Shown here piece after piece: positions 1 through 64,000 of a stretch of 64,000 bases of DNA. The first letter of the stretch is position 1; the number at the start of each line of letters is the position of its first letter. This DNA comes from Prevotella nigrescens. GTDB taxonomy: Bacteria > Bacteroidota > Bacteroidia > Bacteroidales > Bacteroidaceae. The notes beneath the pieces were generated by a model. It saw nothing but the letters and a program-made list of their open reading frames with translations. It made no database searches and was not told the DNA's origin. The DNA is taken from positions 434,001 to 498,000 of the forward strand of contig NZ_CP133464.1 in assembly GCF_031191185.1 (NCBI RefSeq). The letters are read 5' to 3'. The translations under genes and the position numbers were made by a program.

Positions 1-1977
1 GGCTACAAAATAGACAAGTGGGAGGTGAACGGCAAGCCTGCTGCAACCGAAAACATTCGTCCATCATCGTCCATCAATGGCGAAATATGGTTTGTCAACC
101 ACATCACCGAGGCTTTGAACATAGCCGTTACGCTGAAGGCAGAAGAGGAAGGAGACCTTATTTTCTTTAAAAGTAAGGAGCCAGACTTTGGCAATGTAAC
201 CTGCACGGTGGTGGAGACGGGCAAGCAGATAAAGACTGCCGAAAAGGTAAAGAAGGGTGCCAAGCTCCACTTCGAGGCATTCCCGAACACAGGCTACCAC
301 GTTACGCAGTGGTATAAGCTTGGTAAAGAAACCGTTACAGACGAAAATGGAAACAAGAAAACCGTTGAAAAGTATCTTCCTATCCCTGGTTACGACAACG
401 CTACAGTGTACGAATGCAACGCAGAAGATGCCTTGGACATACTCGTAGACTTCGATCGCGAACAGGGAAAACATATTGTCAGCTTCAAGTCTCTGAACGA
501 AAAGACAGGCGAACTCACGGCTTCGGTAGATGGAAACAATATTTCTACGGGGGCAGTAGTAGCCCATGGCGCAACCGTAGTGTTTACAGCGCACCCCAAA
601 GAGGGCTATGTTGTAGACAGCTGGCTGCTCAACGAAGAAGAAGTGAAAGGCGAAAAGGGTCTGACCTACACCATTTCCGACCTGAAAGAAGACGTTACTG
701 TATGGTTGGTTTGCAGTGAAAAGTCGGAAGAACCCGAGCATAAGGCAGAGATAAAAGACGGGCATCTCATCTCGTGGAAGCCAAAAGGCAAGGCAGTTAC
801 CCCCGAAGGAGTGCAGTATATAGACAACAATGCGTTGCAAGCCGCCACAGAACTCGAGTCGTTCCACATCACGAAAGACGTCAAGAGCATAGGCGAACTG
901 GTGTTCTTGTTCTGTACTCAGCTCACAGAAATAACGGTAGACCCTGACAACAAGTACTTTACTTCGGTAGACGGCGTATTGTACAGCAAAGACAAAACAC
1001 GCCTGATGGCTTATCCTCCGGGACGTTCAGGTGCGTCATACGAGATTATTCAGAGTGCAACAAGCATCAAGCCGGGCGCATTTGCATTGGTTCCGTCGCT
1101 TCTTGGCGTTACTGTGGCAAAGGGAAACACGGCTCTGCGTGCCAGCAAAGGTGCTCTCTACACACGCAACATGCTCACTTTGCTCTATCAGCCCACCATT
1201 CCGCAGACTGCACCAGGTACTGATAAGCTTGCATTGAACGAGGGATTGGAAACCATTGCACGCTATGCTTTGGCCTACAACCATACGGTTACCGAGATAA
1301 CGCTGCCGGGTTCGCTGAAGACTATCGAGGCCAATGCGCTTTCAAACAATCCTAACTTGAATGGCATAAAGTGGGAAGAGGGCGTTGAACCCGAGCTTGA
1401 AGCCATTGGCGATTCGGCTTTCTACCACGACGGACAGTTTGCAAAACTGCAACATATCCCCTCTTTGAAAACGCTTGGAGCAGGTGTTTTCATTAAGAAC
1501 GCCAACCTTTTGGAAGTCCATATACCTGCCAATTGCACCATAGGAGACAAGGCATTCTTCGAATGTCTGGCTCTCCAGAACGTCTATTCGTACGGAATGA
1601 CTCCGCCAGTGATAGCCGATGACGCTTTCAAGTCAATCTACTATCTCGACGAAGCAGTACTGCACGTGGATAAGAATGCGGTGGAAGCCTACAAGAAAGC
1701 CGATGGCTGGCGCCACTTCAAGCACTACGAGACGGGCACAGTTACTGCCATTGGCTCGGCAAGGGCAGGCGCAGGCAGTGCAATTCGTGTGGTAGGGCAG
1801 AGCAACGGCTACACCGTTGAAGGACTGAATGCCGGACAACGCTACACGCTCTGCACCGTTTCAGGCACACAGATAGCAGCAGGCACAGCCAACGGCAGCA
1901 GTCTGTTTGTCCCCGTTCAGCGCGGACAGATTTACATTCTGAATATTGCAGGCGTCAGAACCTACAAATTATTTTAA
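1..1977 (+). CDS. BspA-like leucine-rich-repeat surface protein, 5' end outside window
   Basis: The reading frame is open from base 1 and has no convincing start inside the window (a GTG at 25 is in frame but mid-domain), so the N-terminus is missing. The first roughly 240 residues contain two or three copies of a beta-rich repeat with GY(H/V/K)xxxW cores, like InlB-B/Listeria-Bacteroides repeats. Residues about 255-560 are BspA-type leucine-rich repeats, with phrases such as LESFHITKDVKSIG and LEAIGDSAF. The last 80 residues (GQRYTLCTVSGTQIAAG, then a GQIYIL strand and a basic end) look like a type IX secretion C-terminal sorting domain. The family is associated with cell-surface adhesins; function here is inferred. 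A terminator follows at 2056. A second BspA-like gene, frameshifted, lies at 53472. Confidence 0.85.
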   Translation, partial: GYKIDKWEVNGKPAATENIRPSSSINGEIWFVNHITEALNIAVTLKAEEEGDLIFFKSKEPDFGNVTCTVVETGKQIKTAEKVKKGAKLHFEAFPNTGYHVTQWYKLGKETVTDENGNKKTVEKYLPIPGYDNATVYECNAEDALDILVDFDREQGKHIVSFKSLNEKTGELTASVDGNNISTGAVVAHGATVVFTAHPKEGYVVDSWLLNEEEVKGEKGLTYTISDLKEDVTVWLVCSEKSEEPEHKAEIKDGHLISWKPKGKAVTPEGVQYIDNNALQAATELESFHITKDVKSIGELVFLFCTQLTEITVDPDNKYFTSVDGVLYSKDKTRLMAYPPGRSGASYEIIQSATSIKPGAFALVPSLLGVTVAKGNTALRASKGALYTRNMLTLLYQPTIPQTAPGTDKLALNEGLETIARYALAYNHTVTEITLPGSLKTIEANALSNNPNLNGIKWEEGVEPELEAIGDSAFYHDGQFAKLQHIPSLKTLGAGVFIKNANLLEVHIPANCTIGDKAFFECLALQNVYSYGMTPPVIADDAFKSIYYLDEAVLHVDKNAVEAYKKADGWRHFKHYETGTVTAIGSARAGAGSAIRVVGQSNGYTVEGLNAGQRYTLCTVSGTQIAAGTANGSSLFVPVQRGQIYILNIAGVRTYKLF

Positions 1978-2055
1978 TACAGACAACCCAAACGCGCCTT
2001 AGAACAACGCAGTATAGACAACGATACAGTGCAAACCAAGGCACATTCCCCATGC

Positions 2056-2092
2056 AGGCAGGAACGCTAACCATTACGTTCCTGCCTTTTTA
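2056..2092 (+). terminator. Rho-independent terminator of the BspA-like gene
   Basis: An 11-bp stem (AGGCAGGAACG paired with CGTTCCTGCCT) with a 10-nt loop is followed by a T run. It lies 79 bp after the stop codon of the upstream gene. Confidence 0.85.
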
Positions 2093-2330
2093 TTGATACG
2101 TGCAAACGCTGAAAGCCAGTATTGGAGATACTTCAAGCATCTGTCAAGACCAACAACTGAAGATTGCTTAAGCTGATTTTCAAGTAACAATTTGTTTCAA
2201 AAATCACGATTTCTTAGCATTATTTACTTTTGTTATTGGTAAACCCGTCCTATGCGCACATTTTTGAGAATAGAGCTACAAGCCTCTTGTGATTAGTTTT
2301 ATAAACAGGAATGATTGCCAAGACAACACG

Positions 2331-2396
2331 AAACCTATCGTTTTGCTTACGAAAACCTATGTTTTTGCATTGTAAAAGAGCCTATTTTATAAAGCA
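2331..2396. repeat. 22-bp-unit intergenic repeat, three units
   Basis: Three consecutive 22-bp units begin with AAA at 2331, 2353 and 2375, with TTTT or TTTTT about ten bases into each. The units differ in their other bases. The repeat lies between two convergent genes (BspA-like and DUF421). The rest of the 1978-2958 gap is AT-rich; I see no convincing gene in it, and the short frames on the minus strand at 2423-2754 have no recognisable content. Confidence 0.7.
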
Positions 2397-2958
2397 GAAC
2401 AACAAGTATTGCAATATGTTGATTATAAGGTACTTATATAATTACAATATTTAGAGAAAATATTTACACCTTTATTTATAACTCGAATCCTATATTTTGA
2501 AATATAATGCGAGTTATGATAAATAGGTAGTTTGACGCCTCTCATTTTTAATATAACGAAAGAATTATAAAAATTACACTTATCGTACCAATGAACGTAC
2601 AGAAAATATAACACGTATTGTTTTTACGATAGCCCATCATGACCACATTCCAAAAAAACTGTAGTCTTGATAATCTACGTGCGTTGTGCCAAGTAAGTAT
2701 CTTTCCGGTTTTAACATGCTGCATAAAATCTTGTGATAAAGTTTCATTGTGCAATGCTTCCTCTCTCGTATTTCCCCTTTAAAGACCATTGTTATCCGAC
2801 TGTAATTTAATGAAGATCAAGTCCATAAACAAAAATGGAACCTTACAGTGTGTAACGATGCGGCAACTGTGTAAAGCTCCATTGATGGTAATTAACATTG
2901 TGCAGGTATATATTTAAAGTTTCGGATAGAAAGTATCAATATTCAAAATTAGATTAAT

Positions 2959-3657
2959 TTACACAATATAGCCGCTATCGTCCACTTCAACTCCCTCTTC
3001 CCCACGTTTCACTTCGCCTTCGTATGTAACGAAATAGAAACCTTTACGCGGTGTCCATTCCATGCAGAAGAGTTCTGAAGGAGATTCAAAGCCATTGTGG
3101 ACTATGTTGCTCAGCACCCAGGTTTTGGAACGATTGCATTGGTCCAAGGTGCTTTCTATAATGGCTCCATTATTTACTAACAGGAACGATGGCGCTGTAT
3201 GATTCGGCGGAAGAACTGTTACGGCTCCATTGGTTTCGAAAATAACATCTTCGGCATCGAACATAGAGAAGATTCCTTTCTGCCGCAAGAGCAGGCGGAA
3301 TTGTTCCATTTCAAGACTATTACGCTTAAAATTCTTAAAATTAATAGCTCCATCTTTTACGAGAAACACGCTTTCACCTTTTATAAAATGACGCAGACGA
3401 GCCGAACGCATAGCAAACCGAATGAGCATATTGAACAGCGTCCACACCGTCAAGGCGAAAAGAATATGCCACATAGACATATCGGGATTGTATAAAACGC
3501 CACCGACTAAAGCACCAATAACAAAAGCACTTACGGTATCGAGCGGAGTAATTTGAGCCATTTGGGCTTTTCCTGCAATGCGCAGAAATACTAATATGCC
3601 AATCATACCTGTAATAAGCTTCAGGGCAATGGCAATGTAAGGTTGTAATAAATCCAT
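2959..3657 (-). CDS. DUF421 (YetF-like) inner-membrane protein
   Basis: A 232-residue protein. Three hydrophobic segments fill the first 85 residues (ITGMIGILVFLRIAGK, SAFVIGALVGGVLY and a third around residues 65-82). A soluble C-terminal domain follows, with the phrase LVKDGAINFKNFKRNSLEMEQFRLLLRQ cut across residues 99-127 as in the YetF/DUF421 family. Length and order of parts match the family, whose biochemical role is unknown. The last 60 residues are acidic and more variable. The gene stands alone, convergent with the BspA-like gene. Confidence 0.85.
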   Translation of the reverse strand: MDLLQPYIAIALKLITGMIGILVFLRIAGKAQMAQITPLDTVSAFVIGALVGGVLYNPDMSMWHILFALTVWTLFNMLIRFAMRSARLRHFIKGESVFLVKDGAINFKNFKRNSLEMEQFRLLLRQKGIFSMFDAEDVIFETNGAVTVLPPNHTAPSFLLVNNGAIIESTLDQCNRSKTWVLSNIVHNGFESPSELFCMEWTPRKGFYFVTYEGEVKRGEEGVEVDDSGYIV

Positions 3658-3841
3658 TATACTTATCTTTTTATTATTCCAGGGACAAATTTACATATAA
3701 AAAAAATAACAGCCCTATTTCTGTCTTACATTCTTAATATTTTTCTATTCCCAGACTAACTTGAGAAAGAAAAACATGTTGGTTGGAACTGGGGGAAGCA
3801 ACTGTGCAACTTGCAAAAAAGCCAGTCGAATGCTTTGCATA

Positions 3842-3903
3842 AATTAGATATCTGCCATTCTCGTTTCAGATATCTGGCACAATGGAATTAGATATCTAAT
3901 TTT
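3842..3903. repeat. 22-bp GATATC tandem repeat, locus A
   Basis: GATATC occurs at 3847, 3869 and 3891, exactly 22 bp apart, within TTAGATATC or TCAGATATC contexts. The last copy lies inside a 16-bp palindrome (AATTAGATATCTAATT). The same family is at 12968-13039. The gap 3658-4160 holds no gene that I can see; the rest is unremarkable AT-rich sequence. Confidence 0.75.
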
Positions 3904-4160
3904 ACAATGTCTATCGAATGGCTATTCCATACGGTTTGCATGACTGCCTTCGATGGACTTACAGTAATGAGCAAATGGTGGGTGGAAATGGGATTGGTCA
4001 GCACACAGAATTGGCTGGTTGGCAAGTACTTTATAAGCGAAAAACTTCCCCCATGCCTTCGTTTATAAAAAATTTAACACAAAAACGTTATGTATGAAAA
4101 AAGGTCTGTTGGGGGAAGTATATAGAATGACAGATGAGCGTCTTAAGTGTCCATTTCGAC

Positions 4161-5681
4161 TTAAAAGTCAGGATCGCTGCCTGGTGGTGGCAACGGGTCG
4201 TCGTTCATTCGGCTGGCTATGATTTCTCCACCAAACTCGTCAGGCATGGCTGGAGGCAGAATGTCGTTGTCGTCTGGATTGGAAAAACGTGTGTATTCGC
4301 CACGGAACGAGAGCAATACGTCGTCGGTAGCGCCTTTGCGGTGCTTGGCTATGATGATTTGTGCCTTGCCGTGCAAATCGTTTCCTTTTTCGTCCTGAAA
4401 TATTCGGTAGTATTCCGGTCGATGCACAAAGAGCACCAAGTCGGCATCTTGCTCAATGGCTCCCGATTCGCGCAGGTCGCTCAGTTGCGGGCGTTTGCCC
4501 TCTATGCCATCGCGCTGCTCCACCGTACGGTTCAGCTGAGAGAGAGCCAGCACTGGTATGTTCAGTTCTTTCGCCAGTCCTTTTAGCGAACGGCTAATGG
4601 TAGACACCTCTTCCTGTCGGCTGTTGAAGCGCATTCCGTTGGCATTCATCAGCTGCAGATAGTCTACCATGAGCACTTTTATGCCATGTTCGCGAACCAA
4701 GCGGCGGGCTTTGGTGCGAAGCTCAAAAACCGACAGTCCTGGTGTGTCGTCTACATAGATGGGCGCGCCGTCCATCTTGCGCAGGTTGTTGTCGAACCGT
4801 TCCCAATCGGAGGGGTCCAACTGTCCGCTCAGAATCTTGCTGCCCGATATGGAACAGACGTTAGACAGCAAGCGGTTTACCAACTGTACGTTGTTCATTT
4901 CGAGCGAGAAGAAGGCTACTGGTATGCGATTGTCTATTGCAATGTTCTTGGCAAGGCTGAGGGCAAACGAAGTCTTACCCATCGCAGGACGCCCCGCGAT
5001 AATAACAAGGTCGGACGGTTGCCAGCCCGCAGTAATCTTGTCCAACTTGGTGAAACCAGTCGATATCCCCGTCAAGCCGCCATTCTCCTGGTTATTGGCT
5101 GCTTTGAGCAATAGTTCGTGTGCTTGCTTTACAATGGGGTCTATCTGTGTGTACTCTTGCGCCATGTTCTTTTGCGAGAGTTCGAACAGGCTGCCTTCTG
5201 CCTTTTGCATGAGTTCGTCTACGTCGACGGTTTCGTCGAAAGCTGATGTCTCTATCATGGAAGCGAACTGTATGAGCTGGCGGGCGAGGAATTTCTGGGC
5301 TAATATTCTGCCATGATATTCTATGTGTGCCGATGATGCCACGTGCGAGCTCAGCTCTACTATATAGGCTGGTCCGCCCACTTCTTCCAAGTCTCCGCTG
5401 CGTTTCAACTCTTCTGCCACCGTCATAATGTCGACGGGTTTCTCGTGGAGGTTCAACGATTGTATGGCACCATATATTTTCTGGTGGCGCGGGTCGTAAA
5501 AAGTTTCCGGACGAATTAGCTCCGACACCACCGTAAAGGCGTCGCTGTCAATCATCAAAGCACCGAGCACAACCTTCTCTATGTCTAACGCCTGGGGTTG
5601 TAAATGTCCAAACGATGTATCGATAGGTGCAACATTACGTTTGCGGGTGCTTTTTGCGCTATTACTTTTCTTTTCTGCCAT
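4161..5681 (-). CDS. dnaB: Replicative DNA helicase DnaB
   Basis: A 506-residue hexameric 5'-3' helicase that unwinds DNA ahead of the replisome and loads primase. The N-terminal DnaB domain (PQALDIEKVVLGALMID) is followed by a RecA-like C-terminal domain with Walker A GRPAMGKTS near residue 230, Walker B VLMVDYLQLM, the QLNR segment and the ESGAIEQDAD region. I chose the ATG at 5681 (MAEKKSNSAK). The frame stays open to an ATG at 5738, but the added residues are hydrophobic and a TACTTTTG promoter element (minus strand, 5690-5697) lies inside that extension. Residues 1-30 form a lysine-rich tail. The gene is divergent from ispE. Confidence 0.95.
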   Translation of the reverse strand: MAEKKSNSAKSTRKRNVAPIDTSFGHLQPQALDIEKVVLGALMIDSDAFTVVSELIRPETFYDPRHQKIYGAIQSLNLHEKPVDIMTVAEELKRSGDLEEVGGPAYIVELSSHVASSAHIEYHGRILAQKFLARQLIQFASMIETSAFDETVDVDELMQKAEGSLFELSQKNMAQEYTQIDPIVKQAHELLLKAANNQENGGLTGISTGFTKLDKITAGWQPSDLVIIAGRPAMGKTSFALSLAKNIAIDNRIPVAFFSLEMNNVQLVNRLLSNVCSISGSKILSGQLDPSDWERFDNNLRKMDGAPIYVDDTPGLSVFELRTKARRLVREHGIKVLMVDYLQLMNANGMRFNSRQEEVSTISRSLKGLAKELNIPVLALSQLNRTVEQRDGIEGKRPQLSDLRESGAIEQDADLVLFVHRPEYYRIFQDEKGNDLHGKAQIIIAKHRKGATDDVLLSFRGEYTRFSNPDDNDILPPAMPDEFGGEIIASRMNDDPLPPPGSDPDF

Positions 5682-5689
5682 AACAGCGA

Positions 5690-5697
5690 CAAAAGTA
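5690..5697 (-). promoter_or_regulatory. -7 element of a dnaB promoter
   Basis: TACTTTTG on the minus strand matches the Bacteroidota -7 consensus TAnnTTTG and sits 8 bp before the chosen dnaB ATG, which implies a very short or absent 5' leader. No TTTG is seen at the expected -33 distance, so this call is tentative. Confidence 0.4.
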
Positions 5698-5742
5698 ATG
5701 AAAAATCTGCAAACTATCGCAACTTTATCCATAATCATTTTC

Positions 5743-5750
5743 TATCTTTG
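5743..5750 (+). promoter_or_regulatory. -7 element of an ispE promoter
   Basis: TATCTTTG matches TAnnTTTG and lies about 115 bp upstream of the ispE ATG. A TTTA lies upstream at a short distance, so the -33 part is weak. Confidence 0.4.
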
Positions 5751-5866
5751 CAAAAGGTTACTGCCCCAAGAAGCACAAAACCTTAAAAAATTGCAGAACG
5801 GCGAAGCACTGCAGATTGTCCATGTGGCGAATCGCTTTTATGAATGAAACATAAACGGAAAAAAGA

Positions 5867-6700
5867 ATGATAGTATATCCGAACTGTAAAATAAACTTGG
5901 GATTGAAGGTCGTGCGTAAACGCCCTGACGGGTATCACGACCTTGAAACCGTGTTCTACCCTATTCCACTTTGCGACAAGCTCGAAGCCGTAGTGGGCAG
6001 CGGGACCGAAGGCACGTGTTCGCTCGCCATAAGCGGAAACCCTGTCGATGGGGAACTGTCCGACAACTTGATAGTAAAGGCGTATCGCATGCTGTCTGCC
6101 GACCATCTGTTGCCCCACATAGATTTCAATTTAGAGAAACACATTCCATCGCAAGCAGGACTTGGCGGAGGCTCTTCTGATGCAACTTACACGCTCCGAT
6201 TGCTCAACGGACTGTGCAAGTTGCATCTCGATTCAGCCACGTTGCATCGCTATGCTGCCAGATTGGGTGCCGACTGCGCCTTCTTTGTTGCTTCAATACC
6301 ATCTTTTGCCACCGGAATAGGTGATGTGCTCGAACTAATGCACACCGAATGTACACATCTGCACGGACTACACTTATTAATAGTAAAGCCTTCCATAGCC
6401 ATTTCTACCGCACAAGCGTTTGCATTCGTAAAGCCACAGCCAGCTGTAATAAAATGCAGGGACATAGTGGCACAACCTGTTGGCAGCGAGTGGCGCAAAA
6501 ATCTTACGAACGATTTCGAGGTATCGGCATTCAAACTGTATCCGGAATTGCACGCCATAAAAGAAAAACTTTACAGTATGGGGGCGCGCTATGCACAAAT
6601 GTCGGGCAGCGGAAGTGCCTTCTTTGGGATTTTTGAAACGTCCCCTACCCTAACACCAGAAACCTTCGGTGGAATGTTCACGTATCTCTGCAAATTGTAA
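5867..6700 (+). CDS. ispE: 4-diphosphocytidyl-2-C-methyl-D-erythritol kinase (IspE)
   Basis: A 277-residue GHMP kinase that phosphorylates CDP-methylerythritol with ATP in the non-mevalonate isoprenoid pathway. The N-terminus MIVYPNCKINLGLKV carries the usual NAKINLxL motif in variant form. The ATP-binding GHMP loop AGLGGGSSDA is near residue 97. The C-terminal MSGSGSAFFG motif is present. Length is normal. The ATG at 5867 directly precedes the conserved N-terminus. It is a single gene, divergent from dnaB. Confidence 0.93.
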   Translation: MIVYPNCKINLGLKVVRKRPDGYHDLETVFYPIPLCDKLEAVVGSGTEGTCSLAISGNPVDGELSDNLIVKAYRMLSADHLLPHIDFNLEKHIPSQAGLGGGSSDATYTLRLLNGLCKLHLDSATLHRYAARLGADCAFFVASIPSFATGIGDVLELMHTECTHLHGLHLLIVKPSIAISTAQAFAFVKPQPAVIKCRDIVAQPVGSEWRKNLTNDFEVSAFKLYPELHAIKEKLYSMGARYAQMSGSGSAFFGIFETSPTLTPETFGGMFTYLCKL

Positions 6701-6797
6701 AAGTTCCTGCTTTGGCAAATAATAACTGCATAAATACTTATAAATGCTTGATATATATCATTTAATCACACTGTAACTGAAAATATGCAGGGCAATA

Positions 6798-6829
6798 TTT
6801 GGAAGTATCAGAAATACTTTCTTTCTTTG
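6798..6829 (+). promoter_or_regulatory. Bacteroidota-type promoter of a candidate small RNA
   Basis: TTTG at 6798-6801 is followed after 20 bp by TTTCTTTG at 6822-6829, one base off TAnnTTTG. No gene starts downstream before a terminator at 7057. Confidence 0.45.
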
Positions 6830-6835
6830 CAAAAA

Positions 6836-7078
6836 GAATAAACGAGATAGTTTAGATTAGATTTAGAATATCGATTGTTTAGGTTATAAAGATTAGTTGT
6901 TTAAGTTAAAGAAAGTATTTAGGCTCAGTAGGAATTTTAAGGTAAGAGATTTGTTAAGACAGGATACAACATTTTGAGACGAGATTCTGGTTAGACACCG
7001 TGAGATGTCAGCCACAATCAAACTCAATGAAAAGATTTTTTAGTTTTAAGTTATGAGCACGGTCTTGACCGTGCTTTT
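6836..7078 (+). ncRNA. Candidate small non-coding RNA upstream of rpmB
   Basis: The transcribed stretch is bounded by a near-consensus promoter (6798-6829) and an intrinsic terminator (GCACGG stem, 7057-7078). No reading frame of 60 codons or more lies inside. The 5' half is very A/T-rich and repetitive (GTTTAGATTAGATTTAG). I do not recognise the RNA family. It could be a small RNA, or an attenuated leader of the downstream ribosomal operon, though rpmB has its own promoter after the terminator. Confidence 0.35.
7057..7078 (+). terminator. Intrinsic terminator ending the candidate small RNA
   Basis: GCACGGTC and GACCGTGC form a tight hairpin followed by TTTT (7075-7078) and more T-rich sequence. 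Confidence 0.7.
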
Positions 7079-7235
7079 ATTTTGCACTATAAAGTAGTGG
7101 CGTGGTGGAATTTCGGTGGTAACAGTTCGTGTCATTGCATTGCGTTTCTTCTCTTTGAACAGTAACGTATTACGACCGCTGTTCTACACAAAACTCGAAA
7201 AAAAACTTAATTTGAAAGAATATGTCAGCATTTTC

Positions 7236-7266
7236 TTTGTCAGTTTAGAATATTTTTGTAATTTTG
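7236..7266 (+). promoter_or_regulatory. Promoter of rpmB-rpmG-DUF4295
   Basis: TTTG at 7236-7239, a 19-bp spacer, then TAATTTTG at 7259-7266: a perfect match to the Bacteroidota vegetative consensus. The leader to the rpmB ATG is about 45 nt. Confidence 0.8.
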
Positions 7267-7318
7267 CAACCTGTTTGGAATAGGTATCAATTAACGAATT
7301 ACAAAACTACAGATAGAA

Positions 7319-7582
7319 ATGTCTAAGATTTGTCAAATCACAGGTAAGAAGGCACAGATAGGTTGTAATGTGTCCCACTCAAAGCATCGCACGAAACGCA
7401 GCTTTGACGTAAACCTCTTTAGAAAAAAGTTCTTCTACGTAGAAGAGAACTGCTGGATATCGTTGAAGATTAGTGCTGCTGGTCTTCGCACAATTAACAA
7501 GTTAGGCTTAGACCGTGCGTTGAAGCAAGCTGTGTCCAAAGGTTATGTAGACTGGAAGGACATTAAAGTTATAGGAGACTAA
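7319..7582 (+). CDS. rpmB: Ribosomal protein bL28
   Basis: An 87-residue large-subunit protein. The N-terminus [20 protein letters not shown] and the basic [13 protein letters not shown] segment are typical of bL28; only a single cysteine pair remains near the N-terminus. It is the first gene of an rpmB-rpmG-DUF4295 operon, the usual order in Bacteroidota, with the strong promoter at 7236-7266 immediately upstream. Confidence 0.97.
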
Positions 7583-7586
7583 TATC

Positions 7587-7775
7587 ATGGCAAAGAAAGC
7601 TAAAGGAAACAGAGTTCAGGTTATCTTGGAATGTACTGAAATGAAGAGTAGCGGTCTGCCTGGTACAAGCCGTTATATAACAACAAAGAATCGTAAAAAT
7701 ACTGCTGAGCGTTTGGAGCTTAAGAAGTATAATCCGATTCTTAAGAAGATGACTCTTCACAAGGAGATTAAGTAA
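7587..7775 (+). CDS. rpmG: Ribosomal protein bL33
   Basis: A 62-residue large-subunit protein with the bL33 core [15 protein letters not shown] and the [19 protein letters not shown] segment. Of the zinc cysteines only one is kept (ECTE), so it is the cysteine-poor form. It starts 4 bp after rpmB and is clearly co-transcribed. Confidence 0.97.
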
Positions 7776-7808
7776 GCACGTAAATTAATAGTTAGATTAT
7801 ATTAGACT

Positions 7809-7967
7809 ATGGCAAAGAAAGCGGTCGCTACCCTCCATGAAGGCTCAACGGATGGTCGCGCATATACAAAAGTAATAAAGATGGTGAAGAGTCCTAAGAC
7901 TGGCGCATATATTTTCGATGAGAGAATGGTGCCAAACGAAGATGTAAAGGACTTCTTTAAGAACTAA
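7809..7967 (+). CDS. DUF4295 small ribosome-linked protein
   Basis: A 52-residue basic protein starting MAKKAVATLHEG and ending EDVKDFFKN. It matches the short DUF4295 family that follows rpmG in Bacteroidota. It begins 33 bp after rpmG and is followed by a terminator, so it closes the ribosomal operon. Its conserved position suggests a ribosomal or ribosome-assembly role; this is an inference from context. Confidence 0.9.
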   Translation: MAKKAVATLHEGSTDGRAYTKVIKMVKSPKTGAYIFDERMVPNEDVKDFFKN

Positions 7968-7991
7968 TTGGTCATATTTTTTTAAGTTATG

Positions 7992-8030
7992 AAAGGGAAA
8001 TGCAATGTATTGCTTTTCCCTTTTTCTTTT
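7992..8030 (+). terminator. Terminator after the rpmB operon
   Basis: AAAGGGAAATGCAAT and ATTGCTTTTCCCTTT form a long stem with a minimal loop, followed by a T-rich run. It lies 24 bp after the DUF4295 stop and about 100 bp from the end of the convergent radA gene, so it may serve both directions. Confidence 0.8.
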
Positions 8031-8130
8031 GCGGCTCATCTATAGAAACTAAAATACATAGAACACCTATACCTCCGATAACTCTTAGGAATACTATAGC
8101 GCCTATAAACACCGAAACTCCCCAGAACTC

Positions 8131-9510
8131 TTATCCAAACAACAAGCGTAATGCCTCATCAACTTTAGCAACAGAATGTGTTGCAATTTTAAAACGACCT
8201 TTTAGTCCTTGTGCATTGTTCTTTGGGATAATGATATTACTAAATCCTAACTTCTCGGCTTCGGCTATGCGTTGTTCAATACGGTTAACCGGGCGGACTT
8301 CGCCACTCAATCCAACCTCTCCAGCCATACACCACCCCGCTTCGATAGGTGTATCCACATTCGACGACAACACTGCAGCAATCACACTCAAATCCATAGC
8401 CATATCTGTAATGCGCAGACCACCGGCAATATTCAGAAACACGTCTTTTTGCATCAGCTTAAATCCTACACGCTTTTCGAGTACGGCAAGCAACATATTC
8501 AGCCGACGCTGATCGAACCCCGTCGCCGAACGCTGTGGAGTGCCATAGGCTGCCGACGAAACAAGCGCCTGAGTCTCTACAAGGAAAGGGCGCACCCCTT
8601 CGATAGCACTTGATATGGCTACACCCGACAAATCACCAGGAGTATCGGTAAGCAACAACTCCGAAGGGTTGCTAACCGGTCGCAACCCATCTTGGCGCAT
8701 CTCGTATATCCCTAATTCGGAAGTAGAGCCAAAGCGGTTCTTTATACTACGCAGAATACGATACATATAGTGCTGGTCTCCCTCGAATTGCAGCACTGTG
8801 TCTACAATATGTTCCAACACTTTCGGCCCTGCAATAGAGCCTTCCTTGTTAATATGCCCGATAAGAATGACGGGAATATCGCTCGATTTCGCCAATTGCA
8901 ACAATGCAGCAGCACTTTCCCGTATCTGGGAAATACTCCCTGCACTACTCGCAACCGTTTCCGTGGCAACCGTTTGTATAGAATCTATTACCAGAAGTTC
9001 AGGCTTAACTTCTTTAATGCTGTTGAATATCTTCTCTATTGATGTTTCAGACAATATCACAATGTTTTCTGGAATAGTATCTGAAATGCGCAAAGCTCTC
9101 ATTTTTATCTGCTGTGGACTCTCTTCTCCGCTTACATAGAGCACTCTGCGGTCGGAAGACAACAGCGTCTGAAGCGTTAAAGTACTCTTCCCTATCCCGG
9201 GTTCGCCACCTATCAACACCATGCTTCCCACAACGAGTCCTCCCCCAAGCACACGATTCAGTTCGCTGTCTTTCATATCAACACGAATCTCCTCGGTCGA
9301 AGAAACTTCTCTAAGTGCTTGTGGCACATTCTGTTTCATGGCACCAAATGTATGAGAGACAAGTGTCTTCGCACTGCTCACGCCCACATCTGGAGCTATC
9401 CTGATTTGCTTGAATGTGTTCCACTGTCCACAATTAGGACATCTCCCTATCCACTTCGCGCTTTCCTGTCCACAGTTGTCGCAGACGTATGCTATTTTGT
9501 CTTTTGCCAT
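8131..9510 (-). CDS. radA: DNA repair protein RadA
   Basis: A 459-residue RecA-like ATPase that drives branch migration of recombination intermediates. The parts are a C4 zinc finger (CDNC...CPNC, residues 10-30), Walker A GGEPGIGKST near residue 100, the RadA hallmark KNRFG near residue 258, and a C-terminal Lon-protease-like domain (GGLRITDMAMDL). All are present and the length is normal. A consensus promoter ends only 10 bp before the ATG, so the mRNA has almost no leader. Confidence 0.95.
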   Translation of the reverse strand: MAKDKIAYVCDNCGQESAKWIGRCPNCGQWNTFKQIRIAPDVGVSSAKTLVSHTFGAMKQNVPQALREVSSTEEIRVDMKDSELNRVLGGGLVVGSMVLIGGEPGIGKSTLTLQTLLSSDRRVLYVSGEESPQQIKMRALRISDTIPENIVILSETSIEKIFNSIKEVKPELLVIDSIQTVATETVASSAGSISQIRESAAALLQLAKSSDIPVILIGHINKEGSIAGPKVLEHIVDTVLQFEGDQHYMYRILRSIKNRFGSTSELGIYEMRQDGLRPVSNPSELLLTDTPGDLSGVAISSAIEGVRPFLVETQALVSSAAYGTPQRSATGFDQRRLNMLLAVLEKRVGFKLMQKDVFLNIAGGLRITDMAMDLSVIAAVLSSNVDTPIEAGWCMAGEVGLSGEVRPVNRIEQRIAEAEKLGFSNIIIPKNNAQGLKGRFKIATHSVAKVDEALRLLFG

Positions 9511-9520
9511 AATTATAGCA

Positions 9521-9551
9521 CAAAAGTAGCATTTTCTTTCGTTATTACAAA
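9521..9551 (-). promoter_or_regulatory. radA promoter
   Basis: On the minus strand, TTTG (9551-9548), a 19-bp spacer and TACTTTTG (9528-9521) match the consensus exactly. The predicted start of transcription is within about 5 nt of the radA ATG. Confidence 0.75.
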
Positions 9552-9568
9552 ATTATTAATTACTTTTG
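9537..9568 (+). promoter_or_regulatory. Divergent promoter of the substrate-binding lipoprotein
   Basis: TTTC at 9537-9540, a 20-bp spacer and TACTTTTG at 9561-9568. It overlaps the radA promoter on the other strand. The predicted leader before the ATG at 9581 is only a few nucleotides. Confidence 0.55.
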
Positions 9569-9580
9569 CAACATAAGATT

Positions 9581-10480
9581 ATGTGTAGAATAAAGTATTT
9601 ATTGCTTCTCGCAGCTCTTGTCATCATGGGCTGTCAGGTATCCGAACAAGACGATTCGCTTATTGAGAAGCGCAAGAACAAAGTGGAAGAGGTGGCATAC
9701 CAGCGAGCTTTTAAGGTTGGTGTTATGCCAACTATGGACTGTCTGCCTATTTTCCTGCTCAAGGACAGTGTACTTTACAATCCCGACGACATTGATATCC
9801 GACTAAGAGAATATACCTCTCAGCGCGATTGCGACACTGCAATGATAAATGGCAGAGTACAGGCTTCAGTAACAGATTTGGTTCAGGCTGAATATCTAAA
9901 GGAAGAGAAGCATGCCGTACTCGACTATATGACTGAAACAAATGCAACGTGGCAACTTATGGCAACGCCAACCTCTGGTATCAGGAAGATCGAAGACTTA
10001 GGCGACAAGGTCATAGGACTGGCTTCCAACTCTGTTACCCAATATCTCACAATACAAGTTCTCTGTAGCCACCCGATTAAGAACCGAACCTACGGCTCGC
10101 AAATAAACGATATCTTCATTCGCATGCAAATGTTACGCAACAGTCAGTTAGATGCCATCTGGACAAGCGAACCACAGACCACACAGGCTAAAATATTAGG
10201 CAATAAAGAGATATACAATTCTACAAAAGAAGACTTCACTCCTGGAGCCATTGTCTTTGTAAATGCACCCAAAATAGCGAAACGAAAAGCTTTTGAAGAC
10301 GCTTACAACAAAGCAGTAGACATGATAAATCGTCATCCGCTGCAATACTTTGCACCATTAATAAAGAAATACATGCGGGTAGACGACAAGGTAATCTCTG
10401 CCTTGCCTAAAATGCTATATAAGCAGGTTACGCAACCTCGCCAAAGAGATATTGTAAAGGCACAAAATGCGATAATGTAA
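9581..10480 (+). CDS. Substrate-binding lipoprotein, SsuA/THI5-like fold
   Basis: A 299-residue protein with a lipoprotein signal peptide (LLLLAALVIMGC; acylated cysteine near residue 18). The body resembles NMT1/THI5-like periplasmic binding proteins: VGVMPTMDCLPIFLL, then VQASVTDLVQAEYL and GDKVIGLASNSVTQYL. The ligand cannot be told from the sequence. No ABC permease or ATPase is adjacent, which is unusual for a transport binding protein. I chose the ATG at 9581 because the frame upstream would begin inside the promoter. Confidence 0.75.
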   Translation: MCRIKYLLLLAALVIMGCQVSEQDDSLIEKRKNKVEEVAYQRAFKVGVMPTMDCLPIFLLKDSVLYNPDDIDIRLREYTSQRDCDTAMINGRVQASVTDLVQAEYLKEEKHAVLDYMTETNATWQLMATPTSGIRKIEDLGDKVIGLASNSVTQYLTIQVLCSHPIKNRTYGSQINDIFIRMQMLRNSQLDAIWTSEPQTTQAKILGNKEIYNSTKEDFTPGAIVFVNAPKIAKRKAFEDAYNKAVDMINRHPLQYFAPLIKKYMRVDDKVISALPKMLYKQVTQPRQRDIVKAQNAIM

Positions 10481-10699
10481 TTGGCTTCGAATGTAGCCCT
10501 ACCTATCTACTTCAAGCTAAGAAATAGTACAACCTATTGTAACACAGCAAAATGGGTGTAGTAAGATACAGAGAGAGAATATTTTTATAAATCGGAATAA
10601 AAACTATACAACAAACCAAAAGAGACGAGTTTTAGAAATTGAAACAACGAGTATTGCGATATAAAGACATTTAACTTAGCGGCATAAAGAATATAAATA

Positions 10700-12862
10700 T
10701 TGAACACAGAAACGAATATAAACAGTGCTTTAGAACTATTGAGCACCAGACAATTAGACAAAGCCATCAAGGTGTTGCAACCCATATACGATGGCAAGCC
10801 CTCGTTAGTGGACTACAATGAGTATATGGCTATTGTCAACGACTACCACTTGATGTGCGAGTATATGCTGCGAGGTGTAAAAGACCCTGCCCGAGAAAAG
10901 CTTTATGTCTCGCTTATGGAACGACTCTATCGAGTATCAGCTAACCTGCTGTTAAGCTGGAGGTGCAAGAACAAGCCTACTTTCATAGATGCTTTCAGTA
11001 CTTCCGACCATCTCAACCTTAGTCATAATTTCGTGCGTACTGTCTTGGAGAGCTTTGTTTCTGATGTCGCAATGCTCTCGTTGGCCTCTGGGAACGAACG
11101 AAATGCCAAAGAAACAGAACTTTACAAGCGACATCAAACTTTCGTAGAACGACTTTTCTGTGCACTTCTCGTGTCAAGCCAGTGGTCGGAAAGCGATGCA
11201 ACGTTCTATATCAGTCTTCTAACCTCGCCTACCATCGATGCATCAGACCAGATGCTTATCGTCAGTGCAATCACCCTTTCTACGATGTCTATCTACGATG
11301 TGAAGAAATTCTATACACTCGTAGAGGTCTATCGGCACGCTCACGACACAAAAGTCCGTCAGCGTTCATTGGTCGGCTGTGTGCTGTCGCTCACCAACAA
11401 CCAGCTCTTCAAAAAGGAACAAAGAACACTTGTGAACAGTTTCATAACAACAAAAGAGGCTAAACGTGAGCTTTTGAACTTGCAGAAGCAGATGTTCAAC
11501 TGTATGGAAGCAGATCGCGATAACGACAAAATACAACGCGACATTATGCCAAACATCATAAAGAACTCCGATCTGCATTTCGATAGATTTGGCATAAGCG
11601 AAAAAGAAAGTAATCCATTGGAGAACATTTTGCACCCCGATGCCGACGAACAGAAGATGGAGAAGATGGAAGAGAGCATTCAGAAGATGATGAAAATGCA
11701 GCAGCAGGGATCCGACATATATTTCGGAGGTTTCAGCAAGATGAAACGCTTCCCCTTCTTCGACCACATTGCCAATTGGTTCATGCCTTTCAGTGCACAC
11801 CACCCAGGCTTGGAAGAGGTGGCACAAAAGCTTGGCGATGGCTCGCTGCTCGACCGATTGGCTGGACAGGACCCTTTCTGCGAATCGGACAAATATTCGC
11901 TTGCCCTCACCATTGCACAGATAGTCAACCAGCTGCCACCTAATATCTTGGAACTTATTAAGTCGGGCGAAGGCATCGGGCTGCCTGACATGCAACCCAT
12001 AGACTACTCGCCTGCTTTTGTACGTCGTATGTACATACAGGATTTGTATCGCTTTTTCGAGGTGAAGATGGCATTCAATAAGGACATTCCCAACCCTTTC
12101 AAAGCCGACGGCGACTATAAGGCATTCTTCATGTTGCACGATTTGTTTGTAAAAGACTTCTATGTCGATGCAAAAGAATCGTTGGCAATGTTCCTGTACA
12201 AGCACAAAAGAGAGGCTGATATAGAGAAACTCACTGGAACTTATCAAAGCGATTCGGCAATGTACCGTATGTTTAGAGGTATAGAAGCTGTCAGAAAGGG
12301 GAACGAGGGCGAAGCATTAGAACACTTTGCAGTAGCCGTTGGGTTAGAGCCAGACAATGTTTTGCTGCTCCGAACAGTTGGGGCAGTTGTTTTACGCCGT
12401 AGAGGTTATGGCATTGCCATCATCTGTTACAACAAGTTGTGCGAACTGCTCCCCGACGTTAAAGCCTACGCCATCAACCAATGTCTTTGTTTAGCAGCCA
12501 CTGGCGATACCAAGACGGCTGTGAACAAGGCGTATGAGCTTAATTTGAATAACGAATCCGACAACCAGGTAAAACGTCTTTTAGCGTGGGTACTTATTTG
12601 TAATGGCAATGCCGAAAAGGCACTAAACATCTACGATGAACTTATGGCTACCGACAAACAGCCCGACGATGCACTCAATATAGCATACGCACAGTGGATA
12701 AATGGCAACCCAGGCGAAGCCAAGAATAGTTTCACAGAATGGCTAATCAACCACCCCGGGGCCAATTTGGAGCACGAATTTAAGAATGATGACTACGTTT
12801 TCAATCTCAACGGTATTACAGACGTAGACCGAGCACTTATGTTGAGTGCCATCAACATGTAA
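10700..12862 (+). CDS. Large tetratricopeptide-repeat protein of unknown function
   Basis: A 720-residue soluble protein without signal peptide. The C-terminal half contains TPR-like helical pairs (AVRKGNEGEALEHFAVAVGLEPDN, ICNGNAEKALNIYDELMA, each cut across the text). Residues about 315-335 hold a methionine/lysine-rich stretch (KMEKMEESIQKMMKMQQQ), a probable coiled segment. The N-terminal start is uncertain: TTG at 10700 gives the longest sensible reading, and the first in-frame ATG is at 10829. TPR arrays mediate protein-protein contacts; the partner is unknown. It stands alone on the plus strand. The 10481-10699 gap shows nothing I can assign. Confidence 0.7.
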   Translation: MNTETNINSALELLSTRQLDKAIKVLQPIYDGKPSLVDYNEYMAIVNDYHLMCEYMLRGVKDPAREKLYVSLMERLYRVSANLLLSWRCKNKPTFIDAFSTSDHLNLSHNFVRTVLESFVSDVAMLSLASGNERNAKETELYKRHQTFVERLFCALLVSSQWSESDATFYISLLTSPTIDASDQMLIVSAITLSTMSIYDVKKFYTLVEVYRHAHDTKVRQRSLVGCVLSLTNNQLFKKEQRTLVNSFITTKEAKRELLNLQKQMFNCMEADRDNDKIQRDIMPNIIKNSDLHFDRFGISEKESNPLENILHPDADEQKMEKMEESIQKMMKMQQQGSDIYFGGFSKMKRFPFFDHIANWFMPFSAHHPGLEEVAQKLGDGSLLDRLAGQDPFCESDKYSLALTIAQIVNQLPPNILELIKSGEGIGLPDMQPIDYSPAFVRRMYIQDLYRFFEVKMAFNKDIPNPFKADGDYKAFFMLHDLFVKDFYVDAKESLAMFLYKHKREADIEKLTGTYQSDSAMYRMFRGIEAVRKGNEGEALEHFAVAVGLEPDNVLLLRTVGAVVLRRRGYGIAIICYNKLCELLPDVKAYAINQCLCLAATGDTKTAVNKAYELNLNNESDNQVKRLLAWVLICNGNAEKALNIYDELMATDKQPDDALNIAYAQWINGNPGEAKNSFTEWLINHPGANLEHEFKNDDYVFNLNGITDVDRALMLSAINM

Positions 12863-12967
12863 TTTCCGCCAGGCAAAAAGCAACAACTTTTTTCTATGTA
12901 TTGCCCTACATTACACCTTATTATGTATAAGGCAGAAATCATACCATCATACGTACACTAAAAATTA

Positions 12968-13039
12968 GATATCAGTCACGCTTGTTTCAGATATCACTCA
13001 CGTTCGTTTTAGATATCAGTCATGCTCGTTTTAGATATC
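12968..13039. repeat. 22-bp GATATC tandem repeat, locus B
   Basis: GATATC occurs at 12968, 12990, 13012 and 13034, exactly 22 bp apart, with connecting text of the form AGTCACGCTCGTTTTA and ATTAGATATC/GATATCTAAT ends on both sides. It belongs to the same family as 3842-3903. It lies in the 405-bp gap between the TPR gene and the ABC cluster. Confidence 0.8.
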
Positions 13040-13176
13040 TAATTTTTTATTCTGTTCATTCACATTGCCTTTTTTAATCGATTGTTTCAAAATCTATACC
13101 TACCCTGTTTCTTTCATTCGGATATGAATTTCCACAACATCTATATTTTCAATTTGTATAATAAAACGTAATTTTT

Positions 13177-13207
13177 TTTGTCAGATACTCTTTTATTCCT
13201 ATCTTTG
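13177..13207 (+). promoter_or_regulatory. Promoter of the ABC/GLPGLI cluster
   Basis: TTTG at 13177-13180, a 19-bp spacer and TATCTTTG at 13200-13207. The match is perfect. The leader to the ATG at 13334 is about 120 nt. Confidence 0.8.
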
Positions 13208-13333
13208 TAGACAAATTGATTGAGCTTCTCTATATGCTGAATAAATAGTGTTAAGTTCACTTAAACAGTGGTGTGGCAAGAGAGTGCACTCTGCGAAGAA
13301 TTAGAAAATAACAACAAACTCGACTATAGATAC

Positions 13334-14710
13334 ATGTTAAAACAACTCATACAACTACAAATAGTAAAGAAACGGCGCAACTTTAAATGGAAGAATCTCT
13401 TCCTTGCTACATATTTCTACATGCTCATAGCCTTGATAATCGTATCCACCTTTGCAGAGATGGACAGCAGAATATGGAAAACATTTGTACAGTTAGATTG
13501 GAAAAACATTGTCCCCATAGTAGCTTCCATGATGCTCTTGCCCGATATTCTCTCGAAACTTATATTCAAGACGGACTCCGCCATTATGGACGCATACATA
13601 AAGTCTCGTCCTATTAGTAAACGGACGTGGATATATTTTATAAGCATAACCAACCTGTTCAACTTCTGGACGCTGGCATGGGCACTGCCGTTAAGCATTG
13701 GCTGTTTCTTCGTAATGCCTTTCGGCACAGCGTTCGTGTCTGCTCTGCTGCTGCTCTCCGTGTCTTATATCAACAGTTTAGCCGTTGTTGCCCTCAGAAC
13801 CTCGCAGGGCTGGGAATGGAAATGGGCAACCATTGTGGGCTGGCTCATGTGGTGGTCGCTGACATTTGTACACGGTCTAAACCTCTTCGGCATGTCGTGG
13901 GGCATACACATCACCTTGTTTTTTGTCTTAACCGTGATAGGTATTACAACTGGAATATACTATTTGCAATGCCTAAATAGCTACGACGAAAGCAAGCGGA
14001 AGCAAGAAACCATAAACAAATCGCACCGCTCGGCTTTCTTTATAGAGATGCGTCCTTTCCTTAGAGGCAAGCGATTGCGCCTTATTCTGATATTCCCCGT
14101 ACTGCTTGTTGCGCAAGCTTTCTGGTCTGCCTCTATGGGACCGGACGACGGAGACGCTTCCGGCAGCAACTTACTGCTGCCTCTTGCCATTATCGCACCG
14201 TCGGTAATGGTGCTGCAACTTACGTTTGCATTGGAAGGAAACTACTTCGACGGACTGTGGACGCGCCCCGTAAGCATTGCGCATCTGCTGTTCCGGAAGT
14301 ACTATACAGCCATTCCGCTTACCATAGGCAGCTTCTTGTTGCTGCTGCCCACTTATTTCTTGTATGGTACCAGCCTATTCGTTCTGGTGGGGAGCCTGCT
14401 CTTTGCGCTGGGCTTTGCCAATGTGTTTATACTCACTTACTGCTTCCGCACCAAGGCAATGGATATCTTTGCCTCGGGCTTTATGAATACGCAAGGCACC
14501 GATTTCAGTGCTTCGAGCTTTGCAATCGCCTTCACCGTGATGATAGGACCGATGCTCATGGTGTCGTTTCTTCCGCCAATGGTGTACGGAATCGTGCTCA
14601 GTGTCCTCGGTCTGACAGGCATCGTGTTGCACAAACCTGCCATTGCGTGGATAGCACGCCGCTACGAGGCAAATCGCTATCGCCACTTTGAACGTTACAG
14701 AAACAAGTAA
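13334..14710 (+). CDS. DUF5687-type ABC transporter permease
   Basis: A 458-residue integral membrane protein with about ten to twelve hydrophobic segments, e.g. LFLATYFYMLIALIIVST near the N-terminus and LLLPLAIIAPSVMVLQL in the middle. It resembles the DUF5687 permeases that accompany a single ABC ATPase in Bacteroidota. The ATG at 13334 (MLKQLIQLQI) is preferred to a GTG at 13268, which would add 22 polar residues. It is the first gene of a cluster with the ATPase at 14768 (57-bp gap). The substrate is unknown. Confidence 0.8.
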   Translation: MLKQLIQLQIVKKRRNFKWKNLFLATYFYMLIALIIVSTFAEMDSRIWKTFVQLDWKNIVPIVASMMLLPDILSKLIFKTDSAIMDAYIKSRPISKRTWIYFISITNLFNFWTLAWALPLSIGCFFVMPFGTAFVSALLLLSVSYINSLAVVALRTSQGWEWKWATIVGWLMWWSLTFVHGLNLFGMSWGIHITLFFVLTVIGITTGIYYLQCLNSYDESKRKQETINKSHRSAFFIEMRPFLRGKRLRLILIFPVLLVAQAFWSASMGPDDGDASGSNLLLPLAIIAPSVMVLQLTFALEGNYFDGLWTRPVSIAHLLFRKYYTAIPLTIGSFLLLLPTYFLYGTSLFVLVGSLLFALGFANVFILTYCFRTKAMDIFASGFMNTQGTDFSASSFAIAFTVMIGPMLMVSFLPPMVYGIVLSVLGLTGIVLHKPAIAWIARRYEANRYRHFERYRNK

Positions 14711-14767
14711 CGGCTGAACGAAACTTTTATTCAAGAAAGCAAAAAAATAAGATAATAACAGCCGAAT

Positions 14768-15472
14768 ATGGAAATAAAGATAGAGAATTTAAAGAAGATT
14801 TACGGACAGAACACCGTGATAAACATACCTGAACTGACGCTGCACAATGGCGAGCTCGTAGGACTTGTGGGCAATAATGGTGCGGGGAAGACCACACTGA
14901 TGCGCCTTATACTCGACCTTATCCGTGCCAACGAGGGGCGAGTACTATCGAATGGCAGCCCTGTAAACGAGTGTTTCGAGTGGAAGAAATACACTGGTTC
15001 GTTTGTAGACAAGGGTTTTCTCATCGATTACTATACACCAGAAGAGTTCTTCGACTTCATTGCAGGCGTCTACGGCATCGACAGCGCAACACTCGCAGAA
15101 CGTCTGCAGGGCTTCGAATCGCTGATGCGCGACGAGATTATGGGCACCGGAAAGCTCATTCGCGACTTTTCCGAGGGCAACCGACAGAAAATCGGCATCA
15201 TCGGAGCCATGATAGTGAACCCCAAAATACTCATTCTCGACGAGCCTTTCAACTATCTCGACCCATCGTCGCAGATAAACATAGCACGCATTATCCACGA
15301 GGTAAACCAGCAACACGGCACCACCGTGCTGATTTCGAGCCACAATCTGAACTTCATTTCCGAAATTTGCAACCGCATAATACTGATGGAAAAGGGGGGC
15401 ATCTTGAAGGATTTAACCAACGCCGACGAAGCTGCAGCAAAGGAATTGCAAAGCTATTTCGAGGGAATGTAG
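14768..15472 (+). CDS. ABC transporter ATP-binding protein
   Basis: A 234-residue nucleotide-binding subunit. Walker A GNNGAGKTT is near residue 36, the signature reads FSEGNRQK near residue 133 (divergent from LSGGQ but common in this subgroup), Walker B ILILDEP is near residue 155, and the switch histidine is in ISSHNL. It has no membrane segment and must act with the DUF5687 permease just upstream. It is followed after 32 bp by the first GLPGLI gene. Confidence 0.93.
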   Translation: MEIKIENLKKIYGQNTVINIPELTLHNGELVGLVGNNGAGKTTLMRLILDLIRANEGRVLSNGSPVNECFEWKKYTGSFVDKGFLIDYYTPEEFFDFIAGVYGIDSATLAERLQGFESLMRDEIMGTGKLIRDFSEGNRQKIGIIGAMIVNPKILILDEPFNYLDPSSQINIARIIHEVNQQHGTTVLISSHNLNFISEICNRIILMEKGGILKDLTNADEAAAKELQSYFEGM

Positions 15473-15504
15473 GCGCAACGGCAGGAACTGATACTATAAA
15501 ATAT

Positions 15505-16377
15505 ATGATGCTAAGAGTGTTTTTTACTACTTTCGTCTGTCTTTCTGCTACGCTTTTTGCTCACGCAAAGCCAACGGATAAGGAGAAGATAGACAAGGTA
15601 AAGTACGAAATTATCTACCATACGAAGAGCATTACCGACACCACGAAGGTCGATTCGCTCGGCAATTTCATCTACAGCGAGGAGGATATGCGCCTCGATG
15701 TGGGCGAGCAAGTGAGCTTCTTTTATAGCTATTCCAATGCTCTCTACGAGCAACAGCGCATCGAAATGATGAACAAAGGCAACTTTTCTCCGCCTTCAAC
15801 CCACAGCGGACACATCTATTGGAAGCTGTTCAAGAACTTTCCAACAGGCAAAACAACCTACGTAGACCATGTTTTCCGTGATGGATTTCGTGTAGTAGAA
15901 CCCATAGAGCAGCCCCAGTGGGAGCTGATACCCGACAGTACAGCCCGCATTCTCGGCTACGACTGCCAGATGGCACGCTGCAATTACAAAGGCAGACAAT
16001 GGTTTGCATGGTTCACAACCGACATTCCCATCGATAACGGACCGTGGAAATTGGACGGATTACCGGGACTTGTGCTCCGTGCATACGACAATTCGCTCCA
16101 TTATATCTTCGATTGCATTGGATTGAAGCAGACCGACGGCACACGCAACATGGTGTTCGATGACCGTTTTAACGGTTACGAGGAAATCTCGATGCGACGT
16201 TTGCAGCAGCTGAAAGCCAGCACCACGCCTTTCGATGCCATCAACAGAGGCGGCAAAGGAGTAACATTCCGCGTGGTAAGCGGCAGTGTTAATGGCAAGC
16301 TAACCGAAGCACAGCAAGAGGCGATGCGCAAGCAAATGCAGAAAAGACAACCACAAAACCCAATAGAAAGATTATGA
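15505..16377 (+). CDS. GLPGLI family secreted protein, copy 1
   Basis: A 290-residue protein with a signal peptide (MMLRVFFTTFVCLSATLFAHA). The body carries the family hallmark GLPGLVLRAYD after DNGPWKLD, the family's usual DCQMARCNYKGR...WFTTDIP block and an early KYEIIYHTKS strand. Members are restricted to Bacteroidota; function is unknown. The frame is open far upstream, but the signal peptide fixes the start at 15505. Its stop overlaps the ATG of the next gene (ATGA). Confidence 0.88.
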   Translation: MMLRVFFTTFVCLSATLFAHAKPTDKEKIDKVKYEIIYHTKSITDTTKVDSLGNFIYSEEDMRLDVGEQVSFFYSYSNALYEQQRIEMMNKGNFSPPSTHSGHIYWKLFKNFPTGKTTYVDHVFRDGFRVVEPIEQPQWELIPDSTARILGYDCQMARCNYKGRQWFAWFTTDIPIDNGPWKLDGLPGLVLRAYDNSLHYIFDCIGLKQTDGTRNMVFDDRFNGYEEISMRRLQQLKASTTPFDAINRGGKGVTFRVVSGSVNGKLTEAQQEAMRKQMQKRQPQNPIERL

Positions 16378-17222
16378 AACGTATTATTTTAACAACGGCA
16401 GCACTCGCCCTTGCAGTGCTCACCGTAAGTGCAAAACCCAACAAAAAGGACGAAAACAAAGTTATCGACAAGCTCAAGTACACCATTACCTATCGGACAA
16501 AGAGCGTACGCGACACCACAAAACTCGACCCTGCAGGTCGTTATAACTATGAAAACGAAGACATGCAGCTCGAAGTTGGCGAGAAGGTAAGCTACTTTTA
16601 CAGTGCCACCTACCGCGCTTATATAGAGAATTTGCGGAAGTCTCTCGATGGAAACAATATTCAGATAGAAACTTCAAGTCCTGCGCGTGGCAACCTCTTG
16701 ATGGACTTCTATCGTGGCTACCCGACAGGAAAGTCTACTTATTTAGGCGAGGTGCTTGGCGAAAAATTCCGCATCACCGAGCCTTTAGAGCAACCAAAGT
16801 GGGACATTATAGCCGATAGCACAAAGCAAATTCTCAACTACGCCTGCCAGATGGCGCGCTGTAAGTTTAAAGGACGCACGTGGACAGCTTGGTTCACCAC
16901 CGATATTCCATTGGACAACGGACCTTGGAAGCTGTGTGGATTGCCCGGATTGATACTTCGTGCCTACGATGCCAAGCAACAATACATTTTCGATTGCGTG
17001 GGCATGAAACAGGCAAAGGAAGGCGAAAACATTACTTACAACTCCGATTTTGACAAGTATGCTGCTTCAACAATGAAGGAATTTGTAGACTATCAGCGCA
17101 AGGCTGTACCCGAAGACATACTGGCAACGCAGGGAATAAAGATAGAAGTGCCCGAAGAAATGAAGGCTGAGGTGATGAAGGCATTGGCAAAACCGCAGCC
17201 CAGTAACCCACTTGAACTGTAA
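16374..17222 (+). CDS. GLPGLI family secreted protein, copy 2
   Basis: A 282-residue paralogue of the preceding gene with a signal peptide (MKRIILTTAALALAVLTVSA) and the motif GLPGLILRAYD. The two share the order and wording of nearly every block (KYTITYRTKS, NYACQMARCKFKGR, WFTTDIPLDNGPWKL), so they arose by tandem duplication. The 4-bp overlap with copy 1 implies translational coupling. It is followed by a receptor-like outer-membrane barrel, a frequent partner of GLPGLI genes. Confidence 0.88.
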   Translation: MKRIILTTAALALAVLTVSAKPNKKDENKVIDKLKYTITYRTKSVRDTTKLDPAGRYNYENEDMQLEVGEKVSYFYSATYRAYIENLRKSLDGNNIQIETSSPARGNLLMDFYRGYPTGKSTYLGEVLGEKFRITEPLEQPKWDIIADSTKQILNYACQMARCKFKGRTWTAWFTTDIPLDNGPWKLCGLPGLILRAYDAKQQYIFDCVGMKQAKEGENITYNSDFDKYAASTMKEFVDYQRKAVPEDILATQGIKIEVPEEMKAEVMKALAKPQPSNPLEL

Positions 17223-17282
17223 CAAACCATATTCGCAGGCATGCATGACCTGCTCCAGCAAAGCACCGATAATACCCTTTTT

Positions 17283-19838
17283 ATGAAGAAAATATTGACA
17301 ATAAACGCTAAAAGCACTTTCTTCCACTCGTCAAGAATGGGCTGGAAGAGGGTGTCTACGCTTTTCTTGTGTCTTCTTTTCGTCCTTTTTGCATCGGCAC
17401 AAGACCGCATTTCGGGCGTTGTCGTAGACTCTTTAACCCACAAACCCATAGCAAAAGCCAATGTAATGTTGCTGAAAGGCGGCAAGGTAGTTACCTTTTC
17501 GCGTGCCAACGATAAGGGAGAATTCAGCTTTACACACAGCACTGCCAACCTGAAAGAACTGCAGTTGCAAGCCACAGCATTGGAATACGAGAAGAAGCGC
17601 ATAGCCATTGCCACCCCAATGGGCAACCGCATAGCAATGGTACAGAAGGTTTTTGAAATGCAAGAGGTTACGGTGATGGCAGGCCCGATAACTGGTGGCA
17701 AGGACACGATTACGTTCGACCTTACTCGTTTCGCATCAGAAAGAGACAATTCGCTGAAAGATGTACTGGCAAAACTGCCGGGCGTGAACGTCGGAAGCGA
17801 TGGAAAGATAAGCGTAAACGGAAAGGATATCAGTCGCTTTACGGTGGAAGGGCTCGACCTTAGCGACGGACGGTACAACAAACTCACCGAAAACATAAAG
17901 GCAAAGGACGTGAAAAAGGCGGAAGTAATAGAGCACGACCAGCCCATTAAGGCACTGAAAGGAAAGGTTTTCACCGACAATGTGGCAATGAACGTTAAGC
18001 TGAAGGACAACGCCCGCGACCGTCTTTCGGTAACGTTGCGTCCCTATCTTGCCGTGGGAAAGCCGTCGCACGTTGCCGGTTCTGCCAATATGCTGCAGAT
18101 AGGAAAGCGTAAGCAGATTATGTACGATGCGATATACGACCGTCGGGGCAGAGATGTGGCTCAGTCGGGCTTTGCTTTTGTTTCCGATTATATGGCACCA
18201 CAGCCTGCAAGCCTCTCGTCGTGGTACTCTGTTCCCACGCTCAAAGCTCCAATAGATGCTGACCGTTTGCGCTTCAATACGTCGCAAAGTTACAGCATAA
18301 ACCGCCTGCTGAAAACGAAAAATAACAACGAGATGCGCATAACAGCCGACTATTTCCGCAACGTTCTCCGCCAGAACACAGCCAACAGCTCTACCTACTA
18401 CTTTGCCGAAACACCTACAACTACTACCGAAAAGCATCGCATGATACTGAAAGAAGACGTCTTCAATTTCAGCATAGACAAGAAAATAAACACCGAAAAG
18501 TACTATGGTTCGATGCGTTTCAGTGTGAATGCCGAGCAGGACGATGCCTTGTCGGGACTCGAAAGCACAGGGCACGCCAAACTTTCGCAGCGGGTTCGCA
18601 CGCCCGAAGTGAATGTGAAAGGCTACATTACCACCACGCAAAATTGTAAGCGAGGCACACTTTCGCTGCAATCCATAGTGGATTATCACCACACACGCAA
18701 CGATTTATACATCAATACCGACCGCGAGAACATTCAATCGAACCTTTGGCACAACAACAACGAGGTGAGTTGGCGAACCACGGAGAACGGTTTTACGCAG
18801 CATTACAACTTCGATGTAGACTTTCAACACCTGAATGTGCGCAACGGGCACACACAGATAACTTTCCATTCGTCGCCTTCGCTCAACTATGAAAAGGGAA
18901 AATGGCACGCGACGGTACGGCAAGAACTGAACTTGAAGTATCTTACCCAGCAACGCAAATGGTACTTCTATATGTCGCCCTCGCTGTATGCAAACTATAA
19001 AAAGAGCAGTCGTACCGAAACAAACGCATTGTTTTACTACGGTCAATCGCTGCGCGGACTGTCCGATTTCGCCCTCGACAGCTACCGAACCAACTACCGC
19101 ACATGGAAGACTTCGCCTACGTTTATGCCACGTACCCACTCGCTAAACTTCAATCTGACCCACAATTACAAGCGCGTGGCAAGGGAATTCTTTTCCAATT
19201 TCTCGCTGAATGCCAACCGCACATGGAGCAATTCGGTGGTGGATATGCAAATTCAGAACGGCAACTACCTTATGACGTATGCCCAACACAACACCAAAAA
19301 CACCAGCGTAACGGGGCGTTTCTGGGTTTCAAAAGGCTTCTACAAGCAACATTTCAAGACATCGTGCGGCATCTCAGCGGCTTACAGCGACGGCGAACAA
19401 TACACTGCGGGCAAGGTGGTGGGCTACCAATACCGTTCCTTAACGTTTTCGCCATCGCTCACTTATTCGCCTTCGTGGGCATTTGTAACCTACAGTGGCG
19501 ATTTCGCTCTCAGCAAATCAACGTCCGACAATGCGTCTATGTCGTCGCGTTTCAATTGGAAACAGAGCCTGACGCTTACCTCCACCATTCGGAAAGTAGA
19601 CCTTTCGCTGTCTGGCATCTACTATCACAACCAGTTGGAGGGCGCAACGCTCAACACGTTCCTTGCCGATGCGAAAGCAACTTGGCGACAAAAGAACTTC
19701 CTTGTGCTTGCTACGCTTGCCAACTTGTTCAACAAACGCAACTACATAGAAACATCATACAGTGGCGTGGGCATCTTTACAAACAGCTACGAACTGCGTC
19801 CGCGCGAACTGATTCTTACCTTCGAGTTCAGGTTCTAA
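17283..19838 (+). CDS. Outer-membrane beta-barrel protein with carboxypeptidase-like and plug domains
   Basis: An 851-residue protein. The signal peptide ends FVLFASAQ. A CarboxypepD_reg-like domain follows (ISGVVVDSLTHKPIAKANV), then a plug-like segment (LKDVLAKLPGVNVGSDGK), then about 600 residues of alternating aromatic strands ending LILTFEFRF, a typical outer-membrane C-terminal strand. It is TonB-receptor-like, but I see no clear TonB box. The start is uncertain: ATG 17283 (MKKILTINAK) gives a long n-region, whereas ATG 17337 (MGWKRVSTLFLC) gives a textbook signal peptide. It is the last gene of the ABC/GLPGLI cluster. Confidence 0.85.
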   Translation: MKKILTINAKSTFFHSSRMGWKRVSTLFLCLLFVLFASAQDRISGVVVDSLTHKPIAKANVMLLKGGKVVTFSRANDKGEFSFTHSTANLKELQLQATALEYEKKRIAIATPMGNRIAMVQKVFEMQEVTVMAGPITGGKDTITFDLTRFASERDNSLKDVLAKLPGVNVGSDGKISVNGKDISRFTVEGLDLSDGRYNKLTENIKAKDVKKAEVIEHDQPIKALKGKVFTDNVAMNVKLKDNARDRLSVTLRPYLAVGKPSHVAGSANMLQIGKRKQIMYDAIYDRRGRDVAQSGFAFVSDYMAPQPASLSSWYSVPTLKAPIDADRLRFNTSQSYSINRLLKTKNNNEMRITADYFRNVLRQNTANSSTYYFAETPTTTTEKHRMILKEDVFNFSIDKKINTEKYYGSMRFSVNAEQDDALSGLESTGHAKLSQRVRTPEVNVKGYITTTQNCKRGTLSLQSIVDYHHTRNDLYINTDRENIQSNLWHNNNEVSWRTTENGFTQHYNFDVDFQHLNVRNGHTQITFHSSPSLNYEKGKWHATVRQELNLKYLTQQRKWYFYMSPSLYANYKKSSRTETNALFYYGQSLRGLSDFALDSYRTNYRTWKTSPTFMPRTHSLNFNLTHNYKRVAREFFSNFSLNANRTWSNSVVDMQIQNGNYLMTYAQHNTKNTSVTGRFWVSKGFYKQHFKTSCGISAAYSDGEQYTAGKVVGYQYRSLTFSPSLTYSPSWAFVTYSGDFALSKSTSDNASMSSRFNWKQSLTLTSTIRKVDLSLSGIYYHNQLEGATLNTFLADAKATWRQKNFLVLATLANLFNKRNYIETSYSGVGIFTNSYELRPRELILTFEFRF

Positions 19839-19865
19839 AGCCGAAGAAGAACGCCATAAAGGTGT

Positions 19866-20060
19866 AAATATTTTTCACAAGCATATCTGTCGCATGACAA
19901 CCTTATTATCAACACATTGTAAAACCTATTGTTTTACGTTCCAAAAGAGCCGCTTTTGCAAGGTAAAAGCGGCTCTTTTGCGTTGCAAAACCTACGCTTT
20001 CGCAACGTCAAATCGAAATTATCGTTTTCCTTCCGAATTATCTTTATAAAATCAGGACGA
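19866..20060. repeat. Intergenic 22-bp-unit element with flanking arms, copy b
   Basis: Four 22-bp units start with AAA at 19922, 19944, 19966 and 19988. Units 2 and 3 are inverted copies and make a strong hairpin (AAAAGAGCCGCTTTT with AAAAGCGGCTCTTTT), able to act as a terminator both ways between the convergent barrel and crcB genes. The left flank (ATCAACACATTGT) and right flank (GAATTATCTTTATAAAATCA) recur at the copy at 52915-53110. Confidence 0.75.
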
Positions 20061-20157
20061 TTTCCATATATTGTTTCTAAAGTTTCTAAGGATTCTAAAA
20101 AACGATGTTCCCTATAATTCCTATACTCCTAAGCGTTCTTTTAAAAACTAAGGCATG

Positions 20158-20532
20158 CTAAAAGATGCGTGCTGCTTGCTGTCCTCCAACTACTGCAAGG
20201 AAGCCAACAAGAAAGCTGGCAAAAGTATAAAGTAACGCCGTGGTGTGCATTCCGTCTTTCAAAAGCGTGGCATTCTCGTTCATAAAGGTTGAGAAAGTGG
20301 TAAAACCGCCACATAATCCTGTTGTCAGCAGTAGGCGAGTGTTAGGACTGAGCGAGCTGCCAACGGGCAAAGCCGAGACAAAACCAATGATGAAGCAACC
20401 CAGAACATTCACGGCAAACGTGCCAAAAGGATAGGAGGAAACCACCATAGCCGACAACATGCGTGTTACAAGATAGCGAACTACACCACCGAAAAAGCTG
20501 CCGAAGCCCACAAGCATAATGTTTTTGAACAT
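20158..20532 (-). CDS. crcB: Fluoride channel CrcB/Fluc, canonical copy
   Basis: A 124-residue, four-helix membrane protein that exports fluoride. Family residues are present: GGVVRY (Arg19), GTFAVNVLGCFIIG (Asn42) and GGFTTFSTF (residues 75-83, with the phenylalanines of the ion path). I chose the ATG at 20532 (MFKNIMLVGF), the usual length; an upstream ATG at 20577 adds only 15 residues. A degenerate paralogue lies at 33416-33799 on the same strand, with the CRISPR locus between them. Confidence 0.92.
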   Translation of the reverse strand: MFKNIMLVGFGSFFGGVVRYLVTRMLSAMVVSSYPFGTFAVNVLGCFIIGFVSALPVGSSLSPNTRLLLTTGLCGGFTTFSTFMNENATLLKDGMHTTALLYTFASFLVGFLAVVGGQQAARIF

Positions 20533-20539
20533 CTGTTTT

Positions 20540-20752
20540 TTATGTGCAAAAATACGAAAAATGCAATAAATAGACAAACTCGCATCGGTTTTTAAAAGAA
20601 AAATTGTAACTATTATTAAGTTTGGGAAGTTCTTTCATGGCTTTTTTCAGTTCGTCAATCTCCAGCGCATCTGTTTCTGCACCATCTGGAATGGTCGTCA
20701 ACTTATGTTGCGGCTCATATTCTATAAATTCAACTTCGGACTTCTCTTGCAT
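20540..20752 (-). CDS. Possible small acidic protein upstream of crcB
   Basis: A 70-codon frame ending 8 bp before the crcB start. The first 50 residues are charged (EYEPQHKLTTIPDG, EIDELKKAMKEL), with codon use like real genes. The last 20 become aromatic and less credible. I recognise no family. It could be a small gene co-transcribed with crcB or a chance frame. Confidence 0.3.
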   Translation of the reverse strand: MQEKSEVEFIEYEPQHKLTTIPDGAETDALEIDELKKAMKELPKLNNSYNFSFKNRCEFVYLLHFSYFCT

Positions 20753-20934
20753 TATTCTATTTCATTCCACTGCACATATAAAAGCAAATACGTTTTGAAT
20801 ATTTCCATCGCATTTAAACCAATAATGAACCATTATGGTTTAATGGCTGATTGGGGTTAAATAAAATACCGACCATCTGAAGCATATTTCATTGAAATTT
20901 CGTAACTTTGTGGTGCAACATAAAAATAAAAGTT

Positions 20935-21774
20935 ATGGAATATACTAAATTAACAAATGGCGTAGAGATGCCATTATTAGGATATGGCGTGTTCAGAGTA
21001 CCGGCAGACGAGTGCGAACGGTGTGTAAGCGATGCGCTTTCTGTGGGCTACAGACTGATAGACACAGCACAAGTATATCGCAACGAAGAGGGTGTGGGCA
21101 GTGCATGGCGCAAGAGTGGCATTGCGAGGAACGAACTTTTTATTGTAACCAAGGTATGGATTACCAATTCGGGAGAAGAACGAGCAGCGGAAAGCATAGA
21201 CGAAAGTTTGCGCAAACTGCAAACCGACTACGTAGACTTGTTGCTTATCCATCAGCCTTACGGCGATGTGTTTGGCACGTGGCGCGCAATGGAGAAAGCA
21301 TATAAAGATGGTAAGGCACGTGCCATTGGCGTATCGAACTTTCAGGCAGGACGCTTCTTCGACTTCGTAAACTTTGCCGACACAAAACCAATGGTAAACC
21401 AATTGCAGTGCAACACGTTGGCACAACAAAAGGACATTCAGCCATTCCTGGCAGAAACAGGAACAAAAACAATGGCATGGGGTCCACTGGGCGGACAAGG
21501 TGCCGATGGTATTGTGAAGAGCGAACTGCTTGCAAGCATCGGACAGAAGTATGGCAAATCGGCAGCACAGGTGGCTCTCCGCTGGCTAATTCAGCGCGGC
21601 ATAGTTGCCATACCAAAGAGTAGCCATATAGAACGTATGAAACAGAACATCGATGTCTTCGACTTTTCGCTAACAAATGACGATATGGCGCAGATAGAAA
21701 CAATGAATCAATCGGACACTGGTTTCAGAAATTACACAGATCCACAATATATAAAGCATCTGATAGAGTTTTAA
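20935..21774 (+). CDS. Aldo/keto reductase
   Basis: A 279-residue NADPH-dependent oxidoreductase of the 2,5-diketo-gluconate reductase-like group. The TIM-barrel tetrad is visible: Asp and Tyr in LIDTAQVYRNE, Lys in IVTKVW and His in LLIHQP. The cofactor loop reads IPKSSHIERMKQN. The ATG at 20935 precedes the conserved MEYTKLTNGVEMP. A TAACTTTG -7 element at 20903-20910 lies 25 bp upstream, without a clear -33. The physiological substrate cannot be read from sequence. Confidence 0.93.
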   Translation: MEYTKLTNGVEMPLLGYGVFRVPADECERCVSDALSVGYRLIDTAQVYRNEEGVGSAWRKSGIARNELFIVTKVWITNSGEERAAESIDESLRKLQTDYVDLLLIHQPYGDVFGTWRAMEKAYKDGKARAIGVSNFQAGRFFDFVNFADTKPMVNQLQCNTLAQQKDIQPFLAETGTKTMAWGPLGGQGADGIVKSELLASIGQKYGKSAAQVALRWLIQRGIVAIPKSSHIERMKQNIDVFDFSLTNDDMAQIETMNQSDTGFRNYTDPQYIKHLIEF

Positions 21775-21869
21775 TAACAGAAGAAACCATCAAAACAAGT
21801 CGGTTTTGAGATTTGTGGTTTTGCACCGAATAAAGTAAAGTATAATTGAATGAAAAGAGGTAAAGAAGT

Positions 21870-22262
21870 ATGAAGAAATTAGTTTTAGCAGGAACTGTTA
21901 TAGCTCTTGTATTATCGGCTTGCCATTGTAAGGACAACAACAAAGATATATCGTTGACAGGAAAGAAAGCTACCCTAACCTATCCGGGCATGGTAGCCAA
22001 TGTGAAGTATCTAAACGATAGCACCATTCATTGGAAATCTATAGACGAAAACGATAGCATTGACGAACAAACTAAAGCAATGAAAATGAAAAAGATAGAC
22101 AATGGAAAGTTCTTTATTAGCTGGATAGGAGACTATGGTGTTACATCTAGTCAGGTGGTAGACCTAAATAAGAAGACTTTTATTGAGTTCTATACTTCGG
22201 CAGACATTTTAGGTAACCGAGTTGGTCAGATGATTGAAGGGAAATACGAGTTAGACAAATAA
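21870..22262 (+). CDS. Small lipoprotein, MoaF-like fold
   Basis: A 130-residue protein with a lipoprotein signal (ALVLSAC; cysteine near residue 18). The mature part reads like the MoaF/calycin-type barrel: LTGKKATLTYPG, NGKFFISWIGDYG, then SSQVVDLNKKTFIEFYTS. Function is unknown; the family call rests on motif resemblance only. It is the last gene before the CRISPR array, 139 bp upstream of the first repeat. Confidence 0.65.
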   Translation: MKKLVLAGTVIALVLSACHCKDNNKDISLTGKKATLTYPGMVANVKYLNDSTIHWKSIDENDSIDEQTKAMKMKKIDNGKFFISWIGDYGVTSSQVVDLNKKTFIEFYTSADILGNRVGQMIEGKYELDK

Positions 22263-22401
22263 GTCATAGCTTTTAGACATCGCCTCCTACCCATATCATA
22301 GCAGCAGGAGACAATTTGTTGTGTCTTAATACTCACTTCAATTTATTAAGGTGTCATATTTGCAATATAAATAGCAAGTATGATAACAGGCAGTCTCGTT
22401 C
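22263..22401 (+). other. Region upstream of the first CRISPR repeat (possible leader)
   Basis: This 139-bp stretch is AT-rich, with no gene and no degenerate repeat. Given the crRNA direction it is the 5' side of the array, so a leader or integration end would be expected here. I see only a weak promoter-like CATATTTG and no matching -33 element. Confidence 0.4.
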
Positions 22402-25400
22402 GTTGTGATTTGCTTAAAAAGTTGTATCTTTGTGGTGTCAATTACAACTATAAAGGTTGCGACATCGTTACTATCTCCGTTGTGATTTGCTTAAAAAGTT
22501 GTATCTTTGTGGTGTCAATTACAACCTATTTTCATAAGCACGTTTTCTTTCCTCAGTTGTGATTTGCTTAAAAAGTTGTATCTTTGTGGTGTCAATTACA
22601 ACAGTAAAAAAAGAAAGGACAAAAGCCAAAATGTTGTGATTTGCTTAAAAAGTTGTATCTTTGTGGTGTCAATTACAACAAAGTTTCTTAACCAATTCCG
22701 CATTCTGCGGTTGTGATTTGCTTAAAAAGTTGTATCTTTGTGGTGTCAATTACAACTTTCCATTCTCGTATATATTATGTATTTTAGTTGTGATTTGCTT
22801 AAAAAGTTGTATCTTTGTGGTGTCAATTACAACGCGGACGTAACGAGCCAGGTCCATACTCGCGTTGTGATTTGCTTAAAAAGTTGTATCTTTGTGGTGT
22901 CAATTACAACCAACACGTCGTGTTTTATCTTTAACAGATGGTTGTGATTTGCTTAAAAAGTTGTATCTTTGTGGTGTCAATTACAACACAAAATTTGATT
23001 AAAGTCCTCGCACATTGGTTGTGATTTGCTTAAAAAGTTGTATCTTTGTGGTGTCAATTACAACATCCACTTGTGGCGATATACTGTAAATACAGTTGTG
23101 ATTTGCTTAAAAAGTTGTATCTTTGTGGTGTCAATTACAACATCCTTTTCCTGCTTCGAAACACAGTCAGAGTTGTGATTTGCTTAAAAAGTTGTATCTT
23201 TGTGGTGTCAATTACAACTCTGTATATGTCGTTCCTCCCGTATCTTTGTTGTGATTTGCTTAAAAAGTTGTATCTTTGTGGTGTCAATTACAACCTTAAT
23301 TTGGGGTGTGGGGTTGGTAACTTGTTGTGATTTGCTTAAAAAGTTGTATCTTTGTGGTGTCAATTACAACTTCTTTTCTTTGGATTAATGAACAAACCAA
23401 GTTGTGATTTGCTTAAAAAGTTGTATCTTTGTGGTGTCAATTACAACCTGCAGTTACCACACCATTTGGTACACCATGTTGTGATTTGCTTAAAAAGTTG
23501 TATCTTTGTGGTGTCAATTACAACATTCCACCCTTACCGTCAATCTTCGGATAAGTTGTGATTTGCTTAAAAAGTTGTATCTTTGTGGTGTCAATTACAA
23601 CTCCCATAACTAACTAATCTTTAAAACATTGTTGTGATTTGCTTAAAAAGTTGTATCTTTGTGGTGTCAATTACAACTGCGTATCTAATATATGTGACTC
23701 TTTTCCAGTTGTGATTTGCTTAAAAAGTTGTATCTTTGTGGTGTCAATTACAACGAGCTTCACGAGCAGGTGGAGCGCGTGAATGTTGTGATTTGCTTAA
23801 AAAGTTGTATCTTTGTGGTGTCAATTACAACCTATTTCTGCCATACGGTTGGCGAAATCTGTTGTGATTTGCTTAAAAAGTTGTATCTTTGTGGTGTCAA
23901 TTACAACATATTTTAAAAATGGAATTACAGCCATTAGTTGTGATTTGCTTAAAAAGTTGTATCTTTGTGGTGTCAATTACAACATCAACATACTGCTTAA
24001 CTTCCGATTTATTGTTGTGATTTGCTTAAAAAGTTGTATCTTTGTGGTGTCAATTACAACTTCAGCAGTAAAATTAAAAGAGTTATTTGGTTGTGATTTG
24101 CTTAAAAAGTTGTATCTTTGTGGTGTCAATTACAACTCAATATCTTTATTATACTTATAAAAAAGGTTGTGATTTGCTTAAAAAGTTGTATCTTTGTGGT
24201 GTCAATTACAACATTTATCAATAACCGAATTGTCAAAAGCATGTTGTGATTTGCTTAAAAAGTTGTATCTTTGTGGTGTCAATTACAACCTCATTAGAAC
24301 AACGTAACACTCTATCATAGTTGTGATTTGCTTAAAAAGTTGTATCTTTGTGGTGTCAATTACAACATCAACTTCTTTAGCTGAAACAAGCGCTTGGTTG
24401 TGATTTGCTTAAAAAGTTGTATCTTTGTGGTGTCAATTACAACCGATTAACAACAAACAGTACATCTTTCTCGGTTGTGATTTGCTTAAAAAGTTGTATC
24501 TTTGTGGTGTCAATTACAACAAAAGGAATAAAATAGATAACACGCCAACAGTTGTGATTTGCTTAAAAAGTTGTATCTTTGTGGTGTCAATTACAACGTT
24601 GTACAAAATTCCATACAACGGCTATATGTTGTGATTTGCTTAAAAAGTTGTATCTTTGTGGTGTCAATTACAACGTGGCTTAAGCTGATTTACAACCATA
24701 CTATGTTGTGATTTGCTTAAAAAGTTGTATCTTTGTGGTGTCAATTACAACCACGTTCCTTATTAACGTTTATTCGTTCTAGTTGTGATTTGCTTAAAAA
24801 GTTGTATCTTTGTGGTGTCAATTACAACTATTACCAGTGGCTTACCTATCAAAAACTCGTTGTGATTTGCTTAAAAAGTTGTATCTTTGTGGTGTCAATT
24901 ACAACTGTCACATTGTAACGCATGTTTGTAACCTTGTTGTGATTTGCTTAAAAAGTTGTATCTTTGTGGTGTCAATTACAACACATAATAGAAAGTCCTA
25001 AATTATGAGACAGTTGTGATTTGCTTAAAAAGTTGTATCTTTGTGGTGTCAATTACAACCTTGATGAGCACGCTCAACGTCCATACCCTGTTGTGATTTG
25101 CTTAAAAAGTTGTATCTTTGTGGTGTCAATTACAACTTTTCAAGCGGAGATACCTGATTAGCACTAGTTGTGATTTGCTTAAAAAGTTGTATCTTTGTGG
25201 TGTCAATTACAACTATATGAATTACCAATTTCAAACTCAGATAGTTGTGATTTGCTTAAAAAGTTGTATCTTTGTGGTGTCAATTACAACCGACCATAAA
25301 ATATGCCCAACATAAATACCGTTGTGATTTGCTTAAAAAGTTGTATCTTTGTGGTGTCAATTACAACATAAACTTTTTTTGCATCCTTTGAATAGGCGTT

Positions 25401-28135
25401 GTGATTTGCTTAAAAAGTTGTATCTTTGTGGTGTCAATTACAACAAAAGTATTATTAATATTAAAATAATTATAGTTGTGATTTGCTTAAAAAGTTGTAT
25501 CTTTGTGGTGTCAATTACAACATTGTTTTAAAGGCATCGAAGCAATAGCTTGTTGTGATTTGCTTAAAAAGTTGTATCTTTGTGGTGTCAATTACAACTT
25601 GTGAAGGAATGATACCAATGCGCGACCTTGTTGTGATTTGCTTAAAAAGTTGTATCTTTGTGGTGTCAATTACAACAATATACTTGCAAAGCATATCATA
25701 CTGATGGTTGTGATTTGCTTAAAAAGTTGTATCTTTGTGGTGTCAATTACAACAATTTTAGTATCTATGAAGTCTTTACTGCGGTTGTGATTTGCTTAAA
25801 AAGTTGTATCTTTGTGGTGTCAATTACAACATAAATGATTTACTATTCATAAGCAAAACTGTTGTGATTTGCTTAAAAAGTTGTATCTTTGTGGTGTCAA
25901 TTACAACGGGAGAATTCTCCCCATACACTACTTATTAGTTGTGATTTGCTTAAAAAGTTGTATCTTTGTGGTGTCAATTACAACACATTGCTTAAAGTTA
26001 GAATTTAGTTGCAAGTTGTGATTTGCTTAAAAAGTTGTATCTTTGTGGTGTCAATTACAACTTTGCGTTTAGAATACACTTTTAACCTATTGTTGTGATT
26101 TGCTTAAAAAGTTGTATCTTTGTGGTGTCAATTACAACTATCATAGTCTTTAGCATGCCATTTCCTAGTTGTGATTTGCTTAAAAAGTTGTATCTTTGTG
26201 GTGTCAATTACAACGTAAAAGTCGTTATAAATACGTTGGTAACCGTTGTGATTTGCTTAAAAAGTTGTATCTTTGTGGTGTCAATTACAACTACCTTTCA
26301 TGTGCTTACCATCGGTACAAGGTTGTGATTTGCTTAAAAAGTTGTATCTTTGTGGTGTCAATTACAACTTGCATCACTGACGGCACTCATTACAGTAGGT
26401 TGTGATTTGCTTAAAAAGTTGTATCTTTGTGGTGTCAATTACAACTTAAATCCATAGTGTGCAGCTATCTGATTAGTTGTGATTTGCTTAAAAAGTTGTA
26501 TCTTTGTGGTGTCAATTACAACTTGCATCACTGACGGCACTCATTACAGTAGGTTGTGATTTGCTTAAAAAGTTGTATCTTTGTGGTGTCAATTACAACA
26601 AATTAAACAAAATCCCCCACAATGGGGGGAGTTGTGATTTGCTTAAAAAGTTGTATCTTTGTGGTGTCAATTACAACAAAGGCAGCAGTATTAAGAGGCT
26701 GCGTCCTGTTGTGATTTGCTTAAAAAGTTGTATCTTTGTGGTGTCAATTACAACCAAACATTCTGTCACCATTTGTTACTCCTGGTTGTGATTTGCTTAA
26801 AAAGTTGTATCTTTGTGGTGTCAATTACAACCACCAGCACCGCCAGATATTACTTCACCTAGTTGTGATTTGCTTAAAAAGTTGTATCTTTGTGGTGTCA
26901 ATTACAACTGATTATCTATCATAACGCCAGTTGCCTCTGTTGTGATTTGCTTAAAAAGTTGTATCTTTGTGGTGTCAATTACAACAAGGTAACGAAGAGA
27001 CTAACCATCTCTCCAGTTGTGATTTGCTTAAAAAGTTGTATCTTTGTGGTGTCAATTACAACTGGAGAAGACCACATTGTCGATGTCCTCCTGTTGTGAT
27101 TTGCTTAAAAAGTTGTATCTTTGTGGTGTCAATTACAACCGTTGAATAAATCGTTCGAGGTGGAAAGAGTTGTGATTTGCTTAAAAAGTTGTATCTTTGT
27201 GGTGTCAATTACAACCAAATGTAGGATTAGGCATAACAGCATTACGTTGTGATTTGCTTAAAAAGTTGTATCTTTGTGGTGTCAATTACAACCGAAAAAT
27301 TACGCAGAAGCAACAGGCGTTGGTTGTGATTTGCTTAAAAAGTTGTATCTTTGTGGTGTCAATTACAACTATATGATAAGCTGTATTTTCTTTTTGGTGT
27401 TGTGATTTGCTTAAAAAGTTGTATCTTTGTGGTGTCAATTACAACGGGGCGCAAGTTAAACATTAAACATTAGATGTTGTGATTTGCTTAAAAAGTTGTA
27501 TCTTTGTGGTGTCAATTACAACGATACGTCTCTCCGTCTGTATTTGAATAGCGTTGTGATTTGCTTAAAAAGTTGTATCTTTGTGGTGTCAATTACAACA
27601 TAACATAAATTTTTAATAAATAAATAAATGTTGTGATTTGCTTAAAAAGTTGTATCTTTGTGGTGTCAATTACAACCTTCAAGATGCTGCAAAGCATCCG
27701 TGCCCTGTTGTGATTTGCTTAAAAAGTTGTATCTTTGTGGTGTCAATTACAACGTTGTAGAAGTTACTATCAAAACCTTATTGTTGTGATTTGCTTAAAA
27801 AGTTGTATCTTTGTGGTGTCAATTACAACACGCACTTTCTTTGAAGAATACGAATACTTGTTGTGATTTGCTTAAAAAGTTGTATCTTTGTGGTGTCAAT
27901 TACAACTCTTCATGTGCTTGCCATCAGTACAAGAAGGTTGTGATTTGCTTAAAAAGTTGTATCTTTGTGGTGTCAATTACAACTTTAAGCGTTTCACGCA
28001 GAGCCAGGCAACGTTGTGATTTGCTTAAAAAGTTGTATCTTTGTGGTGTCAATTACAACACCGACACGCCAAGTGTCAGTGTGCCCATGTTGTGATTTGC
28101 TTAAAAAGTTGTATCTTTGTGGTGTCAATTACAAC
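22402..28135 (+). CRISPR. Type II-C CRISPR array, 75 repeats and 74 spacers
   Basis: I located every repeat start: 75 copies of a 47-nt repeat beginning GTTGTGATTTGC and ending CAATTACAAC, with no variant seen, even at either end. The spacers are 59 of 30 nt, 13 of 29 nt and 2 of 31 nt. The plus strand is the crRNA sense, because the anti-repeat in the tracrRNA pairs with the repeat 5' part. Each repeat holds GTTG at positions 1-4 and TATCTTTG at 24-31, separated by 19 bp, the form of a local promoter. Spacers 52 (26369) and 54 (26523) are identical. Spacers 51 (26292) and 72 (27907) match two versions of one coding stretch. Spacer 55 (26600) is itself a hairpin. The array converges on cas2. 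Confidence 0.99.
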
Positions 28136-28210
28136 TGATTATTAATAAATACTTGATAATCAGATATATGTATAGTTATTAAAAGAAAATAAAAATGAGA
28201 CCACAAAAGG

Positions 28211-28239
28211 AAATCCCACTCGGTAAGAGTGGGATTTTT
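28211..28239. terminator. Bidirectional terminator between the CRISPR array and cas2
   Basis: AAATCCCACTC and GAGTGGGATTT form an 11-bp stem with a 5-nt loop. A T run follows on the plus strand, and T-rich sequence follows on the minus strand. It separates the array transcript from the convergent cas9-cas2 transcript. Confidence 0.85.
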
Positions 28240-28258
28240 ACTTCTATATAGACAAGAC

Positions 28259-28600
28259 TTAGAATAGTTCTAATTGCTGTCCGGGTGCATTGGGTGGCTT
28301 AGGTTTCTCACAAGAAAATAATTGAATATTGGCAAATTGCTTATCGGTAATATACAATATACCCACATCTCCATGACGAGGAAGGTGGGCACGAATACGT
28401 TTCATGTGGACTTCGGCATTTTCCATACTCGCACAATGACGCACATAGATAGAGAACTGAAACATAGTAAAGCCGTCTTTCACTAAGAACTGACGAAAGT
28501 TAGTATAAGCCTTTTTATCTTTCTTAGTCTCAGTTGGTAAGTCGAAAAACACGAGAATCCACATGACACGATATTCGTTGAAACGATAACTATCTAACAT
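28259..28600 (-). CDS. cas2: CRISPR-associated endonuclease Cas2
   Basis: A 113-residue ferredoxin-like protein that normally forms the spacer-integration complex with Cas1. The first strand VMWILVFFDLP contains the conserved aspartate, followed by a basic helix (RQFLVKDGFTMFQFSIYVR) and GDVGILYITDKQF, all as in type II Cas2. It starts 33 bp after the cas9 stop and is co-directional. Its usual partner gene cas1 is missing from this position and from the window, so its role here is unclear without Cas1 supplied elsewhere. Confidence 0.96.
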   Translation of the reverse strand: MLDSYRFNEYRVMWILVFFDLPTETKKDKKAYTNFRQFLVKDGFTMFQFSIYVRHCASMENAEVHMKRIRAHLPRHGDVGILYITDKQFANIQLFSCEKPKPPNAPGQQLELF

Positions 28601-28633
28601 AAGAAAATAATAGCGTATGATATGGAGACATCG

Positions 28634-31600
28634 TTACTTGATAACTTTGATGATATTCCCCAAGCGATCTACCTTAAGTTTCCAGCAGATTTCTTTAATC
28701 ATTTCACCAGTTAGGGCACGTTGATTCTTTGACTGTGGGCTACCAAGTCCATACTCATTCAGAAAAACAGCACCATTACAGCATTTTTCGGCATATTCTT
28801 TATCTACATTATAAATAGTATTAGCCGATGTGTGAGGAACGAAATTGGCAGTTGTACCACTTGAATCAACGAATTTGTAGATTCTATCTCTACATAACTC
28901 ATCTTCATTTTCCTTAGTTGGGACATACACCAAATCGTTAGGCGATAAGTAAAACTTAAGTGGAATGTCAGCTTCATTGGCTTGGGGTACTGGACTCAGC
29001 CCCTCTTTTAGTCGCTCTACCACAATATTTAATGGAATTGTATCGTAACTACGTACCCCTAATTCATTTTCATAGATGGCAAAATAAAGGTTTGTTCCCT
29101 TTTCTGCTACTACAAATTTAGTAGCTTTATTGCCTGTTTGTCCCACGGGATATTTCATTCCTTTTGGTGTTGCCACTCTCACTTTCAGTATCGGCTGGTG
29201 TGCTTTACCGTCATTATATAGAGAGATGTTCTTATTCATCTCTTCAATACCTTCGGGCGTGAAGGCTATTTCCGCATTACCATCTTTCGTTTGAAGATAA
29301 TTTAATAAGATTTTCTGGATACCAGTATCGGTAATAGACGATATTTGTTTGTCATCGAACGATGTGTCGAGTGATTTTCTTCTTGCCACCATCTCTATTT
29401 TTTCATCGCTGAACTGCCACACTTCTACCTTCTCGACACATTGCCTGTTCAACCGATAGTTAATGCTTTTGAAGTGTGCTAACAATTGTCGTGTATTAAA
29501 ATGCTTCTCAACCAAAGCATTAATATAGTCGCGAAGAGTTTTATCGCAAATAGCGGGAATATTCTCTAAAGCCTTTTTTAGGCTGACAATAACCTTTCTG
29601 CAGAGATTCACACGACCGAAGACAGATTCTTTGTGCAGTGGTTTCCTGATAGCCCACATATCATTTCCTTTTTGCGAGATCATAACTTTATTGCCAGATG
29701 AACTATAATGTTCGTAGTAATTGGTAGCTTTATTAATAACACGCACATAATTTTTAAAGCTAACCACTACATCACTTAAAGCTTCACGAGCATCTTGCGT
29801 AAAGGTCTTCCATGGTTTTCTAATCTTGCGTTTCTCATCGCAAAGCTTTTTACGCAGGTCTTCACGCTTCTCAGGACTATTTGCCGATTCGTTGTTCAGA
29901 TAATTAACAATATTGCGCGAAGCACACGCAATAACAAGCGCGTCCATAGCATGGTGCCGGTGGTCGATGCGTTTCTTGCTAAACCCACGCTGCAATTCTA
30001 ATGGAACAGTAGTTTGAAAGACATGTTTACCGGCTTTATCTTCCCAATGACCGAATGCGTTTGTTTTTGTTATTTCGTTGAGTCGCTTGAAGCGTGGACA
30101 CACTATGCTACTCCAAACATCGTTCAGTCCCCAGTCTTTCTTTAGTCTATTGGTTATTGCACCATTGCACGACACAACGAATTTAGACGTTGCTTCTTGT
30201 TCGTTTTCGGCTCTGACAATATTGGACAGCACGGTTTGTACCATCTTACTTATATATCTGCTGTCATTCAGTTGTCGGGCTGAGAACTCTTGTGGGATAT
30301 CTTCCAATAGAAGTTTATCCCGTTTATATGTATTATCAATATAGTGCTTGGTTACGAAATCTTTATATTCTTCCTTCGTAAAAATCTTTACATCACCCAA
30401 CAATGTGCAATGTACTATCCGTCCTCCACATTCCTTAATAAACTCATAGCCCAACATATTATCCTTCAAACTATTTACTTCCGATTCACAAATAACTTTA
30501 TTATTGAAAGAATCGTCGAAATAACGACTCTGTGGAATGATATGCTCTATTTGATAAGCTGTGGTAAACAGCTTCGAAAGAGGAATTACCCTGCCTGTAT
30601 AAGGTGAACGATATTTCTGTTCGAGCCACAGTTTATATCGTGAAAGTTCCGTTGGTGAAGGCTGCGCCATCTTCGATATCTTTGAAATATCTTCAAACAT
30701 CTCGTCTTCTTTCGATAACTCTTGCAAAGCACCTTCTTCGTAAATACGTAATATTTCCTGTTGTGAGGGCGAGTAAGGACGTACGTTCTCTATCTTATCA
30801 TCGTTCTTCAGTTCCACCAGCAGATTTTTTATACGCAAATTTGTATTCTCATTACGTAGAATATCTTTTGTTTTGCGTGCTCGTTGCTCCGCTGTACTCT
30901 TCATGTTTCGTCCTAACTCTATATGGATTTCATCTATTTGTCCTGCATCTTTCCATATATCGTACACCGTACGAAGTGTTTCGAGTAAACATTGTTCTAC
31001 TATTGGGTTACGAAGCGAGTGTTGTTTAAACTTGTTTATATAAGTCTTTAAATCTTCTGGAGACTGCCAACATTGTATTTGCGCAGCCTCAGAGTGCCGA
31101 CCATACACTACATAACAAGCAAGCCATGTAGGCAAACCTTGAAAATCTGACAGTTTATTAAATGAAGAAACAGCCGCTTCTATTTTCTTTTTTAGCTTCT
31201 CATCAATATCGTTTTGCAGTATTTTGGCAATATTCTGCTTTGTTGCCTCACAAATATCAGCTTCTTTCCATAAACTGCCTCTACGCATAACAGCTAACAG
31301 TTTCTTTATTGCTTTTTCAGAATATGCCCCATACTCCTTTTCAAAAGGCTTTATTTTTAGGAACGAATTAACAAAAGCATCATCTATGTTAAGGTCGCCG
31401 AATGCTTTGTTTGCTTTCAGTTTACGCAATGCGCTTTCTGTTTCTTCTTTCGCTTCTATAGAATATAACAGATGCCAAAGCCTGTATTCTCTCTCTTCCA
31501 CATCTAACAATTCACGCGGTATGTCTGCTCTGTCGAATGCAAGAAGCAACTCATGTCGAGTAGCATTGCACGGATAGCTTTTATTAGCATCTTCTATGTA

Positions 31601-33154
31601 ATTCCAACGAATGGGATATATCTTCTCTGAACCTATGGATTCTTTCTTCAGCTTTAGGAAACTTCTCAAAAATGTTTCTTGTTTTATATCTTTCCGGTCA
31701 TTCAGAAAAGAAAATAAGCGGACATAATCTTCTTCCGTCTTAAGGTATTCTGCTGTTACCTCTTTGCCGTCTGTTACGCTGAAAAGGCGAAGATTGGCTA
31801 TAAACTGCCACAACCTGAACTCCTGATAATAAGGATTAGACTTAGCTATACATTTTATTTTCTTCTGCCCCTTTTTGCCTGTCAGCTTATCATCGTACTT
31901 ATATACTTCGTACGGACAATCGGCTATTAACGATTTCTTGCTTTTTAATGGTCGTTGATAGAATATCAAATCATTGAGAAGAAGAAATGTCATATCTTTC
32001 TTCAACAAGTATTCCTGATGCTGTTGGTTATTCTTATACAGTTCTTCAGCACATATTTTCAATGCTTCTAAGCTATGTAATCCTTCATGATACTTAGTTT
32101 GTTCGCGCAGAATTTCACGCAATTCATTCTTATAATACTTGCGTTCTATCGTGCGAATATACTTTCCACGAATCTTATCGAACGGCTTTTCTAAAAGATA
32201 GTCGTATATAAATGCACCTACAGTTTTATTCGAATCGTCTATAAATTTCTCCGTTCGGGTCTTTATAAGTTGCCAATCGTCTTTTTCAGGAGATTTGAAC
32301 GAACGCTTAACTTTGCCTTCCTTATCGCATTTGGGCGTTTTTCCATCGTCCTCATATTCGGTGGTTACAATATATTCTTTTACCTTTCCAACCCAGTCAT
32401 CTAATGGTATCTTACTCTGACAACGAGCTGTCCATCCGTTTTCTAAGTGTATATTGTACCACGTTTTCCCACCTTTTGGTGCTCCATCGGCTTCAACTCC
32501 AACAACTTTCAACTTATAATACTCTTTACGTTTCGTTAGATTATCTTCTTCTTCCTCGCCTCTCAACTGGTAATAGCCACGCTTCTGATTGAAATTAAGC
32601 AGAATCCAAGCCAATTCTTCTTTCTTTATTGGTCGTGTCAATGCTTTCTTTCGCAGATAATAAATGGTCCAATCAAGCGGTATTTTCTTTCCATCAGATA
32701 CTAATGATGGTTGGTTCTGGGCAAAATCTGCCACCATCTCGTTGAACGATTCCATAAAGAGAAAACGCATAGACCCGTCTTCTTGTCTCTCCCAAGCTAA
32801 TTTTGGCTCGCTATTATTAACGAATTTACCGTATGTGGCAGGTTCGTTTCTATCCCACCCTATGGCATCTTCATAATGTTTAGGTAGAAACTTTAATGCG
32901 TGTAGCACCCTGTGCAATCGTTCACGACGCAACAAATGTCGTTCTATTAAACGTCTATTGCCTCGAAAATCCGTTCTTATTGCCGTTTGAGACACCTTTA
33001 CTCCTTTGTCGAAATCACCAAGCATATCTTGAGTCATAGGTATAATACGACTGCCAAGCTTAATGTTTCTTAAGTAGTTTCCTTCATCGTCTACTTCTAC
33101 TTTAGCCCAACCAATGCTATTGGGTCCTAAGTCTAATCCAAGGATTGTTTTCAT
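28634..33154 (-). CDS. cas9: CRISPR-associated nuclease Cas9, type II-C
   Basis: A 1506-residue RNA-guided DNA nuclease of the large Bacteroidota type II-C group. Parts in order: RuvC-I LGLDLGPNSIGW with Asp8; arginine-rich bridge helix at about 60-88 (RGNRRLIERHLLRRERLHR); a long recognition lobe; RuvC-II IHIELGR with Glu746; HNH IEHIIPQS with His871, and Asn885 in NNKV; RuvC-III HRHHAMDA with His1068 and Asp1071; then a C-terminal wedge/PAM-interacting region. All catalytic residues are present and the frame is unbroken, so it should be active. It is followed directly by cas2 with no cas1, and the tracrRNA gene is divergent just upstream. The PAM cannot be deduced from the sequence. Confidence 0.98.
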   Translation of the reverse strand: MKTILGLDLGPNSIGWAKVEVDDEGNYLRNIKLGSRIIPMTQDMLGDFDKGVKVSQTAIRTDFRGNRRLIERHLLRRERLHRVLHALKFLPKHYEDAIGWDRNEPATYGKFVNNSEPKLAWERQEDGSMRFLFMESFNEMVADFAQNQPSLVSDGKKIPLDWTIYYLRKKALTRPIKKEELAWILLNFNQKRGYYQLRGEEEEDNLTKRKEYYKLKVVGVEADGAPKGGKTWYNIHLENGWTARCQSKIPLDDWVGKVKEYIVTTEYEDDGKTPKCDKEGKVKRSFKSPEKDDWQLIKTRTEKFIDDSNKTVGAFIYDYLLEKPFDKIRGKYIRTIERKYYKNELREILREQTKYHEGLHSLEALKICAEELYKNNQQHQEYLLKKDMTFLLLNDLIFYQRPLKSKKSLIADCPYEVYKYDDKLTGKKGQKKIKCIAKSNPYYQEFRLWQFIANLRLFSVTDGKEVTAEYLKTEEDYVRLFSFLNDRKDIKQETFLRSFLKLKKESIGSEKIYPIRWNYIEDANKSYPCNATRHELLLAFDRADIPRELLDVEEREYRLWHLLYSIEAKEETESALRKLKANKAFGDLNIDDAFVNSFLKIKPFEKEYGAYSEKAIKKLLAVMRRGSLWKEADICEATKQNIAKILQNDIDEKLKKKIEAAVSSFNKLSDFQGLPTWLACYVVYGRHSEAAQIQCWQSPEDLKTYINKFKQHSLRNPIVEQCLLETLRTVYDIWKDAGQIDEIHIELGRNMKSTAEQRARKTKDILRNENTNLRIKNLLVELKNDDKIENVRPYSPSQQEILRIYEEGALQELSKEDEMFEDISKISKMAQPSPTELSRYKLWLEQKYRSPYTGRVIPLSKLFTTAYQIEHIIPQSRYFDDSFNNKVICESEVNSLKDNMLGYEFIKECGGRIVHCTLLGDVKIFTKEEYKDFVTKHYIDNTYKRDKLLLEDIPQEFSARQLNDSRYISKMVQTVLSNIVRAENEQEATSKFVVSCNGAITNRLKKDWGLNDVWSSIVCPRFKRLNEITKTNAFGHWEDKAGKHVFQTTVPLELQRGFSKKRIDHRHHAMDALVIACASRNIVNYLNNESANSPEKREDLRKKLCDEKRKIRKPWKTFTQDAREALSDVVVSFKNYVRVINKATNYYEHYSSSGNKVMISQKGNDMWAIRKPLHKESVFGRVNLCRKVIVSLKKALENIPAICDKTLRDYINALVEKHFNTRQLLAHFKSINYRLNRQCVEKVEVWQFSDEKIEMVARRKSLDTSFDDKQISSITDTGIQKILLNYLQTKDGNAEIAFTPEGIEEMNKNISLYNDGKAHQPILKVRVATPKGMKYPVGQTGNKATKFVVAEKGTNLYFAIYENELGVRSYDTIPLNIVVERLKEGLSPVPQANEADIPLKFYLSPNDLVYVPTKENEDELCRDRIYKFVDSSGTTANFVPHTSANTIYNVDKEYAEKCCNGAVFLNEYGLGSPQSKNQRALTGEMIKEICWKLKVDRLGNIIKVIK

Positions 33155-33169
33155 TTTATCTTGTTTTAA

Positions 33170-33201
33170 TTTGGTTTTTAATTATTAAATGCTTAAATTT
33201 G
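33170..33201 (+). promoter_or_regulatory. tracrRNA promoter
   Basis: TTTG at 33170-33173, a 20-bp spacer and TAAATTTG at 33194-33201, matching the Bacteroidota consensus. Transcription would start at about 33206-33210, at the first base of the anti-repeat. Confidence 0.8.
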
Positions 33202-33205
33202 CACT

Positions 33206-33300
33206 CAACTTTTTAAGCAAGTCACAATAAGGATTATTCCGTTGTGAAAACAAATTGGGTGGGACACTTCAGGTGTACTCACCCTCCTTATTTTATATAT
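33206..33300 (+). ncRNA. tracrRNA
   Basis: The anti-repeat is at 33206-33228. It pairs with bases 1-23 of the CRISPR repeat without a mismatch, using two G-U pairs. It is followed by ACAATAAGGATTATTCCG, which resembles the nexus region after the anti-repeat of other type II-C tracrRNAs, and then by a stem GGGTGGGACAC with GTGTACTCACCC (one bulge) near 33267-33294. A T-rich tail follows (CCTTATTTTAT). It is transcribed away from cas9, the same direction as the array. The 3' end is approximate. Confidence 0.88.
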
Positions 33301-33415
33301 GGGTTCAAATTTAGTAATAATTTTATAGACTTGCAACTTTTCTTAATTCTTTTTCATACTTCGTTCTTGTGCAGAAGAAGGCTTAAAAGGACCATTTCCA
33401 AACAGTATTTGCTGC

Positions 33416-33799
33416 TTATAATTTGTTGAAAAAGGTAGCTGTCAGTTGTCCCATCAATACTGCAAGCGAACCTAAAACGATGCTTCCAAGAAGATAAAGG
33501 AGTGTTGCTGTAGGTGCTCCTCCCTTCCAAAGTGTCGCATTTCCGTGCGAAAAGGTTGAACAGACTATGAAACCGGCACACAGACCAATCACCAACATTA
33601 ACCGTGTATGGGGATTAAGCGACTGACTATAATGGAAAATGGAAGCAAAGCCAACGATAAAGCAGCTTAATATATTAACGAAAAACACTGCACGAGGCGT
33701 TGGCTGGGTTACGAAATTCGACACCATGCGCATGACAAAGGGGCTTATGACAGCACCAAAGGCACCACTAAAGATTAATAGAATAATATTGATTGCCAT
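33416..33799 (-). CDS. CrcB/Fluc-like protein, degenerate copy
   Basis: A 127-residue four-helix membrane protein that aligns without gaps over its first 90 residues with the canonical CrcB at 20158-20532. Asn42 and the final Phe83 are kept. The RY pair at 19-20 is SP, Gly45 is Ser, and GGFTTF (75-80) reads AGFIVC, so one pathway phenylalanine and the central threonines are lost. Alone it is unlikely to be a normal channel; it may form a heterodimer with the canonical copy, or have another job. A TATCTTTG element on the minus strand (33815-33822) lies just before the ATG. Confidence 0.8.
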   Translation of the reverse strand: MAINIILLIFSGAFGAVISPFVMRMVSNFVTQPTPRAVFFVNILSCFIVGFASIFHYSQSLNPHTRLMLVIGLCAGFIVCSTFSHGNATLWKGGAPTATLLYLLGSIVLGSLAVLMGQLTATFFNKL

Positions 33800-33937
33800 C
33801 TGCTTTTTTGTCTACAAAGATACAAAATCCACAATAAATAAACGAACGTAGCTATGTTTTAAAAAGAAAAATAGTAACTTTGCTTCTCAAAAAACACCGA
33901 CGAAAGGTGCATTTTAACAACCATTTTACAAGCAAAG

Positions 33938-36571
33938 ATGATATATCCCAACAATTTTGAACAGAAAATAGGTTTCAACGAAATTCGTTCGCTACTGCAC
34001 GAACGCTGTCTTTCCACGCTCGGACGCGAGCAGGTAGACTGCATGGAGTTCTCTTCCGACACGACACAGATTAACTGTTGGCTGACCGAAGTGCGCGAGT
34101 TTCGCCGCATTCAGGACGGTTTAGAACCCTTTCCACTCGACAACGTGTTCGATGTCCGGGCAAGCGTGGCTCGCATTCGCCTTGAAGGCACGCACATGGA
34201 AGAGGACGAACTCTTCGATTTGAAGCGGTCTTTGGAGACCATCATTGCGGTTGTTAAGTTTCTAAGTGCGGGCGAAGCGTTGCCAAATGGAGAAATACAA
34301 CGCACCTACCCTACCCTTTATGCGCTTTCCGATGGCGTGGCAACGTTCCCAGTCTTGGTGCAACGCATCAGCCAAATCATCGATAAATTCGGCAAAATGC
34401 GCGATTCTGCATCGCCAGACCTGCTCCAAATCCGCCGAGAACTGGCTCGTGTGGAGAGCAGCATATCGCGCACGCTGACCCATATCCTGCATTCGGCACA
34501 GAGCGAGGGCGTGGTAGACCGCGACGTAACACCGACCATGCGCGACGGACGCTTGGTTATTCCAGTGGCTCCGGGCATGAAACGCAAGATTTCGGGTATT
34601 GTACACGACGAGAGTGCAACGGGAAAGACGGTCTTCATAGAGCCTGCCGAGGTGGTGGAAGCCAACAACAAGATACGCGAATTGGAGAATGAGGAACGCA
34701 AAGAGATTATCCGCATACTCCGAGAGTTTGCCAAACAGGTGCGTCCGCACGTCCGCGAAATCCTCGATTCCTATCATTTCCTTGCCCTTATCGACTTTAT
34801 CAGGGCGAAAGCAGAGCTGGCTCGTATGTTCAAAGCCATTGAACCGGAAGTCGGAACAGAGCCGTACATCGACTTTATTCGTGCCATTCACCCGCTGTTG
34901 CAGCTTTCGTTGGCTAAGAAACAGCGCACGGCAGAAAACAGCGATGCCCCTTTGGCAGTCGTTCCGCTCGACATTCAGCTTACAAAAGAAAAACATTTGC
35001 TTATTATTTCCGGACCAAATGCCGGCGGAAAGTCAGTCTGTCTGAAAACCGCCGGACTGCTTCAGTATATGCTTCAGTGTGGTCTTTCAATCCCAGTGAG
35101 CGAGCGTTCCACCGCAGGAACGTTCCAGAACCTCATGATAGACATTGGTGATGAGCAGAGTATAGAGAACGATTTAAGTACATATTCATCTCATTTGATG
35201 AACATGAAAGCCATGATGAGGCAGGCAAACAGCCACACGCTCATCTTGATAGACGAGTTCGGAACGGGAACGGAGCCGCAGATAGGCGGTGCAATCGCCG
35301 AAGCTGTGCTGAAACAGTTCTGGAAAAAGCAGGCGTGGGCGGTGATAACGACCCACTATCAGAACCTTAAGCACTTCTCAGAAGACCACAAAGGAGTGGT
35401 GAACGGGGCTATGTTGTACGACAGGCACGAGATGCGACCGCTCTTTCAGTTGGCTATCGGTCGTCCGGGCAGCTCGTTTGCCATAGAAATAGCGCGCAAA
35501 ACGGGTATTCCCGAAGAAGTTATCAGCGATGCTTCTGCCATTGTTGGCTCGGATTACATACAGAGCGACAAGTATTTACAGGATATTGTTCGAGATAAAC
35601 GCTATTGGGAAGCAAAGCGACAGACCGTGCACAGCCACGAAAAGGAACTGGAACGAACCATTGCCAAATACGAAAAGGAACTGGAAGAGCTGCGCCAAAG
35701 TCGTAAGGAAATTATAAAGAAGGCGAAAGAAGAGGCGGAGGAGATAATCCGAGAAACCAACAAGCGCGTTGAAAACACCATTAGAGAGATACGCCAACAG
35801 CAGGCGGAGAAAGAAGCAACGAAACGTATTCGACAGGAACTTGCTGCCTACGAGCAATCTATGCTCGGTGGTTCTACAATATCTTCAGGTGGAAAAGACA
35901 ACGCAAAGACACCGAAAGCAAACAACAAGCAAGCTATGCGCGAAGGTGGTTTGATGACCGACGAGGAACTGCAGGCACGCATAGAAAAGATAAAGAACAG
36001 GAAAGAACGACACGAACGACACCTGCATGAGAAGGAAGAACGCAAGCAGAATGCTGCCGAAGGACTGAGGGCGGCTGCCGAAAAGCGGGCTGCCGCCCGA
36101 CCAATTGGCGTAAATGACACCGTTCGCATCAAGGGATTGACATCAATTGGGACGGTTGAGACAACCGATAACAAGCAAGCTGTGGTGATATTTGGCGGAA
36201 TGCGCACCAAGATGGCGCTGTCGCGGCTTGAACGTGTAGATGAAAACACGCTGAAAGAAAGTCAGAAACAGTTTACAGCATACAGCTATAGCCGACAGAC
36301 CCGGGAGACGATAGACGAGCATCGCAACCAGTTCAAACAAGAAATAGACGTGCGGGGAATGCGCACCGACGAGGCTTTAAACCAAGTGCAACACTTCATT
36401 GACGACGCCATTCTTGTTGGCGTGAGCCAAGTGCGCATACTTCATGGAAAGGGGAACGGCATTCTGCGCACCATGATAAGGCAGTATCTGAATGCCATTC
36501 CGAACGTCAGGAACACCCGGGACGAGCACGTTCAGTTCGGAGGAGCCGGCATAACGGTAGTAGAATTATAG
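33938..36571 (+). CDS. mutS2: MutS2 family protein with Smr domain
   Basis: An 877-residue ATPase/endonuclease, linked in other bacteria to control of recombination and to collided-ribosome rescue. Parts: MutS-like core and lever (residues about 10-320), Walker A GPNAGGKS near 356, Walker B with DEFGTGTEP near 445, a long charged coiled-coil region (about 545-690), and a C-terminal Smr domain (DVRGMRTDEAL near 803; HGKGNG near 832). It has no mismatch-recognition domain, which separates it from MutS. A TAACTTTG element lies at 33875-33882. Confidence 0.95.
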   Translation: MIYPNNFEQKIGFNEIRSLLHERCLSTLGREQVDCMEFSSDTTQINCWLTEVREFRRIQDGLEPFPLDNVFDVRASVARIRLEGTHMEEDELFDLKRSLETIIAVVKFLSAGEALPNGEIQRTYPTLYALSDGVATFPVLVQRISQIIDKFGKMRDSASPDLLQIRRELARVESSISRTLTHILHSAQSEGVVDRDVTPTMRDGRLVIPVAPGMKRKISGIVHDESATGKTVFIEPAEVVEANNKIRELENEERKEIIRILREFAKQVRPHVREILDSYHFLALIDFIRAKAELARMFKAIEPEVGTEPYIDFIRAIHPLLQLSLAKKQRTAENSDAPLAVVPLDIQLTKEKHLLIISGPNAGGKSVCLKTAGLLQYMLQCGLSIPVSERSTAGTFQNLMIDIGDEQSIENDLSTYSSHLMNMKAMMRQANSHTLILIDEFGTGTEPQIGGAIAEAVLKQFWKKQAWAVITTHYQNLKHFSEDHKGVVNGAMLYDRHEMRPLFQLAIGRPGSSFAIEIARKTGIPEEVISDASAIVGSDYIQSDKYLQDIVRDKRYWEAKRQTVHSHEKELERTIAKYEKELEELRQSRKEIIKKAKEEAEEIIRETNKRVENTIREIRQQQAEKEATKRIRQELAAYEQSMLGGSTISSGGKDNAKTPKANNKQAMREGGLMTDEELQARIEKIKNRKERHERHLHEKEERKQNAAEGLRAAAEKRAAARPIGVNDTVRIKGLTSIGTVETTDNKQAVVIFGGMRTKMALSRLERVDENTLKESQKQFTAYSYSRQTRETIDEHRNQFKQEIDVRGMRTDEALNQVQHFIDDAILVGVSQVRILHGKGNGILRTMIRQYLNAIPNVRNTRDEHVQFGGAGITVVEL

Positions 36572-36848
36572 GGCTTGCACATATTCATAAAGCGTCGTCG
36601 TGTCCCGGCAGTGTGTAGCAAAACACCGTTGAGCCTGCTTTATTGCATGCCTAATATCTATGTTGTACCGTTTCATCGTTGCCAATTGTCCACAGTATGG
36701 ACACGATGATGCAATGAATTGACTGCCATCTACTTTCAACATGCCTGCGGATATGCACAAGCAGACAGACAGATATCCATTATATGGAGTCGTAACACAG
36801 AGTGTTCTGCAATGATTAAAAACCCCAATGTGTGGTTGCTGATTTTCA

Positions 36849-36936
36849 AAAGAGCCTGTTCTGTACACCAAAAGAGCCTGTTTTACCTTGCAAAAGGGCT
36901 TGTTTTGGCATGCAAAACAGGCTCTTTTGCAATCCA
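36849..36936. repeat. 22-bp-unit intergenic element, copy c
   Basis: Four units start with AAA at 36849, 36871, 36893 and 36915. The first two begin AAAGAGCCTGTT and the last AAACAGGCTCTTTT is their inverse, giving a terminator-like hairpin. The right flank (CAATCCATTGATAATG) resembles, inverted, the left flank of the copy at 55118. It lies in the 36572-37242 gap between mutS2 and a secreted protein; no convincing gene is seen in that gap. Confidence 0.75.
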
Positions 36937-37242
36937 TTGATAATGAAATGGTTAAAGAATACGGCAGAATATGCCTCATACGCAGCCATTTAAACACCGC
37001 TTTTTTATATATCAACAAAGCGGAAAACGAAGCAAATGGGATTTAATTGTGAGACTTTGACAATATTCGACCCATCGGTTTGGCAGTAAAGACAAAAAGA
37101 CGTAACTTTGCCATGGCACGCAATGCAGGTTTACCGATGCTGAAACGATACTGCCATGGCGTTGCCCTTGCAGCATAACGCCCAATGTATGGTATGCACA
37201 TACCGATGCGTGAGCGATGTGGTAAATAATCCAAATGGTACA

Positions 37243-38460
37243 ATGAAAAGATTTCAAACAACCCTGTTAATGCTTGTTGTGGCAACAATGTCGCTGCAAT
37301 GCAATGCACAGACCACGAAAACAACGGTCGATGCCCATCAGCAGGAAATGGCATCACGCCCCGTCTACAAGCGTTTGCTCACGCGCGAACAGCTGGAAGC
37401 AATGGGAATTAACTGGAACAAACTGCTGAAACATATAGAACTTCAGAAAGTTGCATGGAAAGGAGGCGACTTTCGCGACGACCAATCGGAACCAAGATAC
37501 GAGCCAACGCGCGAAGATTTTCTGCTAACAATACCCTTAGTGGAATATTATATGCGCACACATGGCTACCAAAAGCCTTCCGACGAACTTTTTGCACAAC
37601 GCATACAAGAAGTGTTTGGTGCAAATCTTAATATGCAAAGTCAGAAACCTTATTTGCCTATACAAGGAGAAGCTGATTACAATTTTGCCAGTACGTATTA
37701 TGCCTTGTGTGGTAAAGGTATTATAACCTACAACTGGTTGTTAGACGATTTGATGGACGTTAGAACAAACAAAATAGTGTTGCGCCCGAAAATATTTCAG
37801 CAAATACTTGCCCTGAACAACTTTGTCATGTACAACGATACAGCAGCTTTCAAGTTCTTGACGCAGGCAACCTATAGCGGACACGAGGACGACTATGATG
37901 GAATGGGCGACCCTTACGATGGAAACAATATTCTGTGCGATTTGTTTTCAACCTATAACTATTATGGAAGTGCCCCACTTAACCAGTGGTATTTTACCAC
38001 ACAAGACGTTAATCCAGTGTTGTTCTATCATCTAATATTCGAAAGAACACCGCAAGGCAAGTTGGTTGCCCATCGTCAGCTGATAGAATTGATAGAGCAA
38101 AACACCACAGGCACAGATACATACACGTATTGGAAGTATTTTGGCAGACTGCTTTTTGACGTATTAGACAACGAAGACGACTTTAAAGATATGCACTATA
38201 GCGTTGTACATAAGGCAAAAATGCTTTGCTATTTTGCCAATTCGGAACACAAAATGCGCAAGCGTTATGCCAAATATATACCTTCGCTCACAGCAACAGC
38301 TTATTGGGACAAGTCTTCAACCACCTCTTCCATGATTATGCAGCACCCCGATGTGTACGATATGGCATGCAAATACAACTACTTCGGAGTGGTTAGACCC
38401 GAAGTAATGAAGGCGTATGCCGCAGAAGCCGAGCAGCGGAAGAAGAACGAAGGAATGTAA
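37243..38460 (+). CDS. Secreted protein of unknown function
   Basis: A 405-residue protein with a signal peptide (MKRFQTTLLMLVVATMSLQCNAQ). The mature part is rich in Tyr, Asp and Lys, with blocks such as YEPTREDFLLTIPLVEYYM and DPYDGNNILCDLFSTYNYYG. I recognise no family and no catalytic motif. No lipobox of the normal form precedes the cysteine at residue 20. The ATG at 37243 is fixed by the signal peptide; the upstream open frame is not convincing. It has no close neighbours on the same strand. Confidence 0.7.
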   Translation: MKRFQTTLLMLVVATMSLQCNAQTTKTTVDAHQQEMASRPVYKRLLTREQLEAMGINWNKLLKHIELQKVAWKGGDFRDDQSEPRYEPTREDFLLTIPLVEYYMRTHGYQKPSDELFAQRIQEVFGANLNMQSQKPYLPIQGEADYNFASTYYALCGKGIITYNWLLDDLMDVRTNKIVLRPKIFQQILALNNFVMYNDTAAFKFLTQATYSGHEDDYDGMGDPYDGNNILCDLFSTYNYYGSAPLNQWYFTTQDVNPVLFYHLIFERTPQGKLVAHRQLIELIEQNTTGTDTYTYWKYFGRLLFDVLDNEDDFKDMHYSVVHKAKMLCYFANSEHKMRKRYAKYIPSLTATAYWDKSSTTSSMIMQHPDVYDMACKYNYFGVVRPEVMKAYAAEAEQRKKNEGM

Positions 38461-38907
38461 AATGTATCGCAGTAGCATTCACAGTGTGTTGCAATAATAT
38501 TCAGAATGGAACGGATAAACATAAAAAAAGATTGACTGTCTCACGACAACCAATCTTCAAAACCTTAATAATCTAATACCATGAAAAACACTTTGCAAAG
38601 TTAAACGGATATTTCCAACATTGCAAATATATTCCTTTAAAGAATGTTAATCATCTTGAATTGCACCAATTTTCTTAGTGTATTGCTCTTTTTTCGCCAA
38701 GAATATTGTTCAACGGGTAACATATTGCACATACTCGGATAAATAATTGCATTCCAACATCGGTTTTTTGCAAGTGCGAAAGTTTTTTTAGTTTTTGTCG
38801 CCAATAGTCGCTTTTATCAAAAAGTTTTGTTATCTTTGCAATCAAAATATAGCTGTACACTTGGCGAAAATACAATTTAGATTTCCCCACACATTATATA
38901 ATAAGGT
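38461..38907. other. AT-rich region upstream of the replication initiator gene
   Basis: This 447-bp gap holds no gene. A TATCTTTG element is at 38831-38838, and TTTTCGCCAAG near 38694 is repeated in inverted form as CTTGGCGAAAA near 38861. Such sites could be operators or binding sites for the initiator encoded next. This is speculative. Confidence 0.3.
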
Positions 38908-40074
38908 ATGGTAACAACCAAAAAGACTGCAACGACGAAGCCTGCGACCACGGTTTCGAAGCCCAAAAAGGGAGCAAAAGCCCAGAAAGCACCCGTAAAA
39001 CGAGGCATTTCGGACGAGCTGATTCCCATTGAAGAAGAGACGTGGCTGCTTCAACCCATTGCAGTAACGATGATGCGGCACGACTATTCGCTCATTCAAG
39101 TGCGCATACTTGTATCTATTGTAGAGAGCTTGCAGTCCATTTTGCATGGCATTCTGAACAATAAACGCAGTCCGCAGTTAGACCTTTTCAAGACAAAAGA
39201 ATTGGACGAAGACGGAAGAATGCCCATAAAGCTACCCTTCAAGGAACTTGGCGTAGACCCAAACCATTATCCGCAGTTGCGGACATCGCTGAAAATGCTG
39301 GCTGCTATCCCCGTTGAAATACCTTACAAGACGAGCGAAGGGCGCAAATATACAAAGGCAACGAACCTTTGCGACGTGTATATTCCAGAAGACAGGTCGT
39401 ACAACAAGTATGCAATATTGAAGCTCGACCGAAGCGTTGCCGAACGTCTCGTATCGTTGGACTTCGGTTACCATCGTCTTGGAAAGCAGATAGTGTTCGC
39501 CTGCAAGAACCGATATACGCAGCGTATATATATGTTCATCGAGTCGTGGGTAGACAAAGGGCGTACCGTTATAAAGACTCTGGAGTTCAGGAAGATGCTC
39601 CGTTTAGAGAACAATTACAAGAAATTCTCCGACTTTTGCCGCCGTGTGCTCGAGCCGGCAAAGCAGGAATTGAAGGAGTTAGCCGACAAAGGGTTCTGCG
39701 ATTGCTACTTCGATTACGAGAAAAAGTACGACCATGGGCAGCGTGGAGGCGAGCCCGACGAGCTGGTATTCCAGATATTCCGAGCCAAGAACAAGATGGA
39801 CGCGCAGCTGGAACAGATGAACGAGATGCAGCGAAGACAGTTTCAGCAAATGCTTATACAGTATTTCGACTTCACACAACCCAATGCCAAGAGCATGGCA
39901 GAGCGCATAACGGCAGAGCTTTATCCGCTTGCCATGCAGAAACTAATGGACTTGCGCCAGCGTTTCAACACTACTTACGTGAAAGACAAGGCTGCCTACA
40001 CCTTTAAAAGCCTCGACCAGATGATACGAGAGCACGACATTCCGAACACAACGGTAGAGGAAATAAAAGATTGA
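38908..40074 (+). CDS. Rep_3-type replication initiator protein
   Basis: A 388-residue protein resembling RepA/RepB initiators of plasmids, which bind iterons through two winged-helix domains. Residues 1-30 are a Lys/Thr/Ala-rich tail. The core shows LLQPIAVTMMRHDYSLIQVRILVSIVESL, KLPFKELGVDPNHYPQLRTSLKML and YTQRIYMFIESW, the usual order of the first winged helix, linker and second domain. The C-terminal 90 residues contain a Gln/Met-rich helix. Copies of such genes occur on Bacteroidota chromosomes, and the neighbours here are plainly chromosomal. No partition or mobilisation gene is nearby. Confidence 0.8.
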   Translation: MVTTKKTATTKPATTVSKPKKGAKAQKAPVKRGISDELIPIEEETWLLQPIAVTMMRHDYSLIQVRILVSIVESLQSILHGILNNKRSPQLDLFKTKELDEDGRMPIKLPFKELGVDPNHYPQLRTSLKMLAAIPVEIPYKTSEGRKYTKATNLCDVYIPEDRSYNKYAILKLDRSVAERLVSLDFGYHRLGKQIVFACKNRYTQRIYMFIESWVDKGRTVIKTLEFRKMLRLENNYKKFSDFCRRVLEPAKQELKELADKGFCDCYFDYEKKYDHGQRGGEPDELVFQIFRAKNKMDAQLEQMNEMQRRQFQQMLIQYFDFTQPNAKSMAERITAELYPLAMQKLMDLRQRFNTTYVKDKAAYTFKSLDQMIREHDIPNTTVEEIKD

Positions 40075-40108
40075 GGACTATAAAACGAGAACCGAAAACC
40101 ATAACACA

Positions 40109-40618
40109 ATGATAGAAGTCAAGGTAAACGATGCTGCACTTCGCACGGCTGCAGCCGAAGGAGAGGACGCTTTCGTAGAAGTGTTCATCGATGCCATCAA
40201 TGCAGCAATAGGCGGAACGCTCACCGAAGAGAACATGCAAGAGCTCAATTCCGACCAGATTACACTGTTGGGGTGGAGCTATTTGCACGGTGAAGTAATG
40301 AATGGAGGCTACGTCCAGCTTATTTATAACGGCTATGGGGCATTCATTTTCAAGAATCCTTTCGGTGTTGCAATGCGCGATTGGGGCTTAACTAATTTGT
40401 ATTCGCACCTCCGTCGCACCAGGAAAGCATACGACAAGTATCACGAACAGATAGAAAAGGAAATGTCGGACGACGACTTTATGGCACTCTACGAACAGAT
40501 GCCGGAGTTCGACGAAGCCGACGACGACTTTGTTTTGAACGAAGAAGAATGGACAAAAATGGTGGCTGCATACATTGACGACCACATTAACAACTTTGCT
40601 ACGATAGAAAATGAATAA
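40109..40618 (+). CDS. DMP19/DUF4375-like protein
   Basis: A 169-residue acidic cytoplasmic protein. The core matches the DMP19 (DUF4375) family: [23 protein letters not shown], then IFKNPF and a helix [10 protein letters not shown]. The C-terminal third is very rich in Asp and Glu. DMP19 itself has been described as a DNA-mimic protein; whether this copy acts so is not known. It overlaps smpB by 8 bp and follows the Rep_3 gene by 34 bp. Confidence 0.75.
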
Positions 40619-41090
40619 GGAAGAACAAGAAATTCGCAAGAAGTCGCCAGTGCAGATACGCAACAAAAAGGCTTCTTTCGAATATTATTTTGTAGATACT
40701 TACACGGCAGGAATAGTGCTCACGGGTACAGAAATCAAGTCTATACGTGCCGGTAAGGCTTCTTTGGTAGACACATACTGCTTCATTAACAAGGGCGAAA
40801 TATGGTTGGAAGGCATGAATATAGCGCCTTACTTCTACGGTTCGTTTGCCAATCACGAGGCAAGACGCAAGCGCAAGCTGCTATTAAACAAGCGGGAGAT
40901 ACGCCGTTTGGCAGAAGATGCCAAGTCGCCGGGCTACACCATCGTACCCATATTGGTGTTCATAGACCAGCACGGGCGTGCAAAGGTGGACATTGCCCTG
41001 TGCCGTGGCAAGAAAGAATACGACAAACGGCAGACGTTAAAGGAGAAAGAAGACCGCAGGGAAATGGATAGAGCCATAAAGCGGTACTGA
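40611..41090 (+). CDS. smpB: SsrA-binding protein SmpB
   Basis: A 159-residue RNA-binding protein that brings tmRNA to stalled ribosomes (trans-translation). Motifs: [31 protein letters not shown] at the N-terminus (OB fold), [16 protein letters not shown] in the middle, and a basic C-terminal tail [18 protein letters not shown] that enters the mRNA channel. Length is normal. It overlaps the DMP19-like gene and is followed by two strong terminators. No tmRNA gene is seen nearby. Confidence 0.96.
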
Positions 41091-41116
41091 TTTCAGCACT
41101 TAATGTAAAAGCTTTT

Positions 41117-41226
41117 AGGCTTAAATTTCCTATTTTTCTTAGGAGATCTAAGCCTTTTTATTGCACAAGCTATATGCTTTTAGGCTTAGAAACTCCCCGT
41201 TTTCTTGGAGTTCCTAAGCCTTTTTT
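41117..41226 (+). terminator. Tandem terminator hairpins after smpB
   Basis: Two hairpins about 65 bp apart share sequence. At 41117-41160, AGGCTTA pairs with TAAGCCT, followed by TTTTT. At 41182-41226, AGGCTTAG and AACTCC pair with GGAGTT and CTAAGCCT, followed by TTTTTT. A decayed third copy (GGAGTTCCTAAGCTG then TTTTT) ends near 41291. The three look like copies of one module. Confidence 0.8.
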
Positions 41227-41299
41227 ATTGTTAAAAGTGAGAGCTTTTACACCTGAGTTCCTTAGTTCTCATGGAGTTCCTAAGCTGTTTTTGCATGGT

Positions 41300-42136
41300 T
41301 TAAAGCTCGAAACCAACGCCTATACCAATCGGGTGGCAAGCCAAGCCGCTATTCATCAGCTTTGTAAGACTGTAGTGTGCGTAAACCGAAAAGGAGTTAA
41401 AGCCGAAGTAAGCCTCAAGGTTCAATCCTATCGGATTGGTGTCTAAGTTGCGACTGACAGTATATCGTTTGCTCTTAATACGATACTTACTGCGTATCTC
41501 TCCCTTAATATCCACCGAACAACCCAGCCCAAAATACACTTTCTTCTTATCCATCTGTTTTTTCCATTCTATCATAATCGGAGCCCTGAAGTAGTAGTAT
41601 TTTATAAAACTTGTGCGCACATTCTCTGCCGTATTCCTTGCTATCGTTGGTTTACCGTCCACATCTGTCAGCATATAATTGGTTTGGAAATGGTTGTGAA
41701 CAAACCCCGTTTGGAAAGCAAAGACTAAGCCGAGAGAGTTAGAAGGGTTGAGCCCCACGCCTATTTGGAAGTGTGTAATTCCCCATTCCAACGATTTTAC
41801 GTCTTTGCTATGCATAGCTTCTCCGCCATTCAGCAGGTTTACACCAATGTAGAAATCGGGAATGTTACCATAAAAAGTGTGGTTATTTCTCTTTCGGATA
41901 GGCACGAACGGTGAAGAAATAAAGAAGCGTTCCACCTCCTGACCGTCTATATAGCTGGTCTCCTGGCTCTTGACAAGTGCGCTGCCGTCCTTGTTGAATA
42001 CAGCCACATGGGTTGCAATACTGTCTGTACTCACCACAATTTGTTTGTTGTTGTAGTAGATTGTTGTGTCGTTTTCTTCTGTAGCCATTGCCGGAACAGC
42101 TATAACGAGCGTTAAGAAAAATAGCAAGTGTTTCAT
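41300..42136 (-). CDS. Small outer-membrane beta-barrel protein
   Basis: A 278-residue protein with a signal peptide (MKHLLFFLTLVIAVPAMA), a roughly 90-residue N-terminal part, and then alternating hydrophobic strands (ITHFQIGVGLN, KVYFGLGCSVDIKG, LNLEAYFGFNSFSVYAHYS) ending in GIGVGFEL, a typical barrel C-terminus. It resembles the PorT-like/outer-membrane barrel families of Bacteroidota. It is the last gene of the sigma/anti-sigma cluster and may be a target or sensor of it (inference). Confidence 0.75.
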   Translation of the reverse strand: MKHLLFFLTLVIAVPAMATEENDTTIYYNNKQIVVSTDSIATHVAVFNKDGSALVKSQETSYIDGQEVERFFISSPFVPIRKRNNHTFYGNIPDFYIGVNLLNGGEAMHSKDVKSLEWGITHFQIGVGLNPSNSLGLVFAFQTGFVHNHFQTNYMLTDVDGKPTIARNTAENVRTSFIKYYYFRAPIMIEWKKQMDKKKVYFGLGCSVDIKGEIRSKYRIKSKRYTVSRNLDTNPIGLNLEAYFGFNSFSVYAHYSLTKLMNSGLACHPIGIGVGFEL

Positions 42137-42183
42137 AATTCTATCTTTTTTGCGTTTATATTACGATGATTGCTTGTCCCGTT

Positions 42184-42621
42184 TCAGTGCTTGGCGTAGC
42201 ACAATTTCATAATATCGTCAGGACCGAGCGTACCTTCTATATAGATAACGGCACCACTATTGTTCGGTGAATTACTGAAAAGTATATACCTGTTAAGCCC
42301 CGAAGGCAATGGTGGAAGCATGTAATAGCCACTGGTAACCTTACCGTTGTCTACTATTTCGCGTATTTTGCGTGCTTTTTTTCTATCAATATTCAGATAT
42401 GGGGCTATACTTGCACCAATCTTTTTATAGGTCAATGCCTTGTAAACCTTTAGCTTGTAGCCCCTGAGAACAGCATCGTTGAGCACCACCATCTTGCAGT
42501 TCTTGGCTTTTCCGAAGCGTTCGAACACTATGCCTGTCTGCAAATCGCTCTGCGCTCGTGCTGGTAGCAGAGCAACAAACAGGCATAGCATAAAAGCTAT
42601 TCTCATTGTTTTATTCTTCAT
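42184..42621 (-). CDS. Secreted protein of the ECF sigma cluster, unknown function
   Basis: A 145-residue protein with a signal peptide (MRIAFMLCLFVALLPARAQ; the ATG at 42606 or 42621 is possible). The mature part includes VFERFGKAKNCKMVVLND and SGAVIYIEGTLGPDDIMKL. I recognise it only as the type of small secreted protein encoded next to ECF sigma factors in Prevotella-like genomes. It overlaps the anti-sigma gene by 11 bp. Confidence 0.65.
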   Translation of the reverse strand: MKNKTMRIAFMLCLFVALLPARAQSDLQTGIVFERFGKAKNCKMVVLNDAVLRGYKLKVYKALTYKKIGASIAPYLNIDRKKARKIREIVDNGKVTSGYYMLPPLPSGLNRYILFSNSPNNSGAVIYIEGTLGPDDIMKLCYAKH

Positions 42622-43078
42622 TGGTAGTTCCTCCTATTTGTGAAAGTGCCTGAAAATCTTCGCTTTCGTTGGCAGAAACCATGTTGAGAGCCGCCTCTGC
42701 TTCGTGCTGAACCATGTTTTTGTTGGTGGTACATTCACCGTTTATAATGGCATAATCGCCTGTTTTAGTTACATTATGGCGCACAACGAACATGGTAATA
42801 ACCACTGCTGCGACAGCCGAAACAGCTGCAACTATCCAGTTAGGCAGGCGCTTCTGTTTCTTCAATACGTCTGTTTCTGTCGATGAAACCGATTGTTTTG
42901 CAGTTTGTTTGCAACGTTCTTGCTGTTCCCAACGGAACAAAGCACAGAATGGTTTCAGCTCGTCGGGCAGCAATAGCGGGTCTTGTGCAAAGAAGTTTCG
43001 CAGTTGCTGTTCTTCTGCAACCGTTGTTTCGCCGTCCGTATATTTGCTTATTAGGCTGTCAATGTCGTCTATCTGCAT
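42611..43078 (-). CDS. Probable anti-sigma factor, single-pass membrane protein
   Basis: A 155-residue protein with an N-terminal cytoplasmic part (IDSLISKYTDGETTVAEEQQL, a zinc-free anti-sigma-like helix pair), one transmembrane helix (WIVAAVSAVAAVVITMFVV, residues about 85-103) and a short periplasmic tail. It overlaps the sigma gene by 10 bp, the classic arrangement of a sigma/anti-sigma pair. The frame is open further upstream inside the sigma gene, but the ATG at 43078 fits both overlap and content. Confidence 0.8.
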   Translation of the reverse strand: MQIDDIDSLISKYTDGETTVAEEQQLRNFFAQDPLLLPDELKPFCALFRWEQQERCKQTAKQSVSSTETDVLKKQKRLPNWIVAAVSAVAAVVITMFVVRHNVTKTGDYAIINGECTTNKNMVQHEAEAALNMVSANESEDFQALSQIGGTTNEE

Positions 43079-43578
43079 TTCTTTATCCTCCCTGTTGTCA
43101 GTCTTATAAACTCCTTTTGAATGTGCCTTCGGGCTCTCGACAGGTTCTGTCGTAGTGCTTCCGGCTTGCAATTGCATATTTTTGCAATCTCTTCGTTCTC
43201 GTATCCGTCTATCTCTTTCAGCCGGAATACCTGCTGTTGCAGGGGCGGCAGATGGTCTACAATATGCTGTATCAGCTCCATGTCGTCCTTTCCGTCTGTC
43301 CATTCCTGTTCTGCTGCAAGCTCTTTGGGTCGATTGCTCTCTGCACATTCCATCTTTCTGTGTCGCCAATGGTCTATAGCTACACCCTTAATTATCTTTA
43401 TAGCCAATGCCTCAAGGTTGGTATGCGTGTCCAATTTCTGTCGCATTGCCCACATACGGAGATAGGTTTCCTGCACGAAATCTTCGGCTTCGGCATCTCC
43501 TCCCTCCAGTGTTGCAGCCACTTTCAGCAGTCGGCTACGCAGGTTTATTGCTATTTGGCTAAATTCTTCTATTTCCAT
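43069..43578 (-). CDS. ECF RNA polymerase sigma factor
   Basis: A 169-residue sigma-70 family protein with regions 2 (DAEAEDFVQETYLRMWAMRQKL) and 4 (LPPLQQQVFRLKEIDGYENEEIAKICNCKPEALRQNLSRAR, cut here for length) and no regions 1 or 3, as in extracytoplasmic-function sigma factors. It is first in an operon with an anti-sigma factor, a secreted protein and an outer-membrane barrel, so it likely answers an envelope signal. The 43579-43835 gap upstream shows no gene. Confidence 0.93.
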   Translation of the reverse strand: MEIEEFSQIAINLRSRLLKVAATLEGGDAEAEDFVQETYLRMWAMRQKLDTHTNLEALAIKIIKGVAIDHWRHRKMECAESNRPKELAAEQEWTDGKDDMELIQHIVDHLPPLQQQVFRLKEIDGYENEEIAKICNCKPEALRQNLSRARRHIQKEFIRLTTGRIKKCR

Positions 43579-43835
43579 TGCTCTTCAAGAGGTAAACGAA
43601 CGAATGGCTTTTTTGTGACATCGAGCTGTAAAAAAATATTTATTGATGCTGGTTTCTGCTGTTTTCATTGGTAAAAAGAAGGGGCTAAAGTACAAATCAC
43701 AAGTGTTTTCTGTTTGGTATAGAGTTGGTTTGATGCGTGCATAATGCCATCGTGTACAGAGTTTTAAAGGCATTATGCACCGCATTAGTCGGGTTGCGGG
43801 GACGATGAAAAAGTAGTATTTCTCGTTCAAACCCA

Positions 43836-44342
43836 CTATTCCTCATCTTCGTACCACTTCTTTATGTACAGATAATGGTCGGCAAACAAACGCGATTGTC
43901 CTGGTACTGCAGCCTTAATACGTCGTGCCGGAATGCCACCCCATATCTCGTTAGGAGGGATTATCGTACCTTGCAGCACCACTGCGCCCGCTGCCACCAC
44001 TGAGTTTTCGCCCACTTCGGCATTGTCGAGCACCGTGGCGTTCATGCCGACGAGGGCATTTCGGTGGATAGTAGCACCGTGCACAACAGCCGAATGGCCA
44101 ATGCTGGCACCATCTTCAATAACTACGGGCTTCCCCTCAGTCTGGTGAATGCATGCCAAATCCTGCACGTTCACCTCGTTGCCCATCACAATGGCATCTA
44201 CGTCGGCACGTATCACTGCACCGAACCATACCGAGCAGTCGTTGCCCATCGTTATATTACCTGCCAAAGTGGCATTTTCGGCGAAGTAGCAACGCTCTCC
44301 CCACTGTGGACTTTTTCCTCTTGCTGCTTTTATCAGAGCCAT
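43836..44342 (-). CDS. Gamma-carbonic anhydrase-like hexapeptide protein
   Basis: A 168-residue left-handed beta-helix protein of the YrdA/CaiE group. Hexapeptide repeats run from about residue 20 to 130 (ATLAGNITMGNDCSVWFGAVIRADVD). The metal-binding histidines are visible in CIHQ, GHSAVVHG. Enzymatic activity is not proven for most members. Length is normal. It is separated from maf by a 22-bp-unit repeat. Confidence 0.9.
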   Translation of the reverse strand: MALIKAARGKSPQWGERCYFAENATLAGNITMGNDCSVWFGAVIRADVDAIVMGNEVNVQDLACIHQTEGKPVVIEDGASIGHSAVVHGATIHRNALVGMNATVLDNAEVGENSVVAAGAVVLQGTIIPPNEIWGGIPARRIKAAVPGQSRLFADHYLYIKKWYEDEE

Positions 44343-44375
44343 TTTTCTTAATCTTTATAATTGTTGTCTTTCGCT

Positions 44376-44508
44376 GGAACCCTTGTTCTGTTTTGCAAAA
44401 CCCATTGTTTTATCTTGCAAAACCCATTGTTTTGCGTTGTAAAACCCATTGTTTTACTTTGTAAAAGCCCCTGTTTTGTTCCGTTGAAACCGTTGTTTTT
44501 GTACACTA
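44376..44508. repeat. 22-bp-unit intergenic element, copy d, six units
   Basis: Units start at 44376 (degenerate), 44398, 44420, 44442, 44464 and 44487; the spacing is 22 bp except for one of 23. The three central units read AAACCCATTGTTTT plus eight variable bases. The last unit reaches the maf stop codon. It fills nearly all the gap between two co-directional genes. Confidence 0.8.
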
Positions 44509-45081
44509 AAAGGCGTTCAGTTCTTCCCAAATGCGCTGTACGGGCAGTCCCATTACGTTGAAATAGCTGCCTTCGAGTGCCGTTACACCGATGTAGCCAA
44601 TCCACTCTTGAATGCCGTATGCGCCTGCCTTGTCTAATGGACGATAGGTTTCTATGTAGTAATCTATCTCTTCTTCCTTCAGATTTTTGAAGGTTACGTC
44701 GGTAGAAACCGAGAAACAACGCTGCTTTTCCGTCGTCGTAAGGCACACGGCAGTAACCACTTGGTGCTTCCGTCCGCTTATCTTGCGCAGCATTTGCTTT
44801 GCTTCGGCATCGTCGTGGGGCTTCCCCAATATTTCGTTTTCCACGATTACCACCGTGTCTGCCGTAATAACGAGTTCGTTTTCCGCAATGGTGTCCTTGT
44901 AGGCATCAGCCTTTTCGCGGCTGATATAGCCGGCAACGTCTGCAGGTGCGGTCGTTTCGGGATATGTTTCGGCTATGTCGGGCTGCACGCGCACGTCGAA
45001 TGCTATGTCGAGACCGCGCAACAGCTCCCTTCTTCTGGGCGAATTGCTCGCCAATATAATGTGATAATCCTTGTAACTCAT
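44506..45081 (-). CDS. maf: Maf-like nucleotide pyrophosphatase
   Basis: A 191-residue house-cleaning enzyme hydrolysing non-canonical nucleoside triphosphates to monophosphates. Motifs: LASNSPRRRELL at residues 10-21, REKAD, the catalytic ITADTVV and LGKPHDDAEA, and YRPLDKAGAYGIQ. Length is normal. It follows the S41 peptidase gene by 7 bp on the same strand, and further upstream lie kdsC and DUF2520, a usual Bacteroidota gene block. Confidence 0.95.
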   Translation of the reverse strand: MSYKDYHIILASNSPRRRELLRGLDIAFDVRVQPDIAETYPETTAPADVAGYISREKADAYKDTIAENELVITADTVVIVENEILGKPHDDAEAKQMLRKISGRKHQVVTAVCLTTTEKQRCFSVSTDVTFKNLKEEEIDYYIETYRPLDKAGAYGIQEWIGYIGVTALEGSYFNVMGLPVQRIWEELNAF

Positions 45082-45088
45082 ATCTTCT

Positions 45089-46552
45089 TTATTTCTCGTT
45101 TCGTATCAATTGCAATGTCGTTTCCAATGCTTTGTCGGCAGAAACCGCAATGTCGGGTATCGTGCCGTGTATGTCTGTCTCGTCAGCGCCGTATTGCCAG
45201 AACCGCTTATACGACATATAGCAATACAATTGCGATATGGGCAGACGGTATTCGAGCACATCTCCGAAGCAAACATTCATGCCGCCGGTTTCCTCGCCAA
45301 CGACTTTGCCCATATTGAAGTATTTGAATGTCCACGAAAAAGAAGCGGCTGAAGAGAACGTGTAGTTGCTTGTTAACAGCCAAACCTTGCCGTTGTAGCA
45401 GCGAGTCTTGTCGTTTAGCGGCACATTCAAGCTATCTTCGTTTTCCAAGTACAGTCCTGTTGGCGAGAGAAACTCATTTCCGTAAGCGTTTTTTAACAGG
45501 CGTTGCGTTGTTGGAGTTATGCGCATAAAGGCTTTTCCGAACTGTTGGAAGGGCACTTTGCTTATGCGTTCGAATATCAAATCGCCTATACGAGAATCGC
45601 CACCGCCATTTTTGCGCACGTCTATGATAAGGTTCTGCACCTTCTTGGCGTTTATTTCGGTTATCATCGAGTCCAGAAAGGCAGTCATTCCTGCACTGTC
45701 TGTGCAGTCGTTGAACGACATCAGTGCCACCCGATCACCCTCCAAGAGTTGGTATTCGAAATGTTTCGGTGCCTGTTTCTTTACCTCAGGTGTTTTCCCT
45801 GCAGCCTTTTCGGCTTTCTTTTTCTCGGCTCTTATCTCGTCGAAGGTTGCCCCTTTCAGCGTTGTTTCCTTTATTTTGTCTTTCCATACATACTTGATGG
45901 CATACTTATCGGCAGGATAGCAAAGTTGGAAAAGATAACTAAAGTAATTCTTTAGTATCATTAAACGAAAGAAATGACGCTCTCCCGACACGTATTGGAG
46001 CAGGTTTGCAACGATGTCGGAACTTGAAACACCGTTTATTTCGGTAATTTCTGCCCCCTTAGGAATGCCAAATATCGAGTAGCAAGCAGTTATTTTGCCA
46101 CTCTGGTTGTCCACATCTACCTGTACAGGAAGGCGCAAAACGGTCTTTGTAAGTATGTCGTTGTAAGGTGGAACCACGTGTGTGTGTCCGTCGCCGAGCA
46201 GTGCTAACAGTGGCGCAACATATTTATATAAGGTGGCACGCGTAAGAGTGTCGGGCATTTCCTGCTCTATTGCGTTCACACGGCTCATGAACTCGCCCTG
46301 ATTGCACACCGCATACATGTTCGGATGTACTTCACTGACGGTATAAACCAAGGCATTGAGATCGTAAATAGCTTGTTCTTTGGTCATTCTTCCGTCGGGA
46401 GCGAGGCGCAAACTGTCGGGAACGGGCGAATCGTAAGGTGTCATATTCACCATTTGCGCATAGGTCTGGCGGGCATACATGCACATTACGATGGGCAAAA
46501 GCACCAATAGCGTTTTCTCAAAATTGTTTTTCAACGCTGTTTTCATATACAT
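45089..46552 (-). CDS. S41 family (C-terminal processing) peptidase
   Basis: A 487-residue exported protein; a hydrophobic n-terminal stretch (TLLVLLPIVMCMYARQTYAQ) is the signal peptide. The S41 core shows GDGHTHVVPP, LIIDVRKNGGG and the serine segment YTFSSAASF near residue 400. A PDZ-like part (GIPKGAEITEINGVSS) lies before it. A lysine-rich, low-complexity insertion (RAEKKKAEKAAGKTPEVKKQ) sits around residue 240. The second ATG (46546) could be the start. Likely periplasmic. Confidence 0.85.
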   Translation of the reverse strand: MYMKTALKNNFEKTLLVLLPIVMCMYARQTYAQMVNMTPYDSPVPDSLRLAPDGRMTKEQAIYDLNALVYTVSEVHPNMYAVCNQGEFMSRVNAIEQEMPDTLTRATLYKYVAPLLALLGDGHTHVVPPYNDILTKTVLRLPVQVDVDNQSGKITACYSIFGIPKGAEITEINGVSSSDIVANLLQYVSGERHFFRLMILKNYFSYLFQLCYPADKYAIKYVWKDKIKETTLKGATFDEIRAEKKKAEKAAGKTPEVKKQAPKHFEYQLLEGDRVALMSFNDCTDSAGMTAFLDSMITEINAKKVQNLIIDVRKNGGGDSRIGDLIFERISKVPFQQFGKAFMRITPTTQRLLKNAYGNEFLSPTGLYLENEDSLNVPLNDKTRCYNGKVWLLTSNYTFSSAASFSWTFKYFNMGKVVGEETGGMNVCFGDVLEYRLPISQLYCYMSYKRFWQYGADETDIHGTIPDIAVSADKALETTLQLIRNEK

Positions 46553-46627
46553 ATTATCGTTTTAAAGGTCTGCAATTCTTGCCGAAAAACTTCGGTGTGC
46601 CTTTGTAAGAAGTCCACCAAGGCACTC

Positions 46628-47146
46628 TTACCACCCAAAGGCTTTGGCACTTTTCAGCCATTTTCCCTGTGCACGCAACACCTGTTCGATAACGTCGCGT
46701 GCCACTCCCATGCCACCATCGTAGTCGCTTATGTAGGTGGAAATGGCTTTAATGTCGGCACAAGCGTCTTTGGGGCAGCACGGACAGCCCGCTCTTTGCA
46801 TGATTTCGTAGTCGGGAATGTCGTCGCCAACATAGATAACGTCTTCTGCTTGCAGGTTGTTCGTCTTCAGATAAGCGTCCCATGTGTTCAGCTTTACAGC
46901 ACAATTAAGAAACACATCGTGCACTCCGAGGTTGGCATACCGCTTCCGTATCTCCTCGTTGCGCCCCCCTGTCATAATCGCAACCTTGATTCCAAGCTTC
47001 ACAGCCAGCTGAATGGCATAGCCGTCCTTAATGTTCAGCGTTCTTACGGGGTAGCCCTCGCTGTCCATGGCAACCGTGCTTGACGACAGAACACCGTCCA
47101 CATCGAATACGATAGCTTTTATTTTATTTAACTCGTAGTCTATCAT
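46628..47146 (-). CDS. kdsC: 3-deoxy-D-manno-octulosonate 8-phosphate phosphatase KdsC
   Basis: A 172-residue HAD-superfamily phosphatase giving free Kdo for lipopolysaccharide. Motifs: FDVDGVLSS (nucleophile Asp), IMTGG, and VGDDIPDYEIM. It lacks a cap domain, as tetrameric KdsC does. kdsB, the next pathway enzyme, lies 2 kb away on the other strand. It follows the DUF2520 gene by 36 bp. Confidence 0.92.
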   Translation of the reverse strand: MIDYELNKIKAIVFDVDGVLSSSTVAMDSEGYPVRTLNIKDGYAIQLAVKLGIKVAIMTGGRNEEIRKRYANLGVHDVFLNCAVKLNTWDAYLKTNNLQAEDVIYVGDDIPDYEIMQRAGCPCCPKDACADIKAISTYISDYDGGMGVARDVIEQVLRAQGKWLKSAKAFGW

Positions 47147-47182
47147 TGTATTACAACAGATAATTAAATACTTTCTATATAC

Positions 47183-47956
47183 TTATTTCTTACTTCTTTC
47201 GTGAATGCTCTGCGCCATCAGTTGGTAGAGCTGTTGCGCCCTTGGATTGTCGTTCATAAGCTGCATTTGTGCCGCGATAATGTTTTCATCGTAGCGAATG
47301 GCAGGTCCTGTCTGTGCCTCGTGGGGCAACAGTTCGTGCACTTTTTTAGCCGTTTCATCGGTCAGTGGCAACATTATATCGAAAGGAAGACCCACCTTTT
47401 GCAGCACTTCGGCTGCCATATCGTAGCAGAAATTGGTATAATTGCATGCCCATACGGCAGCCAAATGCAGGTAACGGCGGTCGGAAGAGCACAGTTCGCG
47501 AACGTTGTTGCTGACGGATTGCGCCACTTCGGTGATGCTTTTAATTGTCGCAGGACTATCCGCTTCTATGAAAACCGGAATGTTTCGGAAGTCCACAATG
47601 CGTGTCTTGGAGAACGTCTGCATGGGATAGAACACGCCAAAATGCCTTGCCCGACCACGAAAGACGTCAATCGGCACTGAACCTGCGGTATGAACAAACA
47701 GCTTCTCGGTGCGATTGGGACACAATCTGCCTATAACTGCATCGAGCACACTGTCTCTCACCGCTATGATATAGAGGTCGGCATCGTTCGTTATCGTGTC
47801 CAAGCTGTCTGTCGGCGCGGCATTCAGCTTCTCAGCCAATAGGTTTGCTGCCGTCATTGTATGGCTGTAAACCTGCACAATGTCGTGTCGTGCGTTGCAA
47901 AGGGCATGCCCCAGAACGGTGGCAAGATTGCCTGCACCTATCAATGCTATCTTCAT
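47183..47956 (-). CDS. Rossmann-fold DUF2520 protein
   Basis: A 257-residue protein with an N-terminal NAD(P)-binding fold (IALIGAGNLATVLG, glycine-rich loop) and a C-terminal helical DUF2520 domain (AAVWACNYTNFCYDMAAEVL). It resembles pyrroline-carboxylate/ketopantoate reductases, but the substrate is unknown. The ATG at 47956 (MKIALIG) is preferred over 47965. It is upstream of kdsC in the same direction, as in many Bacteroidota. Confidence 0.88.
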   Translation of the reverse strand: MKIALIGAGNLATVLGHALCNARHDIVQVYSHTMTAANLLAEKLNAAPTDSLDTITNDADLYIIAVRDSVLDAVIGRLCPNRTEKLFVHTAGSVPIDVFRGRARHFGVFYPMQTFSKTRIVDFRNIPVFIEADSPATIKSITEVAQSVSNNVRELCSSDRRYLHLAAVWACNYTNFCYDMAAEVLQKVGLPFDIMLPLTDETAKKVHELLPHEAQTGPAIRYDENIIAAQMQLMNDNPRAQQLYQLMAQSIHERSKK

Positions 47957-48087
47957 AATAGGCACAAAATTAATAAATTTGAAAAGAAAAACAATACTTT
48001 CTTCTCTTTTTTACAAAACATTCGTTACATTTGCAAATAGTGTTTGCACACCCATCTGTGCACATTCGGTAGCACTTTGTTTGCCAT

Positions 48088-49071
48088 ATGGAAGTTAAAA
48101 CCAGTATCATAACACGCAGTAAAGACCTGCCCGAGCTTTGCAAAGGCACTTTTTTCCACAGTCGCGACCTGTTCTGCATGTTGGAACAGACCCCTCGACT
48201 GAAGCCGTGCATGGTGGTGGCAACTGACGAAAACGGCGAAACCATCGGGCAAATCCTTGCTCAAATTCGTGTGAAACGACGCATTCTTGGCATTAATTTC
48301 ACCCGAAGAGCACGTGTTTACAGCGAAGGTTGCTACCAAGACGGCATCGACAACACAGAGAAAGGCAAACTTTTCGATGCCATGATAGATGCGCTTGTGC
48401 ACCATTTGTTGCGCCATCGGTGTTACCACATAGAGCTTAGCGACATCTCAAAGAAGATGTTTGGCTACCGAACACTGCGCAAACATGGTTTCGTACCCAT
48501 TCCGTGGATTCAGGTCCACCATTCCTTGCACAGCCGTGCACCCGAAGAACGGGCATCGGAAAAGGTGCTCCAGCGTATAAAGAGAGCCTTGGAAAACGGT
48601 TTTGAGACGCGTAGCGCCATGGATAAAGCTGAAATTCACCAACTCTATCGCCTCATTAAGCGATACTATATACTGCGCAAACAGCGCTACATACCCCACG
48701 AAGAACTGTTCCAACAGATTGGAAACAGTGCCTTCGGACATGTTTATGTTACGCTATACAAGGGCAGAATGGTGGGCGGAAGCGTGGTTGTGGACTCTGG
48801 AAGAGACTCCATGCTGTGGTTCGATGCGGCAATGGAGAAACGTTACATACTCTATCACCCCCACACCCTTACCGTCTGGTATGCCATCAAAGAGGCGCAC
48901 AGACGCAAGCAAGACCATATCCACATTCTTAATCTCGGACTTCCGTTCTCGCGCAGCAAGTATCGCGACTTCATTCTAAGCTTCGGCGGAAAGCCCGTAA
49001 GTGCCTATCGTTGGTTCCGTTTCTCCAATTCCCTCATGCGCCGCTTTATGTTTTGGTATTACCAAATATAG
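48088..49071 (+). CDS. GNAT/FemAB-like acyltransferase-fold protein
   Basis: A 327-residue protein whose C-terminal half follows the FemAB/acetyltransferase-6 pattern: FGHVYVTLYKGRMVGGSVVVDSGR, then WYAIKEAHRRKQDHIHILNLG and FKYRDFILSFGGKP-like text. The N-terminal half looks like a second, diverged GNAT lobe (CYHIELSDISKKMFGYRTLRKHGF). The substrate is unknown; FemAB relatives add amino acids to cell-wall precursors. A TACATTTG element lies at 48026-48033. Confidence 0.75.
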   Translation: MEVKTSIITRSKDLPELCKGTFFHSRDLFCMLEQTPRLKPCMVVATDENGETIGQILAQIRVKRRILGINFTRRARVYSEGCYQDGIDNTEKGKLFDAMIDALVHHLLRHRCYHIELSDISKKMFGYRTLRKHGFVPIPWIQVHHSLHSRAPEERASEKVLQRIKRALENGFETRSAMDKAEIHQLYRLIKRYYILRKQRYIPHEELFQQIGNSAFGHVYVTLYKGRMVGGSVVVDSGRDSMLWFDAAMEKRYILYHPHTLTVWYAIKEAHRRKQDHIHILNLGLPFSRSKYRDFILSFGGKPVSAYRWFRFSNSLMRRFMFWYYQI

Positions 49072-49163
49072 CAATGGGCTGTCAGAGAAAGAGATATGAT
49101 ACAATGACGCTGCCGCTTTCGTGCAGTACAAATATATAAAGACAAAAACAAAATAAATAGAAA

Positions 49164-49919
49164 ATGAAAGCAATTGGTATTATTCCTGCCCGCTATGCAT
49201 CGTCTCGTTTCCCGGGCAAACCGCTTGCAGTGTTAGGCGGAAAGTATGTTATACAACGCGTTATGGAGCAAGTCAGCACCGTTCTCAACGATGTTTATAT
49301 TGCCACAGACGACAAACGAATTTACAATACAGTAACTTCGTTGGGGGCAAAAGCCATCATGACGAATTCCGACCACCAGAGTGGCACCGACCGCGTGGCT
49401 GAAGCGTTGGAAGAAATAGGCGGAAACTTCGATGTGGTGGTAAACATTCAGGGCGACGAACCCTTTATACAGAAAAGTCAGATAGAGACCGTCATGGCTT
49501 GTTTCAATGATGTTGGCACACAGATAGCAACTCTTGGAAAGCCGTTTGCCACCATTGAAGAGGCAAAAAACCCCAATTCACCGAAGATTATTCTCGATAA
49601 TCGCAACTATGCCATGTACTTTACACGTGCCCTTGCGCCCTATATCCGAGGTAAGGAGGAAAGCGAATGGCTAAGTGCTTATTCTTTTCTTAAACACATC
49701 GGGCTATATGCTTATCGGACAGATGTTTTAGACAAGATAACAAAGTTGCCACAATCATCGCTCGAACTCGCCGAAGGTTTGGAGCAGCTGCGCTGGTTGC
49801 AGAATGGATTTAAGATAAAAGTAGGACTTACTGACGTGGAAACCGTGGGCATAGACACTCCCGAAGATTTGGAACGCGCGGAGCTTTTCCTTGCCGAACA
49901 AAATAAAAACGAGGAGTAA
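49164..49919 (+). CDS. kdsB: CMP-Kdo synthetase KdsB
   Basis: A 251-residue cytidylyltransferase activating Kdo with CTP before transfer to lipid A. The N-terminus IIPARYASSRFPGKPL, the block TNSDHQSGTDRVAEAL, NIQGDEPFI and the end GIDTPEDLERAE are all family hallmarks. Length is normal. It is 92 bp downstream of the FemAB-like gene on the same strand. One 22-bp unit and a strong terminator follow. Confidence 0.95.
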   Translation: MKAIGIIPARYASSRFPGKPLAVLGGKYVIQRVMEQVSTVLNDVYIATDDKRIYNTVTSLGAKAIMTNSDHQSGTDRVAEALEEIGGNFDVVVNIQGDEPFIQKSQIETVMACFNDVGTQIATLGKPFATIEEAKNPNSPKIILDNRNYAMYFTRALAPYIRGKEESEWLSAYSFLKHIGLYAYRTDVLDKITKLPQSSLELAEGLEQLRWLQNGFKIKVGLTDVETVGIDTPEDLERAELFLAEQNKNEE

Positions 49920-49940
49920 GACGGAGCTTTTCGTCGTGCA

Positions 49941-49962
49941 AAAGAGCCTGTTTTGAAACCGT
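49941..49962. repeat. Single 22-bp unit (copy e)
   Basis: AAAGAGCCTGTTTTG at 49941 is identical over these bases to units at 36871 and 55162. Only one clear unit is present, between the convergent kdsB and dipeptidase genes. Confidence 0.55.
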
Positions 49963-50070
49963 CAACAGATAGTTTTATAATACACTGATGGCAAGATAGT
50001 TGCGTTATGGAGTCTCTCCCACTACCCTTCCATGCTGTCGCCATCTTTTTATTGTTCTGGTTTTAGACAC

Positions 50071-50107
50071 AAAACGACCACAAAGGGAAAGCCTTCGTGG
50101 TCGTTTT
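50071..50107. terminator. Bidirectional terminator between kdsB and the dipeptidase
   Basis: AAAACGACCAC pairs with GTGGTCGTTTT around an inner AAGG/CCTT pairing. T runs lie on the plus-strand side, and the symmetric A run serves the minus strand. Confidence 0.85.
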
Positions 50108-50155
50108 TTGTTATTATGGTGTACCGATGCTGTTACAAAACAGCCTGTACGGCAC

Positions 50156-51517
50156 TTACAACTTGTCGTATTCCAGGTGGAAATTGATAACGGCTTCGAT
50201 CGATTTCCAGTACATGTCGAGCTGGATATTCTCGTTCGGAGAGTGTATAAGGTTCGATTCCAAGCCGAAACCCATAAGCACTGTCTTCACGCCAAGTATC
50301 TCTTCGAAGGTTGCAATGATAGGTATGCTGCCGCCACGACGTGCCGCAATGGGACGCTTACCGAATGCTTTTTCGAACCCGCGCTCGGCTGCTTTGTAGG
50401 CCGGGAGGTCGATTGGGCACACATAACCTTGTCCGCCGTGCAACGATTCTACCTTTACTTTCACGGTTTTGGGTGCTACTCGCTGGAAGTAGTCTACCAC
50501 CATCTGCCCTATTTTCTTGTGATCCTGATGCGGGACAAGGCGGCATGAGAGCTTCGCATACGCCTTTGAGGGGATTACGGTCTTGGCTCCTTCGCCCTGA
50601 TAGCCGCCCCAGATGCCGCAGACATCGAAGCTTGGGCGGAACCCCGTGTGCTCTATTGTGTTGTAACCTTTCTCTCCAAAAAGCTCATCAACGTCCAACG
50701 ACTTCTTGTAAGCTGTCTCGTCGAAAGGTATTTGTGCCACCATGGCACGTTCTTCGGGCGACACTTCTTCCACGTCGTCGTAGAAACCGGGGAACTGAAT
50801 GCGCCCGTCCTTGTCGGTAACATCGGTTATCAGTTTGCAAAGCACGTTGATTGGGTTTGCCACTGCACCCCCGAAGTGCCCCGAATGCAGGTCGTGGTTG
50901 GGTCCAGTAACTTCGATTTGCCAGTAAGCCAGACCGCGCAGACCTACCGTTAGCGATGGTATGTCCTTGGCAATCATGCTGGTATCGGATACAAGAATGA
51001 CATCGCACTTCAGCAAGTCCTTATGTTTCTCGCAGAAAGCACCCAGACTTGGCGAGCCTATTTCTTCTTCTCCTTCGAGTATGAACTTTATATTGTGCTT
51101 CAGCAGGTTATGTTTTACGATATATTCAAAAGCCTTTGCCTGAATAAACGACTGCCCTTTGTCGTCGTCGGCACCGCGTCCCCACAGGCGTCCGTCCTTG
51201 ATGACGGGTTCGAAAGGTTCGGTTTTCCAAAGTTCAAAAGGCTCTGCCGGCATCACGTCGTAGTGTCCGTAGATGAGCACAGTGCGGGCTGCAGGGTCTA
51301 CAATCTTCTCTCCGTAAACCACAGGATTGCCATCTGTCGGCATCACTTCTGCCCTATCGACACCTGCCATCAGCAGCAATTCTTTCCAACGCTCGGCACA
51401 TCTCACCATGTCGGCACCGTGTTTGTCGGGCTGAGCACTCACACTGGGTATACGAATCAGACTGAACAGCTCTTCAAGTATTCGGTCCTGATTTTCCTTT
51501 ATATACTCTTTTATCAT
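50156..51517 (-). CDS. M20 family dipeptidase
   Basis: A 453-residue zinc peptidase. Motifs: GHYDVMP near residue 85 with the metal-binding His and Asp, GADDDKG near 115, and EGEEEIGSP near 149 with the catalytic Glu. The dimerisation lobe follows, and the C-terminal metal His is in NLIHSPNE. It resembles the PepV/CNDP-like cytosolic dipeptidases. It stands alone, convergent with kdsB. Confidence 0.93.
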   Translation of the reverse strand: MIKEYIKENQDRILEELFSLIRIPSVSAQPDKHGADMVRCAERWKELLLMAGVDRAEVMPTDGNPVVYGEKIVDPAARTVLIYGHYDVMPAEPFELWKTEPFEPVIKDGRLWGRGADDDKGQSFIQAKAFEYIVKHNLLKHNIKFILEGEEEIGSPSLGAFCEKHKDLLKCDVILVSDTSMIAKDIPSLTVGLRGLAYWQIEVTGPNHDLHSGHFGGAVANPINVLCKLITDVTDKDGRIQFPGFYDDVEEVSPEERAMVAQIPFDETAYKKSLDVDELFGEKGYNTIEHTGFRPSFDVCGIWGGYQGEGAKTVIPSKAYAKLSCRLVPHQDHKKIGQMVVDYFQRVAPKTVKVKVESLHGGQGYVCPIDLPAYKAAERGFEKAFGKRPIAARRGGSIPIIATFEEILGVKTVLMGFGLESNLIHSPNENIQLDMYWKSIEAVINFHLEYDKL

Positions 51518-51697
51518 AATTTTGGGTTTAAAGGTTAAATATTTCTTGCTGCAAACTTACACATTTTAAATGTGATTATCGAAAGAAAAATGCTAAATGT
51601 TATTTAAGAAGAATGGTCCGCAAAGCATAAGGACGATTTTCTTAGGAGGGCGGACAAACTTTTACTTTCATCAGAATGCTGTCTGTACAGAACAGAA

Positions 51698-51729
51698 AAA
51701 GCGAAACGCCACATCGGGCATCTCGCTTT
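51698..51729 (-). terminator. Terminator of the rubrerythrin gene
   Basis: AAAGCGA and TCGCTTT pair around an inner GCC/GGC. On the minus strand the stem is followed by TTTTTC. It lies about 80 bp beyond the rubrerythrin stop. Confidence 0.6.
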
Positions 51730-51811
51730 CCAGGTTTGTTGGCAATGTCCTGACAGCAGAAGAAAGGAGATATTAGACTGCCGACATTGCCTCTTCGGTA
51801 AATGAAACCGA

Positions 51812-52465
51812 TTAGAAGTTGTTTTCTTGCAGCTGGAAGTAGCTCTGTGGGTGGCTACAAACAGGGCACACTTCGGGGGCTTCCTTGCCAATAACGATGT
51901 TGCCACACTGGCGGCATTGCCATATTGCAGAGCCGTCGCGTGAGAAAACAATCTTGTCTTCAATGTTCTTCAGCAACTTGCGATAGCGCTCCTCGTGCTT
52001 CTTTTCGATAGCTCCGACGGTACGGAACTTGACAGCAAGCTCTGGGAAACCTTCTTCCATAGCCTCTTTAGCCATGGTGTCGTACATGTCGGTCCACTCG
52101 TAATTCTCTCCGTCAGCCGCATCTTTAAGGTTCGCTACAGTGTCCGGAATACCGGCATCGTGCAGGAATTTGAACCACAATTTGGCGTGCATGCGCTCGT
52201 TAATGGCTGTTTCTTCGAAGAGGGCAGCAATCTGTTGGTAGCCGTCTTTGCGTGCCTGACCAGCATAATAGTCGTATTTCATGCGTGCCTGACTCTCTCC
52301 TGCAAATGCAGTTTTAAGGTTTGCTTCGGTCTTTGTTCCTTTAATTGCCTTGGCATCGAATGCCTTGAACTTGTCAGCCTTTGCGTGGCAAACCGGGCAT
52401 TCAGCCGGCGCTTCTGTTCCTTCGTACATGTATCCGCATACAGTACAAATAAATGTCTTCTTCAT
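51812..52465 (-). CDS. rbr: Rubrerythrin with rubredoxin-like domains at both ends
   Basis: A 217-residue non-haem iron peroxidase protecting anaerobes from hydrogen peroxide. The N-terminal rubredoxin-like knuckles have Cys7, Cys10, Cys23 and Cys26 ([10 protein letters not shown]...CPVC). The central four-helix domain shows the di-iron motifs [26 protein letters not shown] and [11 protein letters not shown]. The C-terminal rubredoxin domain has Cys184, Cys187, Cys200 and Cys203. Classical rubrerythrin has only the C-terminal one, so this is a longer architecture. Its promoter is at 52638-52666. Confidence 0.93.
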
Positions 52466-52637
52466 AATGTTTTGTTTTTGTTTGTTATACGTATTTTTTT
52501 AGTGGGCAACGTGGTTGTTCCTGAACACGCTTGTCGTTTTCTATTTAACAGAAAAAGATGCAGTTTGCCTCTTTGTTGCCCTGTCTTAGAGTATTTCTAT
52601 TGTATTGAAATCTATCCAAAATATCTTGTTCACACTG

Positions 52638-52666
52638 CAAAAGTACGAAATATATATTGCAGCAAA
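52638..52666 (-). promoter_or_regulatory. Probable rubrerythrin promoter
   Basis: On the minus strand TTTG (52666-52663), a 17-bp spacer and TACTTTTG (52645-52638). The leader to the ATG would be about 165 nt, long for this genome. Confidence 0.5.
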
Positions 52667-52914
52667 TAACAATCTGCTACTTTTTTTCGTTCGATAGCTA
52701 AGTTTAGACAGTGGCTAAATAAGGTTTAAAGCATACGTAAAAGTGCATATTTCAGACTCGCTTATGTGGCTGTTGTTGTGCGGAGGCGTATTATCGTTCA
52801 CGTTCTCATCGCCCACGAACACTACCCTAACAATAAGGAATGCAACAAACTGCAACCCCATCGTTCCACCTGTCCACCTCATTATATAGATGAAAAACAG
52901 AAAATAAAGATGTT

Positions 52915-53110
52915 AATATTTTTTACAAGAATATCTATTGTATAACAATCTCGCTGTCAATACATTACAAAACCTGTTGTTTTGCGTTCCGAAACAGACC
53001 GTTTTGTACGGTAAAAGCGTGGTTTTTGTGCCCTAAAACAACCGCTTTCGCAATGCCAAAGCGCAGTTATCGATTCCTAAGAGAATTATCTTTACAAAAT
53101 CAGAGCTATT
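52915..53110. repeat. Intergenic 22-bp-unit element with flanking arms, copy f
   Basis: Four units start with AAA at 52970, 52992, 53014 and 53036. Left arm (ACAAGAATATCTATTG, GTCAATACATTAC) and right arm (GAATTATCTTTACAAAATCA) match those of copy b at 19866-20060, so the repeated element is about 195 bp. It lies in the 1-kb gap 52466-53471 between divergent genes. The rest of the gap holds no gene that I can support. Confidence 0.75.
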
Positions 53111-53471
53111 TATCTGTAAAATCACTCTGTATAAGCTGTGAGCATTCAGACGGGCTGAAGGGACACGATTTATCACATTCTTCATAGTAATGCTGTTGTT
53201 TCGTGGGTGTCAGGAACGTGATAAATCATGCTCCTACACATGCTATCCACTCTTTTCAGTGTGTCTTAGCCTCTGTCTTGTACGGCAAAAGGCACTTCTT
53301 TGCTAAATCTTTACCGAGCCGATTGCAGAGCTACAAACAGACGCCAAAGACAAATATTTTCTCTGATTTCTGCATAAAAAACAGCAAATAGATTTGGATT
53401 TATCGATTTTTATGCCTAAATTTGCTACCAAAAGCATAGATAACCGAAGTTTAATTTAACACTAAACGATT

Positions 53472-54910
53472 ATGAGAAGAATAATACTTTTGTTACTACC
53501 TCTCGTATTTACCTGTGTTCAGAAGGTGTGCGGACAAGCTCATTTCTTCGATGCAAGAGTGAGCAAGTATGGAGAATTAGAGCAAGTCTTAGGCGACAAG
53601 TGGGACAAGACAGACTCGCTGATAGTGCACGGACCCATCAATGAAGCCGACTTCAAGACGATGGTGCGTTGTGCAAGATACGGCATCTTGCGCATCATCA
53701 ACCTGCAATATGCGCAAGTAGAGAACCATAAGATACCCAATTGTGGCTTTGCAGATGCAGAATTGAGCTCCCATGGATACTACTTGGATATTGATCGCGT
53801 TATCCTTCCCGACGATATAACAGAGTTTGGCGACTTCGCTTTCTATTGCCTGACACTGCGCAAGGTCAATATTCCTGCCTCTTGAAAAAGATGGGAGAGG
53901 CTTGCTTCTACTTAGACAAGTGGCTCGACATCAATCCGATAGTGTTTCCGGAAGGCGTAACCGAAATTCCCGATGCCTGTTTTCTCTATGCTGCCAAAGT
54001 AAAAGCAGTGGTTTTGCCCTCTACAATCAAGACCATTTCAAACGTAGCGTTTAGCAATACGTATATATCGGAGCTGATTTTACCCGAGGGACTCGACAGT
54101 ATTGGCATAATGGGCTTAGGCAGTTCTTCGTTCAAAGAACTTGTTTTGCCTAACTCTGTAAAGCGATTGGGCAAGGACGCATTATCCGACAACCACAAGT
54201 TAAAGCGGGTTGTGCTGCCCAAAGGACTTACCGAGATTCCCGAAGGCCTATGTTGTATGTGCAGAGAACTGGAAGATGCAGAAATCCCTGCAAACGTAAG
54301 AACTGTTAAAAGAGAGGCTTTCAGATACTGCGAGAAGCTGAAAGTAGCCCTTCCGTACGGTTTGGAGCGCATAGAAGCGCTTGCCTTTGAGCATTGTCTG
54401 GCAGATTCCATCGTGCTGCCTTCTACCGTGAAGTATCTCGAAGGTGCTCCGTTCAGGCACGTCAAGGGCTTAAAGAAAATCTATTCCCTCGCCGAAACGC
54501 CCCCCGTGTGTACGATAGACCCTCAGAGATTTACTGATAGCATCAATCCTTTCGACGGTTCTGCACCGAAAGACATACCCATTTACGTTCCAATCGGGTC
54601 GGCAGAGAAGTATCGGAAAGCCATCGGCTGGGACTATTTCACCAATTTCATTGAGACAAGCAAGCTCCCTGCAGGGATAGAGACCCCAAAAGCGGGCAGC
54701 AACGAGCAATATAAGGTGTACGGAAAAGACGGCAGAATCGTCATGGAACCGCAGGGCAGGCTCGCCTCTCCCGTCCGTTATTCTGTTTGCAACATGGCAG
54801 GTGCAACGATAGCACAAGGTTATCTCACGGCTTCGCACACCCTGCCAGTGCCCGAAAGCGGCATCTACGTTGTCCGTATCGGCAATGCCGTGTACAAGAT
54901 ATTGCTGTAA
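53472..54910 (+). pseudogene. BspA-like leucine-rich-repeat surface protein, frameshifted
   Basis: Two frames make one protein. The first (53472-53885) has a signal peptide (MRRIILLLLPLVFTCVQKVCG) and the first leucine-rich repeats, ending RKVNIPAS then a stop. The second frame resumes LKKMGEACFYL at about 53884 and runs to 54910 with BspA-type repeats (ELVLPNSVKRLG, IPANVRTVKREAF) and a type IX sorting-like tail (GIYVVRIGNAVYKILL). Adding one T in the short T run at 53883-53884 restores a continuous frame of about 480 codons. It may be a true inactivating mutation, phase variation, or a sequencing error. Confidence 0.8.
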
Positions 54911-55005
54911 AGCCCTGACAACGCTACATATACAGAACTTCCATTCGGGTTATGACAGACCGCATCGGTGCTGTTGGAACGGAGAGAAAACGTAGCAAGA
55001 AAAAC

Positions 55006-55042
55006 ATAGGGGACGAAACTTTGTGCTTCGTCCCCTATCTTT
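55006..55042 (+). terminator. Terminator after the frameshifted BspA-like gene
   Basis: ATAGGGGACGAA pairs with TTCGTCCCCTAT (12 bp) around a 9-nt loop, followed by CTTTAT. Confidence 0.8.
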
Positions 55043-55117
55043 ATGTATGCCCGTAAAATCTAAATATTTCTTATAAAAGTTTCTATTGCATAACCATCTT
55101 GTCATCAATGTATTGCA

Positions 55118-55226
55118 AAACGTATTGTCCGGATTTCAGAAAGCATAGGTCTTACCCATAAAAAGAGCCTGTTTTGCAATGCGAAACAGGCTCCTTTGCA
55201 GGACGAAACAGACCGTTTCGCCTCTT
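55118..55226. repeat. 22-bp-unit intergenic element, copy g, five units
   Basis: Units start at 55118, 55140, 55162, 55184 and 55206 in strict 22-bp register. Units 3 and 4 are inverted to each other (GAGCCTGTTT and AAACAGGCTC) and form a hairpin that can end the convergent buk transcript. The left flank (CTATTGCATAACCATCTTGTC) matches copies b and f. Confidence 0.78.
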
Positions 55227-55386
55227 GTTGATAATGTGAATGTTACACTATGCAACCATTAAGGAAGGATATTAACATATTTCTGTTTGAAACTTAACGC
55301 ATTCCTCACATTCAAAAGCCAGTAAAACAACCACCAATAAACACCACTTCGAATGTAAGGAATGCAATAAATGAAAGCTCAACGGC

Positions 55387-56451
55387 TTAGTATTCTTTTA
55401 TCGTCTGCTTGCCTTCCAGTGCGGCAAGAGCATTCTCTGTCAGGGCGAGCATCTCGTCCTGACCGGGATAAACAACAACCGGGGCAAGATAGCCAATGCG
55501 CTTCTCAATCTCGTTAACAAGGTATTCGCTGTAACACATGCCCCCCGTCAGAATGATGGCGTCTACCTTTCCGCAGAGCACGGCACCTTCAGAGGCAATT
55601 GCTTTAGCCACGTTCAATATCAAGGCAGATATGACAAGCTGGGCATGTTCGTCGCCTGCATCTATGCGCTTACGTATTTCGCGGAAGTCGTTGGTGCCTA
55701 AATGGGCAAGCAGCCCACCCTGCGACGTTATCTTCTTCATCATTTGCTCTTCGGTGAGACCGCTGTGATAGCACAAGCGCACTATTTCCGACATGGGCAG
55801 CGTACCCGTCCGCTCGGGAGAAAAGGGACCGTCGCCCGACAAGGCATTGTTTGCATCGATGGCACGACCTTGCCGGTGGGCTGCAAAAGAAATGCCCCCA
55901 CCTAAGTGTGCAATAATTAAATTAAGCTTGTTGTACTGTGTATTATGTTCGCGCGCATAGCGACGGCCAACTGCCTTCTGGTTCAATGCGTGCCAAATAC
56001 AAATGCGTGGAGTTTCAGGAAGTCCGGTAATGTGTGCTTCCGGTATCATTTCGTCTACCACACCGGGGTCTGCTATGAAGCTCTGGCAGCCCGGAATCAT
56101 CTCTGCAATATCATAAGCCAGCTTGCAACCGAGGTCGCATGGGTGCTGATGAATCGCCTTGCGCTGGTCTTCTATCATCTGTGGGTTCACTCTATACACA
56201 CCGCTTTCTACGGCTTTCGATAGTCCTCCGCGTCCTACTACGGCATTGAAATCGAGGGGAATGTTACGTTGTTGCAGTTCCTGAAGTATGCGTTGCCTGC
56301 GATATTCGTACTGGTCGAAGATGGTATGGAAGTGTTCCAATTCGCTGCGTGAGTGCTTGACATCTTCCACAAAAAGTGGTTCGCAGTTGTTTGCCACTGA
56401 TATTTTTGTTGAAGTAGAGCCAGGGTTAATGGCTAAAATCTTGTACGCCAT
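55387..56451 (-). CDS. buk: Butyrate kinase
   Basis: A 354-residue acetokinase-family enzyme making butyrate (or a branched-chain acid) and ATP from the acyl phosphate. Motifs: INPGSTSTKIS at the N-terminus, HLGGGISFAAH (adenosine loop), GDGPFSPERTG, and IILTGGMCYS near the C-terminus. It follows ptb with only 2 bp between the genes. Together they turn acyl-CoA into acid and ATP. In Bacteroidota the pair may handle isobutyrate or isovalerate. Confidence 0.95.
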   Translation of the reverse strand: MAYKILAINPGSTSTKISVANNCEPLFVEDVKHSRSELEHFHTIFDQYEYRRQRILQELQQRNIPLDFNAVVGRGGLSKAVESGVYRVNPQMIEDQRKAIHQHPCDLGCKLAYDIAEMIPGCQSFIADPGVVDEMIPEAHITGLPETPRICIWHALNQKAVGRRYAREHNTQYNKLNLIIAHLGGGISFAAHRQGRAIDANNALSGDGPFSPERTGTLPMSEIVRLCYHSGLTEEQMMKKITSQGGLLAHLGTNDFREIRKRIDAGDEHAQLVISALILNVAKAIASEGAVLCGKVDAIILTGGMCYSEYLVNEIEKRIGYLAPVVVYPGQDEMLALTENALAALEGKQTIKEY

Positions 56452-56454
56452 GGT

Positions 56455-57372
56455 TTATTTATTCTTTGATTTAGAGATGATGGCAGCAAGTGCCAAGCTG
56501 TAAAACTTCGATTCTACGGTATCGCCGCGGCTCGCCAACACCACGGGAACCTGTGTTCCTTGCAACACGGCGGCTGTTTCGGCTCCTGCAAAAAGCGTTA
56601 TGGCCTTGTAGAACACATTTCCTGCCTCGATGTCGGGGAAGATAACGGCATCGGCTTCGCCCCCTATTGGAGAGTCTATCTTCTTGTCTGCCAACGCTTC
56701 AGCCGAGCATGAAGTCTTCAAATCGAGCGGACCGTCTACTATACAGTTGCCAAATGCTCCTTCGGCAGCCATCTTCTTTAGTTCAAGATAGCCCTCGGTG
56801 TATGGGAAATGCTTTCCGTCGGGTTTCTCCGAGCAGTGAATGAGCGAGATTTTAGGTTGTTCTATATTGAAGGCATGGCAGAAATTAGATACGTATTTTA
56901 TTTGTTCCATGCGTTGTTCGTGCGTCGGGAAAGGAAGCACGGCAGGGTCGGTAAAGAACAAGAGCTTTGGATAAGAAGGTATTTTGGCTGCTGTGATATG
57001 AGTTAACACACTTCCTTTCGGCAGGATACCCTTTTCTTTGTTAAGTATGGCGCGTAGTAATACATCGGTGTTCACAAATCCTTTCATCAGGGCGTCGGCT
57101 TTTCCTTGCCGCACAAGTTCCACTGCTTTTTCTGAAGCGTCCTGCGGGTCGTTGGCAGAAAGGGTCTCGTATTTCCCTTTCAACTTATCGGCTGTTTGTT
57201 GAGAGCATACCAAAATGGGGATTATGACACCTGCCTTGCAAGCCATTTCAACAGCATCGAGGGTATGATTGTCTTCTGCCCAGACAACGGCAACATTATT
57301 TTTAATACCACTTTCGTTCAGACTTTCAATCAATTGAGAGAAGTCCGTAATGCTTCTTGTATTGTTCTTCAT
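56455..57372 (-). CDS. ptb: Phosphate butyryltransferase
   Basis: A 305-residue enzyme converting butyryl-CoA (or a related acyl-CoA) and phosphate to the acyl phosphate. The PTA_PTB fold shows VAVVWAEDNHTLDAV, ADALMKGFVNTDVLLRAIL and the signature SPIGGEADAVIFPDIEAGN. Length is normal. It is first of a two-gene operon with buk. The 57373-57679 gap upstream holds only the osmC terminator. Confidence 0.94.
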   Translation of the reverse strand: MKNNTRSITDFSQLIESLNESGIKNNVAVVWAEDNHTLDAVEMACKAGVIIPILVCSQQTADKLKGKYETLSANDPQDASEKAVELVRQGKADALMKGFVNTDVLLRAILNKEKGILPKGSVLTHITAAKIPSYPKLLFFTDPAVLPFPTHEQRMEQIKYVSNFCHAFNIEQPKISLIHCSEKPDGKHFPYTEGYLELKKMAAEGAFGNCIVDGPLDLKTSCSAEALADKKIDSPIGGEADAVIFPDIEAGNVFYKAITLFAGAETAAVLQGTQVPVVLASRGDTVESKFYSLALAAIISKSKNK

Positions 57373-57608
57373 ATTAAATAGTTATATTTGTGCGAAAGTT
57401 TTAATCTCTTGTTCAGTGCCACAAAGATACAAAAAAGGTCTTTATTTATCAAAATACACTTTTTATAAAGTAGGTATTTTTTGATATTTTAAGACTTTAT
57501 CAGGTGATGGAAGTGCGTTGATACAATTGAATGTGTCTGACTAATCTCTCTTAAAAGGAAGTAAGGGAAACTAAGAAAACCCGAGGAGGGATAAGTATTA
57601 TAAAAGAA

Positions 57609-57648
57609 ATAGTCTCCCTATGGACACTGTGGGCTATAGGGAGACTAT
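57609..57648 (-). terminator. Terminator of the OsmC-like gene
   Basis: ATAGTCTCCCTAT pairs perfectly with ATAGGGAGACTAT (13 bp, 14-nt loop). On the minus strand it is followed by TTCTTTTA. It lies 32 bp beyond the stop of the gene at 57680. Confidence 0.75.
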
Positions 57649-57679
57649 GTATTCCAAGAACTATAGAACACCTACAGTT

Positions 57680-58087
57680 CTATTCTTCGTACACGAAAGT
57701 AAAGTCTTTCTGTGCTTTCAGTGAGTTGCCGACAAAGCAACCCTTCAGTGCAAAGCTCTCGAACTTCTTGCGTAAATTTTCATCTAAATTGCCTTTTACG
57801 TGGAATTCGATAGCTATTTTCTCCACCGTCAGCGTCTTAGGGTCCTCCACTATCTCGCCAACTACGGCATAGGTACCCGTCAAATCGATGTTTTCGCGCT
57901 TGGCACGCATTGCAATGGTAGTTAAAGTGCACGCTGCGAGCGACTGAGCCAATATGTCTACCGGTGTTGCATACTCGCCTAACCCACCCGAAGCCTTGCC
58001 TGCATCGGTTTTAAGCGTCTGTCCTGAAGCCTCATAGGTAGCTTCTACCCTGAAGTTTCCTAAGTATTTTACAATTGATTTCTCCAT
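57680..58087 (-). CDS. OsmC family protein
   Basis: A 135-residue protein of the OsmC/YhfA thiol-peroxidase-like fold. SPLAACT-type text appears as LAQSLAACTLTTIAMRAKRENIDL with one cysteine, and a second cysteine lies in LKGCFVG, the expected pair. The N-terminal strand contains GGLGEYATPVDILAQS. Members reduce organic hydroperoxides or have unknown substrates. It stands alone between terminator and promoter regions. Confidence 0.9.
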   Translation of the reverse strand: MEKSIVKYLGNFRVEATYEASGQTLKTDAGKASGGLGEYATPVDILAQSLAACTLTTIAMRAKRENIDLTGTYAVVGEIVEDPKTLTVEKIAIEFHVKGNLDENLRKKFESFALKGCFVGNSLKAQKDFTFVYEE

Positions 58088-58347
58088 TATTACTATTTTT
58101 TTATTATCGAAAGCAAAGATAATAATTTAGTTTTAATTGTGCGAAAGATATTATAACATTATGGTATTTAAACGTTTTTTAGAATTTATACAAACCATTT
58201 CACGGCTCTGTAGAAACACGATTACAACCTGACTGATAAAATTTGAGCATGTTGGACGGGAGACGTTATATGTCTGCAACATTGGAAGAGGTTACCAATC
58301 TTTAATATAAAATTATTGTTAAACAATAAATTATTGTCGTTTTAAAT

Positions 58348-58378
58348 TTTGGAAAAATAAAATTTATAGCTACTTTTG
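58348..58378 (+). promoter_or_regulatory. Promoter of the DUF2975/HTH pair
   Basis: TTTG at 58348-58351, a 19-bp spacer and TACTTTTG at 58371-58378, a perfect match. The leader to the ATG is about 55 nt. The rest of the 58088-58394 gap shows nothing else. Confidence 0.8.
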
Positions 58379-58439
58379 CACTGTAGAATATAAAGTGTGG
58401 CTACCAACTCGCAATACATCTGTTAAACAAAAGGGCACT

Positions 58440-59153
58440 ATGAATAAACGATTGTACCTTTACTGCACCTTGTTACTATGCATTATGTCCTGCATGATGC
58501 TCTATACCGTCTACGATGCGGGCAAGGCGCTTGTTAATGGATATGCCGAAGGGGCACACATGACCGACCTTGAGCTGAAAGCGCAACAGGACAGCGTCTA
58601 TGCAAAATCACAAGAATACAAGGCCATAAAAAGGAAACAATTGGAAGATGAAGACTGGGCTACTGCCACACCCGTATCGTTTAAGGTTGGCTTGCAGGCT
58701 CCGCCAACAACTTTCATTAACCAGAAAACCGGCAAGCCAGAGCGGGTCTGGATGCGTACCATAGATGTTAACTATAAATCGCCGCACTATTTCCTCGCCG
58801 TAAAAGGACTGAGTTTCTTGATTATGGCAGGACTTTCGCTGACGATTTTAATACTTGCGTTTAAACTTATAGCGCGTTTCCGCAATTCGGAAAATATCTT
58901 TCTGGTACGCAACTTGAAGCTTATACGGAGGTTAGCGTTCTGTACGCTCATCTATTATGTATTGTGGTGGACCATAACATTGGTTGAAGTGTACTTCATA
59001 AAGCAGTCGTTTAGTCTTGAAGGGTGCAACATCGACCTAATAAGTACGCTCGAACTGCCCAACGGTCTCTTTGAAGTCCCATTCACGTTCATCGTGTACG
59101 AGGTATTCTCAATCGGCGTTAAAATGCGAGAGGAAAACCAATTAACAGTGTAG
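58440..59153 (+). CDS. DUF2975 membrane protein
   Basis: A 237-residue protein with four hydrophobic segments: LYLYCTLLLCIMSCMMLYTV (near residue 15), FLIMAGLSLTILILAFKLIA, LAFCTLIYYVLWWTITLVEVYF, and a final weaker one. The short phrase RFRNSENIFLVRNLKLIRRLA between helices 2 and 3 is like DUF2975. The family is found with a small Cro/C1-type regulator directly downstream, as here (13-bp gap). The ATG at 58440 is chosen over a GTG at 58395. Function unknown. Confidence 0.82.
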   Translation: MNKRLYLYCTLLLCIMSCMMLYTVYDAGKALVNGYAEGAHMTDLELKAQQDSVYAKSQEYKAIKRKQLEDEDWATATPVSFKVGLQAPPTTFINQKTGKPERVWMRTIDVNYKSPHYFLAVKGLSFLIMAGLSLTILILAFKLIARFRNSENIFLVRNLKLIRRLAFCTLIYYVLWWTITLVEVYFIKQSFSLEGCNIDLISTLELPNGLFEVPFTFIVYEVFSIGVKMREENQLTV

Positions 59154-59166
59154 GAAGGGAATAAAG

Positions 59167-59394
59167 ATGATAGTAGTAAACCTTGACGTAATGATGGCAA
59201 GGAGGAAAATGTCGCTAAACGAACTTTCTGAACGGGTTAACATTACCCTTGCTAACTTGTCGATTCTAAAAACCGGAAAGGCAAAAGCCATACGCTTCAC
59301 AACGCTTAACGCCATTTGCGAAGCACTGAACTGCCAACCGGGCGACATATTAGAGTTTAGAGAAGGCGACCAGGGGCAAGAGCTTACATGCTAA
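59167..59394 (+). CDS. Cro/C1-type (YozG-like) transcriptional regulator
   Basis: A 75-residue DNA-binding protein made of one helix-turn-helix domain: MMARRKMSLNELSERVNIT (helices 1-2), then LANLSILKTGKAKAIRF (recognition) and LNAICEALNCQPGDILEF, the YozG-type ending. It is co-transcribed with the DUF2975 gene and probably regulates that pair. Confidence 0.92.
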   Translation: MIVVNLDVMMARRKMSLNELSERVNITLANLSILKTGKAKAIRFTTLNAICEALNCQPGDILEFREGDQGQELTC

Positions 59395-59497
59395 AGATTA
59401 GCTCCCTATGTATAATGAGGTGTACTATCGAAGAATAAATGATAAAGAAATAAAGAATAAGAAGAAAATAAATATCTACTTTAAGCATGAATAAAAT

Positions 59498-62317
59498 ATG
59501 AGAATTAAAAACATTTTTATTGCACTTTTTGTGCTTTTTACAACCAGTGCAACAGCACAAAACGAGATGGGAGATATGCCAAAAGCCCCCATCGACGCTG
59601 CTGTTAAGATAGGACACCTTGACAATGGGCTAACCTATTACATTCGGAAAAACAACTATCCGGAGGGTAAAGTAAACTTCTACATAGCACACAAGGTAGG
59701 AGCAATACAAGAACAAGACAATCAGGACGGTCTTGCACACTTGTTGGAACACATGGCTTTCAATGGGTCAAAGCACTTCCCCGACGATTCCGTGGTCAAG
59801 TTCATGGATAAAACAGGCGGTGGCTGGAACGCATACACTACTGCCGACCACACTGTTTACTTTCTTACAGGTATCAATGCCAAGCGTCCTGCACTCGTAG
59901 ATTCTTGTTTGCTCGTATTAAGCGACTGGTCTCAGGGACTGACACTCACGGCTGACCAAATTGAAACAGAACGAGACGTGGTGCACAACGAGTACCGCGG
60001 ACACAACGCCATGCAGCGATTGCTACGTGCTGCCAATGCCGACTTGTTCCCAAACAGCATCTATGGCCGGCGCACAGTCATTGGAAGCATGGACGTTATA
60101 GATAAATGTAATCCTGAAACACTGCGTGCTTACTATCGCAAATGGTACTTCCCTGGCAATCAGGCTATCTTTATTGTGGGCGACATCGACCCTGACAAAG
60201 TGGAAGCCAGCATAAAACGCCTGTTCGGCGGGCTGAAACCAGCCAAGGAAGCAACCAAAGCTACACCTGTAATGGTGGACGACAACGACAAGATTCTATA
60301 TGCTTTTGGCAGCCATAAAGAGGTTTCACAAGAGATTTTCCAACTCTACCGCAAAATAGAATACATTGCTCCGGAAGAGAAGAACTCTCTTATGTACCTC
60401 TACATCAAGCCAATGTACTCGCTTGTAAACATCATGTTCAACAACCGTATGCAGAAAATTGCACAGGCACCGGAGTCAAACATCACGGTTGCACAAGGCA
60501 ATGTAGATGGCTATGCAGGTCAGACTATCACTCGTGACGCCGAAGGTATCGTGGTGGTTCCTAAGCCTGGCAAAGAGAAAGAGGCTATGGCACAAATCAT
60601 TCGTGAGATGAATCGCATCGGACAGTATGGCTTTACCGAATCGGAATTTAAGCATGCGAAGGAAGCTTACAAGGCTTCACTCGACAATCGTTATAACAAT
60701 CGTGCGACAATAACAAACGACAGCTACGCCCAAACGCTCATCAGCAACTTCCTCGAAGGCGAACCTTACAGCAATATAGAGCAACTACACGAACTCTACG
60801 GGCAGGTTATTCCAATGCTTCCGCTGGCTACTGTCAACGAAATGGCAAAGAATTTAATCAACGTAAACGAGAAAAACTTTGCTATCAGCGTGATTCTTCA
60901 GGAGAAAGATGGCAAGACAGGCTTTACAAAAGCAGAACTTCCAGGCATCGTAAACGCTGCTCGTGCAGAGAAAGTAGATGCTTATGTGGACAACACAAAG
61001 GAAGAACCTATGATGTTAAATGAGCCAAAGCCGGGCAAGATAGTAGGTGAGAAAGTGTTAAAACAGTTCGGTGCCAAAGAATTAACGCTCTCTAACGGCG
61101 CGAAAGTCATCTTGAAGAAGACCGACCTTAAGGCAAACGAGATTCTTATGATGGCTACTGCAGCTGGCGGAAAGAGTATCGGCAAGAACGAAAACCTCGC
61201 TATGCGCAAGCTTTGGGACGATATGGCAAGCATACATGGACTTGGAACGAAAGACATCAACGACCTTGCCAATATTGCACAGACCAAGACTACGAACGTA
61301 GAAGCAGGCATAAGCAACGACCTTCACTACCTTAGTGGCTCTACTGTAAACCAGAATTTAGAGACATTAATGCAGATGATAAACCTCAGTTTCACTGGGA
61401 TTAAGAAAGACGAGAACTACTATAAACTCATAACACAGTACATGAAAGGAAAGATTGAGGGCAAAGCAAACGACCCGGAAATGGTCTTCCAGGACTCAGT
61501 AATGTATTATGAGCACAACAAACAGCTCGACGTACTCTCTCCAGACCCTAAAGATATCGACAATATCAACTACGACCGGGCACTCGAACTCTATCGTCAG
61601 CTCTTCAATAATGCCTCTGAATTCACCTTCGTGTTCGTCGGAAGCTTCGACGAAGCAACCATTCGCCCGCTCATTGCAAAGTATATTGCCTCTCTCCCAT
61701 CAAGCAAAAAGAAGGCAGAACTGGCAGATATGCGCAACTATACAAAAGGAAATGTAGAGAAGAGCTTCAGCTTTAAGATGTCGAATCCACAGAGTAAGAT
61801 TGTCGATACCTATCGTTCTGACAAGGTTCCATATACTCTTGAAAACTTATTAAATGCGAAAGTGCTGGGCCAATACCTCTGGAATAAGATGTTTGAGATT
61901 ATCCGCGAGAAAGAAAGTGCGGTGTACACACCAATGCCAAGCGTTAGCCTTGAAAACGACTTGAATGGAAACTACCTCGTAATAGGCTGCGAACTGGCAA
62001 CCAATCCGGAGAAGACAGCCATTGCAAAGAAGCTCGCCAAGGAGATTATCTACGACGCACAGACGAAGATAACCAACGACGACGTGGCAAGAGCAAAGGA
62101 GTCAATTCTTAAAAACCACTCTGAAGCGTTGAAGAAAAATAGTTATTGGTTGAACGTTCTCTCTGATTATGCTACCTACGGTATTGATAGAGCCAACGGT
62201 TTCGATGCCGTCATGAAGGCGATAACACCGCAGACACTTGGCAATATAGCCAAAACTGTATTGAAATCTGGTAATCATATCCAGGTAACAATGAATGCAG
62301 AGAAACTTGATAAATAA
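59498..62317 (+). CDS. M16 family zinc metalloprotease
   Basis: A 939-residue exported protease with a signal peptide (MRIKNIFIALFVLFTTSATAQ). The inverted zinc motif HLLEH is near residue 81, with the third ligand in a downstream NEYRG segment near residue 163. Two M16 halves follow; the second (from about residue 520) lacks the motif, as in other two-lobed M16 enzymes. It resembles the periplasmic pitrilysin-like peptidases of Bacteroidota. It stands alone; a 104-bp gap separates it from the HTH gene. Confidence 0.93.
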   Translation: MRIKNIFIALFVLFTTSATAQNEMGDMPKAPIDAAVKIGHLDNGLTYYIRKNNYPEGKVNFYIAHKVGAIQEQDNQDGLAHLLEHMAFNGSKHFPDDSVVKFMDKTGGGWNAYTTADHTVYFLTGINAKRPALVDSCLLVLSDWSQGLTLTADQIETERDVVHNEYRGHNAMQRLLRAANADLFPNSIYGRRTVIGSMDVIDKCNPETLRAYYRKWYFPGNQAIFIVGDIDPDKVEASIKRLFGGLKPAKEATKATPVMVDDNDKILYAFGSHKEVSQEIFQLYRKIEYIAPEEKNSLMYLYIKPMYSLVNIMFNNRMQKIAQAPESNITVAQGNVDGYAGQTITRDAEGIVVVPKPGKEKEAMAQIIREMNRIGQYGFTESEFKHAKEAYKASLDNRYNNRATITNDSYAQTLISNFLEGEPYSNIEQLHELYGQVIPMLPLATVNEMAKNLINVNEKNFAISVILQEKDGKTGFTKAELPGIVNAARAEKVDAYVDNTKEEPMMLNEPKPGKIVGEKVLKQFGAKELTLSNGAKVILKKTDLKANEILMMATAAGGKSIGKNENLAMRKLWDDMASIHGLGTKDINDLANIAQTKTTNVEAGISNDLHYLSGSTVNQNLETLMQMINLSFTGIKKDENYYKLITQYMKGKIEGKANDPEMVFQDSVMYYEHNKQLDVLSPDPKDIDNINYDRALELYRQLFNNASEFTFVFVGSFDEATIRPLIAKYIASLPSSKKKAELADMRNYTKGNVEKSFSFKMSNPQSKIVDTYRSDKVPYTLENLLNAKVLGQYLWNKMFEIIREKESAVYTPMPSVSLENDLNGNYLVIGCELATNPEKTAIAKKLAKEIIYDAQTKITNDDVARAKESILKNHSEALKKNSYWLNVLSDYATYGIDRANGFDAVMKAITPQTLGNIAKTVLKSGNHIQVTMNAEKLDK

Positions 62318-62468
62318 AGAAATAGAAGAAAAACGGCAACTTCTCGTTGCACCGAAGAAGTCTTCGAGGAGTGCCGCGTTCATAGTAATTATATAATAAC
62401 TGGTAGCCCCTTGTTCTTTATAGTTATTCGCGCAGGGGGACTTGCATTTTAATTTAGATTTTGATTTT

Positions 62469-62534
62469 ATGACATTTAGATGGTGGTGCTCTGATTACTG
62501 GGAAGCAGTTAGTGCACAAACCGCAAGAGACTGA
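62469..62534 (+). CDS. Possible tryptophan-rich leader peptide
   Basis: A 21-codon frame (MTFRWWCSDYWEAV and seven more residues) with three tryptophan codons, two adjacent. An intrinsic terminator follows about 90 bp later. The layout resembles an amino-acid attenuator, but no biosynthetic gene follows on this strand; the next gene is on the other strand. It could be a chance frame or a relic. Confidence 0.2.
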   Translation: MTFRWWCSDYWEAVSAQTARD

Positions 62535-62621
62535 GAAGTTTTTAGTGGTGCTGGAGCATAAAGAATCGTCTTTACACCTATAAGTTCTCTCGTAAGATGA
62601 TAGATAATCTCCAGAAAAATG

Positions 62622-62660
62622 ATAGGGAATGCACTTTATACAGTGCGTTCCCTATTTTTT
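62622..62660 (+). terminator. Intrinsic terminator after the M16 gene region
   Basis: ATAGGGAATGCACT pairs with AGTGCGTTCCCTAT (one G-T pair) and is followed by TTTTTT. It lies about 300 bp after the M16 stop, and 90 bp after the possible leader peptide. Confidence 0.8.
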
Positions 62661-62679
62661 GTATCGAAAAATATTAAAT

Positions 62680-62725
62680 CCAAATCTCTAAGTTTGCAAT
62701 TCATATTGCAAACTTAGAGATTTGG
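62680..62725. repeat. Perfect 21-bp inverted repeat with 4-base loop
   Basis: Bases 62680-62700 (starting CCAAATCTCTAAG) are the exact reverse complement of 62705-62725, with TCAT between. It has no T run on either side, so it is not a plain terminator. The rest of the 62318-62945 gap holds two terminators and the possible leader peptide. Confidence 0.85.
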
Positions 62726-62879
62726 GATTAATGGTGTGATGGGTGGAAAGAGTTCCTCGATGAACGAAATCTCCTGAACTCAGGCAAGACAAACTAATAA
62801 CTTAAAATGGTACTGCATAATCATAGTGGAATGAATGAAGTTGATAAAAAGAAGTTCATAGATGGATATTCCTGAATAT

Positions 62880-62911
62880 AAAAAAAGGTAGGCTGGAATT
62901 ACCAGCCTACC
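62880..62911 (-). terminator. Terminator of the pyruvate:ferredoxin oxidoreductase gene
   Basis: GGTAGGCTGG pairs with CCAGCCTACC. On the minus strand a run of seven T follows. It is 35 bp past the stop codon. Confidence 0.85.
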
Positions 62912-62945
62912 AAATGTACATTACGAAAAAGTTTATAAAATTGTA

Positions 62946-64000
62946 TTAAGCATTCTCACTCCAGTCCTCCTTGCTCTTGCGAACATAGCTTTGGTAGCGG
63001 AGTTTTGCCATTTTCTCTGCCGCATCGAAGAGCTCTTGTGCTTCAGTTGGATAAGCTTTCTTGACAGAGAGATAGCGAACTTCACCCAGCAGGAAGTCTT
63101 GGAACTTGCTCCAGTCTGGCTCCTTAGAGTCGAGAGAGAATGGGTTCTTGCCTTCTTCTGCCAGCTGTGGATTGTAACGCCACAAGTGCCAGTAACCGCT
63201 TTCTACGGCGCGGCCTTCTTCTGCCTGGCTCTTACCCATACCACCCTTGGCTTTCAGACCGTGGTTGATACATGGAGAGTAAGCGATGATGAGTGATGGA
63301 CCTGGGTATGCTTCAGCCTCGCGGATAGCCTTGAGGGTTTGTGCTTGGTCGGCACCCATGGCGATTTGGGCAACATATACGTAACCGTAAGTCGTTGCCA
63401 TCAAACCGAGATCCTTCTTACGGATACGCTTGCCCTGTGCAGCAAACTGTGCAATGGCACCGAGTGGAGTAGATTTAGAACTCTGACCACCTGTATTAGA
63501 GTAAACCTCTGTGTCGAGCACGAGGATATTTACATCTTCGCCAGAAGCGATAACGTGGTCGAGACCGCCGTAACCGATGTCGTAAGAAGCACCATCGCCA
63601 CCGATAATCCACTGTGAACGCTTTACCAAATAGTGGTCTAATGTTTTCAATTCCTTGCAGATTGGGCAACCAGCTTCGGCACCTGCAGCAATCAGCGGCT
63701 TCAATGCCACACTTGCTTCCTTAGATGCGTCGGCGTTGTTCTTGGCATCAATCCATGCCTGTGCTGCAGTCTTGAATTCTGCTGATACGTGCTCTTCAGC
63801 CATAGCATCGTTCAAGAGCTTGGTAATACGTTCGCGCATCTTCTTGTTGCCAAGTGCCATACCCAGACCAAATTCGCAGAAGTCTTCGAACAATGAGTTG
63901 TCGAATGCAGGACCTTGCCCCTGTTCGTTGGTTGTATATGGAGTTGAAGGTACTGATGCAGAATAGATGGAAGAACAACCTGTAGCGTTGGCAATCATTT
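62946..64000 (-). CDS. nifJ: Pyruvate:ferredoxin (flavodoxin) oxidoreductase, C-terminal third; 5' end outside window
   Basis: About 350 residues of an enzyme normally near 1190 residues that oxidises pyruvate to acetyl-CoA and CO2 with ferredoxin reduction. The thiamine-diphosphate domain is visible: GDGASYDIGYGGLDHVIASG (Mg-ThDP site), LDTEVYSNTGGQSSKSTPLG, and SPCINHGL. A cysteine in NATGCSSIYS near the window edge and one in CPICK fit the domain's cluster-binding cysteines. The frame is open to the window end. The acetyl-CoA link suits the nearby buk-ptb acyl-phosphate pathway. Confidence 0.93.
   Translation of the reverse strand, partial: MIANATGCSSIYSASVPSTPYTTNEQGQGPAFDNSLFEDFCEFGLGMALGNKKMRERITKLLNDAMAEEHVSAEFKTAAQAWIDAKNNADASKEASVALKPLIAAGAEAGCPICKELKTLDHYLVKRSQWIIGGDGASYDIGYGGLDHVIASGEDVNILVLDTEVYSNTGGQSSKSTPLGAIAQFAAQGKRIRKKDLGLMATTYGYVYVAQIAMGADQAQTLKAIREAEAYPGPSLIIAYSPCINHGLKAKGGMGKSQAEEGRAVESGYWHLWRYNPQLAEEGKNPFSLDSKEPDWSKFQDFLLGEVRYLSVKKAYPTEAQELFDAAEKMAKLRYQSYVRKSKEDWSENA

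Follow-up and report, generated by a model that had tools for sequence, protein, structure and literature searches.

The promoters in the repeats of the Neisseria meningitidis type II-C array are of the proteobacterial sigma factor type; work by Zhang from 2013 is said to have described one in each repeat, giving rise to short crRNAs. By contrast, the repeat of the window, as the 64,000-nucleotide stretch of DNA analysed here is called, contains a Bacteroidota box. In Campylobacter jejuni type II-C, an extended -10 box, GGTAAAAT, forms the end of each repeat, and primary 5' ends were located at spacer position 5 (Dugar 2013, PMC3656092). As far as the available sections of that article go, the system of the window would share with it one promoter per repeat and a 3' end depending on tracrRNA and RNase III, but differs in that TAnnTTTG lies inside a 47-nt repeat and the predicted start is still within the repeat. 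The parallel with the Neisseria and Campylobacter arrays, which had been drawn in the original prediction, holds. For II-C arrays generally, each repeat is stated to have a promoter, mutations of the first repeat are mostly found in its first 15 nt, and it has been suggested that this repeat has to remain functional as a promoter (Feussner 2025, PMC12080349). Words beginning with Bacteroid- or Prevotella- are absent from the text of this paper, and the TAnnTTTG box was not found in its available portions.

Within the Bacteroidota, a repeat-encoded promoter has already been proposed for Flavobacterium columnare (PMC8092290) and F. psychrophilum (PMC10309648) by means of a TTG motif; for F. columnare, eight reads on the array were given (PMC8092290). 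These type II-C arrays resemble that of the window in the proposed repeat promoter and in transcription toward the leader. However, the Flavobacterium argument is the TTG motif, and the accessible text mentions TAnnTTTG in connection with cas9 rather than with the repeats. The type II-C CRISPR-I of Prevotella intermedia (PMC5608340) also has a 47-nt repeat, the reverse complement of which contains TATCTTTG at positions 24-31. In the parts of this article at hand, the repeat is presented in the opposite orientation, anti-repeat promoters were not strongly predicted and repeat promoters are unmentioned; an insertion inside the CRISPR array is described for strain ATCC 25611. A naming of TAnnTTTG inside type II-C repeats was not found in the literature searched, which lay mostly outside subscription papers and preprints. 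The general idea of repeat promoters is known from type II-C systems of other bacteria, and what is presented here is its Bacteroidota version. From sequence comparison, we regard it as likely (probability about 0.8) that the TAnnTTTG in every repeat of this array, which is type II-C-like, acts as a -7 box for the primary sigma factor of the Bacteroidota, amounting to one promoter per spacer, and each stored virus sequence can probably be turned on by a promoter of its own.

The locus and its repeat

The features of the locus are compiled in Table 1. Cas9 contains HNH and RuvC domains (TIGR01865, E=1e-114; HNH_4, RuvC_III, bridge helix), a tracrRNA with an anti-repeat is recognisable by sequence, and the array is read toward the cas genes on the strand opposite to cas9, all of which agrees with type II-C. 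The cas1 gene is absent from the locus; it lies nearby in 62 of the 63 family loci, and a related cas1-cas2 pair is located elsewhere in the same genome. No further cas gene was matched in the neighbouring reading frames tested. An Rfam search of 20000-38000 was without a hit. Spacers are mostly 30 nt long (59 of 74), the remainder having 29 nt (13) or 31 nt (2). Instead of the 75 crRNAs originally expected, 74 spacers permit 74. On the - strand, the hairpin behind the array (28237-28211) would end the cas operon.

Table 1. Positions of the CRISPR-related features in the window
Feature	Position	Strand	Remark
Trailer-side flank	22263..22401	+	No intrinsic terminator found
CRISPR array, 74 spacers between 75 identical 47-nt repeats	22402..28135	+ (crRNA strand)	Strand called from the anti-repeat
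GTTG of the first repeat, proposed as -33 box	22402..22405	+	Also on repeats without -7 box
-7 box TATCTTTG, first copy	22425..22432	+	Repeat positions 24-31, identical place in all 75 repeats
Leader side, last repeat to terminator	28136..28208	.	TAnnTTTG on neither strand
Terminator-like hairpin	28209..28239	+	Would stop array transcripts; sequence prediction
cas2	28259..28600	-	Profile matches
cas9, 1506 aa	28634..33154	-	No cas1 between cas9 and cas2
tracrRNA promoter TTTG-N20-TAAATTTG	33170..33201	+	Pattern scan
tracrRNA anti-repeat	33206..33227	+	Matches repeat positions 2-23, stops just before the -7 box; from sequence

The repeat layout had been predicted correctly: GTTG (1-4) and TATCTTTG (24-31) are separated by exactly 19 bases in 75/75 exact copies, which count as one observation, not 75. 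In a random 47-mer of the same composition, TTG-N19-21-TAnnTTTG would occur on either strand with a chance of approximately 0.0007. The promoters referred to for comparison (7236, 13177 and 58348) are all present and have the form TTTG-N19-TAnnTTTG. Allowing spacings of 19-21, this pattern has ten occurrences in the window, where 1.42 would be expected; genome-wide there are 294, compared to 45 for the reversed pattern. The claim that the repeat belongs to the same promoter type was borne out for the -7 box but not for the -33 box. Of the two elements of the Bacteroidota primary promoter (-33/-7), the repeat possesses TAnnTTTG and has GTTG instead of a TTTG at 19-21; the window scan detected the full TTTG-N19-21-TAnnTTTG inside none of the array repeats. 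The commonest spacing in the family loci is 20 (78 of 151), followed by 19 (63) and 21 (10). Directly after TTTG, a C is found in 74% of the family promoters versus 33% of the boxed repeats, the window repeat having a T.

We infer that polymerase would start a few bases beyond the box, near repeat positions 35-39. The transcript would then begin with 8-12 nt from the 3' end of the repeat and continue through the spacer into the 5' half of the repeat that follows, with which the tracrRNA would pair and where RNase III could cut. Even in an array read toward the leader, every spacer would have its own promoter, the newest one at the leader end included. The assumption that such crRNAs need no 5' processing is unsupported, because the transcripts should begin within the repeat, leaving about 8-12 nt of it before the 30-nt spacer.

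Conservation of the box in related repeats

Eighty loci of the window's family were fetched from more than 150 places, approximately 70 of them high-scoring and ten weaker-scoring, without a random draw; a Prevotella amnii locus found by a contig scan was put in the family by inference. Among 84 family loci, 63 harbor a long-repeat array and nine a short one, and from 12 none was used. Altogether 124 of 126 repeats were kept, two shorter than 34 nt (the second repeat of L067 and that of L166) being dropped, and they were oriented by their 5' signature. This replaced an earlier orientation rule and turned 13/124.

One check proposed at the outset was whether the box is kept while the remaining bases vary. 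TAnnTTTG is present in 49 of the family's 56 distinct long repeats, which come from 63 loci (shuffled repeats: mean 0.83, maximum 5 in 500), related repeats not being independent, and positions 32-42 vary freely. The mean information of 53 distinct 47-nt repeats is 1.46 bits at 24-31, 0.55 at 32-42 and 1.02 at 15-23; both repeat ends are likewise conserved. In 46 of the boxed repeats the box begins at position 24 and in three it has moved, intact, to 25 or 26. Seven of the 56 have no box, and on the reverse strand, where a second promoter was sought, TAnnTTTG occurs in 0/56. In interior repeats (n=1024, limited to units with at most eight changes) the six core positions of the box were all unchanged, versus 19 changes elsewhere. 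Thus, what characterises a repeat-embedded promoter, a host element at a fixed place and conserved beyond its surroundings, was found for the -7 box only.

Outside the family, the exact box was detected in four of 23 long and four of 23 short distinct repeats, and many of the phylum's type II repeats are devoid of it. It is also absent from the repeats of a second, leader-driven type II system in the family (0/9) and from presumed class 1 repeats (0/9), the latter being nine of 35 candidate places assigned to class 1 by Cas1 score and repeat.

Array direction and the oldest repeats

The crRNA strand heads toward the cas genes and the leader in 62 of the 63 long-repeat loci, so that a leader promoter cannot serve them. 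A leader promoter for the long arrays was rejected, as there was no excess of boxes on the leader side (3/62 versus 8.2 expected; other strand, 6 versus 6.7). Of nine leader-driven type II arrays, eight have a box no more than 200 nt away from their first repeat (0.7 expected). An outside promoter was identified at two of four readable loci without a repeat box compared to one of 39 with a box (p=0.019); at L115 and L132, unboxed and with readable flanks, none was found.

The oldest unit has lost its 5' half and kept its 3' half in 22 of 45 readable loci, and the reverse was seen in one. The detector treats both halves alike, an earlier first-repeat test being liable to miss fully eroded units; 14 of the 45 loci have no recognisable further unit and some may be eroded throughout. 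Where the 3' half survived, by which these units were selected, and the consensus is boxed, TAnnTTTG was retained in 26 of 28 units and lost in two. Changes within the box fell on the free nn positions in 9/12 cases and on the core in 3/12 (p=0.0004). Recombination with newer repeats could partly account for the survival of the inner half in the oldest repeat. A -33 box does not appear to be retained, since a TTG at the right distance exists in 3/22 eroded first repeats, compared to 2.2 by chance. The interpretation of GTTG as a -33 box also suffers from the fact that GTTG or GCTG begins all 124 repeats, with or without a -7 box, a universality that is partly by construction owing to the orientation by that signature. 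GTTG may be a weak upstream contact for polymerase, but nothing here shows upkeep for that role.

Alternative explanations and host promoter usage

Alternatively, transcription of the array might yield a single long precursor, either by read-through from the upstream gene (21870-22262, + strand) or by means of a trailer-end promoter, with TATCTTTG being inert. No terminator was found between this gene and the array, and in 11 of 43 loci a TAnnTTTG precedes the first repeat by no more than 200 nt (3.9 expected). However, the full TTTG-N19-21-TAnnTTTG is found upstream in only one of the 43, and within 300 nt upstream of the first repeat in the window there is no TAnnTTTG on the + strand. Since read-through also leaves unexplained the conservation of the box, the nn pattern of the oldest repeats and the more frequent outside promoters at unboxed loci, we consider it rather unlikely. 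Shared descent, i.e. slow repeat evolution keeping the box among relatives, has to be taken into account because the repeats are related and the 56 reduce to 23 at 80% identity. Nevertheless, in 20 thinned 47-nt repeats positions 32-42 have 0.43 bits versus 1.12 for the box, and the box has moved unbroken in three repeats; descent alone is therefore very unlikely to account for it.

Repeat interiors can guide spacer integration, and it is conceivable that the box serves another job such as recognition by Cas1-Cas2 at spacer insertion, its promoter likeness being accidental. The conservation of both repeat ends would suit such a role. On the other hand, the oldest repeat, which is away from the leader end where spacers are inserted, keeps TAnnTTTG where its 3' half survives and changes mainly at nn, many of the phylum's type II repeats do without the box, three family repeats have it at shifted positions, and its match tends to follow host promoter usage, which makes this explanation highly improbable. 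Upkeep for tracrRNA pairing or for an RNA hairpin in the precursor can hardly be expected at all. Single-sequence folds pair positions 28-31 with a mean probability of 0.55-0.69, but in the consensus fold of 53 repeats pairing is confined to the five terminal bases of either end, and the anti-repeat of the window matches no further than position 23. The hairpin and, for the window, tracrRNA pairing were rejected on these grounds.

A promoter in each repeat is also consistent with the promoter usage of the hosts, which the match of the repeat box tracks over 47 loci (p=1.6e-5) and over 19 families (rho -0.56, p=0.013). The relationship becomes weaker once extreme families are dropped: leaving out the window's family gives p=0.043, and omitting f22 and f24 as well, the two families with the poorest boxes at high count, gives p=0.14; at L043 the box is missing though the host uses the consensus. 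In a more speculative reading, which we rate as less probable than not, type II-C arrays carry the promoter box of their host, with repeats tuned to its sigma factor. An array moved to a host with a different promoter grammar would be silenced except where its repeat changed or it acquired an outside promoter, array direction would decide between leader and repeat promoters, and the host polymerase would limit the spread of type II-C.

If each repeat is indeed a promoter, it would become clear how newly gained spacers are expressed in the leader-directed arrays of Bacteroidota, which constitute a large share of the gut flora, the newest spacer not being the last on a 5.7-kb transcript. Arrays published in leader-forward orientation would need to be reversed, spacers lying beyond an insertion in an array, such as the one in P. 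intermedia ATCC 25611, would not necessarily be silenced, and the link between repeat evolution and the host sigma factor would become directly testable. The tracrRNA genes of the family possess a TAnnTTTG box, too, in 48 of the 54 loci having a clear anti-repeat (2.6 expected).

The repeat box and its conservation

The window's array had been described as consisting of identical 47-nt repeats with GTTG at positions 1-4 and TATCTTTG at positions 24-31, 19 bp apart, and this description was confirmed. Judged by motif counts, the host organism uses promoters of the type TTTG-N19-21-TAnnTTTG. The pattern has 294 matches in its genome (45 for the reversed pattern) and 10 in the window (1.42 expected), among them all three places cited in the original prediction.

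A Cas9 search with PF18541 gave matches in 63 of 395 genomes of the phylum, including the genome studied here, and in 143 of 399 genomes of the family. From these, 63 stretches (62 other phylum genomes), 80 family places and one P. amnii locus were fetched, in which arrays were located and oriented by script, yielding 124 repeats of at least 34 nt. The 63 long-repeat loci of the family represent 56 distinct repeats, 49 of which contain TAnnTTTG, compared to a mean of 0.83 after shuffling from position 15 to the end. The box lies at position 24 in 46 repeats, at 25 in one and at 26 in two (spacings to GTTG of 19, 20 and 21). Across the 53 family repeats of 47 nt, information averages 1.46 bits at positions 24-31, 1.02 at 15-23 and 0.55 at 32-42; thinning at 80% identity leaves 20 repeats with 1.12, 0.80 and 0.43 bits, respectively. 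At the two free positions TC is commonest, both in the boxed repeats (37/49) and in the family's promoters (27/151). TAnnTTTG is absent from the family's short type II repeats (0/9) and from the presumed class 1 repeats read either way (0/9). Outside the family, four of 23 long and four of 23 short distinct repeats possess the exact box, the remainder being at least one base off. Among 1024 interior repeats, only 19 changes were found, a small number, none at the six core positions. A promoter box within the repeats of a Bacteroidota array is a reading well supported on sequence grounds.

Repeat promoters as such are already known. The relevant passages describe them as established in C. jejuni (PMC3656092), state them for II-C systems in general (PMC12080349) and propose them from a TTG motif in F. 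columnare (PMC8092290) and F. psychrophilum (PMC10309648); for R. anatipestifer, a repeat promoter is reported as not found (PMC5006608). The TAnnTTTG form appears to be new, as none of the listings and passages searched names this box as part of a repeat. In the excerpt giving the P. intermedia repeats (PMC5608340), TATCTTTG occupies positions 24-31 once the orientation is reversed.

Short 36-nt repeats at three loci of another family (L051-L053) have TAnnTTTG at position 21, 16 bp past GTTG, which does not fall within the usual spacing range. Leader-facing 36-nt repeats of other families (L033, L034, L036-L039, L042, L043, L048, L058, L060, L064) end in TAGATT, TACATT or GATATT, endings that resemble the -10 box closing the C. 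jejuni repeats and possibly reflect a different promoter grammar.

Oldest repeats and the predicted transcription start

Spacers are acquired at the leader end, as shown for R. anatipestifer, so the trailer-end repeat is the oldest. A detector that made no distinction between the two halves could read 45 of the 63 family loci: 22 oldest units lacked the 5' half but had the 3' half, eight had both halves with changes, one had the 5' half only, and at 14 loci no further unit was recognisable. Of the 30 units retaining the 3' half, 28 derive from boxed repeats and 26 of these have an intact TAnnTTTG (lost in L131 and L137), a conditional figure, as units selected for retaining the 3' half are more likely to retain the box as well. 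Better evidence for that reason is the distribution of changes within the box, nine at the two free positions versus three in the six-position core (p=0.0004). Any oldest repeat is expected to have its outer half eroded. In the parts of Feussner et al. 2025 (PMC12080349) concerned, first-repeat changes in 364 II-C arrays fall mostly within the first 15 nt, and the authors suggest that the first repeat must retain promoter function; the change pattern inside the box is what the present data add.

The proposed role of GTTG as a -33 box found no support, because all 124 repeats begin with GTTG or GCTG, boxed or not (orientation relied on that signature), and because TTG at a spacing of 18-22 was kept in only three of 22 eroded first repeats (2.2 by chance). 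Since C follows TTTG in 33% of boxed repeats versus 74% of family promoters, the repeat boxes may be weak promoters, which would fit a unit present 75 times. The boxes are centred at -7 and -33 in the B. thetaiotaomicron promoter map, as excerpted (PMC7366714), and the TTTG-to-anti-repeat gap is 3-4 nt in 26 of 48 loci; transcription is therefore predicted to start 4-8 nt past TTTG, at repeat positions 35-39. The primary crRNA would then bear 8-12 nt of repeat ahead of the 30-nt spacer, unlike that described in the pertinent part of the C. jejuni study (PMC3656092).

In the 151 promoter matches of the family loci, C directly follows the box (TAnnTTTGC) in 74% and A stands eight bases on in 64%. 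TAnnTTTG occurs within 45 nt before the anti-repeat in 48 of 54 family loci, a handy guide to tracrRNA 5' ends.

Array direction and host promoter usage

The crRNA strand of the window's array, deduced from the tracrRNA anti-repeat, runs toward cas2.

Features of the CRISPR locus in the window
Feature	Position	Strand	Remarks
CRISPR array	22402-28135	+ (crRNA)	75 identical 47-nt repeats, 74 spacers
Terminator-like hairpin	28209-28239		would halt array transcripts ahead of cas2
cas2	28259-28600	-	right of array
cas9	28634-33154	-	1506 aa; right of array
tracrRNA promoter	33170-33201	+	TTTG-N20-TAAATTTG; tracrRNA gene precedes cas9
tracrRNA anti-repeat	33206-33227	+	matches repeat positions 2-23; four bases past promoter

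In 62 of the 63 family long-repeat loci (exception L147), the array is read toward cas9, with crRNA on the strand opposite the gene, while the family's short-repeat arrays run away from cas9 on the same strand (9/9). Eight short arrays of another family, which lack the exact box, likewise run away. In the family's long arrays, TAnnTTTG shows no excess on the leader side (3/62, 8.2 expected; opposite strand 6, 6.7 expected) and occurs on the trailer side in 11 of 43 (3.9 expected), including one full promoter; in the family's short arrays, eight of nine leaders contain it (0.7 expected). These counts and directions suggest that within the family promoter location tends to go with direction: a leader promoter if the array faces away, a repeat box if it faces the leader.

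Seven distinct family repeats lack the box. TTG-N18-22-TAnnTTTG lies no more than 100 nt upstream of the first repeat at two (L133, L149) of four box-less loci with readable flanks, versus one of 39 boxed loci (p=0.019); none was found within this distance at L115 and L132. Among 47 leader-directed arrays (11 with exact boxes, 36 without), the exact box was commoner where the genome-wide excess of the full pattern was stronger (p=1.6e-5). Family averages (19 families) gave a rho of -0.56 (p=0.013); p rose to 0.043 without the window's family and to 0.14 without this family and two others (f22, f24). As the loci share ancestry, the association of the repeat box with host promoter usage amounts to a trend and does not constitute proof; L043 clearly departs from it.

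The array is long, with identical repeats, despite the absence of cas1 between cas9 and cas2 (28601-28633); cas1 is nearby in 62 of 63 family long-repeat loci, the window being the sole exception. The genome has one Cas9 match, in the window. Its second contig contains a cas1-cas2 pair (L177:3801-5081), array-free across the 10 kb read and adjoining a frame that by eye looks like a transposase (L177:5708-6172). This pair, whose cas2 is 65% identical to that of the window, could be a source of Cas1 in trans. One 30-nt spacer occurs twice in identical form (26369-26398 and 26523-26552), the copies being separated by a single spacer.
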